A stretch of 64,000 nt of DNA from an uncultured Bacteroidales bacterium (GTDB lineage: Bacteria > Bacteroidota > Bacteroidia > Bacteroidales > UBA932). Below are positions 1 through 64,000 of this stretch, piece by piece. The notes under the pieces are model-generated. The model did no database searches and was not told the DNA's origin. It worked only from the letters and a program-made list of their open reading frames with translations. Numbering within the stretch: the first letter of the stretch is position 1; the number at the start of each line of letters is the position of its first letter. The stretch spans positions 38,831 through 102,830 of the forward strand of contig CALUST010000030.1 in assembly GCA_944323505.1 (NCBI GenBank), written 5' to 3'. The translations under genes and the position numbers were made by a program.

Positions 1-168
1 TGCCACCGGAAGGTGCTCCGCGCCCAGGGACGTGAGAATGCCTTCTGGATCATCATGGACTACGGGGACATAGTGGTCCATGTCTTCCAGACCCCGATGA
101 GGGAATTCTACAGACTTGAGGACCTGTGGGCTGATGCAGACCGCACAGACTACAATTATGACGAATAA
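1..168 (+). CDS. rsfS: Ribosomal silencing factor RsfS, 3' end only
   Basis: The window opens inside this gene; 55 codons remain in frame up to a TAA at 166-168. The visible residues include FWIIMDYGDIVVHVF followed by REFYRLEDLWADA, the conserved C-terminal half of the RsfS/Iojap (DUF143) family. RsfS binds ribosomal protein uL14 on the 50S subunit and blocks subunit joining when nutrients are short. The stop lies 18 nt before ftsH on the same strand, so the two are probably co-transcribed. The N-terminal half is outside the window. Assignment rests on motif recognition. Confidence 0.85.
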   Translation, partial: CHRKVLRAQGRENAFWIIMDYGDIVVHVFQTPMREFYRLEDLWADADRTDYNYDE

Positions 169-186
169 TTCCATCTGGACAAGACA

Positions 187-2142
187 ATGAACGACAATAG
201 CAACGGTATGCCCGGAGGCAGGATGCCCCGTGGCAAAAGAAACTTTTCATTCGGCCTGTCCTGGTTCTATATCATCCTGATATTCGGGATAATATGGATG
301 TTCTTCAACCAGGGAGGGGCAAATCCGCAGAAAATAGAGTGGGATGACGTCAAGGCTCAGATTGAGGCCGGAGACGTGAAAGAGATAGTATTTGTCAGAA
401 ACGATTTCGAGGGCAGGGTGACAATCAGGCCGGACCGGCTGGAGAAATATGCTGACATGTTCGGCGGTGTCATACCGAAGAAATCACCGCATTTCGTTTT
501 CCTGGTATCGGGCAGTTTCAATCCCGAGGAGACCTTCGGGGCACTGAATGAGTCCCTGCCTGCCGAAAGCAGGTTCAAGCTGGTGATAGAGAACGACAAC
601 AAGGTATGGAGCTCCATCCTGGAATGGCTCCTGTTCCCGATACTGCTCATAGCCATGTGGGTATTCATGTTCCGTGGGATGAACAGGGGCGCAGGAGGCG
701 CAGGCCCGGGAAGCATATTCAATGTTGGCAAGTCTACCGGCAAACTGGCAGAGAAGGATCACATGAAAGTCACATTCAAGGATGTGGCGGGACTTTACGG
801 GGCCAAGGAGGAAGTGATGGAGATAGTGGACTTCCTGAAGAACCCGAAGAAGTATACCTCTCTCGGAGGCAAGATTCCGAAGGGGGCACTGCTTGTCGGC
901 CCTCCTGGGACAGGAAAGACCTTGCTCGCCAAGGCGGTGGCCGGGGAGGCCAATGTACCGTTCTTCTCAATTTCAGGCTCTGATTTCGTGGAGATGTTCG
1001 TCGGCGTCGGGGCATCAAGGGTGAGGGATCTTTTCCGCCAGGCAAAGGAAAAGGCCCCGTGCATAGTCTTCATAGACGAGATTGATGCCGTGGGACGGGC
1101 AAGGGGAAAGAACGTGGGCTTCTCTTCCAATGACGAAAGGGAGAACACACTCAACCAGCTGCTTACGGAGATGGACGGGTTCGACTCCAACTCCGGAGTC
1201 ATCATCCTCGCCGCGACCAACAGGGCAGACATACTTGACAAGGCATTGCTTCGTGCAGGCCGTTTTGACAGGCAGATACATGTGGACCTTCCTGACCTTA
1301 ACGAAAGGAAAGCCATTTTCGAGGTCCACATCAAAGGACTGAAACTCAGTCCGGACTTCGATGTGGAATTCCTCGCAAGACATACCCCTGGCTTTTCAGG
1401 AGCGGATATCGCGAATGTATGCAACGAGGCGGCCCTCACCGCAGCAAGGCGGGACAAGCCTGAAATCGACAGGCAGGACTTCCTTGATGCCGTCGACCGT
1501 ATCATCGGAGGACTTGAAAGGAAGAATACCATCATCACTCCTCAGGAGAAAAAATCAATCGCGTTCCACGAGGCCGGACATGCGACTGTGAGCTGGATGC
1601 TCCCTTATGCCAATCCGCTCTTCAAAGTGACAATAGTTCCGAGAGGGCAGTCTCTCGGAGCTGCCTGGTACCTGCCTGAAGAAAGGAAACTTGTCACCAG
1701 GGAACAGATGATTGACGAGATGTGCTCGCTCATCGGCGGCCGTGTGGCAGAGGAGATTATCAACGGACAGCCGTCCACAGGAGCTCTTAATGACCTTGAA
1801 AGGCTGACCAAGCAGGCTTATGCCATGGTCACCTATTACGGCATGAGCGACAAGGTGGGGACATTGTCCTTCTATGACTCCACAGGCTCCAGAGGGTATG
1901 AACTGTCAAAGCCATACAGCGAAAAGACAGCGGAACTCATAGACAAGGAAGTCAAGGACCTGATACAGTCCATCCATGACAGGACCATGAAGATCCTGCA
2001 GGACAACAGGACAGGCTTCGAGACGCTCGCGAACCTGCTTCTTGAAAAGGAAGTCATATTCTCCGATGATCTTGAAAGGATTTTCGGACCAAGGGCAAAT
2101 ACCGATGCTGTCGTACCGGAAGAAGACAAGAGACATGAGTAA
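187..2142 (+). CDS. ftsH: ATP-dependent zinc metalloprotease FtsH
   Basis: Membrane-anchored AAA+ protease that degrades misfolded membrane proteins and short-lived cytosolic regulators. The 651-residue protein has a first membrane segment at about residues 23-41, a periplasmic FtsH_ext domain at about 45-140, a second membrane segment at about 146-163, then the AAA module: Walker A GPPGTGKT at 238-245, Walker B IVFIDEID at 293-300, and the second region of homology near 345-362 ending in the RAGRFDR arginine fingers. The M41 zinc site HEAGH is at 461-465. All key residues are present and the length is normal. The stop overlaps the start of cdsA (ATGAGTAA), suggesting translational coupling. 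Confidence 0.97.
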
Positions 2143-2971
2143 AATGAAAAACCTGGTCCAGCGGACATTGTCCGGGATTCTCGTGATAGGCGCAATCGTC
2201 GCCTCGCTGCTGCTCGGGAAATACTTTTTCTGTGCACTGATGATTGCACTCACACTTTGCATCATGGTGGAGTTCTTCAGGATGACCATGGGCGGGGAAT
2301 ACCGGTTCTCGCAGTATCTGGCTATGTTTGCTGCAGTCACAATGTTCGTGCTGACATTCCTTTATACGGGATTCAGCCTGCCGGGCAGGCTTGTCATGCT
2401 GGCATTCATCCCGATATTCATCATTATGGTCAACTCCCTGTATGTCAAGGACAAGACTGATTTCGGAAAATTCGCATACATCTACACGTCACTCCTGTAT
2501 ATCGCGGTACCGATGTCATTGACCAACTTTGCCGTATTCAAGGGTATGACGTATGACGGGATGCTCCTGCTCTGCTTCTTCATCATCATCTGGGCGTCTG
2601 ATGTCGGGGCATACATATTCGGCATCACTCTCGGGCAGAAGTACGGCAGAAAACTGTTCCCGGCCATTTCCCCCAAAAAGTCATGGATAGGTTTCTGGGG
2701 AGGGTTCCTGCTTGCGCTTGGAGTCGCAGCGGCAATGCACTACGCAGGGATGTTCACTTATCCGCTCCACCACTGCCTGATCATGGCGGCAATAATGAAT
2801 GTCGCAGGAGTCTACGGGGACCTGATAGAATCCCAATGGAAGCGGCATTATGCGATAAAGGACTCGGGGTCAGTCATACCGGGGCACGGAGGCATCTGGG
2901 ACAGGTTCGACAGCGCGCTTATGGCCCTTCCGGCAGGTGTCATATATCTTGTAGTCCTCAACATATTATGA
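2135..2971 (+). CDS. cdsA: Phosphatidate cytidylyltransferase CdsA
   Basis: Makes CDP-diacylglycerol from phosphatidate and CTP, the branch point of phospholipid synthesis at the inner membrane. The 278-residue protein is almost entirely hydrophobic helices and ends with the CDP-diglyceride synthetase signature: SQWKRHYAIKDSGSVIPGHG followed by GIWDRFDS, containing the K-R, K-D and D-R-x-D residues of the family pattern. The ATG at 2135 overlaps the ftsH stop by 8 nt and gives the usual family length; ATG 2144 is an alternative. The frame stays open upstream of 2135 but there it only shadows ftsH. The next gene, psd, acts later in the same lipid pathway. Confidence 0.93.
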   Translation: MSKMKNLVQRTLSGILVIGAIVASLLLGKYFFCALMIALTLCIMVEFFRMTMGGEYRFSQYLAMFAAVTMFVLTFLYTGFSLPGRLVMLAFIPIFIIMVNSLYVKDKTDFGKFAYIYTSLLYIAVPMSLTNFAVFKGMTYDGMLLLCFFIIIWASDVGAYIFGITLGQKYGRKLFPAISPKKSWIGFWGGFLLALGVAAAMHYAGMFTYPLHHCLIMAAIMNVAGVYGDLIESQWKRHYAIKDSGSVIPGHGGIWDRFDSALMALPAGVIYLVVLNIL

Positions 2972-2988
2972 CATTGGAAAAATTTGTG

Positions 2989-2997
2989 TAAATTTGC
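2989..2997 (+). promoter_or_regulatory. Predicted -7 element TAAATTTGC upstream of psd
   Basis: Exact match to the Bacteroidota -7 consensus TAnnTTTGY. A good -33 TTTG at the 19-21 bp spacing is not obvious. A transcript from here would begin near 3003, after the ATG at 3001, which favours the in-frame ATG at 3019 as the psd start for this transcript. Confidence 0.55.
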
Positions 2998-3018
2998 AGG
3001 ATGAAACGCAGAAAAGTC

Positions 3019-3669
3019 ATGACAATTCATAAGGCCGGACGTGGTACTATCCTCGGGATATGGATGCTTTGCGCCATCCTCATATTCCTGTCCCTGCATT
3101 TCATCAACTGCGCATACATTTCATATCCTCTTGCGGCTGTACCGGCATTTTTCATGGGTTTCGTATTCTACTTCTTCCGCGTGCCCGACAGGGACACGGT
3201 GGAGGGGGAAAGTGTGGTGACATCTGCCGCCGACGGGGAAGTGGTGATAGTGGACAAGGTATATGAAGACGAATATATCCATGGGGAATGCATCCAAGTG
3301 TCGGTATATATGGATTTCTTCAATGTCCATGTCAATTTCTGGCCAATATCAGGAGAGGTGACGTACTACAAGTACCATCCCGGGAAATATTTCCTGGCTT
3401 TCATGCCCAAGGCGTCAGAACTGAACGAGCATACATCTGTCGCCATAAAAAACGGACGCGGGGAGGTATTCTTCAAACAGATAGCCGGGACTTTCGCCAG
3501 GAGGATAGTGTCATACGCCAAGGTCGGCAACCCGGGTGTGAAAGGGGAGCAGTGCGGGATAATCAAGTTCGGTTCAAGGGTAGACATGTTCCTGCCCCTT
3601 GACGCGGACATCAAGGTCCAGGTCGGTGACTATGTCAAGGCCTGTGAATCAGTAATAGCAGAATTATAG
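3019..3669 (+). CDS. psd: Phosphatidylserine decarboxylase, short (PSD-A) type
   Basis: Pyruvoyl enzyme converting phosphatidylserine to phosphatidylethanolamine at the membrane. From the ATG at 3019 the protein has 216 residues; an in-frame ATG at 3001 would add six. An N-terminal hydrophobic stretch (two helices, about residues 10-55) is followed by the catalytic domain with the AADGE motif, the NVHVN histidine segment and the C-terminal KFGSRVD, whose Gly-Ser bond is the self-cleavage site that forms the pyruvoyl group. The short length and the GS in place of LGST identify the compact archaeal-type family common in Bacteroidota. It follows cdsA by 47 nt and also has its own predicted promoter. 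Confidence 0.93.
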   Translation: MTIHKAGRGTILGIWMLCAILIFLSLHFINCAYISYPLAAVPAFFMGFVFYFFRVPDRDTVEGESVVTSAADGEVVIVDKVYEDEYIHGECIQVSVYMDFFNVHVNFWPISGEVTYYKYHPGKYFLAFMPKASELNEHTSVAIKNGRGEVFFKQIAGTFARRIVSYAKVGNPGVKGEQCGIIKFGSRVDMFLPLDADIKVQVGDYVKACESVIAEL

Positions 3670-3693
3670 GGCTTGTGCCTTAAATTATAAGAA

Positions 3694-3819
3694 ATGATGA
3701 AAGAAGAAACAAACAGTATGCTGCCAGAATCCGACGGCAGCAATTCCGATGATTCGGTGCCGTTGCCGTTCAAGGCTCATGTAATCGATATGTCTGACCA
3801 TAAAATGCGGATTATATGA
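3694..3819 (+). CDS. Possible 41-residue small protein overlapping the CorC-like gene
   Basis: A short ORF (ATG ATG AAA GAA GAA ...) ends in TGA at 3817-3819, overlapping the next gene's ATG at 3816 in the ATGA arrangement typical of translational coupling. The product is acidic at first (MMKEETNSMLPESDGSNSDD) and then becomes PLPFKAHVIDMSDHKMRII, with no membrane segment and no family I recognise. It lies in a different frame from its neighbour and fills an otherwise empty 146-nt gap after psd. It may be a real small protein or a leader ORF controlling entry to the downstream cistron. Only the ORF and the overlap are seen; expression is inference. Confidence 0.45.
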   Translation: MMKEETNSMLPESDGSNSDDSVPLPFKAHVIDMSDHKMRII

Positions 3820-5132
3820 GCGAGATTTTCATAATCATATTCCTGATCCTGCTGAACGGTATATTCTCCATGTCGGAGATGGCAGTGATCTCAGCAAGGA
3901 AATCCAATCTTCAGGCTGATGCCAACAAGGGAAGCAGGGCTGCAAAGACTGCCCTCAGACTGTCATCCGACCCTGACAAATTCCTGTCAGCCGTACAGAT
4001 AGGCATCACACTCATAGGGATTCTGACCGGTATATTTTCAGGAAACAAGATTGCCGAGGCTTTTGCCGGCCTGCTCGCCAATATGGGGGTGTCATCGGGT
4101 CTTGCCACTGCCATCGCGCAGACAATCATTGTCATACTTGTCACATATCTGAGCATAGTATTCGGAGAGCTTGTCCCTAAAAGGATTGCCCTCAGTTCAT
4201 CCGAGCGTGTCGCGAAAGTCGTCGCAGGACCGATGAAAGTCATATCTGTGATAGCATCCCCGTTCGTCTGGCTTCTTGCCAAGAGCACCGCATTGGTAAT
4301 CAACATCCTCGGGGTCAAGTCGCAGGAGTCCAAAGTCACTGAGGAGGAGATCAAGTCCATCATACAGGAGGGGACAGACGAGGGAGAGGTATCCCCTGTA
4401 GAGCAGGACATAGTGGAAAGGGTCTTTGCCCTCGGAGACCTGAAAGTCAATACGATAATGACCCTGAGAGGAGACATAGTATGGCTTGACAAGGACATGA
4501 CGGAACAGGAGATACGCAACACCATCGAGGAAAACCTCTTCGAGGCCTATCCTGTGACAGACGGGGATCTTGACCATGTGATAGGGGTGCTTTCCCTCAA
4601 GGATTTCGTCCTCAATGTAGGCAAGCCCGGGTTCAGCCTTGAGAAAATGATTCACGAGCCGGTATACTTCCATGAAAACATGAGTGTCTATGCCGTGCTG
4701 GAACAGATGAAGAAACTGAAGATAAGCAGGGCCCTCGTTTGCGATGAATTCGGGTTCTGCTCAGGTATCATCACACTCAAGGACATAATGGAGGCTCTTG
4801 TGGGCATTGTCAATGACGACCATCAGAAAGAGCCTGACATCATAGCCCGCCATGACAATGACGGCTGGTTCGTGGACGGCCAATGCTCGATGTACGACTT
4901 CAGGATGTTCTTCGACATTGACGACACAGACACCGACTCTGAATATACCACTGTCGGAGGACTGATACTGGACGAACTGGAGCATGTGCCAATCGCCGGG
5001 GAGAAGACCTCATGGAGAGACTTCACTTTTGAAGTCGTGGATATGGACGGAGCCAGGATTGACAAGGTGATTGTCAAACGGAAGCCTCAGCCGGAGACAG
5101 ACGACGACAAGGAGCCCGACTCACAGCAATAA
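3816..5132 (+). CDS. CorC/HlyC-family membrane protein (DUF21, CBS pair, transporter-associated domain)
   Basis: 438 residues in the standard CorC/UPF0053 layout: DUF21 membrane domain at about 1-185 with four hydrophobic segments and the GELVPKRIAL motif at 117-126; two CBS repeats at about 205-335; and a C-terminal CorC_HlyC domain at about 350-430. Family members are linked to magnesium or cobalt efflux, and GldE, a gliding-motility relative, also belongs here. Nothing in the sequence decides the transported ion. The last residues are a charged disordered tail. Its ATG overlaps the stop of the small ORF at 3694. It converges with ispG, 13 nt away. Confidence 0.88.
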   Translation: MSEIFIIIFLILLNGIFSMSEMAVISARKSNLQADANKGSRAAKTALRLSSDPDKFLSAVQIGITLIGILTGIFSGNKIAEAFAGLLANMGVSSGLATAIAQTIIVILVTYLSIVFGELVPKRIALSSSERVAKVVAGPMKVISVIASPFVWLLAKSTALVINILGVKSQESKVTEEEIKSIIQEGTDEGEVSPVEQDIVERVFALGDLKVNTIMTLRGDIVWLDKDMTEQEIRNTIEENLFEAYPVTDGDLDHVIGVLSLKDFVLNVGKPGFSLEKMIHEPVYFHENMSVYAVLEQMKKLKISRALVCDEFGFCSGIITLKDIMEALVGIVNDDHQKEPDIIARHDNDGWFVDGQCSMYDFRMFFDIDDTDTDSEYTTVGGLILDELEHVPIAGEKTSWRDFTFEVVDMDGARIDKVIVKRKPQPETDDDKEPDSQQ

Positions 5133-5145
5133 ACAGCGGTAATCA

Positions 5146-6492
5146 CTATTCACCGGATACGGCAGCCCGGCCTTCAATCAGTTCCAGAAGCCTGTCTATG
5201 GCTTCATTCTCAGGGACATGACGGAGGACGGGTGATTTGCCTTTGTATATCGTTACCTTGTTGCCGCCTTCGCCTACATAGCCCCAGTCTGCATCAGCCA
5301 TCTCGCCCGGGCCGTTGACAATACAACCCATTACCGCGATGACCATGCCTTTCAGATGGGCTGTCCTGCGCTTGACTTCATTGAATGTGCTCTCCAGGTT
5401 GTACATTGTCCTGCCGCATCCGGGACAGGCTATGTATTCCGGTCTGTAGAAGCGTCTTCTGGCAGCCTGCATCAGTTCATCGCAGAGATACGCTGCCTCA
5501 TCGGAACCGTCAAGCGTCACAGCCTTGTCTCCATCAATGTACACGCCCCTGAGCTCAACCTCGTCAATCTCCCTGTCAAGAAGCCGTTTCCCGAAGTCAC
5601 AGGCGAAATCGGTTACCAGCACCTCTCTGGTAGGGGAGTGATATTCCGCGGATGCCTTCCTGCCCTCAAGAGACAGCGATACCATTGACGAATGTTTCCT
5701 GCCGTCATAGCGGTCCGCGATATGCCTGGCAACGGAAATCTCGTTGACCGGGTCTTCCGTCAGCGACACCCTCACAGTGTCTCCGATTCCTTCCGACAGG
5801 AGAGCCGAGATGCCGACAGCGGACTTCATCCTGCCTGCATCCCCGTTCCCGGCCTCGGTCACCCCCAGATGTACAGGGAAGACAATCCCTTTCTGTCTCA
5901 TGGCTTCATCCAGGAGCCGGTATGCCTCTACCATCACTATCGTATTGCTTGCCTTGAGCGAGACGACGACATTGTAAAAGTCATTGTCCACACACATGTT
6001 GAGCCATTCCATCGCAGCCTCCTTCATGGCATCAGGTGTGTTCCCGTACAGATTCGTGATCCTGTCCCCGAGAGAACCGTGGTTCAGTCCGATTCTGATG
6101 GCTGCGCCGCATCTCCGGCATACATCGACCAGCCTGGAGAACTGCGCCTTAGCCTGCTCATGATCCCTGTGGAAATTGCCGGGGTTTATCCGCACCTTAT
6201 CCACAATCTCCGCTGCGGCAATCGCTATGTCGGAAGAGAAGTGAACGTCTGCCACAAGCGGGATGTCAATATCCTCAGCCCTGAGCCTGTCCCTGACGGC
6301 CCGTAGAGCCTCCACCTCCTTCATCCCGGGGACCGTAAGTCTGATCATCTCCGCCCCGGCCTCATACATTCTCCTGCACTGAGAGACTGTAGCCTCTATA
6401 TCTGACGTGTGCGTATTGCACATTGTCTGGACCACGATATGATGGCCGTGGCCTATTGTGACATTTCCTGCCTTTGCTTCTATATATCTCAT
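5146..6492 (-). CDS. ispG: 4-hydroxy-3-methylbut-2-enyl diphosphate synthase IspG with a reduced insert domain
   Basis: Penultimate step of the MEP isoprenoid pathway: converts MEcPP to HMBPP with a [4Fe-4S] cluster. The 448 residues hold an N-terminal TIM barrel (about 1-260) and a C-terminal cluster domain with CPGCGRT at 356-362 (C356, C359) and CIVNGPGE at 390-397 (C390, E397). Family knowledge: E. coli-type enzymes have about 370 residues, whereas plant and most Bacteroidetes enzymes have 600 or more because of a large middle A* domain. Here only about 85-90 residues (264-350) lie between barrel and cluster domain, so this is an intermediate form. It is the last gene of the minus-strand run that starts at ligA, 14 nt after the barrel gene. 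Confidence 0.94.
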   Translation of the reverse strand: MRYIEAKAGNVTIGHGHHIVVQTMCNTHTSDIEATVSQCRRMYEAGAEMIRLTVPGMKEVEALRAVRDRLRAEDIDIPLVADVHFSSDIAIAAAEIVDKVRINPGNFHRDHEQAKAQFSRLVDVCRRCGAAIRIGLNHGSLGDRITNLYGNTPDAMKEAAMEWLNMCVDNDFYNVVVSLKASNTIVMVEAYRLLDEAMRQKGIVFPVHLGVTEAGNGDAGRMKSAVGISALLSEGIGDTVRVSLTEDPVNEISVARHIADRYDGRKHSSMVSLSLEGRKASAEYHSPTREVLVTDFACDFGKRLLDREIDEVELRGVYIDGDKAVTLDGSDEAAYLCDELMQAARRRFYRPEYIACPGCGRTMYNLESTFNEVKRRTAHLKGMVIAVMGCIVNGPGEMADADWGYVGEGGNKVTIYKGKSPVLRHVPENEAIDRLLELIEGRAAVSGE

Positions 6493-6506
6493 CTCACGAA
6501 GATTAT

Positions 6507-7436
6507 CTACATACCTCCTTCCTTGTCCGGGACCGCGTCATTGAGGATATTGATGAGCCCCAACTGCTCACGCGCCTCCTGCTTGAGCTGATGGCGTGTC
6601 TTTCCTGTCCTCCTGGTCAACTGGAAATGGACTCCCAATGAAATGATGATATTTGACGGATAGGCATACCTGTAATAATACTGGCTGTAATAATCCGGGT
6701 CATACAAGGTGCCCATGGAGTATTTGTACATAGCCGTCAAATGTATCTCGACCGGATCAAATACAAATCCGAGTCCGAGTCCTCCTTTGATGCCGTAGTC
6801 GAGCCTGCGGTCGGTCTCAAGGAAAGCATCCTCTATGGCCGGATCCACACGAGGCCCGGTGCGGTGTATGCTGAGGCGGTAACCGGCAAAAAGACCGATA
6901 TTCGCCATGATCTTCATCTTCCAGAAATCAACATGGCAATGAGCCATCAGCGGCATTTCAACCACTTGCATCACAGCCTCATAAGCGCCTTCGAGATCAG
7001 GGGTATAGCCATCATCGTCCTCCTTGAACCTGTAGCCTTCCTGCGTATAGAATATCCCGGCCTGGAATCCGAAATACGGCATATAGCCGAACATCTTGCC
7101 GTATCGCGTATACAGGAAGCCGAAATTGTACGGGACGAAAAGGAATCCCTGTCTCATGGACGGGTTCCACATCACCTGGCTAAGCCCGACCCCGTATTGG
7201 AAGCCTATCATGGAATAGTCATTGATGACATTCCTTTTCTTGATATCTATAGTGTCCAGCCAGGCAAGCGAGGCGGTATCCGCCATAAGGGCATCAATAG
7301 CCTTATTGCTGTCCCTGTGCCGCACCTTGACCGAATCCTTGCCATGCCTTGCCGCAAGAGTATCCTTCGCCTCGGCAGCGGAAGACACCGCCAAAGCCGT
7401 CATGACAATCAATATCAGATACAAAAACTTCTTCAT
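6507..7436 (-). CDS. Outer-membrane beta-barrel protein, PorT-like
   Basis: 309 residues with a clean signal peptide (MKKFLYLILIVMTALAVSSA followed by AEA), a charged linker, then alternating aromatic/hydrophobic strands (for example YMPYFGFQAGIFYTQEGY and IIISLGVHFQL) typical of a small outer-membrane barrel. PorT, needed for type IX secretion in Porphyromonas, belongs to this broad outer-membrane-beta-barrel family, but the similarity seen here is to the fold and does not prove that role. The C-terminus carries a charged helix after the last strand, not a terminal aromatic residue. It starts 6 nt after the upstream lipoprotein and ends 14 nt before ispG, so it sits inside the operon. Confidence 0.75.
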   Translation of the reverse strand: MKKFLYLILIVMTALAVSSAAEAKDTLAARHGKDSVKVRHRDSNKAIDALMADTASLAWLDTIDIKKRNVINDYSMIGFQYGVGLSQVMWNPSMRQGFLFVPYNFGFLYTRYGKMFGYMPYFGFQAGIFYTQEGYRFKEDDDGYTPDLEGAYEAVMQVVEMPLMAHCHVDFWKMKIMANIGLFAGYRLSIHRTGPRVDPAIEDAFLETDRRLDYGIKGGLGLGFVFDPVEIHLTAMYKYSMGTLYDPDYYSQYYYRYAYPSNIIISLGVHFQLTRRTGKTRHQLKQEAREQLGLINILNDAVPDKEGGM

Positions 7437-7442
7437 AAGATA

Positions 7443-9248
7443 CTATTTGAACATCTCTCCCACATCAATTGTCTGCTCCAGTTCCGTCATCTCAGGAATG
7501 TCTATCAGGAAAGTGCCGTCATCGAGCCTGAAGAACTTCACTTTCTCCGGCTGCTTGTGCTCCAGGAGGTTTCCGGTATCCACAATCCCGTTACGGTTCA
7601 GATCCTCGGTTATCCTCAGGGAATATTTCCCTGCCGTAATGTAAGGGAAGAGGAGGGTACGGTCCGAATCAATGGTGTAGGACCTGAGCACCTGATCCCT
7701 CTTCTCGTTAAGCAGGTCCACGATGTACTTGTTGTTGACATTGTTCATCACCACCGACATCGAACTGAGTTTGTCATCATTCGGAAGAGAGACTTTGACC
7801 TCCAGGCTGTCATTATAGAATCCGTTGATATCCCTGAACTTGCGATGAGGCACTTTAAGGAAGTATTCATATCCCGGCTGGAGTTTGACACCCGGCGTGA
7901 CAATATATTTCCTGAGATTGAGACTGTCCCTTGTGACAGTATATCTCTCTTCTGTCTCCTGCTGTTTAGGGTTCACGGACCAGAAGCGCAGCGAATCGAA
8001 GGCCTCTTCCACAATCGGATATTTGAACTCAAACACATATCCGTATTGCTCGATAGTCTCGGGCTTCGCCGTCACTGTGAATACGGCGATGGTGTCCTCA
8101 TGCTTCATGTCGCGTCTTGAACTCTTGGCGGCACCGAACTGTCTCGGCTTGGAGAGCTTGACTTCCTCAGTGAACGGAACGAGCACTCCGAGAGTGTCAG
8201 TCTTCATATAATCGACGAACAGATGGAGGGTGTCCGGCTGCTTTCTTGCATCATTGACCCAGATTTCCAGACTGTCCTGCTCGATATTGAACTGCGTGAT
8301 GAGTTTCTCATGAGGCACTTCCGCTATCCAGATTGAATCTATCTGTGCATAAGGCGCCATGAATGTTATGTATGCCGTCCGTTCCCCGAGCCTCTCCTTG
8401 TTGACTATCATCTGCTTGGACGGGGTCTCCCTGAACAGGTTCAACTCGTATTCCGTCTTTCTCGCAAGGCAGGCCACCGTATCTGTCATGAGATATTTCA
8501 TGACCTCCGGCAATGAATCGTTCACTACTGTCACAGGACGCACAAGACTGTCACAGAATGCCACAAGCTCATTGTTCTCGGCCTGGTACATATTGTCGTT
8601 GTTGTCATCCTTCACGGCATAGAGCCTGTATACGGTATCCTGGATATTGCGCAGGCAGAAATATCCCCAGTCATCGGTCTTGCCGGCAGCCACAGGCCGT
8701 TCCTTGAATATGGCGGAGTCGGCCTGGTTCTTATAGAGCATCACCGTCACCCCTTTCATAGGCATCAGGGTGTTGCAGTCCTGCACGACACCTGTTATCA
8801 TCATCGAATCCAGCGTATGCCCGGTAGAGAACGCCAAGGTATAGCCAGGGAACATGTTGCCTTCGTTGTTGTCGGCAATCGCATTGGTCACATCAAGGGT
8901 GTAGGTCCTGTTGGAGTCAAGGTCATTCTCGAATGAGACGACCACGCTCTTCCCTTTTAGCCTGAACAGAGGCCTCTTCTCCATAGGAGGGGAGAGGAAG
9001 ATGCTCTGCTGGTCCTTGACAGTGACAAACTCATCGAACTTGAACACGAGATGCGTCTTATGGACAGGCACATGGGTTGCCCCTGGATACGGGAAAATCT
9101 CCACGAGTACGGGAGGAATGGTATCTTTGGGGCCTCCGCTCGGAGGGGTGGTAGTATTGGCGCAGGAATGCGAAAAAAGCACTGTACCCAATATGAGCGC
9201 CACGGGTATGACGGGTAGATATTTATCAAAAAAACACTTCATATCCAT
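7443..9248 (-). CDS. Ig-like (Big_5/SbsA-type) domain lipoprotein
   Basis: Reading from ATG 9248 (MDMKCFFDKYLPVIPVALIL) gives 601 residues; the frame remains open to a TTG at 9266, but the ATG is better placed before the signal sequence. The lipobox ends SHSC, followed by ANTTTPPSGGPKDT IPP, the usual opening of Bacteroidota lipoproteins with a Big_5 Ig-like domain (about residues 40-150: SIFLSPPM, YTLDVTNAIADNNEGN, LAFSTG). A carboxypeptidase-regulatory-like beta-sandwich (MITGVVQDCNTLMPMKGVTV) follows, then further beta-rich sequence. Likely anchored at the outer membrane. Its exact task is unknown. It lies between rel and the barrel gene in one transcription unit. Confidence 0.8.
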   Translation of the reverse strand: MDMKCFFDKYLPVIPVALILGTVLFSHSCANTTTPPSGGPKDTIPPVLVEIFPYPGATHVPVHKTHLVFKFDEFVTVKDQQSIFLSPPMEKRPLFRLKGKSVVVSFENDLDSNRTYTLDVTNAIADNNEGNMFPGYTLAFSTGHTLDSMMITGVVQDCNTLMPMKGVTVMLYKNQADSAIFKERPVAAGKTDDWGYFCLRNIQDTVYRLYAVKDDNNDNMYQAENNELVAFCDSLVRPVTVVNDSLPEVMKYLMTDTVACLARKTEYELNLFRETPSKQMIVNKERLGERTAYITFMAPYAQIDSIWIAEVPHEKLITQFNIEQDSLEIWVNDARKQPDTLHLFVDYMKTDTLGVLVPFTEEVKLSKPRQFGAAKSSRRDMKHEDTIAVFTVTAKPETIEQYGYVFEFKYPIVEEAFDSLRFWSVNPKQQETEERYTVTRDSLNLRKYIVTPGVKLQPGYEYFLKVPHRKFRDINGFYNDSLEVKVSLPNDDKLSSMSVVMNNVNNKYIVDLLNEKRDQVLRSYTIDSDRTLLFPYITAGKYSLRITEDLNRNGIVDTGNLLEHKQPEKVKFFRLDDGTFLIDIPEMTELEQTIDVGEMFK

Positions 9249-9284
9249 TAAAATCCGATATTCCAATTCAACAGACGTGCCATA

Positions 9285-11528
9285 TTACAAATCCGTCCGG
9301 ACGACACTCTGGATGCCTTCTATCTTGTTCAGTTTCTTGATGAGTTTCTCAAGGTCATCCTTGTCATGCACATAGAGGTCGATGTAGCCTTCAAACACAC
9401 CGCCTTCGGTGCCGAGGCAGAAACGCCTGATATTCACACTCATGACAAGGGAAATGTACCGTGATATCTCATTTATGATGCCAAGCCTGTCAAATCCCTT
9501 GAGCGACAGCCTGACAAGGAACGAACTTGTGGCAGTCTCACCGTTCTTCCACTCAGGAACGACAATCCTGTCGCCGTGTTTCGCTGCGATGCTGTTTGCC
9601 ACAGGACAGCTCTTCTTGTGCACAGTGATGGTACCGTCCGAGGCAAGGAAACCGACCACGCTGTCTCCGGGTATAGGATTGCAGCAGTTGGCTATGACAT
9701 ATTTGTGTTTCGTGTCATTGACGTCATTTATCACATAAGATGAGTTCTTCTCCCTTTCCTTGTCCTTGCCTCTGAACCAGTTGAAGTTCCAAGGCCTACG
9801 GTCACCCTTGCTTTCGACATTCTTCAGTATCTCGTCCAGGTTGTTGAGCTTGAGCAAGCCTATGCCGACCCTGAAGTAAAGTTCATCGGCATTCTTCTCG
9901 AAAATCTCATAACCGTCGAGCATTGCCATGAGAGTATTCTCGTCGGCCTTCCTGCCGAGGGAGTTGAGCTGCTCCGCGACCATCTTCTTCCCGATGCGTA
10001 TGCTTTCCTGCCTTTCCCCTTTGAAATAGTCCAGGACGATATTCTTCGCCTTCCTTGTCTGAAGGAACTGAAGCCATTCCCTTTTCGGTTTCTCGTTCTC
10101 GGCTGTTATTATCTCCACCTGGTCGCCGGTACGCAGTTCGTATGACAGAGGGACGAGCCTCATGTTCACTTTCGCGGCAATCGCGCGGTTGCCGATCTCA
10201 GTATGTATGGAATAGGCGAAATCGAGGGCGGTGGCACCTTTCTGTATCCGCCTCTGGTCGCCTTTCGGTGTGAACACGAATATGTCTGTGGATGTGAGGT
10301 CATTGTGGATGATGTCCAGAAGTTCGAGAGCATTGACGTCAGGATCCACGAGAATCTCCTTGACCTTGTTTATCCACTTGTCCATCTCGCTGTCATTCTC
10401 TCCGACAAAGCCGTCCTTCTTGTATGCCCAATGGGCAGCGATTCCCTTCTCCGCGATGTCATCCATCCTCTTCGTGCGTATCTGCACCTCAATCCATATA
10501 CCTGAATCACTCATCACAGTGCAGTGCAGGGCCTCATAGCCGTTGTTCTTTGGATGCTTCACCCAGTCACGGATGCGGTCGCTCTTGTATCTGTATATCC
10601 CTGTTATGATGGAAAAGACATGATAGCACTGGTCCCTCTCGTTCTCGGTAGACGACGAGTCCGGATTGAAAATTATCCTCACGGCATACAGGTCATAAAT
10701 CTGGTCGAAAGTGATGTTCTTCGTCACCATCTTGTGCCAGATGGAATACGGGGTCTTGACACGTTTCCTGATCTCGAAGTCAAAACCTGCGGCCTTCAGA
10801 GCATTGCTGATAGGCAGGATGAAGTCGTCTATCTCCTTTTCCTTGTCAGTGATGTTCCTGTTGATTTTCTCGGTGATCTCGTTGAACACCTCCGGCTCCT
10901 TGTATCTGAGCCATATATCCTCCATCTCGGACTTCACCTCGTACAAGCCGAGCCTGTGGGCGAGCGGAATGAAGATGAACATGGTCTCGCTCAATATCTT
11001 CTCCCGCTTGTATTCAGGCATGAACTCAATGGTCCTGCAATTGTGCAGCCTGTCAGCCAGCTTGATCAGCACCACACGGACGTCGTCGTTCAAGGTCAGG
11101 AGTATGCGCTTGAAATTTTCTGCCTGCATACTCTTCTGCTTGGCCTTGTCCTCATTGTCCAGCACGGTCTTGATCTTTGTAAGCCCGTCCACAAGAGATG
11201 CTATCTTGTCCCCGAAAAGGTTGCGGATGTCATCGACAGTATAGTCCGTATCCTCCACAACATCGTGGAGCAGGGCGGCGGCGATTGACTTGTATCCGAG
11301 GCCTATGTTGCTGACCACAATCTTGGCGACGGCGATAGGATGGAGGATATAAGGCTCCCCGGAACGGCGTCTCACCCCCTTATGCGCCTCATTGGCAAAT
11401 TCGAAGGCCTTCTGGACCACATCGAGTTCGTTCTGGTTGGCACACCGTTTCCTCGCCGCCTCCTTAAGGTCGGCATAGTCTCTTGCTATGACTTCATAGT
11501 CTGCCTGTGTGAATTCCGTGACATTCAT
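9285..11528 (-). CDS. rel: Bifunctional (p)ppGpp synthetase/hydrolase of the Rel/SpoT type
   Basis: 747 residues with the complete long-RSH layout. The N-terminal HD hydrolase has H49, H63, HD at 88-89 and VEDTDYT just after, so hydrolysis looks intact. The synthetase domain (about 215-340) carries YDLYAVRIIF and GYEALHCTVM. A TGS domain follows at about 400-460 (IFVFTPKGDQRRIQKGATAL), then the conserved zinc-finger/helical region (CCNPIPGD) and a C-terminal ACT domain. It makes and removes (p)ppGpp in response to starvation. It begins 12 nt after the yihY-like gene and precedes the lipoprotein by 36 nt. Confidence 0.95.
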   Translation of the reverse strand: MNVTEFTQADYEVIARDYADLKEAARKRCANQNELDVVQKAFEFANEAHKGVRRRSGEPYILHPIAVAKIVVSNIGLGYKSIAAALLHDVVEDTDYTVDDIRNLFGDKIASLVDGLTKIKTVLDNEDKAKQKSMQAENFKRILLTLNDDVRVVLIKLADRLHNCRTIEFMPEYKREKILSETMFIFIPLAHRLGLYEVKSEMEDIWLRYKEPEVFNEITEKINRNITDKEKEIDDFILPISNALKAAGFDFEIRKRVKTPYSIWHKMVTKNITFDQIYDLYAVRIIFNPDSSSTENERDQCYHVFSIITGIYRYKSDRIRDWVKHPKNNGYEALHCTVMSDSGIWIEVQIRTKRMDDIAEKGIAAHWAYKKDGFVGENDSEMDKWINKVKEILVDPDVNALELLDIIHNDLTSTDIFVFTPKGDQRRIQKGATALDFAYSIHTEIGNRAIAAKVNMRLVPLSYELRTGDQVEIITAENEKPKREWLQFLQTRKAKNIVLDYFKGERQESIRIGKKMVAEQLNSLGRKADENTLMAMLDGYEIFEKNADELYFRVGIGLLKLNNLDEILKNVESKGDRRPWNFNWFRGKDKEREKNSSYVINDVNDTKHKYVIANCCNPIPGDSVVGFLASDGTITVHKKSCPVANSIAAKHGDRIVVPEWKNGETATSSFLVRLSLKGFDRLGIINEISRYISLVMSVNIRRFCLGTEGGVFEGYIDLYVHDKDDLEKLIKKLNKIEGIQSVVRTDL

Positions 11529-11540
11529 ATATAACAGTTT

Positions 11541-12467
11541 TCAATCATCCAAGTTAAAATTGTCCACATTCTGGAACGCATAGGACAGTTCCGCACCGAA
11601 AAGTATGATGAACCAGCCTATGTTCAGCCAGAACATGAAGAGAGGTATCGCGGCAAGGGCACCGTATACCGCATTGAGTCTTGTGACAAACAGCTGTGTC
11701 TCCAGATACAGGTACTGCAGCAGGGTGAATGCAAGCCCGGACACAAGAGCCGCCCTCAATGCATGGCTGTATCTGACCTTGTAGTTCGGGATGAACTTGT
11801 ACATCGCCGAGAACGTAAGAGTGGCGACGGCATAGAACAGGAGCCATGCCACTATGTCCCGCACCTCCTCAACATGCAATATGCCCCAGTCCATATTGTC
11901 GAAAAGGTTGGTGTAGGATATGGAGCCGGAGAAGAACAGCATCACTATGAACGGGGCGATGACAAGCACGAGCAGGTAGAATGAAATCCTCTTGAACAGA
12001 TTCCTGGACTTGTGCACCTTCCAGACATTGTTGAAGACCCGCTCCACGGACATCATCATCCATATCACCACCCAAAGGAAGAGCAGGGAGCTGACAAGTC
12101 CCACTCCGCTGGACATGGCCGTATTGATGATGTTGTCGGCAAATCCCATCACCATATTTATTATGTCCTGATAGTTGCTGAAATTCTCATAAAGCAGTTC
12201 CTTCAGCCGGTCTTCAAGTCCGAGACCGCCGGTGACCACAAATGTCACCGCAAGGAACGGGACGACAGACATTGTCCCGAAGAAACTGAGGGCGACAGCC
12301 TGGAATCCTATCTTCTGGGCCGAGAAAGTCCTAATGGTGATAATCAGTATCTTGATATACTTGACAAAACCAGCCTTCGCCCGCGACAGCTCAGCCGGAT
12401 CAAGTATCCAGATGTCCTCCGCAAGAAAGGTCCTGACCTTATGCCATATTTCCCCAAGCCTCTTCAT
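11541..12467 (-). CDS. YihY/BrkB-family inner-membrane protein
   Basis: 308 residues with about six hydrophobic helices and the family's landmarks: FSAQKIGFQAVALSFFGTM near the first membrane segment, WVVIWMMMSVERVFNNVW in the middle, and ALVSGLAFTLLQYLYLET followed by YGALAAIPLFMFWLNIGWF near the end. The family was once annotated as ribonuclease BN by mistake; the true function is not established. It sits between ligA (14 nt upstream) and rel (12 nt downstream) on the minus strand. Confidence 0.88.
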   Translation of the reverse strand: MKRLGEIWHKVRTFLAEDIWILDPAELSRAKAGFVKYIKILIITIRTFSAQKIGFQAVALSFFGTMSVVPFLAVTFVVTGGLGLEDRLKELLYENFSNYQDIINMVMGFADNIINTAMSSGVGLVSSLLFLWVVIWMMMSVERVFNNVWKVHKSRNLFKRISFYLLVLVIAPFIVMLFFSGSISYTNLFDNMDWGILHVEEVRDIVAWLLFYAVATLTFSAMYKFIPNYKVRYSHALRAALVSGLAFTLLQYLYLETQLFVTRLNAVYGALAAIPLFMFWLNIGWFIILFGAELSYAFQNVDNFNLDD

Positions 12468-12481
12468 CTCATATCCCTCTT

Positions 12482-14632
<2,151 letters not shown>

Positions 14633-14634
14633 TT

Positions 14635-14643
14635 ACAAAAATA
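14635..14643 (-). promoter_or_regulatory. Predicted ligA -7 element TATTTTTGT (minus strand)
   Basis: On the minus strand this reads TATTTTTGT, a full match to TAnnTTTGY, giving a predicted start near 14628 and a leader of about 30 nt before ligA. It lies back to back with the pfk promoter in the divergent intergenic region. No clear -33 TTTG is seen at ideal spacing. Confidence 0.5.
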
Positions 14644-14662
14644 ACGATTTTTTCGCTGAAAC

Positions 14663-14696
14663 TTGTCTAAAATTTGCCGAAATTGGATAAATTTGC
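14663..14696 (+). promoter_or_regulatory. Predicted pfk promoter (TTG, 22 bp, TAAATTTGC)
   Basis: TAAATTTGC at 14688-14696 matches the Bacteroidota -7 consensus exactly; a TTG at 14663-14665 sits 22 bp upstream as a possible -33 contact. The predicted transcript starts near 14702, leaving about 24 nt before the ATG at 14726. This rules out the longer reading frame that begins at TTG 14663. Confidence 0.6.
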
Positions 14697-14725
14697 ACGC
14701 AAAACAACATTTAACATCATTTGAC

Positions 14726-15961
14726 ATGAAAGACGCAATAATCATCCTTTGCGGAGGCGGTCCTGCCCCTGGAATGAACTCAGTTTCCATGAGTGTCGCA
14801 AAAACTTTCCTTACAAAAGGTTACAGAGTAATCGGACTCCACGGGGGATATTCAGGGCTTTTCAGCAAGAATGCCCGTATCGAAGACCTGGACTTCTTCA
14901 AGGCTGACCGTTATTTCAACAGAGGCGGTTCATATCTTGAGATGAGCCGTTTCAAGCCTACCGACAAGGATTTCGAGGAGAACTTCAACCTCGACCTCTT
15001 CAAAGAGAACAACATAAAACTCCTGGTGACAATCGGAGGCGATGATACCGCCTCTACGGCGAACAGAATATCCAAGTTTCTTGCTGCCAAGAACTATCCT
15101 ATCGCCAACATCCACTGCCCAAAGACAATAGACAACGACCTTCCTCTTCCGGGCAACGCTCCGACTTTCGGCTACAACTCGGCAAAGAACGAAGGGGCGC
15201 ATCTTGCAAGGACAATCTACGAGGATGCACGCACATCAGGCAACTGGCTCATCATCTCTGCTATGGGACGCACATGCGGAAGCCTTGCTCTCGGCATAGG
15301 AGAAGCCACACACTGTCCTATGACCATCATCCCTGAGATGTTCAACAAGACCCAGATGACCCTTGACAAGATCATCAGGCTCTCAATCTCTGCCATCCTC
15401 AAGAGAAAGATAATGGGAGTGAACTACGGCACCATCGTGGCAGCAGAAGGACTTTTCCACAATGAGGAAGTCGCAAAAGAGGCTGCCGCAGCAGGTATCC
15501 ACTTCACTTATGACGAGCACGGCCATCCTGAACTCGGCAAGATTTCAAAGGCAGTCCTCTTCAATGACCTCCTCGAAAAGGAATTCAAGAAAATCGGCGT
15601 GAAGGTGAAGAGCCGCCCTGTTGAAATCGGCTATGACGTCCGCTGTCAGGACCCTGTCGCATACGACCTCACTTATTGTACGGAACTTGCAATGGGTGTC
15701 TACCAGCTGTTCAGCGAAGGCAAGACCGGCTGCATGGTATACGTTGACGCATACGGCAATGTATCACCTCTCTATCTTGCTGACCTCCAGGATCCGGAGA
15801 CAGGAAAGATTCCTCCGAGAATCGTTGACATCAACGCAGGTACTGCACAGAACTACTACAAATACATTGCGCACTACATCACCCCTGCAGACTACGATGC
15901 AGCACGTGAATATGTAAGCAATCCGGAATTCTACGATTTCGCAAGGATTCTCGAGTGGTAA
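14726..15961 (+). CDS. pfp: Diphosphate-dependent 6-phosphofructokinase
   Basis: Reversible phosphorylation of fructose 6-phosphate, central to glycolysis. The 411-residue protein has GGGPAPGMN at 10-18, GGDDT at 104-108 and PKTIDND at 132-138. Family knowledge: ATP enzymes have GGDG and PGTIDND at these sites, whereas Asp (D107) and Lys (K133) at these positions are the diagnostic pair for pyrophosphate users. MGRTCGSLAL follows the substrate loop. I therefore call it PPi-dependent, with the caveat that donor choice is predicted from two residues. It has its own promoter and a strong terminator directly after the stop. Its codons look biased, as expected for a highly expressed gene. Confidence 0.9.
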   Translation: MKDAIIILCGGGPAPGMNSVSMSVAKTFLTKGYRVIGLHGGYSGLFSKNARIEDLDFFKADRYFNRGGSYLEMSRFKPTDKDFEENFNLDLFKENNIKLLVTIGGDDTASTANRISKFLAAKNYPIANIHCPKTIDNDLPLPGNAPTFGYNSAKNEGAHLARTIYEDARTSGNWLIISAMGRTCGSLALGIGEATHCPMTIIPEMFNKTQMTLDKIIRLSISAILKRKIMGVNYGTIVAAEGLFHNEEVAKEAAAAGIHFTYDEHGHPELGKISKAVLFNDLLEKEFKKIGVKVKSRPVEIGYDVRCQDPVAYDLTYCTELAMGVYQLFSEGKTGCMVYVDAYGNVSPLYLADLQDPETGKIPPRIVDINAGTAQNYYKYIAHYITPADYDAAREYVSNPEFYDFARILEW

Positions 15962-15982
15962 CACCACAAACTGACTGAATAT

Positions 15983-16037
15983 CATGCCGGTCCATGTATA
16001 TGAAGCTATGCTTTGCACATGGGTCGGCATGTTTTTT
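15983..16037 (+). terminator. Rho-independent terminator after pfp
   Basis: Inverted repeat CATGCCGGTCCATGT (15983-15997) and ACATGGGTCGGCATG (16017-16031), 13 of 15 positions complementary, followed immediately by TTTTTT (16032-16037). It begins 22 nt after the pfp stop and separates pfp from the GH13 gene. Confidence 0.9.
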
Positions 16038-16124
16038 CATACGCTCCCGGACCATGTTTCCTGACATGAGACTTCTTTGGCATTGAAAATGCATGGAATG
16101 CCCCGGACAAATTTTACTGCATTT

Positions 16125-17987
16125 ATGGAAAAAATGATAATATACCAGATGCTCCCGAGACTTTGGGGGAGAAGAGCCGCAAATCATACAGAAAAGGCTG
16201 CCTCATCAGGCGACACAGAACGCAGCGTTACTGTCAGAGGCTCCCTGAAAGAGAACGGGACAGGAAGATTCTCCGATATCGACAGCCCGACACTTGAGTA
16301 CATCAAGTGGCTGGGCTGTTCCCATGTCTGGTTTACCGGTATCCTCAGACATTCCACCAAATCGGCGACCGGAGGATGCGTGCCGTCGCATCCGCAGTTT
16401 GTGAAAGGAGAGGCCGGCTCTCCTTATGCGATAGAAGACTATTATGACGTCAACCCCTATCTTGCGGACAATCCCGAGTCCAGGATGGAGGAATTCGAGT
16501 CCCTCATCAGAAGGACACATGACGCCGGGCTCAAAGTAATCATAGACTTCGTCCCGAATCATGTCGCAAGGGACTACGGCAGGATATCGCGCCAGTCCAG
16601 GGCAGTGGCAGGAAAGCCGCTGCTCGGAGAGAATGATGACACGGGAGTACACTGGAGCAATGACAATGATTTCTTCTATTATCCGGGAGAGGCATTGAGA
16701 CTCCCTGACGACGAAGAATTCATGGAAGAATGCCATGCCCTTGAGAATATGGAGTTTGAAAGGGATTACAGGATCATCCCGAGATGGCTTGTGAAAAAGG
16801 CCGGGGAGGAAAAGGAGAGACTGTATGCAGCACAACCCGCCAGGAATGCCAGGAACGGATACAAGGCATTCCTACACCAATACCGGGAACTGCTGTCCCC
16901 TTATAAGGAGATACCGGCAAGAGCCACAGGCAACAACTGCTATAACGCATGCCCTGGGATAAACGACTGGTATGAGACAGTGAAAATCAACTACGGGGAC
17001 ACATACAGCCCTACATGGGAGAAGATGTACGACATCGTCCGCTTCTGGGCAGACAAGGGTGTTGACGGATTCAGATGCGACATGGTCGAACTTGTCCCTG
17101 CGGCATTTTTCAGATGGCTGATAGCCAGGATAAAGAATGACTGTCCCGGCACCGTGTTCATAGCAGAGGTCTACAAGAAGGACCTGTACAGGAAATACAT
17201 CCGGGAAGTCGGCTTTGACCTGCTCTACGACAAGTCAGGACTGTATGACACTTTGAGGACCATCGTGGAAAAGAATGTCAGCGACAACGGGATGCCTGTC
17301 GAGCTGTGGCAGTCTGCCACCGGCATAACCCGCAACTGGCAATCTCTCGGGGACATGCAGCCGTATATGCTCAACTTCCTCGAAAACCATGATGAGCAGC
17401 GGTTCGCCTCAGATTTCTTCGGCAAGGATGCCCGCAACTCATTCGCGGCACTGTACGTATCCCTCTATTTCAACCGCGCGCCTTTCATGCTGTATTTCGG
17501 AGAGGAGACAGGGGAGAGAGGCATGGATGCGGAAGGATTCAGCGGCAGGGACGGCAGGACGACCATCTTCGACTGGTGGCTGCCGCAATGCTCGGTAAAG
17601 TTGCGCGGAATGATAGACTCAGGGACATACAGGGACTCTGAAGACGAGGTCTTCCAGCGATACAGCAAGGCGCTGCAGTTCGCCGCGACAGACCCGGCAA
17701 TCACTGCCGGCACCACATACGATCTGTGCTACTGCAATTTCAGTTCTGACGGGTTTGACAAGGACAGGCATTTCGTATGGCTACGGGACCATGAGGAAGA
17801 AACCCTGCTCATTGCCGTGAACTTCTCGTCAAGAGACGCCGACATGAAGATAAGAATCCCTGCACATGCATTCGACTGGCTGGGAATGCCGATGACAGAC
17901 AGGCTGAATCCGGATACCATACTGCCAGTCCATGTCCCTGCAATGGACGGGGTCATCATCAGGCTCTGCCCGCAACTCGAACTATAG
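16125..17987 (+). CDS. GH13 alpha-amylase-family enzyme, cytoplasmic
   Basis: Acts on alpha-glucosidic bonds, probably in intracellular glycogen or maltodextrin metabolism, since no signal peptide is present. The preferred start is ATG 16125 (MEKMIIYQMLPRLWG), the usual opening of this Bacteroidota subgroup, giving 620 residues. The four GH13 regions are visible: DFVPNH at 141-146, GFRCD with nucleophile D319, FIAEVY with acid/base E348, and ENHD at 420-423 with the transition-state Asp. A C-terminal beta domain carries SSRDADMKI. The long segment at about 155-280 between regions I and II is a lid-like insertion. The substrate cannot be read from sequence. Its stop overlaps the 3' end of the convergent gene by 6 nt. 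Confidence 0.88.
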   Translation: MEKMIIYQMLPRLWGRRAANHTEKAASSGDTERSVTVRGSLKENGTGRFSDIDSPTLEYIKWLGCSHVWFTGILRHSTKSATGGCVPSHPQFVKGEAGSPYAIEDYYDVNPYLADNPESRMEEFESLIRRTHDAGLKVIIDFVPNHVARDYGRISRQSRAVAGKPLLGENDDTGVHWSNDNDFFYYPGEALRLPDDEEFMEECHALENMEFERDYRIIPRWLVKKAGEEKERLYAAQPARNARNGYKAFLHQYRELLSPYKEIPARATGNNCYNACPGINDWYETVKINYGDTYSPTWEKMYDIVRFWADKGVDGFRCDMVELVPAAFFRWLIARIKNDCPGTVFIAEVYKKDLYRKYIREVGFDLLYDKSGLYDTLRTIVEKNVSDNGMPVELWQSATGITRNWQSLGDMQPYMLNFLENHDEQRFASDFFGKDARNSFAALYVSLYFNRAPFMLYFGEETGERGMDAEGFSGRDGRTTIFDWWLPQCSVKLRGMIDSGTYRDSEDEVFQRYSKALQFAATDPAITAGTTYDLCYCNFSSDGFDKDRHFVWLRDHEEETLLIAVNFSSRDADMKIRIPAHAFDWLGMPMTDRLNPDTILPVHVPAMDGVIIRLCPQLEL

Positions 17988-20963
17988 CCCAGCCACTGCC
18001 TTGTTTGAGGAACGGTCTATGAATGCCGTGATGTCGGAAGGGGCCTCGTAGACACTCACGTATTCCCCTTTCATCACACATTTCATGGATTCTATTGCAG
18101 CAGTATCGATGCTCCCGCTGCGACTGACCGTATTGACCGTGAGATAGCCGACCCCGAGGGATGTGATGTTCTGGAAGAAATGCGTCCCTTGGCTCGGTTC
18201 GATCTGGTAGCCCGGTATGCCGCATTCGACTATCATCTTCGCTTCGGAGATCTCGTCCCATGTCACCGGCACCCCGAGCCACGGGTCAGAAGAACCCCAG
18301 CGCCCAGGACCTATCAGCATATAGTTTGCTCCGGATTTTTTCAGTTCAATGTTGAATCCGGCCACCTCGGCCTTCATCTCCATGGTGCGCGCACTGTCAA
18401 ACGATGCCGGGTTGATATACACGATATGCCTCATGCCGGAGATGTATCCGGAGCCGAGAGCCTTGTCCGAAGTCACAAGCAAAGTATCCAAGCCGTCCCT
18501 TACCTGCTCCAACGAAGTGTCCTTGTCATCGAGATATTCACTGACAGGCCTTATCTGCAGGAGTTTCAGAACACAGCCGTTACCTCCGGCCTCCGGTATC
18601 ATGTCTGCGGCAAATTCCATCTCCACATCGCACATAAGCTCATTCTTGCAGATTTCAAGCAGATCGGATATGACTTTTGCAAGAGGGAAACGGCCGTATT
18701 TCAATATCGAGTCAAAGGTTATTATCCGTGGTCCCTGTACGCTTGTCCCGGGGACCATCCTGTTGTCGGCTGCGCTGAATGTGGAAGCAACCATCTCAGG
18801 GTATCTGAACATCTTCAGTATCTCTGCGACAGGCTCGTGCGCAAGATTAATCCCGTCATTCCTGGATATCTTGAACGCGCCGGGTCTCAGGTCAAGGGCA
18901 TACATCATCTTCTGCGTGTCCCTCATCGCCAGCCTCGGGTCTGACAGCTGGAGTATCTTCTTCGGATATTTCGGACTGAAACGCAAGGTGCATCCCCCGT
19001 CCACAACAGTCTTTCCGAGTCCGAATGCGACATTCACAATCCCGTCCTCCGGCTTTTCGTTGCCGATAGGGTAGAAGTTGACAGAGCGGGCGACTCCCGA
19101 AAGCATCGGGAAATACAGCCCGTCATATTCAGTGCCGCAGATGCTCTGGACGATGACAGCCATCTTCTCCTCGCTGAGAAGATTACCTGTCGTCTGGATG
19201 TATGTGCGGCTCCCGTTGAAGAATACCGATGCATATACGCTCTTGATGGCCTTGCCGAGCATTCTCAGCATCTGGTCCATATTTTCAGTAAGAGGGACCA
19301 TATAAGTGGAGTAGACTCCTGCGAACGGCTGGTAGTTGCTGTCTTCAAGTTTCGAGCTGGAGCGCACCGCGAGAGGGCTGCGGACTGTCGACACGAATAC
19401 CTTCAGTTCCTCCACAAGAGGCTCCGGAAGCCTTGACGCCACAAATTCCGACAGTATCTCGTCATCCGAGATGTCCGAGTCTATCACATACTGCAGCCCG
19501 TTCTCAAGGATGAACTGGTCGAAATAGTCTGTCGCTATGACAATCGTGCGCGGGATGGAGACCTTTATCCCGGGATATTTGTCTGTCAGATGGTATTTGA
19601 GTATGAGGCTGTTAAGGAAAGCAAGGCCTCTGGCCTTACCTCCGAGCGACCCGTCCCCGACTCTTGCGAACCAGATGTATTTCTCATACGAGTCACAGTC
19701 AAAATGGGCTATGACCCCGCGTCCTGTAAGGGCATGATAGTCATGAATCTCCTGGGTCACATACGCCCTGAGTTCATCAGTACTTGCGAAATGGCTGTCC
19801 TGTACCTTCCTGAACCTTATGGCAAGAGTGAAGAGCCCCCTGGCGAAAAACCACTTGGAAAGCATATTCTTCGAAGTGTTGTGCAGGAGCACATGGTCAG
19901 GAATCTCCTTTATGCAGTGTTCGAGTTCCTTGAGATTGGCCGCCCTGCCGTATTCGACCCGGTTCCTGTCCCTGAATACGAAATCCCCGAATGCGAACTC
20001 TTCCTTCATATATTCGGACAACTGGAGCATCAGTGTCTTGGAATATTTGCGGAGGAAGCCGACCTTGAGTTCCTTGGCCACCTCGGATATGCTTTCCTGG
20101 GAAGACTGGAGCAGCACAGGCATATACGGGTCATCCTCCTTGATCATCCTTACCAGGTCGATGCCGGCATCTGTCTTCTCCGTCTCGGGCGCATCGCCCC
20201 TGTGCAGGACGAAACCGACATCGGAAATCACTCCGAGAAGGTTGGTCTTGTATTTCTGATACAGGTTCCTGGCATCTTCATAATTTGTCGCAAGGAGAAT
20301 CTTCGGCCTTGAACGTTTTCTCGCCTTTTTCTGCTGGTCATTGAGGGTCTCCTTGAGGAATTCCGCACTCTGCAGGAGCACCATCCTGTACAGTTCGGGG
20401 AGGTATGTCGAATAATATCTCACAGAATCCTCCACGAGCAGTATGGCCTGTACGCCTATCTGGAGGATGTCGACATCAGCGTTCTTCTGGTCCTCGAAAA
20501 GCTTGATTATAGCCACTATGAGGTCGGTATTGCCATGCCAGCTGAAAGTCATGTCCACTGCCGAGGTGTCCTGCATGGAGAGCCTCCTGTAAATCTCCTT
20601 GGAGAAATGGGTCAGAAGCACGAACGGGATATCGCGTCCTGTAGACTTGAGATAATTCGCAAACGTGAACACATCCTTGTCCCCGACATTGTACATGCAG
20701 ATGACAAGGTCGATGCCCAGGTCATTGTCAATAATCTCCCTGGCTCCTGAGGCTGTGGTAGCCCATACGAACTGAGGTGGATTGGTGAGGTTCAGTTCGA
20801 TGTATTCCCTATAGATCTGCACATCAATCTGCCCGTCCTCCTCAAGTATGAATGCATCATAATTGCTGCATATCATCAGTATTTTCCGTATCCGGAACTT
20901 GATGAGAGACTCGTAGTCGGTATGGGTCAGTTCTTTCAGGTTGACAGGCTCCACAGTATTCAT
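17982..20963 (-). CDS. Receiver-like domains fused to a PEP/pyruvate-binding (PPDK N-type) domain
   Basis: 993 residues. Residues about 25-165 look like a degenerate receiver fold (ILMICSNYDAF, DLVICMYNVGD, FVLLTHFS). A second, better-preserved receiver spans about 172-310: LLVEDS (E178, D179), ISDVG (D248), LLQSS (S287-288) and LRKYS (K306), matching the acidic pair, phospho-acceptor, switch Ser and Lys. From about 435 comes a PPDK N-terminal ATP-grasp domain with GGKARG at 441-446 and LAVRSSS at 531-537. The TSH-type phosphohistidine swivel and the PEP-binding barrel of true PEP synthase or PPDK are not seen; instead there is a C-terminal region with IGPGRWGSSDPW. Similar proteins occur in Bacteroidales with unknown function. 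Calling it PEP synthase would overstate the evidence. Confidence 0.8.
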   Translation of the reverse strand: MNTVEPVNLKELTHTDYESLIKFRIRKILMICSNYDAFILEEDGQIDVQIYREYIELNLTNPPQFVWATTASGAREIIDNDLGIDLVICMYNVGDKDVFTFANYLKSTGRDIPFVLLTHFSKEIYRRLSMQDTSAVDMTFSWHGNTDLIVAIIKLFEDQKNADVDILQIGVQAILLVEDSVRYYSTYLPELYRMVLLQSAEFLKETLNDQQKKARKRSRPKILLATNYEDARNLYQKYKTNLLGVISDVGFVLHRGDAPETEKTDAGIDLVRMIKEDDPYMPVLLQSSQESISEVAKELKVGFLRKYSKTLMLQLSEYMKEEFAFGDFVFRDRNRVEYGRAANLKELEHCIKEIPDHVLLHNTSKNMLSKWFFARGLFTLAIRFRKVQDSHFASTDELRAYVTQEIHDYHALTGRGVIAHFDCDSYEKYIWFARVGDGSLGGKARGLAFLNSLILKYHLTDKYPGIKVSIPRTIVIATDYFDQFILENGLQYVIDSDISDDEILSEFVASRLPEPLVEELKVFVSTVRSPLAVRSSSKLEDSNYQPFAGVYSTYMVPLTENMDQMLRMLGKAIKSVYASVFFNGSRTYIQTTGNLLSEEKMAVIVQSICGTEYDGLYFPMLSGVARSVNFYPIGNEKPEDGIVNVAFGLGKTVVDGGCTLRFSPKYPKKILQLSDPRLAMRDTQKMMYALDLRPGAFKISRNDGINLAHEPVAEILKMFRYPEMVASTFSAADNRMVPGTSVQGPRIITFDSILKYGRFPLAKVISDLLEICKNELMCDVEMEFAADMIPEAGGNGCVLKLLQIRPVSEYLDDKDTSLEQVRDGLDTLLVTSDKALGSGYISGMRHIVYINPASFDSARTMEMKAEVAGFNIELKKSGANYMLIGPGRWGSSDPWLGVPVTWDEISEAKMIVECGIPGYQIEPSQGTHFFQNITSLGVGYLTVNTVSRSGSIDTAAIESMKCVMKGEYVSVYEAPSDITAFIDRSSNKAVAGL

Positions 20964-20987
20964 AGTGTCGTTATTTACATAAATCTT

Positions 20988-21021
20988 ACAAATTTAATAA
21001 TTTTGGATTGACTATCCACAA
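20988..21021 (-). promoter_or_regulatory. Predicted promoter of the receiver/PPDK-like gene (minus strand)
   Basis: Minus strand: TTG (plus 21019-21021), 22 bp, TAAATTTGT (plus 20988-20996). The predicted start is near 20981, about 18 nt before ATG 20963. The upstream contact falls just inside the palindromic element that begins at 21012, so that element's edge would form part of this promoter. Confidence 0.5.
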
Positions 21022-21187
21022 GACACCCTGCTTATGCAGGCCGTAAATGTTCGGATCGGTAAATCCCTCCCACGCCTTATGGCGCGGGCCCTCCCGTTCA
21101 CGAGGCCACGGGCGGCCACGCCGTCCGAAATTTTTACAGCCTGCAATATTGCCGGGGTAAACAATGCGGATAGAAAAATTTTGGATT
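20999..21187. repeat. MITE-like palindromic element with flanking 11-bp direct repeats
   Basis: An 11-bp direct repeat AATTTTGGATT occurs at 20999-21009 and 21177-21187. Between the copies the ends are inverted (CTATCC at 21012-21017, GGATAG at 21168-21173). Further in, 24-nt arms at 21036-21059 and 21121-21144 are near-perfect inverted complements (GCAGGC...TCGGATCGG against CCGTCCGAA...GCCTGC). The core holds two GC-rich stems: 21069-21076 with 21081-21088 around TTAT, and CCCGT at 21093-21097 with ACGGG at 21108-21112. No coding capacity is evident. It could be a small non-autonomous transposable element with target duplication, a dispersed palindrome, or a structured RNA/3' end for the operon read from 24.6 kb. 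Confidence 0.6.
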
Positions 21188-21219
21188 ATGCCAAAACACT
21201 TATGAATACAAAAATTGCA

Positions 21220-22380
21220 TCAGTGCCAAGGAAAATAGGCCGGGCTGGAGGTTATAGGGATGACGCCGTCATCAGGACCGCTGCCGATGATTCTGCGGGC
21301 CTTTATCATCCGGCCGGACAGGTCATAGAAATCCGGTGTGCCAGGTATCAGGGAATTTATCCTGACCACTCTCGATGAATGGATGAAACGGCCTTCACCC
21401 AGATATATGCCGACATGGGTAATCCGCTCCCTGCCGAGAACCGTGCTGTCAGCCCCATAGACGGCGGGCGAGCCGAAGAATATCAGATCACCTTTCTGCA
21501 AGGATGATATCCGCCTCAGCATCTCGTCACGGAAGTCCGGAGATGAGACGAAGCCGTCAAGGCTGTCGACAGGATAAGTCACAGTATCGGCCTCCACAGG
21601 CACAGGCTTTCCTGCACGCGCCTGCTGCGATGCATTTCTCGGGAGCAGGATGCCGTTCATGAACCACGCCATCCGTGTCAATCCGCTGCAGTCAACGCCT
21701 TTGATTGATGTCCCTCCCCAAAGATAGGGGACACCGAGATAATCAGTCGCCGTCTCTATGATGTTATCGGCCTCGGGACTGCGTTCCGCCGCCCAATCCG
21801 AGAAGATTGCCGCATCGCCCCTGCGGATGTACCCTGTCTCTCCGGTAAGCAGCCTCACCTCGTAGCATCCTTTCTCAGTCCTGCCAGAATAGGGGAGCAG
21901 GTCACCTGCCACTATATCGCAGATTTTCTGCCTCTCCTTGCTTCCTCTCGCTGGCCGCAGCACATCACCTGGGATATTCCACACGACACTGTAGTCAGCC
22001 GTGCATACAATCTTTTCTGCAGCAATGTATTCCGACATCTCTTCCGGTGACATCTCCTTTACGCCCATGTCGACACACCAGGCGACATAAGGCTCCGGGG
22101 TCCTGACCTTGCGCCAGTACCCGCTCTCATCCAGTATCTCCACAGGTGTCCCCATCAGAGCCTGGTTGCCGAGCTCTGCGGCAAAGTCCGGCTTCTCACG
22201 AAGATAGTTGACGGAAAAAACAGTGACCCCGTATCGCGGTGCGCACAGTTCACCAGTGCTGTCAGACGGCATGACATCCGCCTCATGACCCTGTGCAAAG
22301 ACCTGATGTCCGGAGGCAACACACAGAATAGCCGCCGATACGGCAGCAAAGATATTACCTGATACCATAATATTCTTCAT
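21220..22380 (-). CDS. Secreted SH3b and NlpC/P60 cell-wall hydrolase
   Basis: 386 residues with a signal peptide (about 1-30, ending VFAQG). Two SH3b-like wall-targeting regions (about 48-105 and 120-195) precede an NlpC/P60 cysteine peptidase domain: VDCSGL with catalytic C231, THVGIY with H322, and H334 in RFIHSS as the likely third residue. The family cuts gamma-D-glutamyl-diamino-acid bonds in peptidoglycan stem peptides. A segment of about 40 residues between the catalytic Cys and His regions (260-300) is longer than in minimal P60 domains. It follows the methyltransferase gene by 3 nt. Confidence 0.9.
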   Translation of the reverse strand: MKNIMVSGNIFAAVSAAILCVASGHQVFAQGHEADVMPSDSTGELCAPRYGVTVFSVNYLREKPDFAAELGNQALMGTPVEILDESGYWRKVRTPEPYVAWCVDMGVKEMSPEEMSEYIAAEKIVCTADYSVVWNIPGDVLRPARGSKERQKICDIVAGDLLPYSGRTEKGCYEVRLLTGETGYIRRGDAAIFSDWAAERSPEADNIIETATDYLGVPYLWGGTSIKGVDCSGLTRMAWFMNGILLPRNASQQARAGKPVPVEADTVTYPVDSLDGFVSSPDFRDEMLRRISSLQKGDLIFFGSPAVYGADSTVLGRERITHVGIYLGEGRFIHSSRVVRINSLIPGTPDFYDLSGRMIKARRIIGSGPDDGVIPITSSPAYFPWH

Positions 22381-22383
22381 ATA

Positions 22384-23151
22384 TCATCTCCTGCAACGGC
22401 GGCGGAACTCAGCGACAGTCACGGCAGTGGCTACAGCGGCATTGAGAGACTCCGGCCCCTGGCTGCCGGCAGGATACGGCGGGATATACAGCCGTCCTGT
22501 GACAAGAGCGGAAACGGCAGGAGATATGCCTTCAGACTCATTTCCGATGACAATCACCGACGGCAGGTCCGCTCCGCAGTCAATGTCCGTATCATAGATG
22601 TCATGCCCGTCAAGGAATGTCCCGTAGACCTGCCCGCCCATGCCGGTGACTGCACGTGCGAGCGACGGGATGTCGGCATAATGGAATCTCACCCTGAATA
22701 TGGATCCCATGGTGGACTGGACGACTTTCGGATTGAATACATCCACCGTATCATGCGATGCGATGACGCCGTCTATGCCGAACCAGTCTGCAATCCTGAG
22801 TATCGTCCCGAGATTGCCTGGGTCGCGTATCGAATCAAGGGCAAGATAAAGACCGGAGACACGGCTCCCTGACCGCAGAATGTGCTGCACATCTGCAGCA
22901 TCAACATCCAGTCCGTCAGGCTTCCTGACAACGGCAAGGACAGGGGAGGGAGAGGACAACTGGCTTATCCTGGACATGGCATCATCACCTATCTCGTCCC
23001 TGCGGTACACCTGCTCTACGACAAAGGACGAGGAGATGGCCTCCTCGACCATCTTCTCGCCTTCAACTACAAAAAGCCCGTATCCGTCCCTGAATTTCCT
23101 GGACGACAACGAGCGGATTCTTTTTATCTCGTTATTTGAAATGCCGGACAT
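22384..23151 (-). CDS. SpoU/TrmH-family RNA 2'-O-methyltransferase
   Basis: 255 residues. The N-terminal substrate-binding domain (IKRIRSLSSRKFRDGYGLFV then VEGEKMVEEA) is typical of rRNA methyltransferases of this family; the C-terminal SPOUT knot has DSIRDPGNLGTILRIADWFG (motif 1), IVIGNESEGIS (motif 2) and SLNAAVATAV (motif 3). It transfers a methyl group from S-adenosylmethionine to a ribose 2'-OH, probably in 23S rRNA, but the target nucleotide cannot be inferred. It lies between the decarboxylase (52 nt) and the NlpC/P60 gene (3 nt) on the minus strand. A second SpoU-family gene is at 56169. Confidence 0.88.
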   Translation of the reverse strand: MSGISNNEIKRIRSLSSRKFRDGYGLFVVEGEKMVEEAISSSFVVEQVYRRDEIGDDAMSRISQLSSPSPVLAVVRKPDGLDVDAADVQHILRSGSRVSGLYLALDSIRDPGNLGTILRIADWFGIDGVIASHDTVDVFNPKVVQSTMGSIFRVRFHYADIPSLARAVTGMGGQVYGTFLDGHDIYDTDIDCGADLPSVIVIGNESEGISPAVSALVTGRLYIPPYPAGSQGPESLNAAVATAVTVAEFRRRCRR

Positions 23152-23203
23152 CTCTTCCCGTATTGATTTTCATACTTGCGAGGACACCAGCCTCAGGCAG
23201 GGG

Positions 23204-24598
23204 CTAATATCCGAGAATCTTCAGCATGGACTTGTACGTCTGCTCCTTGCTGAAAAGTTTGGTCGTATAGTCCCCGTTCTCGTCCTTGTCTATGATGATG
23301 TGCTTCGGGGCAGGCTGGAGACAATGCTGGATGCCGCCGTAGCCGGAAATGGACTCCTGATAGGCCCCGGTATGGAAAAATCCTATATACAGAGGGTCTT
23401 CCCGGTCTTCCATTATAGGAAGGAATATGGCATTGGCATGAGCATCGGCATTGTAATAGTCCTGGCTGTCGCAGGTCAGTCCGCCGAGGAAGACGCGCTG
23501 GTATTTCTCATTCCATTTGTTTATCGGGAGAAGAATGAATCTCTGCTTGATTCCCCAAGTGTCAGGCAGGGTCGTCATGAAAGAATTGTCTATCATGTAC
23601 CATCTCTCCCTGTCATTCTGCTGCTTCATGTCCAGAATCTGGAATATCGTAGCACCGGACTCTCCCACCGTGAAACTTCCGAACTCAGTGAATATGTTCG
23701 GCTCGGCCACTCCGCGTGCATTGCACATGGTCTTGATCTGCAGGATAATCTCCTCGGCCATATACTCATAGTCGAAATCCATCGCAAGGGAATTCTTGAT
23801 AGGGAAGCCGCCTCCTATGTTGAGACAGTCGAGTTCAGGGCAGATCATCTTCAGGTCACAATACACACTGACGCACTTGGCGAGCTCGTTCCAATAGTAG
23901 GCAGTATCCCTGATACCCGTATTGATGAAGAAATGCAGCATCTTCAGATGGAACTTCTCCTTCTTGCTGATAATGTTCTCATAGAACGGAAGGATGTCAC
24001 TGTACCTGATTCCGAGCCTTGATGTGTAGAACTCGAAATTCGGCTCCTCCTCGGACGCAATCCTGATGCCGATATTGATCGGCTCCCTGACCTGGGCATC
24101 AAGATTGTCCAGTTCGTGCATATTGTCAAGTATCGGGATGATGTTATGCCATCCGTTATTGGCAAAAGACGCTATATTCTCTATGTAGGCAGGCTTCTTG
24201 AAACCGTTACAGATGATGTAGAGATCCTTGTCCACGACCCCTTCCGCCTCGAGCGCCTCTATGAGATTGAGGTCGAATGCAGACGATGTCTCTATATGGA
24301 TATCGTTCTTGAGGGCCTCGCGCATAATGAACTCGAAATGCGAACTCTTCGTACAGTAGCAGTAGTGGTAGCGTCCCTTGTAGTCAGCCTTGGCCATTGC
24401 CACATTGAACATCCTCTTTGCCCTCTGGATCTGCGATGATATCTTCGGGAGATATGTGATCTTCAACGGCGTCCCGTACTGATTGATTATGTCCATCATA
24501 TTGATGTCGTGGAAATACAGCTCCCCGTCTTCAACCTTGAATTCATCCTGCGGGAATTCAAATGTCTGTTCAATCAGATCAATGTACTTGTTCTTCAT
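23204..24598 (-). CDS. Fold-III PLP decarboxylase, arginine-decarboxylase-like
   Basis: 464-residue alanine-racemase-fold decarboxylase, probably feeding polyamine synthesis. The PLP lysine is K84 in CYCTKSSHF, replacing the usual YAxK(S/A)N. Further landmarks are the phosphate-binding glycine run LNIGGGFPI, the EFGSF segment before the sheet domain, and CDSQDYY, where the catalytic Cys and Asp of this superfamily lie. It is much shorter than SpeA of E. coli (about 630 residues) and belongs to the compact form annotated as arginine decarboxylase in Bacteroidales. Substrate is inferred from that family label, so ornithine- or carboxynorspermidine-type activity is not excluded. It has its own promoter and heads a three-gene minus-strand run. 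Confidence 0.78.
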   Translation of the reverse strand: MKNKYIDLIEQTFEFPQDEFKVEDGELYFHDINMMDIINQYGTPLKITYLPKISSQIQRAKRMFNVAMAKADYKGRYHYCYCTKSSHFEFIMREALKNDIHIETSSAFDLNLIEALEAEGVVDKDLYIICNGFKKPAYIENIASFANNGWHNIIPILDNMHELDNLDAQVREPINIGIRIASEEEPNFEFYTSRLGIRYSDILPFYENIISKKEKFHLKMLHFFINTGIRDTAYYWNELAKCVSVYCDLKMICPELDCLNIGGGFPIKNSLAMDFDYEYMAEEIILQIKTMCNARGVAEPNIFTEFGSFTVGESGATIFQILDMKQQNDRERWYMIDNSFMTTLPDTWGIKQRFILLPINKWNEKYQRVFLGGLTCDSQDYYNADAHANAIFLPIMEDREDPLYIGFFHTGAYQESISGYGGIQHCLQPAPKHIIIDKDENGDYTTKLFSKEQTYKSMLKILGY

Positions 24599-24806
24599 TT
24601 CAGCAGATGCGATTAAGTTACATTATGTCAAATTTTCCAATCCGATTAAGTCGGATATGAATTTTCGGCTGCAAATATATCATTTAAATAATACATTCCT
24701 ACCGTTTAAGGAGATTTTTTTTGATTGCCTCCAATCATTTTTCAATATAAATTTTGATATTCCTCTGCAATAAGATAAATTTGTGAATTTCGTATCAGAA
24801 CCGCAA
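24599..24806. promoter_or_regulatory. Divergent promoter region between decarboxylase and TamA-like gene
   Basis: About 210 AT-rich bases without a gene. Minus strand: TATATTTGC at 24671-24679, start near 24664, giving a leader of about 65 nt for the decarboxylase that contains the small hairpin CCGATTAAGTCGG (24642-24654). Plus strand: TTTG (24753-24756), exactly 19 bp, TAAATTTGT (24776-24784), a full consensus promoter with start near 24790. Confidence 0.65.
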
Positions 24807-27002
24807 TTGAGACACATTATATATAATATTTTCCTGCTGGCCGTCGCTGCATCGGTGCTCCTGCCGTCATGCAGCACCACCCGTGTACTCCAGGATGACC
24901 AGTACAGGCTGGAGAAGAACAAGATTGTGGTGACTAACGACAAGAATTTCAATGTCAACGATATCGAACCGTATATAAAGCAGTCTCCCAACCCGTATTT
25001 CATCTTCGGCTGGAATCCGTTTCTGAACATCTACAACTGGTCTTCTGGAAAAGGAAACGGATGGGACAGGTTCGTGCAGAAAATCGGGGTCGCCCCTGTT
25101 GTCTATGAGGCGGATCTGGTGGAGAGTTCCATAGAGAACATATCCAATCACCTGAAATACAGAGGCTACTACAACTCGGACGTAAGAAGCCGGATTGAGG
25201 TGAGAAAGAAAAGGGTCAAGGTGACATACGAAATCACGCTCGGAAAAAGATTCCCGATCAAGGAGGTGAGATTCTCGGTCCCGGAAGGTGAACTGGCCGA
25301 CGAATTCTGGAAAGACACTTCATCCATAACTGTCAGGAAAGGGGACTGGCTCTCTGAGGCCGCCCTCGACAGCGAGACAGACAGGGCAAGCAAGTATTTC
25401 AGAGACAAGGGATTCTACGGATTCTCAAAGAACTATTACTCTTTTGAGGCGGACACGCTGTCCGTACCCGACTCGGTCCTGCTCACCATGAGCATCAGGG
25501 AATACACCAGGAATGAGACCGAGGAAGATGCAAAGCCGTTCAGGAAGTTCAGTATAGGGAATGTGGCGATATCCTATCCCCAGGACCTGAAAATCCGCGA
25601 GAAGGTGCTGACCAATCTCAACACTGTCATCCCGGGCAGCACATACAGCGAATCCACTGTCAACACGGCATATTCAAGACTCGCGTCCCTGAATATGTTC
25701 AATACAGTGAACATAGAACTCAACCAGGTGGACACCAATGTCGTTGACTGCGACATCAGCCTCTCGAAATCCAGGCTGCAAGGATTCAAGCTCAATCTGG
25801 AGGCTTCGACAAACTCTTCCGGGCTGCTCGGAGTATCACCGCAACTGTCATATTTCCACAAGAACATCTTCCACGGAGGGGAGTGGCTAAATCTCAGTTT
25901 CATGGGCAACTTCCAGTTCAAGCCGAACGACGACACCAGATCTACAGAGTTCGGAGTCTCGGCAGGTCTCAGTTTCCCGAAATTCCTGCTCCTTCCTTAC
26001 AGCATATTCAAGGGCACCGTACCGAGGACAGACATCAACGTGTCCTACAACTATCAGAACAGGCCGGAATACACGAGAAACATCATCTCGACCGCACTCG
26101 GGTACAACGGGAACATCCGGGGCAGGCTCTTCTACCAGTTCTACCCCCTGCAGTTGAATATAGTAAGGCTCTTTGACCTCGACGAAGGTTTCTACAACAG
26201 TCTCCGCAGCGACCCGTTCATGAGAAACTCGTACCAGGACCACTTCGACCTCGGCTCCGGCGTGACTCTCCAATATACGACCAACACGGACGTGAACCCG
26301 AAGACCACGTATTTCTACACACGGTTCCAGTTTGACATGGCCGGCAACCTCCTGAGTGCGTTCAAGCCATTGATGCGCAAGGACCAGGACGGCTCAGGAA
26401 TCATCTGGAACACGCCTTTCTCACAATATGTCAAGGCGGAAGTCTCCGTGGGCAGGACCTGGGTATTCGGAAGGAACGACGGACAGGCCGTCGCCACGAG
26501 ATTTCTTGCCGGTGCAGGCTACGCCTATGGCAATTCCACCGCTCTGCCTTTCGAGAAACATTTCTATTCCGGAGGAGCGAACAGCCTCAGGGGATGGCAG
26601 GCGAGGGCTGTCGGTCCGGGACTTTCACCTATGGACACGACCTTCATCATCCCGAACCAGACCGGAGACATGAAGCTTGAGGCAAATGTGGAATACCGTT
26701 TCAAGATGTTCTGGAAAGTGGCAGGGGCTGTATTCGTGGATGCAGGCAACGTGTGGACGCTCGATGATACCGGAAAAAACGGAGAAGTCTCGCCTTCGCA
26801 ATTCACATGGCGCAATCTCGGAAAAAGCATCGCGGTCAACTGGGGAGCCGGGATAAGGCTGGATCTGAATTTCCTGCTGCTGCGGATAGACATGGGCATG
26901 AGAATCCACGATCCTGCAAGGACTGAAAGATGGGTAGGCCCTCAACAATGGCTCAAACGGGGCAACTATGCGGTCCACTTCGGTGTCGGCTACCCGTTCT
27001 GA
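24807..27002 (+). CDS. TamA/BamA-family outer-membrane lipoprotein
   Basis: Outer-membrane assembly or translocation factor. The open frame begins at GTG 24783, but that codon lies inside the -7 promoter element; the first usable downstream start is TTG 24807, giving a 731-residue protein that opens with a lipoprotein signal and lipobox LPSC, then STTRVLQDDQYRLEKNKI, as in the lipid-modified BamA/TamA relatives of Bacteroidota. POTRA-like repeats follow (about 30-330), then an Omp85 barrel containing the GGANSLRGW motif and ending in GVGYPF, a C-terminal aromatic residue as in outer-membrane barrels. This is a paralogue of BamA and not the essential BamA by layout. It converges with rarA. Confidence 0.85.
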   Translation: MRHIIYNIFLLAVAASVLLPSCSTTRVLQDDQYRLEKNKIVVTNDKNFNVNDIEPYIKQSPNPYFIFGWNPFLNIYNWSSGKGNGWDRFVQKIGVAPVVYEADLVESSIENISNHLKYRGYYNSDVRSRIEVRKKRVKVTYEITLGKRFPIKEVRFSVPEGELADEFWKDTSSITVRKGDWLSEAALDSETDRASKYFRDKGFYGFSKNYYSFEADTLSVPDSVLLTMSIREYTRNETEEDAKPFRKFSIGNVAISYPQDLKIREKVLTNLNTVIPGSTYSESTVNTAYSRLASLNMFNTVNIELNQVDTNVVDCDISLSKSRLQGFKLNLEASTNSSGLLGVSPQLSYFHKNIFHGGEWLNLSFMGNFQFKPNDDTRSTEFGVSAGLSFPKFLLLPYSIFKGTVPRTDINVSYNYQNRPEYTRNIISTALGYNGNIRGRLFYQFYPLQLNIVRLFDLDEGFYNSLRSDPFMRNSYQDHFDLGSGVTLQYTTNTDVNPKTTYFYTRFQFDMAGNLLSAFKPLMRKDQDGSGIIWNTPFSQYVKAEVSVGRTWVFGRNDGQAVATRFLAGAGYAYGNSTALPFEKHFYSGGANSLRGWQARAVGPGLSPMDTTFIIPNQTGDMKLEANVEYRFKMFWKVAGAVFVDAGNVWTLDDTGKNGEVSPSQFTWRNLGKSIAVNWGAGIRLDLNFLLLRIDMGMRIHDPARTERWVGPQQWLKRGNYAVHFGVGYPF

Positions 27003-27018
27003 CCCAAGGCCGACGGCC

Positions 27019-28329
27019 TCAATAGTGATATTTTTTCCAAAGGGCGGCAAGCCTGCGGCGCATCTCTTCCTCCTTTTTGTTGTCAGCAGGTTCGTAAAGT
27101 ACGGTACCTGACAAGTCAGACGGCATGAATTCCAAGTCTACGAAATGTCCGGGATAATCATGTGCATACTTGTATCCGTCACTGTAGCCCAGTTCCTCCA
27201 TAAGTTTTGTCGGGGCATTGCGGAGATACAGCGGGACAGGGGAGGTCTGGGTACGGGATGCAAGGTCCATAGCCTTGCCGATGGCCATATACGCAGAATT
27301 GCTTTTAGGGGAAGAGGCCAGATAGATTGCCGTCTCGGCAAGGGGGATACGGGCCTCAGGCATTCCTATATTATGGACAATCTGGAAACAGGAGTTCGCA
27401 AGGAGGAGGGCATTGGGATTGGCAAGGCCGATATCTTCAGCAGCAAGGACACACAGTCTCCGTGCTATGAAAAGAGGATCCTCTCCTCCGGCCAGCATAC
27501 GCCCGAGATAGTACACGGCCGCATTGGGGTCTGAGCCTCTGACACTCTTGATGAATGCGGAAATGATGTCATAATGCATCTCCCCGCTCTTGTCGTACAA
27601 TGCCACATTCTCCTGGAGACAAGAAGCCACAGTCTTGTTGTCAATGACAATCGTCTGGCCCCCGGGGAATGAGCCCGTGACCATTTCAAGGATATTGAGC
27701 AACTTGCGGGCATCGCCTCCCGAATAGCGGAACAATGCCTCCGTCTCGTCAATCCTGATATCCATTTCCTTCAGCAGGACATCCTCCTTCAACGCCCTGT
27801 CGAGCAATTCCCGAAGGTCATCCGGCTCCAGACTCTTGAGGACAAAGACCTGGCAGCGCGAAAGCAGCGGCGTATTCACCTCGAACGAAGGGTTCTCTGT
27901 CGTGGCACCTATCAGGACTATCGTCCCGTCCTCCACGGCTCCGAGCAGCGCATCCTGCTGGGACTTGTTGAACCTGTGGATCTCATCGATAAAAAGGACA
28001 GGGGCAAGACCTGCGGCAAACACCGACCCGCCTCTCGCCTTGTCTATCACCTCCCGTACTTCCTTGACACCCGCACTGACTGCCGAAAGAGTATGGAATT
28101 CCCGGCCGAGATTGTCGGCGACGATTCTTGCCAATGTCGTCTTGCCTACACCTGGAGGTCCCCAGAGAATAAAAGAGGACAGATTGCCTGTCTCGATCAT
28201 ATTCCTCAATATACCGCCTTCACCGACAAGATGCCTCTGTCCGACATAGCCGTCAAGAGTCTTCGGTCTCATCCTTTCCGGAAGCGGGGGCAGCATGCTG
28301 CTCCGTCCTATGTTCTCATCGAATTTCAT
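27019..28329 (-). CDS. rarA: Replication-associated recombination protein RarA (MgsA) AAA+ ATPase
   Basis: Clamp-loader-like ATPase acting at stalled replication forks. From ATG 28329 (MKFDENIGRSS) the protein has 436 residues: Walker A GPPGVGKT at 57-64, Walker B LFIDEIHRF at 112-120, sensor I GATTENPSF, then the MgsA C-terminal domain with KSVRGSDPNAAVYYL, DIGLANPNA and PTKLMEELGY. A TATTTTTGC promoter match at 28333-28341 on the minus strand would start transcription almost at this ATG, so either the message is nearly leaderless or translation starts at ATG 28296 (MLPPLPERMRPKTL), which matches the usual family N-terminus. Confidence 0.93.
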   Translation of the reverse strand: MKFDENIGRSSMLPPLPERMRPKTLDGYVGQRHLVGEGGILRNMIETGNLSSFILWGPPGVGKTTLARIVADNLGREFHTLSAVSAGVKEVREVIDKARGGSVFAAGLAPVLFIDEIHRFNKSQQDALLGAVEDGTIVLIGATTENPSFEVNTPLLSRCQVFVLKSLEPDDLRELLDRALKEDVLLKEMDIRIDETEALFRYSGGDARKLLNILEMVTGSFPGGQTIVIDNKTVASCLQENVALYDKSGEMHYDIISAFIKSVRGSDPNAAVYYLGRMLAGGEDPLFIARRLCVLAAEDIGLANPNALLLANSCFQIVHNIGMPEARIPLAETAIYLASSPKSNSAYMAIGKAMDLASRTQTSPVPLYLRNAPTKLMEELGYSDGYKYAHDYPGHFVDLEFMPSDLSGTVLYEPADNKKEEEMRRRLAALWKKYHY

Positions 28330-28332
28330 TCT

Positions 28333-28341
28333 GCAAAAATA
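28333..28341 (-). promoter_or_regulatory. Predicted rarA -7 element TATTTTTGC (minus strand)
   Basis: Full TAnnTTTGY match on the minus strand, placing the start of transcription near 28327. No good -33 partner is seen. It bears on the rarA start codon choice (28329 or 28296). Confidence 0.45.
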
Positions 28342-28434
28342 CAAAAATTCGGACTCCGGTGGTAATATTGCGCAGATGCATTAAATATTATTGTGAAACT
28401 GTCACGGAGGAGCAGATAAATGCAATATTTTTGC

Positions 28435-28443
28435 TAATTTCGC
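28435..28443 (+). promoter_or_regulatory. Predicted pyk -7 element TAATTTCGC
   Basis: One mismatch to TAnnTTTGY. The predicted start lies near 28449, 15 nt before ATG 28464, which fits the choice of that ATG over the upstream extension of the frame. The -33 element is not recognisable. Confidence 0.4.
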
Positions 28444-28463
28444 ACGTCAAAAATTTCAACAGG

Positions 28464-29867
28464 ATGACAACGAAGAAGACAAAGATAATATGTACCGTCT
28501 CAGACATCAACTGCGATGTCGAATTCATTCAGAGACTGTACGAAAGCGGGATGAATGTTGTCCGTATCAATTCGGCCCACGCCACAATCGGCGGAGCACA
28601 GAAGATTGTCGACAATGTAAGGCAGGTATCGGACAAGATTGCCATAATGATAGACACAAAAGGGCCTGAGGTCAGGCTTACTGCGACAGAGGACCCTGAC
28701 GGCTACCACGTGGAGACAGGGGACTGGATTGAGGTCCATAACGGGCCGGACTGCGTTTCCGGCAGGACAGTCCTGTATACCACGTATCCGAACTTTGTCA
28801 ATGACGTCCCTGTAGGTGCGCATGTCCTCATTGATGACGGCTCCATCGACCTGTTCGTCACAGGCAAGGATGACGGCAAACTGCTCTGCGAGGTACAGAA
28901 CAGCGGCGTGATCAAGGGAAAGAAAAGCGTGAATGTCCCTAATGTGCACATAGCATTGCCTGCCCTGAGCGAAAAGGACAGGTCCTTTGTCCATTGGGCC
29001 ATCAATGCAGACATTGACTTCATCGCGCACTCTTTCGTCAGAAGCAAGGACGATGTCAGGGAAATACAGCAAATACTTGATGAGTCAGGCAGCCATATCA
29101 AGATAATCGCCAAGATCGAGAACCAGCAGGGGATAGACAACCTGTACGACATACTGTCCTACTGTTACGGCGTCATGGTGGCAAGGGGAGATCTCGGAGT
29201 CGAGATACCGGCAGAACGGATACCGCTTGTGCAGAAGCAGATGATCCATACCTGCCGTCTCCGCAAGAAACCTGTCATCATAGCCACGCAGATGCTGCAC
29301 AGCATGATAGAGAATCCGCGGCCTACAAGAGCCGAGGTCACCGATGTGGCGAATGCCATATTCGAAAGCACCGACGCCATCATGCTCAGCGGAGAGACGG
29401 CAAACGGGAAATACCCTGTAGAGGCTGTCAAGACTATGGCAAAGATTGCCGTCGAGGCTGAGAAGACCAGCGACATCTCGCTTGAACTCAACCTTGACAG
29501 GGCCTTGAAGCCTATTGCGGCCGTACTTGCCAAGAGTCTGGTCGAATCGACCCAGTATCTCCCGGTGAAGGCCATCATCTTCGACACATGGACAGGAAGG
29601 ACCGGAAGATACCTCGCCGAGTTCAGGCCCAAGGTACCGATATATGCCATGTGCTACAATGCCTATACGATGCGGGAACTTGCCCTCACGTATGACATCT
29701 ATGCATACAAGTTCGACATACAGACAAGCAAGGAGGACTTCGTCCGCAATTCAATAGAGATGCTCCTTGAAGACGGGAGGGTACGCAAGGGTGACCTTGT
29801 GGCATTTATCGGAGGCAGTTTCAAGGAAGAACTCGGAGCGACTTACATGGAATTCAAATACGTATAA
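28464..29867 (+). CDS. pyk: Pyruvate kinase
   Basis: Final ATP-forming step of glycolysis. 467 residues from ATG 28464; the frame is open further upstream but that part overlaps the promoter. Motifs: MIDTKGPEVR (to residue 71), the signature IIAKIENQQG with catalytic K217, and MVARGDLGVE at 238-247, followed by the regulatory C-terminal domain. The N-terminal RINSAHA replaces the classical RLNFSHG, as in Bacteroidetes enzymes. It is the first gene of pyk-GNAT-barrel-barrel, with gaps of 1, 10 and 2 nt, so expression of the three followers is probably tied to it. Confidence 0.96.
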   Translation: MTTKKTKIICTVSDINCDVEFIQRLYESGMNVVRINSAHATIGGAQKIVDNVRQVSDKIAIMIDTKGPEVRLTATEDPDGYHVETGDWIEVHNGPDCVSGRTVLYTTYPNFVNDVPVGAHVLIDDGSIDLFVTGKDDGKLLCEVQNSGVIKGKKSVNVPNVHIALPALSEKDRSFVHWAINADIDFIAHSFVRSKDDVREIQQILDESGSHIKIIAKIENQQGIDNLYDILSYCYGVMVARGDLGVEIPAERIPLVQKQMIHTCRLRKKPVIIATQMLHSMIENPRPTRAEVTDVANAIFESTDAIMLSGETANGKYPVEAVKTMAKIAVEAEKTSDISLELNLDRALKPIAAVLAKSLVESTQYLPVKAIIFDTWTGRTGRYLAEFRPKVPIYAMCYNAYTMRELALTYDIYAYKFDIQTSKEDFVRNSIEMLLEDGRVRKGDLVAFIGGSFKEELGATYMEFKYV

Positions 29868-29868
29868 G

Positions 29869-30447
29869 ATGGAAGAAGTTACTGTAAGACCCGCAAGGAA
29901 AGAGGATGCGGCTGCTGTGGCAAGGCTCTTCATGATGGCCTGGCCGATGGAGTCTTTTCTCCGGATGGGAGAAGGACTGACTGAGGACATTTTCGCTGAC
30001 ATCATCCGAGGATATGTCGAGGCCGAAGACACATTGTACAGTTACAGGAATACGGTTGTGGCCGTTGCCGGAGATGTGGTCTGCGGAGCGATGAACGGGT
30101 ACGACGGGGCGATGTACGAGACTCTGAAAAGACCGGTACTGGAGGATTTCAGAAAGAGATTCCCTGATTCGGACTCCGATTTCGGCGAAGTCCATGAGAC
30201 TGAGGCGGGGGAGTTCTACCTTGATTCGGTAGGTGTAGACCCCAGGATGAGATCTATGGGCATAGGCTCAAGATTGTTCCAGGCCATGATACAAAGGGCC
30301 GGGGAGAGCGGGGCAGACAAGGTCGGACTGATAGTGGACTTTGACAAGCCCAAGGCTGAGGCCCTGTATGAAAGGCTCGGATTCAGGACAGTGGGCTGCA
30401 AGGACTTCTTGGGGCATAAGATGAAGCACATGCAACTGTGCCTATGA
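29869..30447 (+). CDS. GNAT-family N-acetyltransferase
   Basis: 192 residues from ATG 29869, which overlaps the pyk stop region by spacing of one base. The acetyl-CoA motif A is VDPRMRSMGIGSRLF, preceded by the beta-strand EFYLDSVGV and followed by LIVDFDKPKAEALYERLGF, a standard motif B. It therefore transfers an acetyl group to an amine; the acceptor, whether a protein, amino acid or polyamine, cannot be told. No signal peptide. The frame is open upstream to 29767 within pyk, but that part shows no GNAT sequence. Confidence 0.85.
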   Translation: MEEVTVRPARKEDAAAVARLFMMAWPMESFLRMGEGLTEDIFADIIRGYVEAEDTLYSYRNTVVAVAGDVVCGAMNGYDGAMYETLKRPVLEDFRKRFPDSDSDFGEVHETEAGEFYLDSVGVDPRMRSMGIGSRLFQAMIQRAGESGADKVGLIVDFDKPKAEALYERLGFRTVGCKDFLGHKMKHMQLCL

Positions 30448-30457
30448 CGCGGATGCG

Positions 30458-30991
30458 ATGAATGACGGTTTCAAGATAATACTGGCTGTGACGCTGTCCA
30501 TTGTATTGGGCGGGGTCTCGTATGCAGGGCCGTCAAAGGCCATAGGGGCCGAATTCGCATTCTCCGGACTGACAGTCAGCTACCAAAGCCATGCTTCCGG
30601 CAGGGACTTCAATGACTTCAACCTGGGACTGGATTTCCACAAGGTACTCTCAGGGGAGAGCCGGACTCCAGGTGTCCGTTTCAGTTATGTCAGAGACTAC
30701 ATTTTTGCCGAAAAGGCAAAAGGGGATTTCGTGACAAGATGGTATGCCGGTCCCGGAATGACGGCAGGATATGTCATGGACAAGGATGCAGGATACGGGG
30801 CGATGATAGGCATCTGCGGCAATATAGGAGTCGAATTCGGATTCAGTGAACCTGTGTGCATATCGCTCAGCCTGATGCCGTCTGTTGCCACGCACATACG
30901 GAGAGAAGACGGCAATCCGGATCTTGACCTGTATTTCAACGGACTGCTTCAGACCCTTTCCCCGAGGCTCGGAATCAAATACAGTTTCTGA
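30458..30991 (+). CDS. Small outer-membrane beta-barrel protein, unknown function
   Basis: 177 residues with a signal peptide (MNDGFKIILAVTLSIVLGG, cleavage after SYA). Alternating strands such as FAFSGLTVSYQSH, PGVRFSYVRDYIF and YGAMIGICGNIGVEFGF fit an eight-stranded barrel, and it ends in LGIKYSF with the C-terminal Phe recognised by BAM. No family name can be given. It follows the GNAT gene by 10 nt and precedes a second barrel by 2 nt; the two may form a pair or derive from duplication, though their sequences are not clearly alike by eye. Confidence 0.65.
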   Translation: MNDGFKIILAVTLSIVLGGVSYAGPSKAIGAEFAFSGLTVSYQSHASGRDFNDFNLGLDFHKVLSGESRTPGVRFSYVRDYIFAEKAKGDFVTRWYAGPGMTAGYVMDKDAGYGAMIGICGNIGVEFGFSEPVCISLSLMPSVATHIRREDGNPDLDLYFNGLLQTLSPRLGIKYSF

Positions 30992-30993
30992 AT

Positions 30994-31626
30994 ATGTTGA
31001 AGAAAACGGGCATAATCCTCTCACTGATATTGATGACTGCCGTCGTGACATCAGCGGCAGACAAGACAAGAGCATTCCCGAGAGTCACATTCGGACTTGA
31101 AGGAAGTTATGCCGTGACATTCCTCACATTCAACCATTACAACTACATCTCGGCGGAAGGGTACAGGGTAAACAGCAAGAAATACGATACAGGGATAAGG
31201 GGGAACGGCCAGCTGCTGCTCAATGTCGGATGCAATGTCAGCAGGAATCTCAACCTTGCGTTATACACCGGCATGACAGGTATCTACAGCCGAGGTCTCG
31301 GGACACCGCTGACATTGAGAGCCACCGTTTTATTCGGACAGGACCCTGATTCGAGGAGATGGTTCACATTCGCAGACGGAGGAGTGATTGCAGACTGGGC
31401 AGGAGAGCCAAGGGTATCCCCATGCGGCAAACTCGGAGGAGGCTACAGGATAAGCCTCAGCAGGAGCGTCAAACTTGATTTCATCTTGGCATATCAGATG
31501 CTTGTGGCACATCCGCCTGTAAACGAAGACATCGGAGGGACACTTGTCCATGTCGCTGAAAGCCGGCTGCGCAGGAGCGACACATGGGGCAATTCACTCG
31601 CATTCGGCATCGGACTCGTTTTCTGA
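30994..31626 (+). CDS. Outer-membrane beta-barrel protein, unknown function
   Basis: 210 residues. A signal peptide (MLKKTGIILSLILMTAVVTS, then AADKT) leads into beta-strand-rich sequence: VTFGLEGSYAVTFLTF, QLLLNVGCNVSRNLNLALYTG, YRISLSRSVKLDFILAYQML. It ends in FGIGLVF, again a C-terminal aromatic. No enzymatic motif. Last gene of the pyk operon; a promoter for the next gene follows within 30 nt. Confidence 0.65.
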   Translation: MLKKTGIILSLILMTAVVTSAADKTRAFPRVTFGLEGSYAVTFLTFNHYNYISAEGYRVNSKKYDTGIRGNGQLLLNVGCNVSRNLNLALYTGMTGIYSRGLGTPLTLRATVLFGQDPDSRRWFTFADGGVIADWAGEPRVSPCGKLGGGYRISLSRSVKLDFILAYQMLVAHPPVNEDIGGTLVHVAESRLRRSDTWGNSLAFGIGLVF

Positions 31627-31653
31627 GAGCGATGATAATTCAAAAATATCATG

Positions 31654-31662
31654 TACATTTGT
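31654..31662 (+). promoter_or_regulatory. Predicted fprA -7 element TACATTTGT
   Basis: Full TAnnTTTGY match, start near 31668, about 26 nt before ATG 31694. It separates the flavodiiron gene from the pyk operon. No clear -33 element. Confidence 0.5.
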
Positions 31663-31693
31663 CTGAATTGACCAAAATAACAGTAAAAAAAAT

Positions 31694-32899
31694 ATGACAA
31701 TGAACAGAAAGATAAGCGAAAGAATCAGATACGTGGGCGTCAACGATCATCACAAGGTGATTTTCGAAGGCATGTGGCCGCTTCCGTTCGGGGTGTCCTA
31801 CAACTCATATCTCGTCGTAGACGACAAGGTCGCACTGATTGATACGGCTGAGGCGGATTTCAGCAGGGAATTCCTCTCCAACATAAGGGAAGAGATAGGG
31901 GACAGGAAGGTCGACTACCTCATAGTCAATCACATGGAGCCGGACCATTCCTCGCTGATGAAGGACATCAGGGAGCAGTATCCTGAAATCCGGATTGTCA
32001 CCAATGCCAAGGCGGTCCCGATGATCAAAGGCTACTACGGCATCACTGACAACATCCATGTCATCAAGGAAGGGGATACTCTCGACCTCGGCTCTTCCGT
32101 CCTCAGTTTCCATCTGGCACCTATGGTGCACTGGCCGGAGACAATGGTGACATATCTCACCGAGGAAAAGACTCTGTTCTCCGGGGACGCATTCGGCACA
32201 TTCGGGGCTGTGGACGGCGAGATTACGGATGACGGGGCGCATCTGTGCGGCTGGCTTGACAAGGCGGAAAACTGCTTTGAAGAGTTCAAGGATGAAATGA
32301 CGAGATATTACTCGAATATCGTCGGCAAATACGGGCAGACGGTGCAGGCGGCATTGAAGAAACTGTCAAGTCTTGAGATCGGAAGGATATGCAGCACTCA
32401 CGGACCTGTATGGCAAAAACATATTCCTGAGGTGGTCTCTTTCTACGACAGGCTGAGCCGGTATGAAGGAGGAAGGGGAGTATGTATCGCCTATGCGTCA
32501 ATGTACGGCAACACCGCAAAGGCAGCCAAATCGCTTGCAGCGGAACTTGCCGCAAGAGGGATACCATATACTCTACATAATCTCTGCACAGAAAACGTGT
32601 CATACGCATACAGGGATGCGTTCAAATATGACACTGTCGCCATTGGCGCCCCTACATACAACAATGACATATTCCCTCCGGCATACAACTTCATGTACGG
32701 TCTCTGTGCAAGACTCCTAAAGAACAGGAGATTCTTCGCATTCGGGTCATACACATGGGCAGGAGCAAGTGTCAGGCTTCTCAATGAGATGGCTCAGAAA
32801 CAAGGATTTGAACTGATATCCGAGGGTATCAGTTTCCCGCAGGGCTTTACTCAGGAAAAATGTGACATGGGCAGAATCGCCGAACTGATGTCCAGATAG
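31694..32899 (+). CDS. Flavodiiron protein (FprA type; O2/NO reductase)
   Basis: Cytoplasmic enzyme that reduces oxygen to water or nitric oxide to N2O, a protective function in anaerobes. 401 residues: the metallo-beta-lactamase-like domain carries the di-iron ligands HMEPDH at 80-85, H146, D165 (SGDAFG) and H236 (STHGPVW); the flavodoxin domain begins near 262 with YASMYGNTAKAA binding FMN. No rubredoxin or flavin reductase module is fused, so electrons must come from a separate partner, probably rubredoxin. It is monocistronic, with its own promoter and a strong terminator just downstream. Confidence 0.94.
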   Translation: MTMNRKISERIRYVGVNDHHKVIFEGMWPLPFGVSYNSYLVVDDKVALIDTAEADFSREFLSNIREEIGDRKVDYLIVNHMEPDHSSLMKDIREQYPEIRIVTNAKAVPMIKGYYGITDNIHVIKEGDTLDLGSSVLSFHLAPMVHWPETMVTYLTEEKTLFSGDAFGTFGAVDGEITDDGAHLCGWLDKAENCFEEFKDEMTRYYSNIVGKYGQTVQAALKKLSSLEIGRICSTHGPVWQKHIPEVVSFYDRLSRYEGGRGVCIAYASMYGNTAKAAKSLAAELAARGIPYTLHNLCTENVSYAYRDAFKYDTVAIGAPTYNNDIFPPAYNFMYGLCARLLKNRRFFAFGSYTWAGASVRLLNEMAQKQGFELISEGISFPQGFTQEKCDMGRIAELMSR

Positions 32900-32923
32900 C
32901 CTGTCGTGGACGGCAAAATAATA

Positions 32924-32972
32924 AGGAATGGCTCCTGAATTTGTGGATTATACCACATCAGGAGCCATTCCT
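32924..32972. terminator. Bidirectional terminator hairpin
   Basis: A perfect 15-bp inverted repeat, AGGAATGGCTCCTGA (32924-32938) and TCAGGAGCCATTCCT (32958-32972), with a second inner stem TGTGG/CCACA (32942-32946 and 32953-32957) around ATTATA. It lies between the convergent flavodiiron and DUF5723-like genes, with A-rich sequence on the left and T-rich on the right, so it can serve both directions. Confidence 0.85.
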
Positions 32973-32989
32973 ATTTCATTCAGAGCGCG

Positions 32990-34444
32990 CTATCTCCAGT
33001 CCCCGAGAGTCCGGTAGCGGCTGATATTGAACGTAAGTCCGAAGTTCAGGTTCAGTCTCAACTTGTTGTACGGGACACTTATGCCGAGCCCGTCGACAGG
33101 AGGCGTGACATTCCAGAACACATAGTCTGAGCCGACAAAGAGTCCGAATCCCGGGAGGTCGATATTCATCACCGCCCCCATCGAGGAGCCATATTCGGAG
33201 ATGCCGTAACTTGCGGAGAATCCGAACCATTTCACAGGTGTGATATTGGCCGAGAACCGTCCTTCATTCTTGGAATATGGACCGGCAATCCTTGAAGAAT
33301 AGAGGAAGCCGACCGAGAGTTTTCTGTAGAACGGCATCTCGTACTCGGCTGCAAGATTCAATGTGCATGACAGCATGTCCGTCTTCCCCTTATCGGACGC
33401 ATCCTTGTGGAAGACAAACATATTGGCCAGATCGTCTCCGAAGGAACCGAACTGGTTGCCGAGAGAGTTCTCGCTGTCCCCGTCTACTGAGATGTCCTCG
33501 AATCCGGTAAATTCCCATCCGGTATCCCCTGTATATGCATTGAGACCTTTCTTCCATGATATGAAGCCGAGGTCAAGCACGGCTGCGGACACATTCAGGC
33601 CCTTGAGAATCCCGTCAAACCTGTATTCCGCACCGAGATCCACTGCAGCACCGAATCCGCCGAGGATGTCTCCTGCATTGAAGCCGCCGAACCCGATATT
33701 GCCGAAATCAAGTTCATCTGCCCTTGCCGGATCATCTATCTGTGCTCCGGACTCGGCCTTCGTCGGAATCTGAAGCCCCGGGACACTGGCACTGAGCGAA
33801 CCGCTGGCATCGATGCTCCACCTGTCCTCAGTCATGGATATGCTCATGTTGTCAATCTGCGCATTGACATTAGCCAGTCCCATTAGCAGTTTGACCTTCG
33901 CTCCGATATTGAGATTCGGCGTGATCTGATGAGAATGTCCCATGGCAAGTTCGAGATAGTTCCTGCTCCTCACACCAAGATTGCCGATGTCGTAAGTCTG
34001 CTTTGCCCCGGCATTCTTGATGAAGTCAAAGAGGTCATACGGCAGGCTGATACCGGTCGAGGATTTCAGGTTGAGTTCTACCGATGTGAAACCTTTCTTG
34101 CCCCATGCCCCGACTGAGAGTATGGTGGTGGTGAGGTCGACACCTATCCTGTTGTTCTTCCTGAGACTCCCGAGGAACTCGTCTGTATTCACGCTGCTGT
34201 GCATGAATGTGACCAGCTGACCGCCATGCGGATATAGCAAGGTGCTCACGCCCAGATTGCTCTGGGCATACAATGAGACATTGCCGATGCCGGGAAGTGC
34301 AAAATAACTCCTTGTCGGGGCAAATGCAGGATTCAGCTGATGCCTGTACTTGTACCCGTCAAGAAAATAGGCTGAATTGAATTGCTGTGCGGCGACAGGC
34401 AGGCAAAGTACAGCCGTCAGCAGAAACATATATATTCTCTTCAT
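32990..34444 (-). CDS. DUF5723-like outer-membrane protein
   Basis: 484 residues from ATG 34444; ATG 34453 is nearly as good, and the open frame further upstream overlaps the preceding gene and looks spurious. Signal peptide MKRIYMFLLTAVLCLPVAA, then QQFNSAYFLDGYKYRHQLNPA, a typical opening of the Bacteroidota DUF5723 family of surface barrels. Many glycine- and aromatic-rich strands follow. It ends in SRYRTLGDWR and lacks a terminal Phe, so barrel closure is not certain. It is 11 nt downstream of the large lipoprotein gene and probably works with it at the outer membrane. Function unknown. Confidence 0.72.
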   Translation of the reverse strand: MKRIYMFLLTAVLCLPVAAQQFNSAYFLDGYKYRHQLNPAFAPTRSYFALPGIGNVSLYAQSNLGVSTLLYPHGGQLVTFMHSSVNTDEFLGSLRKNNRIGVDLTTTILSVGAWGKKGFTSVELNLKSSTGISLPYDLFDFIKNAGAKQTYDIGNLGVRSRNYLELAMGHSHQITPNLNIGAKVKLLMGLANVNAQIDNMSISMTEDRWSIDASGSLSASVPGLQIPTKAESGAQIDDPARADELDFGNIGFGGFNAGDILGGFGAAVDLGAEYRFDGILKGLNVSAAVLDLGFISWKKGLNAYTGDTGWEFTGFEDISVDGDSENSLGNQFGSFGDDLANMFVFHKDASDKGKTDMLSCTLNLAAEYEMPFYRKLSVGFLYSSRIAGPYSKNEGRFSANITPVKWFGFSASYGISEYGSSMGAVMNIDLPGFGLFVGSDYVFWNVTPPVDGLGISVPYNKLRLNLNFGLTFNISRYRTLGDWR

Positions 34445-34455
34445 ATCTCTCATGA

Positions 34456-36435
34456 TTACAGTTCTACACCTCCGTTTATCCTCACGGATATGTCGTTTAT
34501 CTTTACATACTGGTTGCTGTTGAGAGGCTTGCCGGCAAGTTCGCCGTTCTTGCACGAGCCGATGATGTTCAACCTGAAGCCGTCAAGCTGCTTCAGGGAC
34601 TCCTGGTCAGCTACAATGTTGATGACCATAGGACTGGAGGTCTCCTGTCCGAGAGCGCCTGCAGCGACCGTTGCCACAGAACCGTCAGCGGCAGTCAACG
34701 TCACATCCAGCCCTTCAAGTTCAAGGACCTTCCCGTTCACATCGATAGGGGAGGCTGTGACCTCCATGTCTATAGGTAGCGTGCTGACAAATGTCATCTT
34801 GATAGAAGCCTCCCTGAGGCTGATGTTCATTCCTGAACCGCCTTCGCCGCCCTCCGATGCCTCGGAATTGAATGTCTCATTCAGCCCCGAGATGTCATAA
34901 GGATATTCGATATGGAGTTCGGGACCGAAAGAAAGAGGGATATCCACAGTATAGTCGACATACATAGCGTACTCCAGGTCATCCGTCCTGCCGTCAGTCC
35001 CGGTCGGGAATGTGAGAACCCTGTAATCCGAATCCGCATAGCCGGACACTTCATCACCTTCATTATCGATAACTATATCAATGTCATAGATACTGATGGA
35101 GGCCGGGATTACCCTCAGCAGGTCAGGCAGATCCTGACATATTATATTCTGGGACTGATTGTTTCCGGAAGGCGGCTCAGGCATGGTGACACCTCTGCCG
35201 GATATGAAGATCTCAGTGGCTCCTGGGCTGACAAGTATGAACTCCGGGGATGACGGGTCAAGAGACCCGATCTGTATGTCGGAGCCGCTTATGACTTTGC
35301 CGTCGCCGTCAAGTCCGCACACTTTGGCAAGTACGTATGCCGAAGCAGGGGAGCCGTTGACAACATTCAGCCTGATGACAGGATTGTACACATCAAGCAC
35401 CGCATTCTCTCCTGAAAGGAACTCCGGGAGTTCTCCTATCGTTATAGGGTCAGGGGTCTCGATTTCCATTTCAGGGTCGAGAACGGCAGTTGCCGACCTG
35501 ATATCCATATTCTTTTCCGCCTCTATGGTGATTGACATGCGGGTACGGTCGGGGAGTGTCTCGTATCTGCTTCCGTCTACAGTCGCCAGCAGGTCCGAAA
35601 TCACGATTGACTGCCTGACTATCAATCTGTCACCGACAAATCCCTGCTGCCCGTCAGTATCTCTTTCCACGCCTTCAATGTCGACTGTCTCCATCATGAG
35701 CGACACAACCATACCACCACCGTCGACATCCATGTCTCTAAGGAATTTAAGTATGTGTCCGTCAACGAGTTCATAGTCATCCTGACTCTCATTGTACAGA
35801 GAGAAGGTGATGTATTTCGGGAAAGCGATGGTAAAGCCTTTCTGGATTGTCACCGGAGCGGGAGTATCGTCCGCCACAGAGACACTTGAAAACAGCAGAT
35901 GCACAGGGGAATCCACTGTCACCGACCTGATTTCCTTGACCACGTCAGTTATGGTGGACACATCCTTGTCTATGGTGATATCCGTAGCCTCTGGACCGTC
36001 AGGCAGCATATTGATGTCGGTGGCCGTCAGACTCGAATGATCTACGCCCGGATGGCGGCTCGCGAACTCATCCTTCATATTGCAGTACACCTCATAACCG
36101 CCTTCCTCGAACATATCATCAGTGCTGATATCGACTTTTTCGATGACAATAGGTTCTGATATGGGATTTTCGGCGTTAATAAGCAGTGAATAGTCCCCGG
36201 TTGACGGGTCGGCAGATATTATCTGGTTTTCCTCATCTATGTCAAGGAATTTGCCGATGACTATCGGCTCTGTGCTTCCTATAGGAGCGCTGATGTCTCC
36301 CTGGATACTCAACGATGTGTCAATGTCCTTGCTCAGGTCGTACTCATCATTGACGCACGACACAGCCAGCAGGATCGACGATGAAGCAGCGATTATTGCA
36401 GGCAGCATCGCCAGTTCATTTTTTCTCAGATGCAT
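34456..36435 (-). CDS. Large beta-rich lipoprotein, unknown function
   Basis: 659 residues from ATG 36435 (MHLRKNELAMLPAIIAAS). The lipobox is LAVSC, followed by VNDEYDLSKDID, an acidic stretch that often directs Bacteroidota lipoproteins to the cell surface. The rest is a series of beta-sandwich-like units with repeated phrases such as PITIGELPEF and EPIVIGKF, and a GGEGGSG linker around residue 540. No enzymatic motif. Recognised only as a Bacteroidales-type hypothetical lipoprotein. It has its own promoter (-7 TATATTTGC at 36489-36497) and is followed closely by the DUF5723-like gene, suggesting a two-protein envelope unit. Confidence 0.6.
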   Translation of the reverse strand: MHLRKNELAMLPAIIAASSSILLAVSCVNDEYDLSKDIDTSLSIQGDISAPIGSTEPIVIGKFLDIDEENQIISADPSTGDYSLLINAENPISEPIVIEKVDISTDDMFEEGGYEVYCNMKDEFASRHPGVDHSSLTATDINMLPDGPEATDITIDKDVSTITDVVKEIRSVTVDSPVHLLFSSVSVADDTPAPVTIQKGFTIAFPKYITFSLYNESQDDYELVDGHILKFLRDMDVDGGGMVVSLMMETVDIEGVERDTDGQQGFVGDRLIVRQSIVISDLLATVDGSRYETLPDRTRMSITIEAEKNMDIRSATAVLDPEMEIETPDPITIGELPEFLSGENAVLDVYNPVIRLNVVNGSPASAYVLAKVCGLDGDGKVISGSDIQIGSLDPSSPEFILVSPGATEIFISGRGVTMPEPPSGNNQSQNIICQDLPDLLRVIPASISIYDIDIVIDNEGDEVSGYADSDYRVLTFPTGTDGRTDDLEYAMYVDYTVDIPLSFGPELHIEYPYDISGLNETFNSEASEGGEGGSGMNISLREASIKMTFVSTLPIDMEVTASPIDVNGKVLELEGLDVTLTAADGSVATVAAGALGQETSSPMVINIVADQESLKQLDGFRLNIIGSCKNGELAGKPLNSNQYVKINDISVRINGGVEL

Positions 36436-36488
36436 ATTCCGATATTGATTTATAATTAAATGTATTTCCGCAGAACGGCATTCAAACT

Positions 36489-36675
36489 GCAAATATATCA
36501 ATTATAAACAATCCCGCCAATTATTATTTAATTGACTGTCCGCAAAAATGCCAATTTTGTCATACAATTTATATTATGTTAACTTAACTGTGGAGACAGA
36601 GCAACTCCTGCCCCGGTCATGCGGGCAAAGTCATAAAAATGTCTTTGGTATATCGGAAATAATAGATAAATTTGT
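36489..36675. promoter_or_regulatory. Divergent promoters in an AT-rich spacer
   Basis: The 246-nt gap 36436-36681 contains no gene. Minus strand: TTG at plus 36518-36520, 20 bp, TATATTTGC at 36489-36497, serving the lipoprotein. Plus strand: TTTG at 36644-36647, exactly 19 bp, TAAATTTGT at 36667-36675, start near 36681. The second is one of the best consensus matches in the window and lies so close to ATG 36682 that the message would be nearly leaderless. Confidence 0.6.
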
Positions 36676-36681
36676 GCGCTT

Positions 36682-37092
36682 ATGATGAAAAAACTGCATA
36701 TCATCCTGATTATACTGGCCTGCTGCCTCGGCTATACAGCCCTGGAGGTGCGTCAGCAGGATGACAGCACAGGCTCAGGACCAGGCAGGCTCAGTACGGC
36801 AGCATATATTGAGGATGGGGTCAATTCGCCTGAGAGATACATCGACTGGAACACCCCCGCATTTTCATCTACAGTACGTGAATTCTTCTCGGAACGCAGC
36901 CAGAACCAGACGACAGGACTGAAGAATCACACAAATCTCAAGCTGCCTCCGAAATCGGGATATCAGGACAGCCCCGGTAAAATCCCCGGAATACATGTCC
37001 TTAACAGATTTGAGGATGCCCTCAGGCTCTTCCCTTCAGGGACAGGTTCAAAATGGCATCATCTCATAATCCTCAGAAAACTGGTCATTTAG
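36682..37092 (+). CDS. Small exported protein, unknown function
   Basis: 136 residues beginning with a hydrophobic export signal (MMKKLHIILIILACCLGYTA). The Cys pair at 14-15 might suggest a lipobox, but ACCLGY is not a good one. The mature part is polar, rich in Ser, Thr, Asn and Gly, with no recognised domain; its central part is FFSERSQNQTTGLKNHTNL. It has a strong predicted promoter immediately upstream. Because that promoter would start transcription at about the first ATG, ATG 36685 could be used instead. Followed after 90 nt by another small envelope protein. Confidence 0.5.
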   Translation: MMKKLHIILIILACCLGYTALEVRQQDDSTGSGPGRLSTAAYIEDGVNSPERYIDWNTPAFSSTVREFFSERSQNQTTGLKNHTNLKLPPKSGYQDSPGKIPGIHVLNRFEDALRLFPSGTGSKWHHLIILRKLVI

Positions 37093-37182
37093 AATATTCT
37101 TTTTCCAAAATCGCCGTTTGCCGCGGCTCAGATACGGCAAAATCCAAAGAAAAAATCAAAAACAACCGAAAAATCCGAAAAA

Positions 37183-37629
37183 ATGGAAAAAGAATTCAGC
37201 AGAGTACATTCTGCAACAGACATAACTCTTTCACTTGTAATCATTGCGGCAGGCTGCATCCTGGTCGCAATCCCCTCTTCAACACCTGTCAGCATCCTCG
37301 GTTTCTTCCTGCTGGTGACAGGGCTTATCCTCATCCTCATACTCAGGACAGGCTACAAGGACAACGAGACAGGTGAGAGATTCCGCAAGACAGAGAAATA
37401 TTTCCCTGCACACTGCAAGGACTCGATAGCCAAGGCCCTCGCCTCCTCCCCTGACAGCATCGACTTCAGCGAGGAAGACAAAGGCAACGGGCTGAGACTC
37501 GACACTTATTTCAACGGCAAGACAGGACACGTCTATGCAAGACTGTATGAATACATCCCGTACAGGTATCAGCCGTGTTCAGCAACCATACCTTTGAAAT
37601 TTGACCAGGCGGCAAGACTCATCAAATAG
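37183..37629 (+). CDS. Small inner-membrane protein, unknown function
   Basis: 148 residues with two adjacent membrane helices (about 13-31 and 36-55, separated by PSSTPV) forming a hairpin, and a soluble C-terminal domain of about 90 residues with DSIDFSEEDKGNGLRLDTYF and RLYEYIPYRYQPC. No family recognised. It precedes the Na/Pi cotransporter by 43 nt on the same strand and could be co-transcribed, but that alone does not show a link with phosphate transport. Confidence 0.55.
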   Translation: MEKEFSRVHSATDITLSLVIIAAGCILVAIPSSTPVSILGFFLLVTGLILILILRTGYKDNETGERFRKTEKYFPAHCKDSIAKALASSPDSIDFSEEDKGNGLRLDTYFNGKTGHVYARLYEYIPYRYQPCSATIPLKFDQAARLIK

Positions 37630-37672
37630 CGTCCTGCCCCAGCAAAGGCGAAACAACTAAAAACTTTAATAT

Positions 37673-39400
37673 ATGGTACTACAGATTCTGACCCTGATCG
37701 GCGCTCTCGGAATGTTCCTCTACGGAATGAACACGATGAGTTCCGGCCTGCAGAAAGCGGCAGGCGAAAGATTGAGGGCTTTCCTCGCGGCAATGACATC
37801 CAATCCTTTCAAAGGAGTGCTGACAGGACTTGGAATCACGGCCATCATCCAGTCTTCAAGTGCGACGACAGTGATGGTCGTAGGCTTTGTGAATGCAGGC
37901 CTTCTGACCCTGACCCAGGCAGTCGGGGTGATAATGGGAGCCAACATAGGCACGACAGTGACGGCCTGGCTCATATCCCTGCTCGGATTCAAGATGGACA
38001 TATCCATCCTCTCGATTCCGCTCATGGCCGTAGGATTCATATGTTCCCTGGCCAAGAAAAGCAAGACGAAGAACATCGGCGAATTCATCATCGGATTCTC
38101 CCTGCTGTTTCTCGGCCTTTCATTCATGAAGGAGTCGGTCCCGGATCTTGAGACCCATCCGGAAGTCCTTTCGTTCATTTCCAAATGGACAGGTTTCGGA
38201 TTCGGTTCCGTCCTCATATTCCTGGTGTTCGGCACCCTGCTCACCCTGGTACTCCAGTCATCGAGCGCGACCGTGGCCCTCACCCTCATCATGCTCAACA
38301 TGGGCTGGATTCCATTTGAAATGGCTGCGGCAATGGTCCTCGGAGAGAATATCGGCACCACAATCACTGCAAACATTGCAGCCGCGGTCGGCAATACGCA
38401 GGCCAAGCGGGCAGCAATTGCGCATACGATGTTCAATGTATTCGGTGTCATCTGGGCATTGGCACTGTTCCGTCCGTTCCTCTCGTTCATAGGGAAGATC
38501 ATCACCCTTCTCGGCTATCCTGATCCTACCGTGACATCGTTCGTCGGGGAGATCGGCGGAGAACAGACCGATGCATCGACTGCGGCCCTGTACGGGGTGT
38601 CTATGCTGCATACGATGTTCAACCTCATCAACACCTGCCTGCTGATATGGTTCATCCCATGGATTGTCAAGGCGGTGAAATGGATCATCAAGAGTCCGGA
38701 CAAGGCTGAGGAGGAGAATTTCTCGCTCAGATACATCAATGCCGGGCACCTTGCAACAGCGGAGATGGCTCTTGAGCAGGCCATGAAGGAAATCATCCAT
38801 TTCTCGGAGATTTCCAAGAAAGGACTGGGATATGTAAGACTTGCAATCAACGAGAAAGATCCGGAGAAATTCGAGGAATACAGGCAGAAACTCGTGAAAT
38901 ACGAGGAGATCTCGGACAGGATTGAATATGAGATAGCATCATTCATGAACTCCCTCTCCAAAGAGGAGATCAGCGTGGAGTCGAAGTCCCAGATCAGAGC
39001 CATGTACAAGATAATCAGCGAACTGGAGAGCCTTGGGGACTCCGGGGAGGCAATCAGCCGCATTCTTTCCAGGAAGAATGCGCACGGGCAGGAGTTCAAT
39101 GAGGAGGAACTCAAGAAAATCGACCGTCTGATCGCCCTTGTCGACAAGGCATACGACGTCATGATAGCAAACCTGAATGTCGGGTTCGGCAATCTCAAGG
39201 ATATCACCAATGCCTACGATGCGGAGCAGAACATCAACGAGATGCGCAACAATCTCCGCGAGGAGGAGATTGTCAATCTCGAACATGACGGAAAGAACTA
39301 CCAGACCAGCGTCTACTACATGGACATCATCTCCGAACTGGAGACAATGGGAGATTTCATGATAAACGTGTCCCAGGCACTGGTAAAAAGCAAGGAATAA
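37673..39400 (+). CDS. Na+/phosphate cotransporter (NptA/PNaS family) with PhoU-like domain
   Basis: Inner-membrane sodium-coupled phosphate transporter. 575 residues: two inverted-repeat transport units, each with the family QSSSAT motif (60-65 and 195-200) and a following GANIGTT or GENIGTT segment; about nine hydrophobic helices up to residue 340; then a cytoplasmic PhoU-like helical domain (about 360-570, with ELESLGDSGEAISRI and ELETMGDFMINVSQ). Bacterial members import or export phosphate with Na+; direction is not readable. No pho regulon element is recognised upstream. Confidence 0.92.
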   Translation: MVLQILTLIGALGMFLYGMNTMSSGLQKAAGERLRAFLAAMTSNPFKGVLTGLGITAIIQSSSATTVMVVGFVNAGLLTLTQAVGVIMGANIGTTVTAWLISLLGFKMDISILSIPLMAVGFICSLAKKSKTKNIGEFIIGFSLLFLGLSFMKESVPDLETHPEVLSFISKWTGFGFGSVLIFLVFGTLLTLVLQSSSATVALTLIMLNMGWIPFEMAAAMVLGENIGTTITANIAAAVGNTQAKRAAIAHTMFNVFGVIWALALFRPFLSFIGKIITLLGYPDPTVTSFVGEIGGEQTDASTAALYGVSMLHTMFNLINTCLLIWFIPWIVKAVKWIIKSPDKAEEENFSLRYINAGHLATAEMALEQAMKEIIHFSEISKKGLGYVRLAINEKDPEKFEEYRQKLVKYEEISDRIEYEIASFMNSLSKEEISVESKSQIRAMYKIISELESLGDSGEAISRILSRKNAHGQEFNEEELKKIDRLIALVDKAYDVMIANLNVGFGNLKDITNAYDAEQNINEMRNNLREEEIVNLEHDGKNYQTSVYYMDIISELETMGDFMINVSQALVKSKE

Positions 39401-39403
39401 TGC

Positions 39404-39431
39404 TATCTTTGCCGCCTGTTAGTTAACTAAC
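39404..39431 (+). promoter_or_regulatory. Predicted rlmD promoter and start-site palindrome
   Basis: TATCTTTGC at 39404-39412 is a full TAnnTTTGY match. A perfect 14-bp palindrome GTTAGTTAACTAAC follows at 39418-39431, at the predicted transcription start, leaving ten bases before ATG 39441. It could be an operator or a 5'-end hairpin. The -33 region is poor. Confidence 0.45.
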
Positions 39432-39440
39432 TAAGAATCA

Positions 39441-40847
39441 ATGTCAGGAAGAAAGAAAGAGATAATTCTCGAAAATGTAAGGATAGAAGCCGTTGCGGCT
39501 GAAGGAAAAGCACTTGCACGTGTAGACGGCACAGTGCTTTTCGTTCAGTTTGCCGTGCCGGGAGACATTGTTGACGTAAAGGTCACAAAGAAAAAGAAAA
39601 ACTACATGGAAGGGTTCATCCTGCGCATGGTGACCCCTTCTCCGGACAGGCTTGAGCCGTTCTGCAGCCATTTCGGAGTCTGCGGAGGCTGCAAATGGCA
39701 GCCGCTACCCTACCGCATGCAACTGGAAGCGAAGCAGCAACAGGTATATGACCAGCTTGTGCGCATCGGGCATCTCGACATACCGGAGATTCTCCCGATA
39801 ATCCCGTCAGAAAAGACGGTATATTACAGGAACAAACTGGAGTTCACCTTTTCCAGGAGAAGGTGGATAGATGCTGCGGAAGATCCGGAACAGATATCCC
39901 CGGAAGAAAGGTGCGGGCTGGGGTTCCATGTGGGCAGGTTCTTCGACAAGGTCCTCGACATAAGGCATTGCTGGCTGCAGAAAGACCCGTCGAATGCCAT
40001 AAGGCTCTTCATAAAGGACTACGCCCTGAGACACGGGTTGGAGTTCTTCGACATCAGGGAGCACACAGGCTTCCTGAGGAATATGTTCATCCGGACCACC
40101 GAAAAAGGGGAAGTCATGCTCATAGTCTGCTTCTACCATGAGGACAGGAGTTCCAGAGAGGCCCTGCTGAATGCCGTCGCAGACCGTTTCCCTGAGATAA
40201 CATCCCTGTACTACATCATCAACGGCAAGGCGAATGACTCGATTTCAGACCAGGAGTGCATACTGTTCAAGGGACAGGAAGCAATATATGAAGAGATGGA
40301 GGGGCTTAGATTCAAGATAGGCCCGAAATCGTTCTACCAGACCAATGCCCCGCAGGCATACAGGCTATATTGCACGGCCCGGGAATTTGCAGGACTGACC
40401 GGCAGCGAACTTGTCTATGACCTCTACACCGGGACCGGCACCATCGCCCAGTTCGTCGCCCGGAAGGCGGCCAAGGTCATCGGTATAGAATATGTGCCTG
40501 AAGCTATCGAAGACGCCAAAGTAAATGCGGCAGCCAACGGCATAGACAACTGCACGTTCTTCGCCGGGGACATGAAGGACATCCTGACTGACGAGTTTGT
40601 CGCAGAGAACGGACGCCCTGACGTGATCATCCTCGACCCTCCGAGAGCCGGCATACATCCCGATGTCGCCAAGGTGATACTTGATGCCGCACCGTCGAGA
40701 ATAGTATATGTCAGCTGCAACCCGGCATCACAGGCAAGGGACCTGGCTATCCTGTGCGAGAAATACAGGATAACGGCAGTCCGTCCGGTAGATATGTTCC
40801 CGCACACCCACCATGTGGAAAACGTGGCGGCACTTGAGCGTTTGTAG
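39441..40847 (+). CDS. rlmD: 23S rRNA (uracil-5-)-methyltransferase, RlmD/RumA family
   Basis: 468 residues. An N-terminal TRAM RNA-binding domain (about 5-65) precedes the iron-sulfur ligands C75, C81 and C84 (CSHFGVCGGC), with a fourth Cys in RHCWLQ. The methyltransferase part has FYQTNAPQA, the SAM loop YDLYTGTGTI, LDPPRAGI and the nucleophile in VSCNPASQARDL. It adds the C5 methyl of a uridine with SAM. RlmD targets U1939 in E. coli 23S rRNA; closely related RlmCD and TrmA-like enzymes hit other sites, so the exact nucleotide is inferred from family only. Confidence 0.88.
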   Translation: MSGRKKEIILENVRIEAVAAEGKALARVDGTVLFVQFAVPGDIVDVKVTKKKKNYMEGFILRMVTPSPDRLEPFCSHFGVCGGCKWQPLPYRMQLEAKQQQVYDQLVRIGHLDIPEILPIIPSEKTVYYRNKLEFTFSRRRWIDAAEDPEQISPEERCGLGFHVGRFFDKVLDIRHCWLQKDPSNAIRLFIKDYALRHGLEFFDIREHTGFLRNMFIRTTEKGEVMLIVCFYHEDRSSREALLNAVADRFPEITSLYYIINGKANDSISDQECILFKGQEAIYEEMEGLRFKIGPKSFYQTNAPQAYRLYCTAREFAGLTGSELVYDLYTGTGTIAQFVARKAAKVIGIEYVPEAIEDAKVNAAANGIDNCTFFAGDMKDILTDEFVAENGRPDVIILDPPRAGIHPDVAKVILDAAPSRIVYVSCNPASQARDLAILCEKYRITAVRPVDMFPHTHHVENVAALERL

Positions 40848-40879
40848 GCAGACAGTGCATTTTATAAAGATATTTTTTA

Positions 40880-40888
40880 TAACTTTGC
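40880..40888 (+). promoter_or_regulatory. Predicted promoter element TAACTTTGC of the Hdr-like operon
   Basis: Full TAnnTTTGY match, predicted start near 40894, 25 nt before ATG 40919. It is the only good promoter found before the seven-gene run 40919-48190. The -33 region is weak. Confidence 0.5.
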
Positions 40889-40918
40889 AAAATTACGTCT
40901 GTATTTAACGCTATTGAA

Positions 40919-41623
40919 ATGGGCAAACTTTACGACGAACTTGCTAAAGACTACAGGATAAAGGAAGGGCTCAAGACCTGCATCAATTGCGGCACATGCA
41001 CTGCCATCTGTCCTGCAGCCGAATTCTATAAATACGATCCCAGGAAGATTGTCGATATAGTCCAGAGCAAGGATGACGCAGAGATTGAGAAACTTCTCAA
41101 AAGCGATGTCATCTGGTACTGCGGGGAATGTATGTCATGTGTGACAAGATGTCCTCGCAAGAATGCACCAGGACTGGTGCTGATGGCTCTGAGGAATCTT
41201 TCCGCCAGACTCGGATATTTCGTGAACTCCGAAAAAGGGAGACAGCTGTACCCCCTGACCAAGACACTCACCGGCAACATACTCAACTACGGATACTGCG
41301 TGTATCCGGATACATTCAAATGGGAGGATCATGTCGAGTCGGGTCCTGTCATGAAATGGCATCTGGAGCACAAGGAGGACTCCTTTGCGAGAGTCGGTGC
41401 CAACTATAAGGGGACCGGGCCTGGTATTCTGAGGAAGATACCGCAGGAGTCGCTGGACGAACTGAAAAGAATATTCGACGTCACCGGAGGCACGGAAAGG
41501 ATTGAGACAGTGTACAGGTGCTCCGAAGAGAAGGCAAAGGAGATGGGTATGGACATGGACGAGTATTTCGAAGAGACATTCACACATATCTCCCCCGGGC
41601 ATCTGAACGGAGAAGATGAATAA
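40919..41623 (+). CDS. HdrC-like iron-sulfur subunit
   Basis: 234 residues with two classical [4Fe-4S] motifs: CINCGTCTAICP (residues 21-32) and CGECMSCVTRCP (68-79). In heterodisulfide reductases HdrC relays electrons between the flavin subunit HdrA and the catalytic HdrB. The C-terminal 130 residues have no further clusters. No membrane segment. It is the first gene of the operon, 26 nt before the HdrB-like gene. It resembles HdrC1 of sulfur-oxidation (sHdr) clusters by position and size, which is inference from gene order. Confidence 0.85.
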   Translation: MGKLYDELAKDYRIKEGLKTCINCGTCTAICPAAEFYKYDPRKIVDIVQSKDDAEIEKLLKSDVIWYCGECMSCVTRCPRKNAPGLVLMALRNLSARLGYFVNSEKGRQLYPLTKTLTGNILNYGYCVYPDTFKWEDHVESGPVMKWHLEHKEDSFARVGANYKGTGPGILRKIPQESLDELKRIFDVTGGTERIETVYRCSEEKAKEMGMDMDEYFEETFTHISPGHLNGEDE

Positions 41624-41649
41624 AGAACGTTACCGAACCTGAACCGCAA

Positions 41650-42720
41650 ATGATTTACCAAGGAAAACAGAAAATATGGGCGGATTACCAGAAAGAGATT
41701 CCTGATGACCACTGGTACTATGTGCGCAGCTGCATCAGGCAGAATTTCTTCCCGGGAGCAGAGAAGATGTTCCTCGAAATCTGCCGCAACGTCCTGAAAA
41801 AGGACTTTCATGAAAACGAGAACCATACCACCTGCGGAGGCATTGCATACCACTGCGACACAATTCCGCAGGAGACTGTCATGACAATAGTCGCAAGACA
41901 GTTCGCTCTGATGACAGAAGCAGGATATGAGAACTACGTGTGCTCCTGCATAACGTCATTCGGCAACTACATCGAGATACTCGAGACGTGGAATGAATTC
42001 CCCGAACTGGAGACCAAGATAAGGGAAATGCTCTGGAAAGCATGCAGACGCGAGTTCAACAAGCCTAAATATGTGGCCCATGCGAGTGACCTGATATACA
42101 AATACAGGAATCTCATAGCGGAAAGGGCCAAGTTCAGGCTCGTGAACAAGCACACGGGAGAGCCTCTCAAAGTCGTGGAGCACATAGGATGCCACTACTC
42201 CAAGATGTTCCCGTCCAAAGGCGTAGGCGGGGCCGAATACCCGTACGTGCTCTGCGGGATGATAGAATCATGGGGAGGGAACGTCATAGACTACCCTGAA
42301 AGACGCCATTGCTGCGGCTACGGGTTCAGACAATATCATGTCAAGGCCAACAGAGGCTATTCAATCTCCAACACCCACAAGAAATTCGAATCCATGGAAC
42401 CGTATCATCCTGACATGATCATCACAAACTGCCCAGGATGCCCGTACTTCATGGACAGATGGCAGTATGCCATAGCGGAGATGGAAGGCAAGACATACGG
42501 GGAGAACGGCTACGGCATCCCTGTATTCACCTACGAGGAAGTGGCAGGGCTTGTGCTGGGCTACGACCCGTGGGATCTCGGACTGCAGCTGCATCAGGTG
42601 GCTGTGGAACCGCTGCTTGACAAGATAGGCATCGAATATGACCCTGCCAGGAAGTACGAAGGAGTCAACCACAAGGATCTGCAGAGACCTGAACTCCCCG
42701 GGGTCCTGAGATGCTGCTGA
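41650..42720 (+). CDS. HdrB-like subunit with one intact CCG domain
   Basis: 356 residues. The C-terminal CCG motif is complete: C181, 39 residues, C221-C222-G, 38 residues, C261-x-x-C264, expected to bind a non-cubane [4Fe-4S] cluster that handles disulfides or persulfides. The N-terminal repeat is altered: TCGG at 61-64 has one Cys where two are usual, and C98-S-C100 replaces CxxC. The N-terminal cluster is therefore probably missing or different. Last residues are RCC. HdrB1-type proteins of sHdr systems also deviate from the methanogen pattern. It lies 26 nt after HdrC and 70 nt before the HdrA-like gene. Confidence 0.82.
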   Translation: MIYQGKQKIWADYQKEIPDDHWYYVRSCIRQNFFPGAEKMFLEICRNVLKKDFHENENHTTCGGIAYHCDTIPQETVMTIVARQFALMTEAGYENYVCSCITSFGNYIEILETWNEFPELETKIREMLWKACRREFNKPKYVAHASDLIYKYRNLIAERAKFRLVNKHTGEPLKVVEHIGCHYSKMFPSKGVGGAEYPYVLCGMIESWGGNVIDYPERRHCCGYGFRQYHVKANRGYSISNTHKKFESMEPYHPDMIITNCPGCPYFMDRWQYAIAEMEGKTYGENGYGIPVFTYEEVAGLVLGYDPWDLGLQLHQVAVEPLLDKIGIEYDPARKYEGVNHKDLQRPELPGVLRCC

Positions 42721-42790
42721 CCTGTACAGGACTGGCACACTACCAAAAAGAGAAACTACAGATGCCTGCTGCATCTGCAAAATCAGAGAC

Positions 42791-43810
42791 ATGAAAGACA
42801 ATATCCTCATAATAGGCGGAGGAATCGCCGGACTTGAAGCAGCCTCGCAACTTCTGAAACTGGGATACAATCCCATCATTGTGGAGAAATCGGACCATCT
42901 CGGAGGCCATGTCGCCGACTGGAACAGACTTTTCCCCGACATGACTCCGGCAGAAGAGGTCGTGTCAAGGCTTGTAGCCGAGACAAGCGAGGCGAATATT
43001 TTCCTCAATACGGAAATCTCATTCGTCAACAAGTTGAAGGACAGTTACAACATAATGCTCTCAAACGGCATCTCCGTCATCACAGGGACACTTCTGTTCG
43101 CAACCGGATTCTCGATGTTCGACGCATCGAAAAAAGAGGAATACGGCTACGGAATCTATAACCAGGTGATGACCAACCGCGATCTCGAGCACTGGTTCAA
43201 CACCGGCAAGGATGCGAGAATCCCGGAGGAAGGCCCGGCCGCCATGGGCTTTGTCCATTGTGTCGGCTCGAGAGACGAAAAGGCCAGGAATCCGCAATGT
43301 TCCAAAGTATGCTGCATCACGGCTGTCAAGCAGGCAATCGAGATGAAGCAGAAGTTCCCTGAGGCGATGATATATTGCTTCTATATGGATCTGAGGATGT
43401 TCGGCAAGAAATACGAGGATTTCTACATCAGCGCGCAGAGGGACTACGGGATACGCTTCATCCGCGGCCGTGTCTCGGAAGTCAGCGAGAATATTGAAGG
43501 CAAACTCATTGTAAAGGCCGAGGACACCCTTTCCGGAAAGCCGGTCAAAGTCACTCTCGACCTGCTTGTCCTCATGGCTGGCATCGTATGTAATCCGGAT
43601 ACATGCAAGACCGCCGGTCTCATTTCACTTCCTGTGGATTCTGACGGCTTCCTGAAAAGCCGTGACAATATCGCCGACATCACGGAATCTCCAAAGGAAG
43701 GCATCTTCTATGCCGGAGCCTGCACGGGGCCCAAGACCGTCCCTGAGACACTTGCAGAGGCACGGTCTGCAGCACTTGAGATACATAACTACATTTCACG
43801 GAAGAAATGA
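42791..43810 (+). CDS. Short HdrA-like flavoprotein
   Basis: 339 residues. FAD-binding GGGIAGLEAA near the N-terminus, then the HdrA iron-sulfur motif C157...C170-x3-C174-C175 (HCVGSRDEKARNPQCSKVCC) and the family signature YMDLRMFGKKYEDFY (198-212). It ends with the usual FAD-closing strand GIFYAGACTGPKT. Methanogen HdrA has about 650 residues with added ferredoxin domains; this form lacks them and matches the short HdrA of sHdr and Qmo-type complexes. It probably mediates two-electron chemistry between the Hdr clusters and a soluble partner. Its stop overlaps the next gene by 4 nt (ATGA). Confidence 0.87.
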   Translation: MKDNILIIGGGIAGLEAASQLLKLGYNPIIVEKSDHLGGHVADWNRLFPDMTPAEEVVSRLVAETSEANIFLNTEISFVNKLKDSYNIMLSNGISVITGTLLFATGFSMFDASKKEEYGYGIYNQVMTNRDLEHWFNTGKDARIPEEGPAAMGFVHCVGSRDEKARNPQCSKVCCITAVKQAIEMKQKFPEAMIYCFYMDLRMFGKKYEDFYISAQRDYGIRFIRGRVSEVSENIEGKLIVKAEDTLSGKPVKVTLDLLVLMAGIVCNPDTCKTAGLISLPVDSDGFLKSRDNIADITESPKEGIFYAGACTGPKTVPETLAEARSAALEIHNYISRKK

Positions 43811-44136
43811 TGGATTTCGGATTCAAAATATCCCCGAGTTCAGCCGTGAACCTGGACAATGTGGACCTCTCCCTGTACGACAGGCTGGCAGAGGTGGAGC
43901 CGGACATACGCAAATGTATTGCATGCGGTTCATGTTCTGCATCCTGCCCTGCCAACAGATTCTCCGGGATGAGCGTCCGCAAGGCTATCCTCGGCCTGCA
44001 GCGGGGAAAGGAAAAGGAAGTCGCAAAGATGCTCTCGACCTGCATGCTCTGCGGGAAATGCTCAATGGTATGCCCGCGAGGCATCAACACGAGACATCTG
44101 ATTCTGTCAATCTGCAAATTCTATAAGGAGGACTGA
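43807..44136 (+). CDS. Second HdrC-like two-cluster ferredoxin
   Basis: 109 residues with CIACGSCSASCP and CMLCGKCSMVCP, two [4Fe-4S] motifs of HdrC type, and little else. It overlaps the HdrA-like stop by 4 nt and ends 3 nt before the membrane subunit. A second small HdrC next to a second HdrB-type protein is the layout of sHdr clusters (C2-B2). It likely carries electrons from the HdrA/B module to the membrane subunit. Confidence 0.85.
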   Translation: MMDFGFKISPSSAVNLDNVDLSLYDRLAEVEPDIRKCIACGSCSASCPANRFSGMSVRKAILGLQRGKEKEVAKMLSTCMLCGKCSMVCPRGINTRHLILSICKFYKED

Positions 44137-44139
44137 CGC

Positions 44140-45942
44140 GTGAGAGAAAGATTTCTGACAGGATACAATGACTTTGTGCTGCCGTTCATGATAGGACTGA
44201 TATTCATCCTGTCATACTGCCTCATAGGTCTTGTACGTATCATACTCCAGCTCCCTAAGGAAGACCGCAGACGCTTCTTCCTGTCCCTGGTCAATCCGAA
44301 GACCATGGCCAAGAATATCAGGGACATATTCTGCGACTGCCTGTTCCATGTCAAGCTATGGAAACGTAACAAGTTGCTGGGCTACATGCATTCCAGCATA
44401 GCCTTCGGATGGTTCATGCTGATTGTGATAGGACATATTGAAGTCCTTCTGTACACTCCGCACAGGGCGAAGCTTTTCTATTTCCCTATCTTCTTCAGGT
44501 ACTTTGTCGCAGAGACCGAAAGCACGATGAGGGGCGCATTCTTCTTCTTCCTTATGGACTTCTTCCTGCTGATGGTGCTCAGCGGCATATTCCTGGCCAT
44601 GTTCAAAAGACTGCAGTCCCGTATCTTCGGCATGAGGAGGACGACCAATCCGAGTTTCCTCGACCTGGTAGGCCTGTACTCACTGTGGTCGATATTCCCT
44701 CTGAGACTTCTGGCTGAAGGTTTCACAGCTGACATAAGCGGAGGCTCATTCCTCACCAAGTCCCTGAACTATGTCCTCAATTCATTCCTCAGCGACCACA
44801 CTAATATGCTCCCTGCATGGTGGGCTTATTCGTGCGCCCTGGGAATATTCTTCGTGGTCCTGCCATTCACGCGGTATATGCATATCCCGACGGAGATTCT
44901 CCTGATACCGCTCCGTAATGCCGGCATCAAGATAAGGAACGCAAGAAAGGGATTTGCCAAGGCAGAGGTATATTCATGTCCGAGTTGCGGGCTCTGCATT
45001 GATGCCTGCCCTATGGGCGTGATGAAGACCCACATCAAGGACACGACTGTCTATCTGAACAGGCAGATCCGCAGACGGAACGAGAGACGCATAGAGGAAA
45101 TAAGCGACAAATGTCTTCTGTGCGGGAAATGTACGGCAATCTGTCCTGTAGGTGTCGAGGGGGACAAGTTGAGGATAGCCCAGAGGTCACTGAGAAAATA
45201 TTCCATCAATCCTGACTATTCTGACATATCGACGGCAGAACTGGCATGCAGCTCCGAAGGCAAGGTACTGTACTATGCAGGCTGCATGACGGCTCTCACT
45301 CCCGCCATAAGGAAGGCAATGGAATCGCTTCTGCAGAAGGCAGGAGTGGACTACGAACTTATGGACAAGGACGGCGGCATCTGCTGCGGGCGGCCGATGA
45401 TGATGGCCGGGAGGTTTGACCAGGCCAGGCAGATGGTGGAGAAGAACACGGAAATAATACGTAATTCCGGAGCCACCACCCTGCTCCTGACCTGTCCTAT
45501 CTGCTACAGGATATTCAAGGAGAAATACAACCTCGAAGGGATAGAGATCATCCACCATACCGAATATATCGACAGGCTCATAAAGGCCGGCAGGCTGAAA
45601 ATCAGGAAGGGCAAGGCAAAATATGTCTACCATGACCCGTGTGAACTCGGCAGGGGCTGCGGTATCTATGACCAGCCTCGTGAGGTGCTCGCCTCTGCAG
45701 GAAGACTTGTCGAGGCGGCAAAGAACAGGAAAGAGAGCATCTGCTGCGGAGGCAGCCTGGGCAGCCTGACCCTTGGGTTCGACAAAAGAAAGGCAATGAC
45801 AGAGAATGCACTTGCCAATCTGACATCCGCATCACCGGACGTGATAGTGACTGCGTGCCCTCTGTGCAGGAGCACGTTCAACAGATACGCAGACAGGCCT
45901 GTAGAGGACCTGGCGGAAATTATAGATAAAAAAAGCATATAA
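44140..45942 (+). CDS. Membrane HdrE/HdrD-like fusion: cytochrome-b-type domain, two [4Fe-4S], two CCG domains
   Basis: 600 residues, GTG start preceded by an unusual strong Shine-Dalgarno AAGGAGG (44125-44131). About five membrane helices occupy residues 12-250, with H84, H99 and H248 as possible haem b ligands as in HdrE/NarI-type subunits. Next come CPSCGLCIDACP (280-291) and CLLCGKCTAICP (325-336), then two complete CCG domains: C382, C415-C416, C452-x-x-C455 and C501, C535-C536, C573-x-x-C576. This joins what are separate subunits in HdrDE or DsrMK. Expected to exchange electrons between menaquinone and a disulfide or sulfur-carrier reaction on the cytoplasmic face. Its stop is one base from the next ATG. 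Confidence 0.85.
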   Translation: MRERFLTGYNDFVLPFMIGLIFILSYCLIGLVRIILQLPKEDRRRFFLSLVNPKTMAKNIRDIFCDCLFHVKLWKRNKLLGYMHSSIAFGWFMLIVIGHIEVLLYTPHRAKLFYFPIFFRYFVAETESTMRGAFFFFLMDFFLLMVLSGIFLAMFKRLQSRIFGMRRTTNPSFLDLVGLYSLWSIFPLRLLAEGFTADISGGSFLTKSLNYVLNSFLSDHTNMLPAWWAYSCALGIFFVVLPFTRYMHIPTEILLIPLRNAGIKIRNARKGFAKAEVYSCPSCGLCIDACPMGVMKTHIKDTTVYLNRQIRRRNERRIEEISDKCLLCGKCTAICPVGVEGDKLRIAQRSLRKYSINPDYSDISTAELACSSEGKVLYYAGCMTALTPAIRKAMESLLQKAGVDYELMDKDGGICCGRPMMMAGRFDQARQMVEKNTEIIRNSGATTLLLTCPICYRIFKEKYNLEGIEIIHHTEYIDRLIKAGRLKIRKGKAKYVYHDPCELGRGCGIYDQPREVLASAGRLVEAAKNRKESICCGGSLGSLTLGFDKRKAMTENALANLTSASPDVIVTACPLCRSTFNRYADRPVEDLAEIIDKKSI

Positions 45943-45943
45943 C

Positions 45944-47233
45944 ATGACATTCGCACCTGTTAAGTACAAACTTATGAACTGCGGAACAGGCAGGCTCTTT
46001 GAAGATGAGGGATGGACACTTGCAGACCCTCAGGGAGACAGCCCTGCCCTTGTGAGAGCAGTCTATGAAAAAAAGGAATTCGAATTGAGGAAAGACCTTG
46101 ACGGATTCTATAAATTCGCCAACTGGCTCCCGATAAAGAGGACTTTGCTCCACTCACATGTCCCTGTCACATACAAGAGCAAGGGACTGGCAGAGCATCT
46201 GGGTCTCGACAATCTCTACATCACATTCTCCGGTTATTTTCCGAGAATAGGGGCGCAGATGGCGACCTGCTCGTTCAAGGAGACGGAAGCCTATTCCGTA
46301 TGCGCAAGACTGCCTGAGGACAACGACAGGATTCTGGTGGTGTCGTCAGCCGGCAACACAGCGAGGGCATTTGCCCAGGTATGCTCGGACAACAACATCC
46401 CGCTGCTGCTCACAATACCGTATGACAACATAAATGCGTTGTGGTTCAAGAAGCCGCTCAATGACTGCGTCAGAATCATCGCCGCTCCTGCAGGCTGCGA
46501 CTATTTCGACGCGATAGTCCTCGGTGACAAGGTATGCCAGTCCCCAAGGTTCATGGCAGAAGGAGGGGCGAAGAACATAGCAAGAAGAGACGGAATGGGA
46601 ACTACCCTGCTCTCTGCCGTGGAGGTGACAGGCAGGATTCCTGATGCGTATTTCCAGGCCATAGGAAGCGGCACCGGAACAATAGCCGTCTGGGAAAACA
46701 ACCTCAGACTGATTGAAGACAGACGTTTCGGCAAGCACAGGATGAGGCTGTATCCGTCCCAGAACGCACCGTTCACCATCATGTATGACTCGTGGAAGGC
46801 GCATTCACGCCAGCTCGTACCGCTTTCTGCAGAGGAAGCAAGGGCACAGGCGGCGGAAATCAAGGCGAAGGTACTCTCCAACAGGAAACCGCCTTACTCC
46901 CTTGCAGGAGGGCTTTTCGATGCCATGAACGATGCCGGAGGAGATATGTTCAAAGTCACAAACCGGGAACTCGATGAATGGAAAGAGAGATTCCAGAGGC
47001 TTGAAGGCATCGACATATATTCCGCAGCATCTGTCGCCGTCGCCAGCTTGGCACAGGCAGTGCAGACCAAGGCCGTGCAGAAAGACGAACTCATCATGCT
47101 CAACATCACAGGCGGCGGGGAATCCCTCACCAAGGAGCACCATGATGTAGTATATGCAAAGCCGGACATGGTCATCGACACCTATCTCCCTGCTGAAGAG
47201 ATCATCAGTAAAGTCGAGACCCTGTTCCGATAA
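45944..47233 (+). CDS. Cysteate synthase-like PLP enzyme (threonine synthase family)
   Basis: 429-residue fold-II PLP enzyme. The Schiff-base lysine is in CSFKETEA, after LYITFSGYFPRIGAQM; VVSSAGNTARAFAQV binds the PLP phosphate region and NITGGGESL lies near the C-terminus. The FSGY phrase before the PLP lysine and the FKFANWLP-like segment upstream recall archaeal cysteate synthase, which makes L-cysteate from O-phosphoserine and sulfite, more than true threonine synthase. This is a judgement from memory; threonine synthase or another beta-replacement is possible. Its ATG starts one base after the membrane Hdr-like gene, so translation is probably coupled. Cysteate would be a precursor of sulfonolipids (capnines) made by several Bacteroidota. 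Confidence 0.65.
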   Translation: MTFAPVKYKLMNCGTGRLFEDEGWTLADPQGDSPALVRAVYEKKEFELRKDLDGFYKFANWLPIKRTLLHSHVPVTYKSKGLAEHLGLDNLYITFSGYFPRIGAQMATCSFKETEAYSVCARLPEDNDRILVVSSAGNTARAFAQVCSDNNIPLLLTIPYDNINALWFKKPLNDCVRIIAAPAGCDYFDAIVLGDKVCQSPRFMAEGGAKNIARRDGMGTTLLSAVEVTGRIPDAYFQAIGSGTGTIAVWENNLRLIEDRRFGKHRMRLYPSQNAPFTIMYDSWKAHSRQLVPLSAEEARAQAAEIKAKVLSNRKPPYSLAGGLFDAMNDAGGDMFKVTNRELDEWKERFQRLEGIDIYSAASVAVASLAQAVQTKAVQKDELIMLNITGGGESLTKEHHDVVYAKPDMVIDTYLPAEEIISKVETLFR

Positions 47234-47254
47234 TTTCAAGAAATACCCGTAAAT

Positions 47255-48190
47255 ATGCTGAACCATATCCTCCAGGTCTCCATTACGCCCGCAGACACTG
47301 CCGTCGTCAGCAAACTGGAGACAAATGCCAGGGAAACAATTGAGCACATCGCCACGACACCGCTGGAAGAACTCCTGCCGGAACTCATAAACAATGCGAT
47401 ACACTTCGGAATCAAGGTCCTGATCGCGCTGCTGATATACTTTGTAGGAGCGTGGATCATCAAGAAGATCAAAGGGGTGCTCCACAGGATCTTCGAAAAG
47501 AGAAAGACCGAAAAGGCCATCGCCTCATTTGTGGAGAGCCTGACAAGTATCACACTCACGATCATACTCATCATCATAACCATAGGTACGCTCGGAGTGA
47601 ACACCACATCCCTGGCCGCCCTGCTGGCTGCCGGAGGTATGGCCATAGGTATGGCAATGAGCGGTACTGTGCAGAATTTTGCCGGAGGCATCATGATTCT
47701 CGTCTTCAAGCCATTCAAGGACGGGGACTTCATTGAGACCGAAAACGGCTACTCAGGCACGGTATCCGATGTGAACATCTTCAGCACCAAACTCACCACG
47801 ACTGACAACAGGCTGATAATAATACCGAACTCGACACTGTCCAACGGCACTGTCAACAATTTCTCGCGCAACACCATGCGCAGAGTTGAATGGCTCGTAG
47901 GCGTCGAATACGGGACAGATGTGGAACAGGTGAAAAAGGCTCTTCAGGATATTGTCGATGAAGAGAAGAGAGTGCTCTACTCCTCTACAGGTGCTCCTGC
48001 AGACCCGCTGATTGCAGTAAATGCCCTTCAGGACAGTGCCGTGCAATATGTCGTGAGAGTATGGGTCAAGTCATCTGACTACTGGGACGTATTCTACTGC
48101 CTGAACGAGAAGATATACACGCAACTGCCGGAGAAAGGCATCGACTTCCCGTTCCCGCATCTCGATGTGCAAGTGACAAGACAGGGCTGA
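47255..48190 (+). CDS. MscS-family small-conductance mechanosensitive channel
   Basis: 311 residues. An N-terminal amphipathic leader (with EELLPELINNAIHF) precedes three membrane helices; the pore-lining TM3 is AALLAAGGMAIGMAMSGTVQ, followed by the signature NFAGGIMILVFKPFKDGD FIE and the beta domain (SGTVSDVNIFSTKLTT, IIPNS). It releases small solutes on hypo-osmotic shock; some relatives export amino acids. It is 21 nt after the cysteate-synthase-like gene and likely the last gene of that operon, but a link with sulfonate export is only a guess. It converges with the acyltransferase, 2 nt apart. Confidence 0.9.
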   Translation: MLNHILQVSITPADTAVVSKLETNARETIEHIATTPLEELLPELINNAIHFGIKVLIALLIYFVGAWIIKKIKGVLHRIFEKRKTEKAIASFVESLTSITLTIILIIITIGTLGVNTTSLAALLAAGGMAIGMAMSGTVQNFAGGIMILVFKPFKDGDFIETENGYSGTVSDVNIFSTKLTTTDNRLIIIPNSTLSNGTVNNFSRNTMRRVEWLVGVEYGTDVEQVKKALQDIVDEEKRVLYSSTGAPADPLIAVNALQDSAVQYVVRVWVKSSDYWDVFYCLNEKIYTQLPEKGIDFPFPHLDVQVTRQG

Positions 48191-48192
48191 CT

Positions 48193-49368
48193 CTACTGTT
48201 TCCAGCCTGGAAGTGTATTGTGCTCCCTGAGCATCTCCTTCGATACGATAGGATTGGCGTAGATACGGAGGAAGATGTCCCGGAGTTCTGCCCGGCACAG
48301 GCTCTTCTCCACTGTATCCAGCTGATGCTCCATATAGTCGACGAACTTCTCAACGTCCTCGACCGTATATTTGTCGCTGTATTTATAGCCCTGATTGACA
48401 ATATCGTATGCGATATAGTTGGTCTTCCACAACTTGTAGCCTTCGATCACGCGGATGTCCACGGCATGGCGGATGAGCTGGTAGCGGTCATTCTTGTCAC
48501 ACAGGGCAGCCACGGCAATCTCCTCTGGAGTCAGAGGCTTGCCGATATTCAGATGGATGTTGCCCTTCTCCTGCTTGATGCCCGTAAGAATGCTGTTCAG
48601 GTCCTCCATCGGCCCTTTAACATATTTCTGCGTCCTTGATATGAGCAGTTCACGGGCCTTCAGCACATCGCAAGGCTCTATCTCATAGGAGATGCTCATA
48701 GGGATGATGTTCAGTTCCTCGAAATTACGCCTGAAATCGGATGTGCCGCTCATGTCGAGCATCTTGAGAAGCCCCTGTTCCGTCATATCGAGACCGTCTT
48801 TCGTGCGGCCCTGCCTCTGCGCGAGCCATATCGAACTCTCGCCAGTAGTGATGTTCAGCCTTATATACTTGGAAAGCAGCTGTGACGACAGGTAAAGTTC
48901 CCTTGCGGAAATCCCCCTCACGACCTTGATCATCCTGTTGGAGCGGATGAGATATTCGATGAACTTGTTGGTAATCAGATTGTCGCCTACGGCAATCTCA
49001 GTCATCGGTATATTGTTGCGGTACAATACGAGCTGGGTGATCGCCGGATCGAGGATAATGTCCCTGTGGTTGGACAATGCAAGGAACTTGCCCTTGCTCA
49101 TATCGATATTTGAGACCCCGTCATAAGAGAAATTCCTGGCGGTATTGGCCAGCACCCACTCAATGACCCTGGACATCACCATGACCTGGAAATCATCGAT
49201 GCTCCTGACGCTTTTCAGCAGGTTCTTCAGAAAATCAGGAGACTCCTGAGGGAAGAAATATTGTGACACTTCAGTAAGGACAGGGTTCTCTGCGACCTTT
49301 CCCAACGCCTCGACTGCCTCTTCATCAGTATAGGGGCTTATGCTTTCAAATTCAGCACGATTTATCAT
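48193..49368 (-). CDS. Acyltransferase of the glycerophosphate/AGPAT superfamily
   Basis: 391 residues. The catalytic block is ALSNHRDIILDPA (about residues 97-109), the NHRD variant of the PlsC NHx4D motif seen in Bacteroidota, followed by an acceptor-binding block WLAQRQGRTKDG. The N-terminal 80 residues are an added helical region and no membrane helix is evident, so it is probably peripheral. It may acylate lysophosphatidate or another lipid precursor. Own promoter upstream (49418-49449). The proximity to the Hdr/cysteate operon is convergent, so co-regulation is not implied. Confidence 0.8.
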   Translation of the reverse strand: MINRAEFESISPYTDEEAVEALGKVAENPVLTEVSQYFFPQESPDFLKNLLKSVRSIDDFQVMVMSRVIEWVLANTARNFSYDGVSNIDMSKGKFLALSNHRDIILDPAITQLVLYRNNIPMTEIAVGDNLITNKFIEYLIRSNRMIKVVRGISARELYLSSQLLSKYIRLNITTGESSIWLAQRQGRTKDGLDMTEQGLLKMLDMSGTSDFRRNFEELNIIPMSISYEIEPCDVLKARELLISRTQKYVKGPMEDLNSILTGIKQEKGNIHLNIGKPLTPEEIAVAALCDKNDRYQLIRHAVDIRVIEGYKLWKTNYIAYDIVNQGYKYSDKYTVEDVEKFVDYMEHQLDTVEKSLCRAELRDIFLRIYANPIVSKEMLREHNTLPGWKQ

Positions 49369-49417
49369 GATCCGTCAAAAAGTTTAAAATCCCAACCTCT
49401 AAAATTACAAAATCATT

Positions 49418-49449
49418 ACAAAGATAGCCAAAACCAACGACATATCAAA
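49418..49449 (-). promoter_or_regulatory. Consensus promoter of the acyltransferase gene (minus strand)
   Basis: Minus strand: TTTG (plus 49446-49449), exactly 19 bp, TATCTTTGT (plus 49418-49426). Predicted start near 49411, leader of about 43 nt to ATG 49368. This is a full match to the Bacteroidota promoter. Confidence 0.65.
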
Positions 49450-49456
49450 GTCTCCG

Positions 49457-50668
49457 TCAGGCTCTGAACAGCAGGGAACTGTCCCCGTAGCTGAGGAATC
49501 TGAAAGCATGAGAGAGCGCGTAATCATATATGACTTTCCAATTTCCGCCGACAAATGCGGATATGAGCAGAAGAAGGGTGCTCTGCGGCTGATGGAAATT
49601 GGTCACAAGGACATCGACAACCCTGAACTTGAAACCCGGTACAATTATGATCCTTGTCCCGATCTTCAGGGAATCCAGCGAATTATCCCGGAGATAGGCA
49701 ATGAGGGCATCTATGGCCTCTTCAAAACTGTAATGATATTCCCTCTCATACGGCATCCACTGCGATATGTCCGACGGTCTTCCTTCTTCAATGCACTTGA
49801 CTCCGGCATAATAAAGCGACTCAAGAGTCCTCACAGATGTCGTACCCACCGCAATCACCTTGCGGCTCCTGTCTCGGAGTGTCTCCAGCAGTCCGAGACT
49901 TACCGAAAACGGCTCACGGTGCATTGTATGACCGGAAATCTCCGCGCTCTTGACAGGCAGGAAAGTACCTGCCCCGACGTGGAGGCACACTGTCTCTATA
50001 CCGATGCCTCTCTCCTTGATGGCATCAAGCACCCTCTGAGTGAAATGCAGGCCGGCAGTAGGGGCCGCCACAGACCCCCTGTATCTGGCATATAGAGTCT
50101 GATATCTCTCAGCATCAATACTTTCAGATTCCCTGTTCAGATACGGAGGGATAGGGATGGTACCGCATATCTCCAGAACTTTCGAAAACGGATATCCCCC
50201 GGACCATGAGAACCTCACGACAGATGTCTCACCGTCTCTCTCGACCATCTCAGCCACAAGCCCCAATGCCTCCACCTCTTCTGAGGAGTCAGGATTGCAC
50301 AGCACCAGCCTGTCCGACTTCCACCGTTTCACATTACCTACAATACATTTCCAGCAGCAGGTCTGTGTCTCAGCAAATATCAGATTGTACTCGGCAGGAC
50401 TGTACGGCTCAAGACAGAAAATCTCTATATGGGCCCCCGTAGGCTTCATGAAATGCAATCTTGCAGGCACGACCTTGGTGTCATTGAAGACCATTATCGA
50501 GTTCTCCGGCAACAGTCCCGGAATATCTCTGAAGACAAATTCCTCAGGCTTTCCGCCGGCATATCTGAGCAGTTTTGAAGAGTCGCGTTCCGCAAGCGGA
50601 TATTTCGCAATCCTGTCATCCGGCAGAGGATAGTCATATTCGGTAATCTTTATATCAGGTATCATCAT
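49457..50668 (-). CDS. queA: S-adenosylmethionine:tRNA ribosyltransferase-isomerase QueA
   Basis: Builds epoxyqueuosine on tRNA by transferring the ribosyl part of SAM to the 7-aminomethyl-7-deazaguanine base. 403 residues from ATG 50668 (MMIPDIKITEYDYPLP); ATG 50665 and GTG 50674 are alternatives. Family motifs: YPLAERDSSKLL, VFNDTKVVPARL, RYRGSVAAPTAGLHFT, HVGAGTF, VGTTSVRTLES, and near the end TNFHQPQSTLLLLISAFVG. Longer than E. coli QueA (356) because of extra loops in the middle, as in Bacteroidales. It carries its own promoter. Other queuosine genes are not in the window. Confidence 0.95.
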   Translation of the reverse strand: MMIPDIKITEYDYPLPDDRIAKYPLAERDSSKLLRYAGGKPEEFVFRDIPGLLPENSIMVFNDTKVVPARLHFMKPTGAHIEIFCLEPYSPAEYNLIFAETQTCCWKCIVGNVKRWKSDRLVLCNPDSSEEVEALGLVAEMVERDGETSVVRFSWSGGYPFSKVLEICGTIPIPPYLNRESESIDAERYQTLYARYRGSVAAPTAGLHFTQRVLDAIKERGIGIETVCLHVGAGTFLPVKSAEISGHTMHREPFSVSLGLLETLRDRSRKVIAVGTTSVRTLESLYYAGVKCIEEGRPSDISQWMPYEREYHYSFEEAIDALIAYLRDNSLDSLKIGTRIIIVPGFKFRVVDVLVTNFHQPQSTLLLLISAFVGGNWKVIYDYALSHAFRFLSYGDSSLLFRA

Positions 50669-50689
50669 ATCCACAGTTTTAGAATTGCG

Positions 50690-50722
50690 GCGAAATTACG
50701 GATTTGCCCAGAAAAAATCAAA
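50690..50722 (-). promoter_or_regulatory. Predicted queA promoter (minus strand)
   Basis: Minus strand: TTTG (plus 50719-50722), 20 bp, TAATTTCGC (plus 50690-50698), one mismatch in the -7 box. Predicted start near 50683, about 15 nt before ATG 50668. Confidence 0.5.
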
Positions 50723-51078
50723 TTCAGATTTGTTGACAATTTTACAAATACGAATAACAGTTTTGACTTACAATATTTACACATCCAAATATATTGATTG
50801 CAAAACGCTCTATCTTGTCAACTTTTCTATTTATTAAAATATGTGAAATAAGATTTTCTTATCATTTTTCAACAATATATGTTATATATTTATAATCTGC
50901 ATTTTAGATACATTCATATAAATTCATGATAAAGATATGAGGTGTGAATGTCGGGAATAATCTCACCAATTGCTCATTTTCCGATAAAAATCAATTGATA
51001 TTTTATTTAAATTCAGTATTATATACTGTATTATCTAAAGTATAGGATAAACATTTTTCTTATATCCAATCTTCTCTA
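50723..51078. other. AT-rich non-coding spacer
   Basis: Over 350 bases with no credible gene and an AT content far above the rest of the window. It contains scattered TTACAA-type words (ATTTTACAAATACG near 50740, CTTACAATATTTACAC near 50770) similar to those in the operator-like region next to the XRE gene. No RNA gene is recognised. It may be a regulatory or curved region between divergent genes. Confidence 0.5.
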
Positions 51079-51139
51079 TTTACAAATGTTTCTTGTAATA
51101 TATTACAAAAGTTATCAAAAATCTTTCTACATTTGTAAA
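51079..51139. promoter_or_regulatory. Operator-like inverted repeats over the XRE gene promoter
   Basis: TTTACAAATGT (51079-51089) and ACATTTGTAAA (51129-51139) are perfect 11-bp inverted complements; between them lies a perfect 16-bp palindrome TTGTAATATATTACAA (51093-51108). The -7 box TACATTTGT (51128-51136) is part of the right arm. The shared half-site TTACAA/TTGTAA occurs four times, so a dimeric regulator, most simply the adjacent XRE protein, could bind here and block its own promoter. Confidence 0.55.
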
Positions 51140-51156
51140 AATCAGTATTCACAATT

Positions 51157-51702
51157 ATGAATGACAGGTTACAGCAGTTTCTCTCGGCAGAAAACATCAA
51201 TCAGGCCCAGTTTGCAGACAATATCGGTGTCGCGAGGGCAAGCGTCTCGCATATCCTCGCCGGGAGAAACAAGCCGGGGTACGACTTCATACTGAATATG
51301 ATGAAGCGCTACCCCGACCTCAATGTCGAATGGCTGCTGACCGGGGTCGGCAAAATGTACAAGAGCAGGTCATCGGACAGGAATCAGGCAGACTCATCAT
51401 CTTACTCCCCGTCTGCCCCTGAACTGTTCGACATCTTGCATGACAGCGGCGGTGATGCAGCCTCAGATGAGAATCCGGGAAGCAATTCGGGAACTGTCAC
51501 GGAGACTGTGGAACACCGGCGTACTTTTCCATCCCGAGAATCGCATATTCACGTGGCTGATACAATACCCGCGAGGAATATTGAAGCCTCAGAGAGGAAA
51601 GAAGAGCCGGAAAAACCACGTAACCTGTCTGAAAGACAGCGCACTGCGATAAAGGTAACGGTATTCTACGATGACGGTACATTCCAGGAATTTGCAAAAT
51701 GA
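51157..51702 (+). CDS. XRE-type helix-turn-helix regulator
   Basis: 181 residues. The N-terminal HTH (about 3-62) reads QFADNIGVARASVSHILAGR, with NKPGYDFILNMMKRYPDLN and WLLTGVGKMY, a form conserved in Bacteroidales. Residues 70-150 are low-complexity and polar; the last 25 (SERQRTAIKVTVFYDDGTFQ) form a short conserved-looking strand pair. There is no LexA/CI peptidase part. Likely a DNA-binding regulator, perhaps autoregulated through the repeats at 51079-51139. The AT-rich spacer might suggest acquisition by transfer, but the codon use of the gene itself looks ordinary. Confidence 0.82.
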   Translation: MNDRLQQFLSAENINQAQFADNIGVARASVSHILAGRNKPGYDFILNMMKRYPDLNVEWLLTGVGKMYKSRSSDRNQADSSSYSPSAPELFDILHDSGGDAASDENPGSNSGTVTETVEHRRTFPSRESHIHVADTIPARNIEASERKEEPEKPRNLSERQRTAIKVTVFYDDGTFQEFAK

Positions 51703-51737
51703 CGGAAGGCAGCCGGACGATTGTTCTCAGAAGTCAT

Positions 51738-51746
51738 TATCTTTGC
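51738..51746 (+). promoter_or_regulatory. Predicted pyrD -7 element TATCTTTGC
   Basis: Full TAnnTTTGY match; predicted start near 51752, 21 nt before ATG 51773. It excludes the longer open frame beginning at 51671 inside the XRE gene. No clear -33 element. Confidence 0.5.
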
Positions 51747-51772
51747 AGGTACAAACCAATAATTCCGGTATC

Positions 51773-52810
51773 ATGTACAAATTCCTTATCCGGCCTGTCC
51801 TTTTCCGGTTCAACGCCGAGACTGCGCACAATCTGACCATGTCGATGCTCTCGGTGATACGGGCTGTTCCCGGGGCAAGACACATTGTCAGAGCAATATT
51901 CCGCACAAAATCACAGACTCTCCCGCGCGAGGTCTTCGGACTAAGGTTCAAGAATCCTGTCGGACTTGCAGGAGGGCTTGACAAGAACGGTGAACACTAC
52001 AATGAACTGTCGGATTTCGGATTCGGATTCATCGAGATAGGCTCCCTCACCCCTGAACCTCAGGACGGCAACCCGAAGCCGAGGCTTTTCCGGGTAATCC
52101 GCGACAGAGCCATCATCAACAGGATGGGCATCAACAACAAAGGCGTGAAAAATGCCGTCGCCCATCTCAGAAGATACAGACCGGATACTGTCATCGCCGC
52201 CAATATATCCAAAAACGCTGTCAGCAGCAATGAAGATGCAGGACAGGACTTCGAGAAGGCATTTGCAGCCATGTACGACCATGTGGATATGTTCGTAGTC
52301 AATGTCTCCTGCCCCAACGTCACAGGACTGACAAATCTTCAGGACGTATCCTTCCTTTCGGACATCACTGACAGGCTCCTCAGATACAGGTCCGGAAAGC
52401 CGGTCTACAGGCCTATACTCATCAAACTTTCTCCTGATATCGACTATGCGCAAGTGGACAACATTCTCGGATATGCAATCAAGGCCGGGATTGACGGAGT
52501 CGTGGCCGGGAATACGACCAGAAGCCGTGACGGCTTGACAATCAGCAAGGAAGAGATTGACCGAATCGGCAACGGCGGGATGTCTGGCGCCCCGCTGTAC
52601 AAGAAGAGCCTTGCCCTCGTGAGGCATATCAGGGAGACTGCAGGAGACAGGCTTCCAGTCATCGGAGTCGGAGGAATAATGAGCGGGGAACAGGCAGCCG
52701 AAATGATGAGGGCAGGTGCATCGCTTGTCGAGATCTATAGCGGATTCATCTATGAAGGACCTGGCCTTGTCCGCAGAATCAACAACCATCTGAAGAAAGA
52801 GAATCTATGA
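51773..52810 (+). CDS. pyrD: Dihydroorotate dehydrogenase, class 2 (quinone)
   Basis: Oxidises dihydroorotate to orotate in pyrimidine synthesis and passes electrons to menaquinone. 345 residues from ATG 51773. The N-terminal helix region (MYKFLIRPVLFRFNAETAHN) is the membrane-associating extension typical of class 2. The barrel has NPVGLAGGLDKNGE, GSLTPEPQDGNPKPRLFR, NRMGINNKG, the catalytic-base region NVSCPNVTGL with Ser, and VIGVGGIMSGEQAAE for FMN phosphate. Its stop overlaps cinA by 4 nt (ATGA). Confidence 0.96.
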   Translation: MYKFLIRPVLFRFNAETAHNLTMSMLSVIRAVPGARHIVRAIFRTKSQTLPREVFGLRFKNPVGLAGGLDKNGEHYNELSDFGFGFIEIGSLTPEPQDGNPKPRLFRVIRDRAIINRMGINNKGVKNAVAHLRRYRPDTVIAANISKNAVSSNEDAGQDFEKAFAAMYDHVDMFVVNVSCPNVTGLTNLQDVSFLSDITDRLLRYRSGKPVYRPILIKLSPDIDYAQVDNILGYAIKAGIDGVVAGNTTRSRDGLTISKEEIDRIGNGGMSGAPLYKKSLALVRHIRETAGDRLPVIGVGGIMSGEQAAEMMRAGASLVEIYSGFIYEGPGLVRRINNHLKKENL

Positions 52811-54084
52811 TACAGGCATCAATATGCACCATCGGGGATGAAATCCTCATCGGACAGATCGTAGACACCAATTCATCCTATATATCAAGGGCTCTCAACG
52901 ACATAGGGATACGAGTAAGGAGGATGCTCTCATTCGGGGACGACAGGATGACAATCATTTCCTCTCTATCCGAGGAGCTGAGAAGAAACGACATAGTGAT
53001 AGTGACAGGAGGACTCGGACCGACGAAGGATGACATCACAAAATCAGCCCTGGCGAAACTTTCAGGCAGCAAAGGGTATAAGGAGAGCGGCGAACAGCTG
53101 GAAATCATAACCAGGATACTCCGCTCAAGGGGGCTTGACATGCTGGACATCAACAGACAGCAGGCTCTCGTACCGGACAGATGCGAGGTGATACCTAACA
53201 GGCTCGGAACGGCCCCGGTGATGGTATTCCGCTTCGGGAAAGATGATTTCGGGCATGAATGTGTGCTCTACTCTCTACCAGGAGTGCCGTTTGAGGCCAC
53301 AGGCGCCATGCAGGACGTTATCGGGGACATAAGCAGACATTTCGGGACCGGCGAGATATTCCACAAGACAATCATGACATACGGCATTGCCGAGTCCGCA
53401 CTTGCAAAGATGATTGAGCCGTGGGAAGATGCCCTGCCTGAAGGAATGCATCTCGCCTATCTCCCAGACCCGCTCAAGGGCGTGCGGCTCAGGCTGTCAA
53501 TCTATGGCGGGACTCATGAGGACGACGAGGCAGCTGTCGAAAGGCAGATGAAGAGGCTCAGGCCGATTCTTGGAGACGCCATATACTCGGAACAGGACGA
53601 TACTCTGCAGGAAACCGTAGGTCGGCTTCTCAGAAATTCAGGCAAGACGATGAGTGCCGCTGAATCATGCACAGGAGGACTGATATCCTCCCTCGTCACT
53701 TCTGTTCCCGGGGCATCGGAATACTATCTCGGCTCCGTCACATCGTATGCGGTGGACATCAAGAAGAATATACTCGGAGTGCCGGAAGAAATCATCGGCA
53801 GGTACGGTGTGGTAAGCAGCGAATGTGCCGCAAGCATGGCGGAGAATGCCAGGCGAATCACAGGCAGCGACTATGCCGTGTCCACGACCGGGGTCGCAGG
53901 CCCTGGAGGAGGTACAGATGAGAATCCTGTCGGTACGGTATGGATAGGTGCAAGTTCCGCCTTCCGTACTCTCACCTGCCGGAAGACATTCAGGAACGAC
54001 AGGATCCGCAATATCGAACGTTTTGCCGCTTCAGCTTTGGATTTTCTCCGCAAATTAATTCAGTCAGAACAAAATCATTGTTAA
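52807..54084 (+). CDS. cinA: CinA-family protein (nicotinamide-nucleotide amidohydrolase and COG1058 domain)
   Basis: 425 residues. The N-terminal MoCF-like COG1058 domain (ICTIGDEILIGQIVDTNS, VIVTGGLGPTKDD) matches ADP-ribose pyrophosphatase-type CinA; the C-terminal CinA/PncC domain (about 265-420) carries SAAESCTGGLIS and STTGVAGPGGGTDENPVGTV, the NMN deamidase site that recycles pyridine nucleotides. The start overlaps the pyrD stop. Convergent with the dipeptidase gene across a 74-nt AT-rich gap. Confidence 0.93.
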   Translation: MIQASICTIGDEILIGQIVDTNSSYISRALNDIGIRVRRMLSFGDDRMTIISSLSEELRRNDIVIVTGGLGPTKDDITKSALAKLSGSKGYKESGEQLEIITRILRSRGLDMLDINRQQALVPDRCEVIPNRLGTAPVMVFRFGKDDFGHECVLYSLPGVPFEATGAMQDVIGDISRHFGTGEIFHKTIMTYGIAESALAKMIEPWEDALPEGMHLAYLPDPLKGVRLRLSIYGGTHEDDEAAVERQMKRLRPILGDAIYSEQDDTLQETVGRLLRNSGKTMSAAESCTGGLISSLVTSVPGASEYYLGSVTSYAVDIKKNILGVPEEIIGRYGVVSSECAASMAENARRITGSDYAVSTTGVAGPGGGTDENPVGTVWIGASSAFRTLTCRKTFRNDRIRNIERFAASALDFLRKLIQSEQNHC

Positions 54085-54101
54085 TCAATATATTTAACAT
54101 T

Positions 54102-54150
54102 TTTGTTTGATTGTAAAACAAATTTGTTACATTCAATATTGTTAACAATA
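54102..54150. terminator. Weak AT-rich hairpins between convergent genes
   Basis: Two stems: TTTGTTT/AAACAAA (54102-54108 and 54116-54122) and the 14-bp palindrome TATTGTTAACAATA (54137-54150). They lie between the ends of cinA (plus) and the dipeptidase (minus). AT-rich stems are weak, so a terminator role is a guess from position. Confidence 0.4.
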
Positions 54151-54158
54151 AGGATATA

Positions 54159-55241
54159 TTATGAGTGATTTTGGACATATTCCATCACTCTCAGGAAGTT
54201 TCTTCCGGCAATCTTCTCTATGTCGATGTCCGAATATCCCCTGCTCCGCATCTCGTCAAACAGGCGCGGCAACATCGAAATATTCTCCATCCCGTCAGGT
54301 GTGACCTCAATCCCGTCGAAGTCCGAACCTATGCCTACATGGTCGATCCCGGCGATGCTGACAGCATGGTCGATATGGTCGACAATCCTCTTGTATGAAG
54401 GCCTTGGCAACGCAGCCAGCCTGTCAAGTATATCGTACCATGCAGCGCGTCTGGCATGGTCGGCAGGATTGGCGATGAAGACCTGCTCCACAGGCTCCCC
54501 TCTCTCCAGCAACCCGGAAGCGGCAAGGACAGATGCAAATGCGTCATCCAGAAAGACAGGATAGAAATTGATCTGTATCACGCCTCCATGCGCCGCAAGT
54601 GTCCTGATCATGTCGTCCGTCATGTTCCTCGGATGCGAGGCCAACGCCCTGCAGCAGGAATGCGTGGCTACGACAGGGACTTTGGAACACCTTATCACAT
54701 CATAGAATGTATCATCAGATGCATGCGACACGTCTATCAGCATCCCGAGCCTGTTCATTTCGGCTACGACCTGCCTTCCGAAGCCGCTGAGGCCATGCCA
54801 TGTCTTGACAGGAGATGCGCATGAATCACAGATGGCATTGTCAGATGAATGCACAAGAGTCATATACCGGACCCCTGCACGGAAGAACATCCTGAGCAGA
54901 GACAGGGACTCACCGATGGGAGAGCCGTTCTCCATCCCGATGAAGACAGACACTCGTCCGTTCCGCTTGTTCTCAAGAGCCTGCTGCGGAGTCAATGCAA
55001 GTGCGACTACATCCTTGTTCAGATCAATGGTATCGTACAGTGCCGCCAGAAGCCCGAAAGCCTTTGATGTAGCCTGGGCACCCTCAAGGCCGGCAGGTGT
55101 GTATAAGGCAAAGAAGGCACCGTCCACACCGCCTCTGAGCATCTTGGGAAAGTCCACCTGGCCTCGGGCGTTGTCAATGCTGATGTCCCTGAGCCTGAGA
55201 ATCTGCGAAGGGGTGTCACAATGTGAATCAAGTACGAACAT
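54159..55241 (-). CDS. Membrane (renal-type) dipeptidase, M19 family
   Basis: Zinc dipeptidase of the amidohydrolase fold. 360 residues: N-terminal DSHCDTP gives the HxD metal pair (H7, D9); IGMENGSPIG carries the bridging Glu; IDVSHASDDTF and THSCCRALASHPRN supply further ligands and substrate contacts; GIGSDFDGIE is the C-terminal family motif. No signal peptide is visible, so it is probably cytoplasmic, cutting dipeptides, including D-amino acid or cysteinyl types. Last gene of the long minus-strand run; its start is one base from the DUF2807 stop. Confidence 0.92.
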   Translation of the reverse strand: MFVLDSHCDTPSQILRLRDISIDNARGQVDFPKMLRGGVDGAFFALYTPAGLEGAQATSKAFGLLAALYDTIDLNKDVVALALTPQQALENKRNGRVSVFIGMENGSPIGESLSLLRMFFRAGVRYMTLVHSSDNAICDSCASPVKTWHGLSGFGRQVVAEMNRLGMLIDVSHASDDTFYDVIRCSKVPVVATHSCCRALASHPRNMTDDMIRTLAAHGGVIQINFYPVFLDDAFASVLAASGLLERGEPVEQVFIANPADHARRAAWYDILDRLAALPRPSYKRIVDHIDHAVSIAGIDHVGIGSDFDGIEVTPDGMENISMLPRLFDEMRSRGYSDIDIEKIAGRNFLRVMEYVQNHS

Positions 55242-55242
55242 A

Positions 55243-56160
55243 TCACTCGCCTTCTTCAGCCCTGGTCAATGACGAAGACAGTATCCTGACAATCTCTATC
55301 TCAGGTGAGCCTGAGAATACGAGATGGGAACCGCCTGAGAGGTCGACTCTCAGACTGTCATCCGCTCCGGCAGTGCAATGCGAACGACCTGAAAGAATGA
55401 CAGATGCGACAGATACTTCCAACCCGTCAGCATCTATGGTGCTCATCCCCTCACCTTTAAGCTCCGCCTGTCCGGCAGAGCCTTCAAGGCGGACTTCCGA
55501 CGTGCCTCTGCTCCTGACAGAACACAGTGACGAAGTCCCGGCCGCTCTCACAGAGGCGCTCCCTGATGTATTCAGCCTCAGATTCCGGACTCCGCAGTCC
55601 AATGCGAGAGAAGAGGCTCCGGACGCTGTTGCGTCAATATATGCACATTCCGCCTTCACATCAGCCGTTGCGGAACGTGACATGTCAAGCACAAGACCGT
55701 GACCTTTGAATTCAAGATTGCTTATCATCGATGCCCCGTCCATGACTATTGCCACAGAATCATCGGAGAACAGCGGCTCATAGTTGTCAAGAGCCACATT
55801 GTCATGAAGAAAGAGAGTATCAAGATGAACAACGGAAATCTCAGCCTTGAACAGCGGGACTATCGCATCCTTCCCTCTCAGCGACTTGCGGAGTTCAGGG
55901 GTATAGGACTTCTCATCCACATCGATATACAAGGTATTGTTCTTGATATAGGACCTCACATAAGATGCGACTATATCATCAACTGTCAGCCTCACACCGT
56001 ATTTCTCCCCTCTTACGACACTGATGTCGAACCTGTCGCTGACATCTATGTTCCTGAAACCAGAGAATTCACTCTCTGTAGTCACAGTATCGCCTGCATG
56101 CAATAAACCGGCAGCAAACGACACAAAAGCCGCCAGTACAGTAATAATCCGTTTAATCAT
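55243..56160 (-). CDS. Exported DUF2807 (head-GIN domain) protein
   Basis: 305 residues with signal peptide MIKRIITVLAAFVSFAAG, cleavage near LLHAG. Then the DUF2807 opening FSGFRNIDVSDRFDISVVRG and a long right-handed beta-helix-like repeat (SMISNLEFKGHGLVLDMSRS, VRAAGTSSLCSVRSRGTSEV, GRSHCTAG). The family is periplasmic or surface-exposed with unknown, perhaps adhesive, function. It lies between rlmB and the dipeptidase in the same transcription unit. Confidence 0.8.
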   Translation of the reverse strand: MIKRIITVLAAFVSFAAGLLHAGDTVTTESEFSGFRNIDVSDRFDISVVRGEKYGVRLTVDDIVASYVRSYIKNNTLYIDVDEKSYTPELRKSLRGKDAIVPLFKAEISVVHLDTLFLHDNVALDNYEPLFSDDSVAIVMDGASMISNLEFKGHGLVLDMSRSATADVKAECAYIDATASGASSLALDCGVRNLRLNTSGSASVRAAGTSSLCSVRSRGTSEVRLEGSAGQAELKGEGMSTIDADGLEVSVASVILSGRSHCTAGADDSLRVDLSGGSHLVFSGSPEIEIVRILSSSLTRAEEGE

Positions 56161-56168
56161 AATTGCAT

Positions 56169-56918
56169 TTATTTAAGTCGTCTCTGGCGTACCGCCTCGA
56201 AAAGCATTACCGACGCTGCCACAGAGACGTTGAGAGATGATATTTCGCCTGCCATAGGGATTGCAGCCTTTTCATCACAGAGGTCAAGCATAGGCTTTGA
56301 GATACCTTTGCCTTCTGACCCCATGACAATGGCTACAGAACCTCTCATGTCGGCATCATACATCTCCATATCGGACTTCTCGGTAGCGGCAATGAGCCTG
56401 AAACCGTTCTGCTTGAGATAGTAGGCGGCATATTTCAGATTCGGCACCCTGCATACGTCCAGGCGCATGAGCGCGCCTGCAGAGGTCTTTACCGCATCTG
56501 CATTCAGCGGAGCCCCTCCCTTGGCAGGCAGTATGATTCCGCTGCCTCCGGCACATTCCAGCGTCCTGGCTATCGCACCGAGATTACGGACATCACTCAC
56601 ACCGTCAAGAATCATGAATATCGGTGCATCATGCTGAGCCAACGCATTATTCACAAGGTCTTCGACACTCACCGCCTCAAGTTGCGAGACGTATGCAGCA
56701 ACTCCCTGATGCGCCCCGCCCCTTGCTATCCGGGCAAGCCTTTCCGCAGGCACGAACTGCACCGGGATGCCCTTTCCTTTCAGGACCTCCATCAGTTCCC
56801 TGTACTGCGGACCTTCCAGACCTTGCTTCAGAAGCACTTTTTCGATGGTCTTCCCTGATCTGACCGCCTCGATCACGGGATGCATCCCGTATAGATAGTT
56901 CTGCATTCTTTCTTCCAT
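56169..56918 (-). CDS. rlmB: 23S rRNA 2'-O-methyltransferase, RlmB-type
   Basis: 249 residues. The N-terminal YLYGMHPVIEAVRSGKTIEK is typical of RlmB/TrmH proteins, and the SPOUT domain has LDGVSDVRNLGAIARTLECA, IVMGSEGKGIS and SLNVSVAASVMLFE. It methylates a ribose in 23S rRNA (G2251 in E. coli). ATG 56906 (MQNYLYG) is an alternative start. It is 12 nt after the ABC-F gene and 8 nt before the DUF2807 gene. Confidence 0.9.
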   Translation of the reverse strand: MEERMQNYLYGMHPVIEAVRSGKTIEKVLLKQGLEGPQYRELMEVLKGKGIPVQFVPAERLARIARGGAHQGVAAYVSQLEAVSVEDLVNNALAQHDAPIFMILDGVSDVRNLGAIARTLECAGGSGIILPAKGGAPLNADAVKTSAGALMRLDVCRVPNLKYAAYYLKQNGFRLIAATEKSDMEMYDADMRGSVAIVMGSEGKGISKPMLDLCDEKAAIPMAGEISSLNVSVAASVMLFEAVRQRRLK

Positions 56919-56930
56919 ATCCGAAAACGA

Positions 56931-58868
56931 TTATTGAAGCCCGAGGGCCGAGCCTGCGTTGATCCATTCATCCGTCTTGGCATCCAGATCCCTCTTGAGT
57001 TCAAGATACTCACGTGTAAGTTCCATTATATCATCCTGAGGACCGGGATTTGCGAGGACAGCCTCGATATTCTTCATCTTCTCCTCCGTCTCACCTATCG
57101 ATTTCTCCAGAAAGGCCACCCTGTTTCTCAGCCGTCTCTCCTCTTTTGAGACGAACTTCTTCTCCTGGTATTTCTGCTGTGATACGGCCTTCTTCTCCAC
57201 GACTTCTGCCGGGACCTCGGATGCAGGTCTGAAATGCCGTTCAAGTTCATTGAGATTCTCTATCTTGCGCTTCTCAAGGAACTCAGCGACAGTGCCGAGA
57301 TGCTCCTTCACCTGCCCGTCCCTGAACTCGTACATCTTGTCCACGAGTCCGTCGAGGAAATCCCTGTCGTGAGATACGATTATCAGGGTACCGTCATAAG
57401 CCTTCAAAGCCTGTTTGAGAATATCCTTCGACCGGATGTCCATGTGGTTCGTAGGCTCGTCAAGTGCCAGCAGATTGTATGGTTTGAGAATGAGTTTGGC
57501 CATCGCGAGCCTTGCCCTCTCCCCACCGCTCAACACAGCCACCTTCTTGTCTATATCCTCCCCCTTGAAGAGGAACGCGGCAAGAATGTCCCGCAGTTTT
57601 GTGCGGATGTCCCCGACGGCAATCCTGTCCAAAGTGCCGAATACAGTATCATTCTTGTCCAGTATATCTTCCTGGTTCTGTGCATAATAGCCGATGTTCA
57701 CATTATAGCCCTGCCTTGCTTCTCCGGACATCGGGGCGAGTTCGCCTGTTATCACCCTCATAAGGGTGGTCTTTCCCTCGCCGTTCCTTCCCACAAGGGC
57801 GACCTTCTCTCCCCTGCGGACCTCTATGTCGGCATGCGAGAAGACAACTTTCTGCCCATAGCCCACGGTCAGGTCGACAGCCTTGAATACTATGTCCCCG
57901 GACCGCGGCGCAGGCGGGAATTTGACAGAGAGTGCCGAATTGTCCTCGACATCGACCTCAATCCTCTCCAGTTTCTCAAGCTGTTTGATGCGGGACTGTA
58001 CCTGGTTGGACTTGGTAGGCTTGTATCTGAACCTCTCGATGAATTCCTCGCTCTTGGCTATCATCCTCTGCTGGTTCTCATACGCAGCCTGCTGCTGCGC
58101 TATGCGCTCCTTTCTGAGTTCCAGATACTGGCTGTAAGGCACCTTGTAGTCATGGATGTGCCCGAGCATTATCTCCACAGTACGGCCAGTCACATTATCG
58201 AGGAACTTCCTGTCGTGCGATATGAGCACAAGCGAACCTCTGTAGTCCTTCAGATATGATTCGAACCATTCTATGGACTCTATGTCCAGATGGTTTGTAG
58301 GCTCGTCGAGAAGCAGTATGTCCGGTTTGGACAGAAGTATCTTGGCCAGTTCTATGCGCATGTTCCAGCCCTGACTGAATGTCTCGGTCGCCCTGTCCAG
58401 TTCCTCATACTTGAACCCCAGTCCCATCAGGGTCTTCTCGGCCCGGACACGTGGAGACTCGTCCTTGCTGTAGGAGAGTCTGTCATTGATGTCATTCATG
58501 CGGATGATGAGATCCTGGTATTCCTTGGACTCATAATCCTCTCTCGATGCGAGTTCTGCCGTGAGACTGTCAAGTTCCTTTTCGAGGGAGATGATGTCAG
58601 CGAATGCGGTCATCGTCTCGTCAATGACGCTTCTGCCCTTATGATGCTCCATTATCTGCGGCAGATACCCTATCTTCAGCCCCAGAGGCACAGCCACCTT
58701 GCCTGAAGTCGGATGCTGGAGCCCGCATATTATCTTCAGGATCGTGGACTTTCCGGCCCCGTTTTTTCCCACGAGGCCTATCTTGTCATTCTCGCTTATA
58801 TGGAAATTGATGTCATCCAGCAATACGAAACCGCCGTATGCCACCGTCAGATTGTTGATGGAAATCAT
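56931..58868 (-). CDS. ABC-F family ATPase, two nucleotide-binding domains
   Basis: 645 residues, no membrane domain. First ATPase: Walker [21 protein letters not shown]; its signature is degenerate ([16 protein letters not shown]). An interdomain linker with arm-like helices (about 240-300) separates it from the second: Walker [10 protein letters not shown], signature [27 protein letters not shown]-terminal charged coiled coil (about 570-640) is present. ABC-F proteins act on the ribosome to relieve stalling; the layout fits the Uup/ABCF3 group more than antibiotic-resistance forms, but this cannot be settled without alignment. The start overlaps tatA by 4 nt. Confidence 0.9.
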
Positions 58869-59086
58869 TTCTCCTCCGTCTCCCGTTCTTCCCCGTCCTG
58901 ACTCTTCTTGTCATCGGACCCGGCATCATTCATCCCCTCCTTGAAACTTCTTACTCCCTTTCCGAGACCTTTCATCAGTTCAGGTATCTTCTTGCCTCCG
59001 AAAAGAAGCAGGAACACAAGGGCGATAATGATGATCTCCCATCCTTGAAGACCGAATACCATCGGTATTGTCATCAGTCCAGCCAT
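58865..59086 (-). CDS. tatA: Sec-independent translocase subunit TatA
   Basis: 73 residues: a single N-terminal membrane helix (about 14-30, [20 protein letters not shown]), the conserved FGGKKIPEL hinge, an amphipathic helix [13 protein letters not shown] and an acidic tail. It would form the TatA pore component for folded protein export; with no TatB, it may act as a TatA/E-type minimal system. TatC is not in this window. It overlaps the ABC-F start by 4 nt. Confidence 0.93.
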
Positions 59087-59129
59087 AATATCCAGATTTA
59101 AATCATATCATCTTCTCTTTCTCTCAGCA

Positions 59130-59540
59130 TCAGGCATCTGCGGTTCTCTCACCGATGACCTTCGCGAGACTCTCGGGACATCTCACAGGATGCCTTGTGA
59201 CAGCATCTATGAAGCCGAGGACAACTGTGCCAGTGCATAGGAGTTCATTGCGCTGATTGTATATCTCACTGTTTATGACCATCTTGGCCATAGGGACCTT
59301 ATCGATTGAGGACACTATCCTTATCCTGTCCCCCATCTTCGCAGGCAACTTGTACCGGCATTCGACAGAGACCACCGGCAGCATCACACCGGCCTCCTCT
59401 ATCTTCTCTATAGGCAGGCCGGCCTTCTGCATCATATCGGAGCGTCCGCATTCGAAATATCTCACATAGTTGGAATGGTGGACAATCCCCATCTGGTCAG
59501 TCTCATAATACCTTACATCGAGTTCCAGTTCCGAGCGCAT
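59130..59540 (-). CDS. Acyl-CoA thioesterase, YbgC/4HBT hotdog family
   Basis: 136-residue single hotdog domain. The catalytic signature is RYYETDQMGIVHHSNYVRYFE with Asp and His of the 4HBT family. It hydrolyses acyl-CoA thioesters, but the substrate is unknown. It follows valS by 21 nt and precedes tatA by 43 nt; in Proteobacteria ybgC sits with tol-pal, which is not so here. Confidence 0.9.
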   Translation of the reverse strand: MRSELELDVRYYETDQMGIVHHSNYVRYFECGRSDMMQKAGLPIEKIEEAGVMLPVVSVECRYKLPAKMGDRIRIVSSIDKVPMAKMVINSEIYNQRNELLCTGTVVLGFIDAVTRHPVRCPESLAKVIGERTADA

Positions 59541-59561
59541 AATAATCCCCCTTGCAATATG

Positions 59562-62213
59562 TCATTTTCCTTTCATCGCCGCAATGGCAGCCTTGAGACT
59601 CTCTATCTTGGAGAGAGAGTCCGCCTCTTTCTTACGTTCATTCGCAACCACCTGTTCCGGGGCATTTGCGACGAATTTCTCGTTTGTAAGTTTCTTGCGC
59701 ACAGAGGCAAGGAACTTCTCCTGATAGTCAAGGGCAGCCTCCATCTTGGCGAGTTCCTCCCCGGCATCCACAAGCCCAGTCAGAGGCACGGACATCTCTA
59801 TGGTCCTGACCATGAACGACACGCCCGCCGCATCTCCGAATGAATCCACCTTCTCCACTGAGGAAATGTTCGCAAGCCTGGTCACTACCGGCATGACTTC
59901 CTGAGGGAAATCTCCTTTCACCTTGAGAGAAAGCGCATCCCTTGGAGAGAGCCCCTTCTGCTGACGGATACTGCGGACAGCCACCACGGCCTCACACGCC
60001 ATCTCGAAATCCGAGATGAAAGCCCTGTCGCAAGGGGCTGAGACAGGCATCCTCTGCAGCATTATAGTCTCCCCGTCCTTTCTCTCCTCCATATTCTGCC
60101 ACAACTCCTCGGTGATGAACGGCATGAAAGGATGTATCATCTTGAGGAGTGAATCGAAGAATCCTTTCGTGGCCTCGTATGTCGAAGCATCGATACCTGC
60201 CCCGTATGCCGGCTTGACAAGTTCGAGATACCACGAGCAGAAATCGTCCCAGAACAACTTGTAGACAGCCATCAGGGCATCCGAGATCCTGAACTTGGAA
60301 TAGTGGTCCTCCACATCTGCAAGCACTGCGTTCAACTTGTTGCCAAACCATCTGACAGCCACGGAAGCGGCCTCAGGATGCCTTGCGGCAGCATCGACAT
60401 TCCATCCGGAAACAAGCCTGTAGGCATTCCATATCTTGTTGCAGAAGTTCCTGCCCTGCTCCACCTGCGACTCGTCAAAAAGGATGTCATTGCCGGCTGA
60501 CGTACAGAGCAGCATTCCGAGTCTTACCCCGTCCGCACCATATTTCGCTATGAGTTCAAGAGGATCAGGGGAATTGCCCAGGGTCTTGGACATCTTCCGC
60601 CCGAGCTTGTCCCTCACGATACCTGTAAGATAGACATTCCGGAACGGCACGTCATGCATGAACTCGTTTCCTGCCATTATCATCCTCGCCACCCAGAAGA
60701 ACAGGATGTCCGGTCCGGTGACAAGGTCATTTGTAGGATAATAATATGCCAGATCCCGGTCTGGCTCGGCATCAGGGTGTCCTGCCTTGTGTGTGTCAAA
60801 GACCGAGATCGGCCACAGCCATGAAGAGAACCAGGTGTCGAGCACATCTTCATCCTGCCTGAGATCTGCCGCAGTAAGATCAGGATTGATGCTCCTGGCA
60901 GCCTCAAGTGCGGCTTCCGGAGTCGCCTCCACCACATATCTGCCGTCAGGCAGATAATATGCAGGAATCCGCTGCCCCCACCACAACTGACGGGAGATGC
61001 ACCAGTCCCTAACATTCTCCATCCAATGCCTGTATGTGTTCCTGTATTTGTCAGGGATGAGCCTTACCTTGCCGCTTTCCACAGACTCCAAGGCATCCTT
61101 CGCAAGGGCATCCATCTTCAGGAACCACTGCATGGACAGCCTCGGCTCTATGACCGCATTGGTCCTCTCCGAATATCCGACAGGTGAAGTATAGTCCTCG
61201 ACCTTCTCCAGATTGCCGGCCTCCGCGAGCATAGTCTCAATCTTCTTTCTCGCCTCGAACCTGTCCTCTCCGACAAGTATCCGGGCCTTTTCATTGAGAC
61301 GGCCGTGGTCATCTATTATGTCGATGACAGGGAGATTGTGCCTCTGCCCTATCTCGTAGTCATTCACATCATGAGCAGGGGTCACCTTCAGGCATCCTGT
61401 ACCGAAGCCCATCTCCACATAACTGTCCTCAATGATAGGAATCTCCTTGTTTATCAACGGGATGAGCACCTTCTTCCCTTTCAGCCAATGGTATCTTTCG
61501 TCCTCCGGATTGATACATACGGCAGCATCCGCCATGATGGTCTCCGGCCTTGTCGTGGCTATTATTATATATTTGTCCGTAGGATGCCCCTCCCCGTCGG
61601 AGATGAAATATCTCAGATGGTAGAACTTGCTGACAGTGTCCCTGTGGATGACCTCCTCATCGCTTACCGCAGTATGGCCTACAGGATCCCAGTTGACCAT
61701 CCTGATACCTCTGTAGATATATCCTTTCTTGTAGAAATATACGAAAGTATTGATTACCGCCTCACTCAGGTCCGGGTCCATTGTGAACTTCGTCCTGTCC
61801 CAGTCGCACGAGGCACCCAGTTTGCGCAACTGGTTGAGAATGATGCCCCCGTGCTTCTCTTTCCATTCCCATGCGTATTTCAGGAACTCTTCCCTCGTGA
61901 GACTTTCCTTGTCAATCCCCTCTGCTTTGAGCTTGGCGACGACCTTGCTCTCTGTCGCTATCGACGCATGGTCAGTACCAGGCACCCAGCACGCATTCTT
62001 GCCGTCCATCCTGGCCTTGCGCACCAGCACATCGTTCAATGTATTGTTGAGCACATGCCCCATGTGCAGGATACCGGTCACATTTGGAGGAGGTATCACT
62101 ATCGTATAAGGCTCCCTCTCATCAGGTTCCGAATGAAAAAACTTGTTTTTCAGCCAATAGGCATACCACTTGTCCTCCGTCTCGGCAGGATTGTACTTTG
62201 CTGGAAGTTCCAT
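59562..62213 (-). CDS. valS: Valyl-tRNA synthetase
   Basis: 883 residues. Class I motifs: [16 protein letters not shown] (HIGH-type HMGH) and [10 protein letters not shown] (KMSKS). The editing CP1 domain carries [19 protein letters not shown] and [17 protein letters not shown], both conserved in ValS. The C-terminal coiled-coil arm ([20 protein letters not shown]) is present. First gene of the minus-strand operon that ends at 54159. Its leader (about 64 nt) holds a perfect CTAAAAA/TTTTTAG stem (62250-62268), not a recognised T-box. Confidence 0.97.
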
Positions 62214-62283
62214 AAATCGTAATAATATATTTTCCTTAAATCAAGGCGGCTAAAAAGTCATTTTTTAGTCTGCACAATTTCGT

Positions 62284-62313
62284 GCAAATATAGAGATTTT
62301 TTCGTAAATTCGC
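62284..62313. promoter_or_regulatory. Back-to-back promoters of valS and the DUF3467 gene
   Basis: Minus strand: TATATTTGC (plus 62284-62292), start near 62277, for valS. Plus strand: TAAATTCGC (62305-62313, one mismatch), start near 62319, 18 nt before ATG 62337. A small GCAC-AATTTC-GTGC hairpin (62272-62285) lies at the valS start site. The two -7 boxes are only 12 bp apart, so they may compete. Confidence 0.5.
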
Positions 62314-62336
62314 GAGGATATAACAATTGGATACTC

Positions 62337-62645
62337 ATGGAAAACAACGAAAAGAAACTCAGTTTTGAACTGAAACAGGACGTGGCAAAGGGGACATACT
62401 CCAATCTGGTGATAATCACCCACTCGCACAGCGAGTTCATCCTGGACTTCGCCACCATGCTGCCGGGACTTCCGAAGCCTGAGGTATCGAACAGGATAAT
62501 AATGTCTCCAGAGCATGCCAAGAGACTGCTGCTCGCACTCAAGGACAATATAGAGAAATACGAGAACCAGAACGGGACAATCAGTCTCGGTGAGCCAAAG
62601 GCCACATTCCCTATGGGAGGGTTCGGAAACGGGGCCAAATCCTGA
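62337..62645 (+). CDS. DUF3467 family protein
   Basis: 102 residues. Conserved segments are ELKQDVAKGTYSNLVIITHS, SEFILDFATMLPG and NRIIMSPEHAKRLLLALKDN, which define DUF3467, a small cytoplasmic family of unknown function common in Bacteroidota. No catalytic residues are obvious. Followed by kdsC after 6 nt, an arrangement that suggests co-expression but no known link. Confidence 0.9.
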   Translation: MENNEKKLSFELKQDVAKGTYSNLVIITHSHSEFILDFATMLPGLPKPEVSNRIIMSPEHAKRLLLALKDNIEKYENQNGTISLGEPKATFPMGGFGNGAKS

Positions 62646-62651
62646 CCCGTC

Positions 62652-63245
62652 ATGAATACCGGATTCATTAAGGACACGGCTGGCGGCCGCAAGTTGGACG
62701 ATGCAGGCAGACCGGGTCCGGATGAAGCCTTGATGCACATCAGGGCTTTTGCTTTTGATGTCGACGGTGTGATGACCGACGGAGGGATATTCGCGGACCT
62801 GACTGGCGAACTGTTCAGGACATTCGACTCCAAAGACGGATTCGGGCTGAGGATGGCCGCCATGCACGGCTATCACCTCGGAGTCATCACGGGGGGCCGC
62901 TCAGAGAGCATACGCAAGAGGTTCAGCACCTGCGGAGTCAAAGCAGAGGACGTCTACCTCGGTTCAAGGGACAAGCTGGAGGACTTCAAGGATTTCTGCA
63001 CAAGGCACGGGCTGGAGGCTCATGAAGTCATGTTCTTCGGGGACGACCTGCCGGATGCACCTGTCATGATGGCCTGCGGATGCGGAGCCTGCCCGTCCGA
63101 TGCAGTGCCGGAGGTAAAGGAGATTGCCGACTACGTGTCGCCCTACCCTGGCGGGAAGGGTTTTGTCCGGTACACGGTGGAGATGGTGATGAAGATGCAG
63201 GGAAAGTGGCAGTTGGACGTGCAGCAGTACAAGCGGGATTTCTGA
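62652..63245 (+). CDS. kdsC: 3-deoxy-D-manno-octulosonate 8-phosphate phosphatase, KdsC-like
   Basis: 197-residue HAD phosphatase. Motif I is AFDVDGVMTDGG with the nucleophile Asp, motif II VITGGRSE, and motif III/IV FFGDDLPDAPVM. Lacks a cap domain, as KdsC does. It removes phosphate from Kdo 8-phosphate to provide Kdo for lipopolysaccharide. The first 27 residues before MHIRAFAFD are longer than in E. coli; ATG 62733 would remove them. The adjacent gene is maf. Confidence 0.87.
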   Translation: MNTGFIKDTAGGRKLDDAGRPGPDEALMHIRAFAFDVDGVMTDGGIFADLTGELFRTFDSKDGFGLRMAAMHGYHLGVITGGRSESIRKRFSTCGVKAEDVYLGSRDKLEDFKDFCTRHGLEAHEVMFFGDDLPDAPVMMACGCGACPSDAVPEVKEIADYVSPYPGGKGFVRYTVEMVMKMQGKWQLDVQQYKRDF

Positions 63246-63293
63246 CAGCGGCCACGTCCGACACAGCATCCGACACAATAATCAGATCTGACA

Positions 63294-63875
63294 ATGACAA
63301 GAAAAATCATACTGGGCAGCGGCTCACCAAGGAGGAGAGAACTGCTGCAAGGGCTTGACATCCCGTTTGAAGTCGACACAAGGAACAGTTTCGAGGAAAG
63401 GTATGACCCTTCCCTGCCACATGAGGAAATCCCCGTGATGCTTTCGCAGGGTAAGTCACACGGATTTCACAGAGGGCTGGCAGAGGATGAGATACTCATC
63501 ACGTCTGACACCCTCGTCCTGTGCGGGGAAGATGTCCTTGGCAAGCCGCACAGCCGCGAGGAGGCATTTGACATGCTCTCCAGGCTCTCAGGGCGCAGCC
63601 ACAGGGTGATCACTGCGGTGACTATTCGGGACTGCTGCCGGGAGACGACATTCAGCGACACGGCAGTCGTGCATTTCAAGGCTCTTAGCGCAGACGAAAT
63701 CAATTACTACATAGACAAGTACCGGCCATTTGACAAGGCCGGGGCATACGGGGTACAGGAATGGATAGGATATATCGGCATAACCGGCATCGAAGGTTCA
63801 TTCTACACCATCATGGGATTCCCTGTTCATAAGGTATATGCAGCACTCAAGGAGTTCACTGACGACAGGGCATAA
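63294..63875 (+). CDS. maf: Maf-like nucleoside triphosphate pyrophosphatase
   Basis: 193 residues. The Maf signature is ILGSGSPRRRELLQGL near the N-terminus, then ITSDTLVLCGEDVLGKPHS with the catalytic Asp, and YIDKYRPFDKAGAYGVQEWI. It hydrolyses dTTP/UTP or modified nucleotides, a house-cleaning role. It lies 48 nt after kdsC on the same strand. The minus-strand tRNA-Cys terminator begins at its stop codon. Confidence 0.93.
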   Translation: MTRKIILGSGSPRRRELLQGLDIPFEVDTRNSFEERYDPSLPHEEIPVMLSQGKSHGFHRGLAEDEILITSDTLVLCGEDVLGKPHSREEAFDMLSRLSGRSHRVITAVTIRDCCRETTFSDTAVVHFKALSADEINYYIDKYRPFDKAGAYGVQEWIGYIGITGIEGSFYTIMGFPVHKVYAALKEFTDDRA

Positions 63876-63911
63876 AAAAAGAGGTTGTCGCCACTCACGT
63901 GGGGACCCCTC
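63874..63911 (-). terminator. Terminator for the tRNA-Cys transcript (minus strand)
   Basis: Read on the minus strand: a bulged stem formed by plus 63881-63911 (GAGG/CCTC, GTC/GAC, CCAC/GTGG around TCAC) followed by seven T (plus 63880-63874). A strong Rho-independent signal overlapping the maf stop. Confidence 0.8.
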
Positions 63912-63959
63912 ATACTAACCACATAATTAATAACACTAAAACTAATAACCAATAAGTCG

Positions 63960-64000
63960 AGGTGCCAAGCAGAATCGAACTGCTGTGCATGGTTTTGCAG
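63960..64000 (-). tRNA. tRNA-Cys (GCA), 3' part only
   Basis: On the minus strand the window edge begins with CTGCAAA, an anticodon loop containing GCA, followed by the anticodon stem, variable loop, T arm AGCAG-TTCGATT-CTGCT and the 3' acceptor strand TGGCACC with discriminator T (plus 63960), as expected for tRNA-Cys. The 5' half lies beyond the window. CCA is not encoded: the next bases read CGA. Confidence 0.88.

Follow-up and report, generated by a model that had tools for sequence, protein, structure and literature searches.

The window analysed here, a 64,000-nucleotide stretch of DNA from an uncultured Bacteroidales bacterium, contains genes for five Hdr-like subunits (C1-B1-short A-C2-membrane E/D fusion, positions 40919-45942) that, on balance, probably form a membrane-attached, sulfur-oxidising Hdr-like complex serving cysteate and sulfonolipid biosynthesis. 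The tie of this run to sulfonolipid genes, through adjacency and co-occurrence, is well supported. The proposed function draws on what the enzymes are and how their genes are linked, and further on co-occurrence with the cysteate acyltransferase SulA, the EtfD-like fold of the fusion and the missing CysH. All seven genes of the locus were found where the first-pass annotation had placed them: the five Hdr-like genes in the order given, a cysteate-synthase-like gene one base further on, and then an MscS channel gene (Table 1).

Table 1. Genes of the Hdr-like locus and their positions in the window
Gene product	Position	Strand	Features
C1 (HdrC-like)	40919-41623	+	234 aa; two [4Fe-4S] motifs, C21/24/27/31 and C68/71/74/78; Fer4 domains
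B1 (HdrB-like)	41650-42720	+	356 aa
A (short HdrA-like flavoprotein)	42791-43810	+	339 aa; without ferredoxin domains
C2 (HdrC-like)	43807-44136	+	109 aa; two [4Fe-4S] motifs; 4-base overlap with A
Membrane HdrE/HdrD fusion (EtfD-like)	44140-45942	+	600 aa; GTG start
Cysteate synthase (PLP, threonine-synthase superfamily), predicted	45944-47233	+	429 aa; 1-base gap after the fusion
MscS-type mechanosensitive channel	47255-48190	+	Assigned by family searches; 21-base gap after cysteate synthase

The subunit labels are backed by family and structure searches, and none of the subunits reached the NCBIfam equivalog cut-offs for HdrA, HdrB or HdrC, all scoring far below them (C1, 66-79 bits with the HdrC models; B1, 130 bits with the HdrB model). 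B1 was also aligned to solved HdrB; by the HdrB ligand numbering that we assume, its C-terminal CCG half is complete (C181, C221, C222, C261, C264) and its N-terminal half retains three cysteines (C28, C62, C100), all eight being invariant in 11/11 aligned relatives. Residues 5-330 of A align with the 349-aa chain 6tjr, which we take to be Hyphomicrobium sHdrA, while full-size HdrA chains match only residues ~92-330; cysteines C157/C170/C174/C175 of A are invariant in 9/9 sequences.

The gene order of Hyphomicrobium-type sHdr systems is hdrC1B1A-hyp-hdrC2B2 (PMC12345210), and sHdr is described as releasing sulfite (PMC12423496). The window's run has the C1-B1-A-C2 order in common with them, and its A is likewise short, matching 6tjr over its length and lacking ferredoxin domains. 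It differs in having the membrane HdrE/D fusion in the place of B2, with no separate soluble B2, in lacking the hyp gene, and in being linked in several lineages to biosynthetic sulfonolipid genes. Moreover, no LbpA was found in the window's genome: the only GCV_H match passes the gcvH equivalog cut-off and sits in a gcvT-gcvH-gcvP run, and is thus a true GcvH, though a copy of LbpA may have been missed, as the genome is 90% complete. Since no LbpA was found and the membrane fusion replaces B2, the complex is sHdr-like and not sHdr proper. The first-pass annotation had proposed that the Hdr-like complex supplies or handles sulfite for cysteate made next to it; the link to sulfonolipid genes supports this in part, and the missing LbpA and separate B2 speak against a literal sHdr reading. 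Methanogen soluble HdrABC has homologous A, B and C subunits; unlike it, the window's complex has an A without the N-terminal part and ferredoxin domains, a B1 whose N-terminal CCG half keeps the three invariant cysteines, and subunits that miss the NCBIfam Hdr cut-offs.

The fusion consists of N-terminal helices followed by two [4Fe-4S] motifs and two complete CCG domains. H84 and H248, invariant in 21/21 sequences, are candidate haem ligands. The AlphaFold model of the fusion (pLDDT 86.9) found EtfD (9ojn) as its best PDB fold (E 4.3e-20, TMq 0.72, 16% identity over the structural alignment). The haem ligands of EtfD are His78 and His241, at a spacing nearly equal to that of H84 and H248, and EtfD reduces menaquinone (PMC13083937 for both). 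By analogy, the fusion would exchange electrons with menaquinone, and the modelled likeness to EtfD favours the earlier suggestion that electrons go to this carrier. As in HdrDE and EtfD, a single membrane chain joins a helical domain of the haem type to two [4Fe-4S] motifs and a pair of CCG domains; the difference is that the fusion is encoded alongside C1, B1, A and C2.

The PLP enzyme encoded after the fusion, whose assignment had been uncertain, scores as a cysteate synthase, which settles its class and predicts its activity: a profile search gave 442 bits with TIGR03844 (curated equivalog cut-off 324.9) against 36.6 bits with the best threonine synthase model, and in a search of solved chains 9k3c, annotated 'Cysteate synthase', reached 565.4 bits, whereas no threonine synthase exceeded 31.7 bits. 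Cysteate synthase converts sulfite and O-phosphoserine to cysteate. That the gene encodes a threonine synthase in an accidental neighbourhood is scarcely credible. The two enzymes share a superfamily, and the 90%-complete genome has three PALP matches of which none could be recognised as a threonine synthase, the other two being, as judged by eye, threonine dehydratase-like and cysteine synthase-like; however, the scores speak clearly against this identity, and the adjacency to the fusion is conserved.

This conservation was assessed in the 79 genomes of the GTDB family, counted as Hdr-positive where the fusion was found at E < 1e-50. Both the fusion and cysteate synthase are present in 28 genomes, and in 26 of these (25 loci and the window) cysteate synthase directly follows the fusion, so the adjacency is not due to chance. 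Of the other two, one has the gene 3.4 kb downstream (G067) and one is interrupted by a contig end (G066). The complete six-gene order was found in 23/28 genomes (22 loci and the window); contig ends break the run in G012, G066 and G074, and in G030 A-C2-DE-cys was seen without an adjoining B1, a point against the proposed function. From at least 586 relatives the 80 best named ones were taken. Eight of their loci ended too early to judge; of the remaining 72, 42 have cysteate synthase after the fusion (38 within 600 bases, three with overlapping ORF calls, one at 695 bases) and 30 have none. Some of the named loci, with contigs of equal length, come from the same MAGs as the family genomes, and therefore the two sets are not independent. 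The MscS gene probably does not belong to the conserved unit and was rejected as a member, since it occurs in only 7/34 Hdr loci and in 25 of these best 80 named loci.

The first-pass annotation had noted that no other sulfonolipid genes lie in the window; they are located elsewhere in the genome, on a different contig from the Hdr run, where a SulA-type cysteate acyltransferase (C31:21564-22817) is followed by an SDR reductase. The acyltransferase scored 562 bits with 28eh ('Cysteate-C-fatty acyltransferase'), 587 bits with 7u7h, which we take to be SulA, and 221 bits with SPT. It carries the diagnostic lysine at the position of SulA residue 281; a lysine 30 residues past the PLP lysine was found in 85/85 sequences above 300 bits (66 distinct). 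The chemistry of SulA is known for relatives (PMC9304779), and by the presence of SulA the genome would be that of a sulfonolipid producer, with lipid production predicted. Thus, of the capnine pathway (cysteate synthase, SulA/CFAT and ketocapnine reductase), the genome has cysteate synthase, SulA and an adjacent SDR. Our literature search found no paper treating sulfonolipids together with heterodisulfide reductase, and hence the Hdr complex is not part of the capnine pathway as described in the literature searched.

A survey of co-occurrence, which the first-pass annotation had called for, found SulA in 33/33 Hdr-positive and 11/46 Hdr-negative family genomes (Fisher 6e-13, uncorrected for ancestry), and the Hdr fusion in 0/35 SulA-negative ones. 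A second sample comprised 80 of 295 Bacteroidales genomes outside the family, mostly one per family, divided into 44 with B1 (E 1e-45), counted as Hdr-positive, and 36 without, most of which were counted as Hdr-negative because they are absent from the B1 and fusion match lists. Here, SulA is present in 43/44 against 25/36 genomes (Fisher 8e-4), or in 42/43 positives when the fusion is also required (G522 lacks it); the SulA carriers among the 36 speak against the proposed function. The gene set is therefore not common in species without sulfonolipid genes, the pattern that had been named as contradicting the link. Shared ancestry and incomplete MAGs weaken these counts: four of the 33 Hdr-positive genomes (G006, G012, G044 and G066) are below 90% completeness and the window's genome is at 90%.

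It is unlikely that the run is instead a general thiol- or sulfide-to-menaquinone module for energy or sulfide detoxification, not feeding cysteate synthase and adjoining sulfonolipid genes because both belong to the physiology of sulfur and envelope. B1 is present in 91/295 order genomes, and cysteate synthase, SulA, altPLP and VOC are absent from the examined stretches, some of them short, of 40 order-level loci (all five Hdr genes labelled in 30, only the C2 label missing in eight, L337 incomplete, L344 with C1-B1 only). In Black Sea anaerobes a heterodisulfide reductase system has been suggested to relieve sulfide toxicity (PMC11129491). These 40 loci, together with the 30 named ones that have no cysteate synthase after the fusion, also count against the function we propose. 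Against a general module stand the near-universal presence of SulA in the Hdr-positive genomes searched and the varied gene arrangements in which the run is joined to SulA and to genes resembling cysteate synthase.

Several lineages carry the Hdr genes in a single run with SulA and a PLP enzyme resembling cysteate synthase, in differing orders; in others the Hdr genes are often found by themselves. The one-strand runs are VOC-SulA-SDR-C1-B1-A-C2-DE-cys (L049), VOC-SulA-altPLP-SDR-C1-B1-A-C2-DE (L230), SulA-altPLP-C1-B1-A-C2-DE-SDR (L380), SulA-altPLP-C1-B1-A-C2-DE (L381) and SulA-altPLP-SDR-VOC-C1-C2-DE-B1-A (L382); L063 and L072 have similar runs. In a B1 tree restricted to rows with at least 250 aa of B1, the linkage splits into separate supported clades and at least four label changes are needed. 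The joining of the run to SulA in L380-L382, and to the SDR in L380 and L382, could also suggest that the complex does not act on sulfite but at a later redox step of sulfonolipid synthesis, involving the acyl chain or the head group. This is very unlikely: most of the inspected family loci join the run to cysteate synthase without SulA, SulA and the SDR are on another contig in the window's genome, and CCG/HdrA chemistry is sulfur chemistry in the known systems.

Of the 33 Hdr-positive family genomes, G045 is the one in which CysH was found, together with CysD, and G061 was found to have CysD; a PF01507 search of the window's genome gave no match. PF01507 matches in G006, G011 and G064 score far under the CysH cut-offs, and the third match in G045 fits no NCBIfam family; none was accepted as CysH. 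CysH is also absent from the 11 Hdr-negative, SulA-positive family genomes, only G027 matching PF01507, in an 890-aa frame, so that Hdr and CysH showed no straightforward opposition across the family. The missing CysH shows a need for another sulfite source without proving that Hdr is that source. Eight family genomes have cysteate synthase and neither Hdr nor a PF01507 match (E 1e-10), and therefore another sulfite source must exist there; these genomes, too, are counted against the proposed function. In G054, which lacks Hdr, the strand that carries cysteate synthase also encodes a DsrC and HmcE/HmcF-like membrane redox module of the CCG/Fe-S kind. Unlike the window's complex, this module, present in two sister genera, includes DsrC as a carrier along with a gene of the cysteine desulfurase family, and it was seen beside cysteate synthase in that genome only. 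DsrC is present in 8/79 family genomes, in two genera only, and absent from the window's genome. LbpA and DsrC were accordingly rejected as sulfur carriers here, and the lack of any carrier in the GCV_H and DsrC searches of the window's genome is a further observation against the proposed function.

Because the Hdr genes often adjoin sulfonolipid genes and nearly always co-occur with them, the complex may make the sulfite for sulfonolipids. In the mechanism whose substrate, product and direction we infer, including the formation of sulfite and the sulfur carrier, sulfane sulfur from sulfide or cysteine, on a carrier or small thiol, would dock on B1/A, whose CCG-type Fe-S sites would oxidise it to sulfite. 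Electrons would travel over the FAD and Fe-S clusters in A, C1 and C2, enter the E/D fusion and reach menaquinone by way of that subunit's own Fe-S clusters and b haem. Cysteate synthase would combine the sulfite with O-phosphoserine to give cysteate, which SulA and the SDR ketoreductase, encoded elsewhere in the genome, would convert to capnine for sulfonolipids.

Sequence cannot tell oxidation from reduction, and the complex could make sulfite for cysteate reductively, in the usual direction of heterodisulfide-reductase chemistry, with its CCG sites splitting thiosulfate, S-sulfocysteine or a different S-sulfonate into a thiol and sulfite. In known heterodisulfide reductases, HdrB/HdrD-type clusters do cleave S-S bonds reductively (PMC13083937), and a SulP-type anion permease cluster (identity checked on the L079 member) occurs in 9/48 clustered loci, adjoining cysteate synthase in L079 and L083. 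We nevertheless consider a reductive route quite unlikely: by its redox potential, menaquinol is unable to drive thiosulfate reduction without membrane energy, A resembles the sHdr type, whose known role is oxidative, and no recurring soluble electron-donor partner was seen in the inspected loci.

If sulfite is formed oxidatively, anaerobic Bacteroidales would have a route to it that is independent of O2, ATP and sulfate. There is about an even chance that they have such a route, in which a membrane-bound sHdr-like complex uses menaquinone to oxidise sulfur at the level of sulfide or cysteine to sulfite in a purely anabolic role, feeding cysteate and sulfonolipids as the missing sulfur input where CysH is absent, and is replaced by DsrC-based or other modules in sister genera. 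Sulfonolipids are sulfur-containing, sphingolipid-like membrane lipids, and the carriers of the Hdr complex are gut Bacteroidales; sulfonolipids of gut Bacteroidota have been linked to immune and diet effects in the host (PMC11211663). A literature search combining cysteate, sulfonolipid and sulfite found no paper on the origin of the sulfonate sulfur of sulfonolipids, and the origin of sulfite in anaerobes without sulfate assimilation is now a testable question. Hdr chemistry is known from methanogenesis and sulfur oxidation; if our model is true, it would also serve lipid biosynthesis and would tie luminal sulfide to a bioactive class of lipids.

The genome carrying the window (G000; 1.93 Mb, 49 contigs, 90% complete) has animal-gut MAGs of the order Bacteroidales as its nearest named relatives among the best 80 of at least 586; 'Candidatus Cryptobacteroides' occurs among their names several times and 'Candidatus Merdivivens' once. 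All seven ORFs claimed in the first-pass annotation (five Hdr-like genes, cysteate synthase and MscS) were found, by ORF reading of the window, at the coordinates tabulated below. The gene located one base downstream of the HdrE/HdrD fusion (DE) scores 442 bits with the cysteate synthase model (equivalog cut-off 324.9) and 36.6 bits with the best threonine synthase model; over its whole length the product aligns with 9k3c, a solved chain recorded as 'Cysteate synthase'.

Among NCBIfam models, C1 and C2 match HdrC, B1 matches HdrB, A matches HdrA, and the 600-aa fusion matches HdrD-type CCG proteins; because all scores are far below the equivalog cut-offs, these proteins are considered Hdr-like rather than classical Hdr. 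Subunit A is short (339 aa): in a search of solved chains its residues 5-330 align with the 349-aa chain 6tjr, recorded as a fumarate reductase/succinate dehydrogenase flavoprotein domain protein, which we take to be HdrA of the sulfur-oxidising Hdr-like complex (sHdr) of Hyphomicrobium, and full-size HdrA chains align with subunit A only across its residues 92-330 or so. In alignment to solved HdrB, the C-terminal CCG half of B1 has a complete cysteine set; the N-terminal half retains C28, C62 and C100 in 11/11 relatives, and this site could, judging from the sequence, bind an atypical cluster in which a position is left open. T/S at position 61 and an invariant S103 are found there where solved HdrB appears to place the other two ligands. 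The predicted fold of the fusion (pLDDT 86.9, built from 21 sequences) has its best PDB match in the mycobacterial ETF:menaquinone oxidoreductase EtfD (E 4.3e-20, TMq 0.72). The b haem of EtfD is described as having ligands His78 and His241 and adjoining a putative menaquinone site (PMC13083937); His84 and His248 of the fusion are invariant in 21/21 sequences. From this reasoning we infer menaquinone as the electron partner of the fusion.

The family survey covered 79 genomes from 25 genera, with the cysteate acyltransferase of sulfonolipid synthesis (SulA) called at >450 bits, Hdr by the fusion at E < 1e-50, and cysteate synthase above its cut-off. Cysteate synthase was found in 36 genomes, the fusion in 33, and both together in 28 (Fisher 2e-9). 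Cysteate synthase lies directly 3' of the fusion in 26 of the 28; the two exceptions are G067, where it is found 3.4 kb downstream, and G066, where a contig end cuts the locus. The complete six-gene order is seen in 23/28; around position 7966 of locus L067 (G030), A-C2-DE-cysteate synthase stands in an otherwise conserved neighbourhood with no recognisable B1 beside it. SulA is encoded in 44/79 genomes, including 33/33 with Hdr (Fisher 6e-13, which ignores shared ancestry), and none of the 35 SulA-negative genomes has Hdr. Five Hdr-containing genomes lack canonical cysteate synthase: G007 showed only a weak match, and a divergent PLP relative (altPLP) is encoded in G001, G006, G014 and G044, adjoining SulA in G001, G014 and G044. 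This protein is 18-22% identical to cysteate synthase (four examples) and closer to threonine synthase chains; it may be an as yet unrecognised second type of cysteate synthase. CxxC pairs were noted by eye at its N terminus.

In a class-level sample of 395 genomes, 3 have the fusion and 4 have cysteate synthase above cut-off; the genome carrying the window counts in each. Among 295 Bacteroidales genomes, B1 (E 1e-45) was found in 91 (66/183 genera) and the fusion in 89. SulA, searched for in 80 of these genomes, mostly one per family, was present in 43/44 with B1 vs 25/36 without (Fisher 8e-4, again ignoring shared ancestry), and in 42/43 when B1 and the fusion were both required.

In several relatives the Hdr run and SulA are physically linked. 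Locus L049 (G011) has, on one strand, the order VOC-SulA-SDR-C1-B1-A-C2-DE-cysteate synthase (VOC, VOC/glyoxalase-superfamily protein; SDR, short-chain reductase family), and L230 ('Candidatus Cryptobacteroides choladohippi') has VOC-SulA-altPLP-SDR-C1-B1-A-C2-DE. In loci of two other families, L380 and L381, the run begins SulA-altPLP-C1-B1-A-C2-DE; L382, from a third, has SulA-altPLP-SDR-VOC-C1-C2-DE-B1-A, and two more arrangements occur in L063 and L072. In a 77-row B1 tree, the linkage labels require at least 4 changes, and the group of L380, L381, L382 and L072 (100/100 support) stands apart from that of the window. Among the named loci (best 80 of at least 586 relatives), SulA occurs in 12/80, VOC in 10/80 and altPLP in 1/80; against the linkage, cysteate synthase does not follow the fusion in 30 of the 72 judged, many from rumen MAGs, and no other common partner was seen in those 30. 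Also against it, no sulfonolipid genes were found beside the Hdr run in 40 order-level loci, within the stretch at hand. Recurring neighbours in 48 clustered loci of related genera are a MarR-type regulator (11), a CarB-like protein (10), both labelled by eye, and SulP (9). The ~360-aa VOC protein that recurs beside SulA in L049, L382, L143 and L230 also lies beside the Hdr run in three of these four.

A search with a SulA-like protein identified a gene on contig C31 of the window's genome, whose product scores 562 bits with 28eh ('Cysteate-C-fatty acyltransferase'), 587 bits with 7u7h ('7-keto-8-aminopelargonate synthetase-like enzyme'), and only 221 bits with serine palmitoyltransferase. SulA is told from the latter by Lys281, 30 residues past the PLP lysine Lys251 (PMC9304779); an equally spaced pair, K252/K282, is present in 85/85 SulA-like sequences above 300 bits (66 distinct). 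An SDR gene directly follows SulA in G000, and known 3-ketocapnine reductases belong to the SDR family (PMC11211663). The remaining sulfonolipid pathway is predicted to be encoded in this genome. In G044, a 76%-complete MAG, the SulA match is split across two reading frames near the C terminus, possibly by assembly error or decay.

Coordinates of features in the window, its genome and related loci
Feature	Location	Strand	Remark
C1	window 40919-41623	+	
B1	window 41650-42720	+	
A	window 42791-43810	+	
C2	window 43807-44136	+	
DE	window 44140-45942	+	
Cysteate synthase	window 45944-47233	+	
MscS	window 47255-48190	+	
GcpE	window 5146-6492	-	housekeeping
RelA/SpoT	window 9285-11528	-	housekeeping
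NAD-dependent DNA ligase	window 12482-14596	-	housekeeping
Class I (I/L/M/V) tRNA synthetase	window 59562-62213	-	housekeeping
ODP-type metallo-beta-lactamase fold + flavodoxin	window 31694-32899		one protein, flavodiiron protein layout
SulA	G000:C31:21564-22817		
Split SulA	L072:4221-5631 (G044)		
VOC	L049:17000-18079; L382:6169-7239; L143:8461-9534; L230 near 3965		beside SulA
altPLP	L382:8450-9670; L380:3351-4583; L381:5912-7141; L089:9377-10600; L072:2946-4202; L063:8622-9941		adjoining SulA
DsrC + HmcE/HmcF-like module	L079:238-7885 (G054); L384:1803-5225 (G010); L273-L276		two genera of gut Bacteroidales
FNT channel, cysteate synthase, SulP-type permease	L083:8465-12816 (G077)		

As a parallel case, eight family genomes have cysteate synthase but lack both Hdr and any PF01507 match. 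DsrC is encoded in four of these (G036, G054, G068 and G077); in the remaining four, which belong to a single genus, neither Hdr nor DsrC was found. On one strand G054 carries DsrC, HmcE/HmcF-like proteins, a cysteine desulfurase-family protein, a KamA-like radical SAM protein, cysteate synthase and a SulP permease, and on the single contig of G077 DsrC and cysteate synthase are far apart. The DsrC of the module has the C-terminal motif AC(R/K)(V/I)AGLPKPDGCV with two cysteines, and a cysteine desulfurase-family gene adjoins the module in G054 and G010. In G077, cysteate synthase is flanked by a formate/nitrite-type (FNT) channel on one side and a SulP-type permease on the other, and a gene for a MarR-type regulator lies upstream; this set possibly serves anion (sulfite) import.

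Cysteate synthase requires sulfite. Among the 33 Hdr-containing family genomes, G045 has CysH and CysD, each above its cut-off, and G061 has CysD above cut-off; the PF01507 proteins of G006, G011 and G064 are far below the CysH cut-offs, and no PF01507 match at E 1e-10 was obtained for the remaining 28, among them the genome of the window. Given this scarcity, and to the extent that partly incomplete genomes show it, most of the 33 do not get their sulfite from CysH-type sulfate assimilation. Judged by redox potentials, using menaquinone to oxidise sulfide-level sulfur to sulfite is about thermoneutral, and cysteate formation would pull the reaction. No sulfur carrier was found in the window's genome: DsrC is absent, and a search for LbpA, the lipoate-binding carrier of sHdr, gave as the only GCV_H match a true GcvH within a gcv run. 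A reductive route from S-sulfonates is possible, as is a general thiol-oxidising role of the complex; we infer sulfite as its product and an oxidative direction. The sHdr of Hyphomicrobium is reported to produce sulfite (PMC12423496), and molecular oxygen to be needed by PDO and SOR, not by rDsr and sHdr (PMC12345210).

The component parts are known families. Their combination, with an sHdr-like soluble part sitting on an EtfD-like membrane subunit and linked to a biosynthetic sulfonate pathway, was not found in the literature searches made; an Hdr system and capnine lipids are both reported from marine anaerobes (PMC11129491), in passages that do not connect them.
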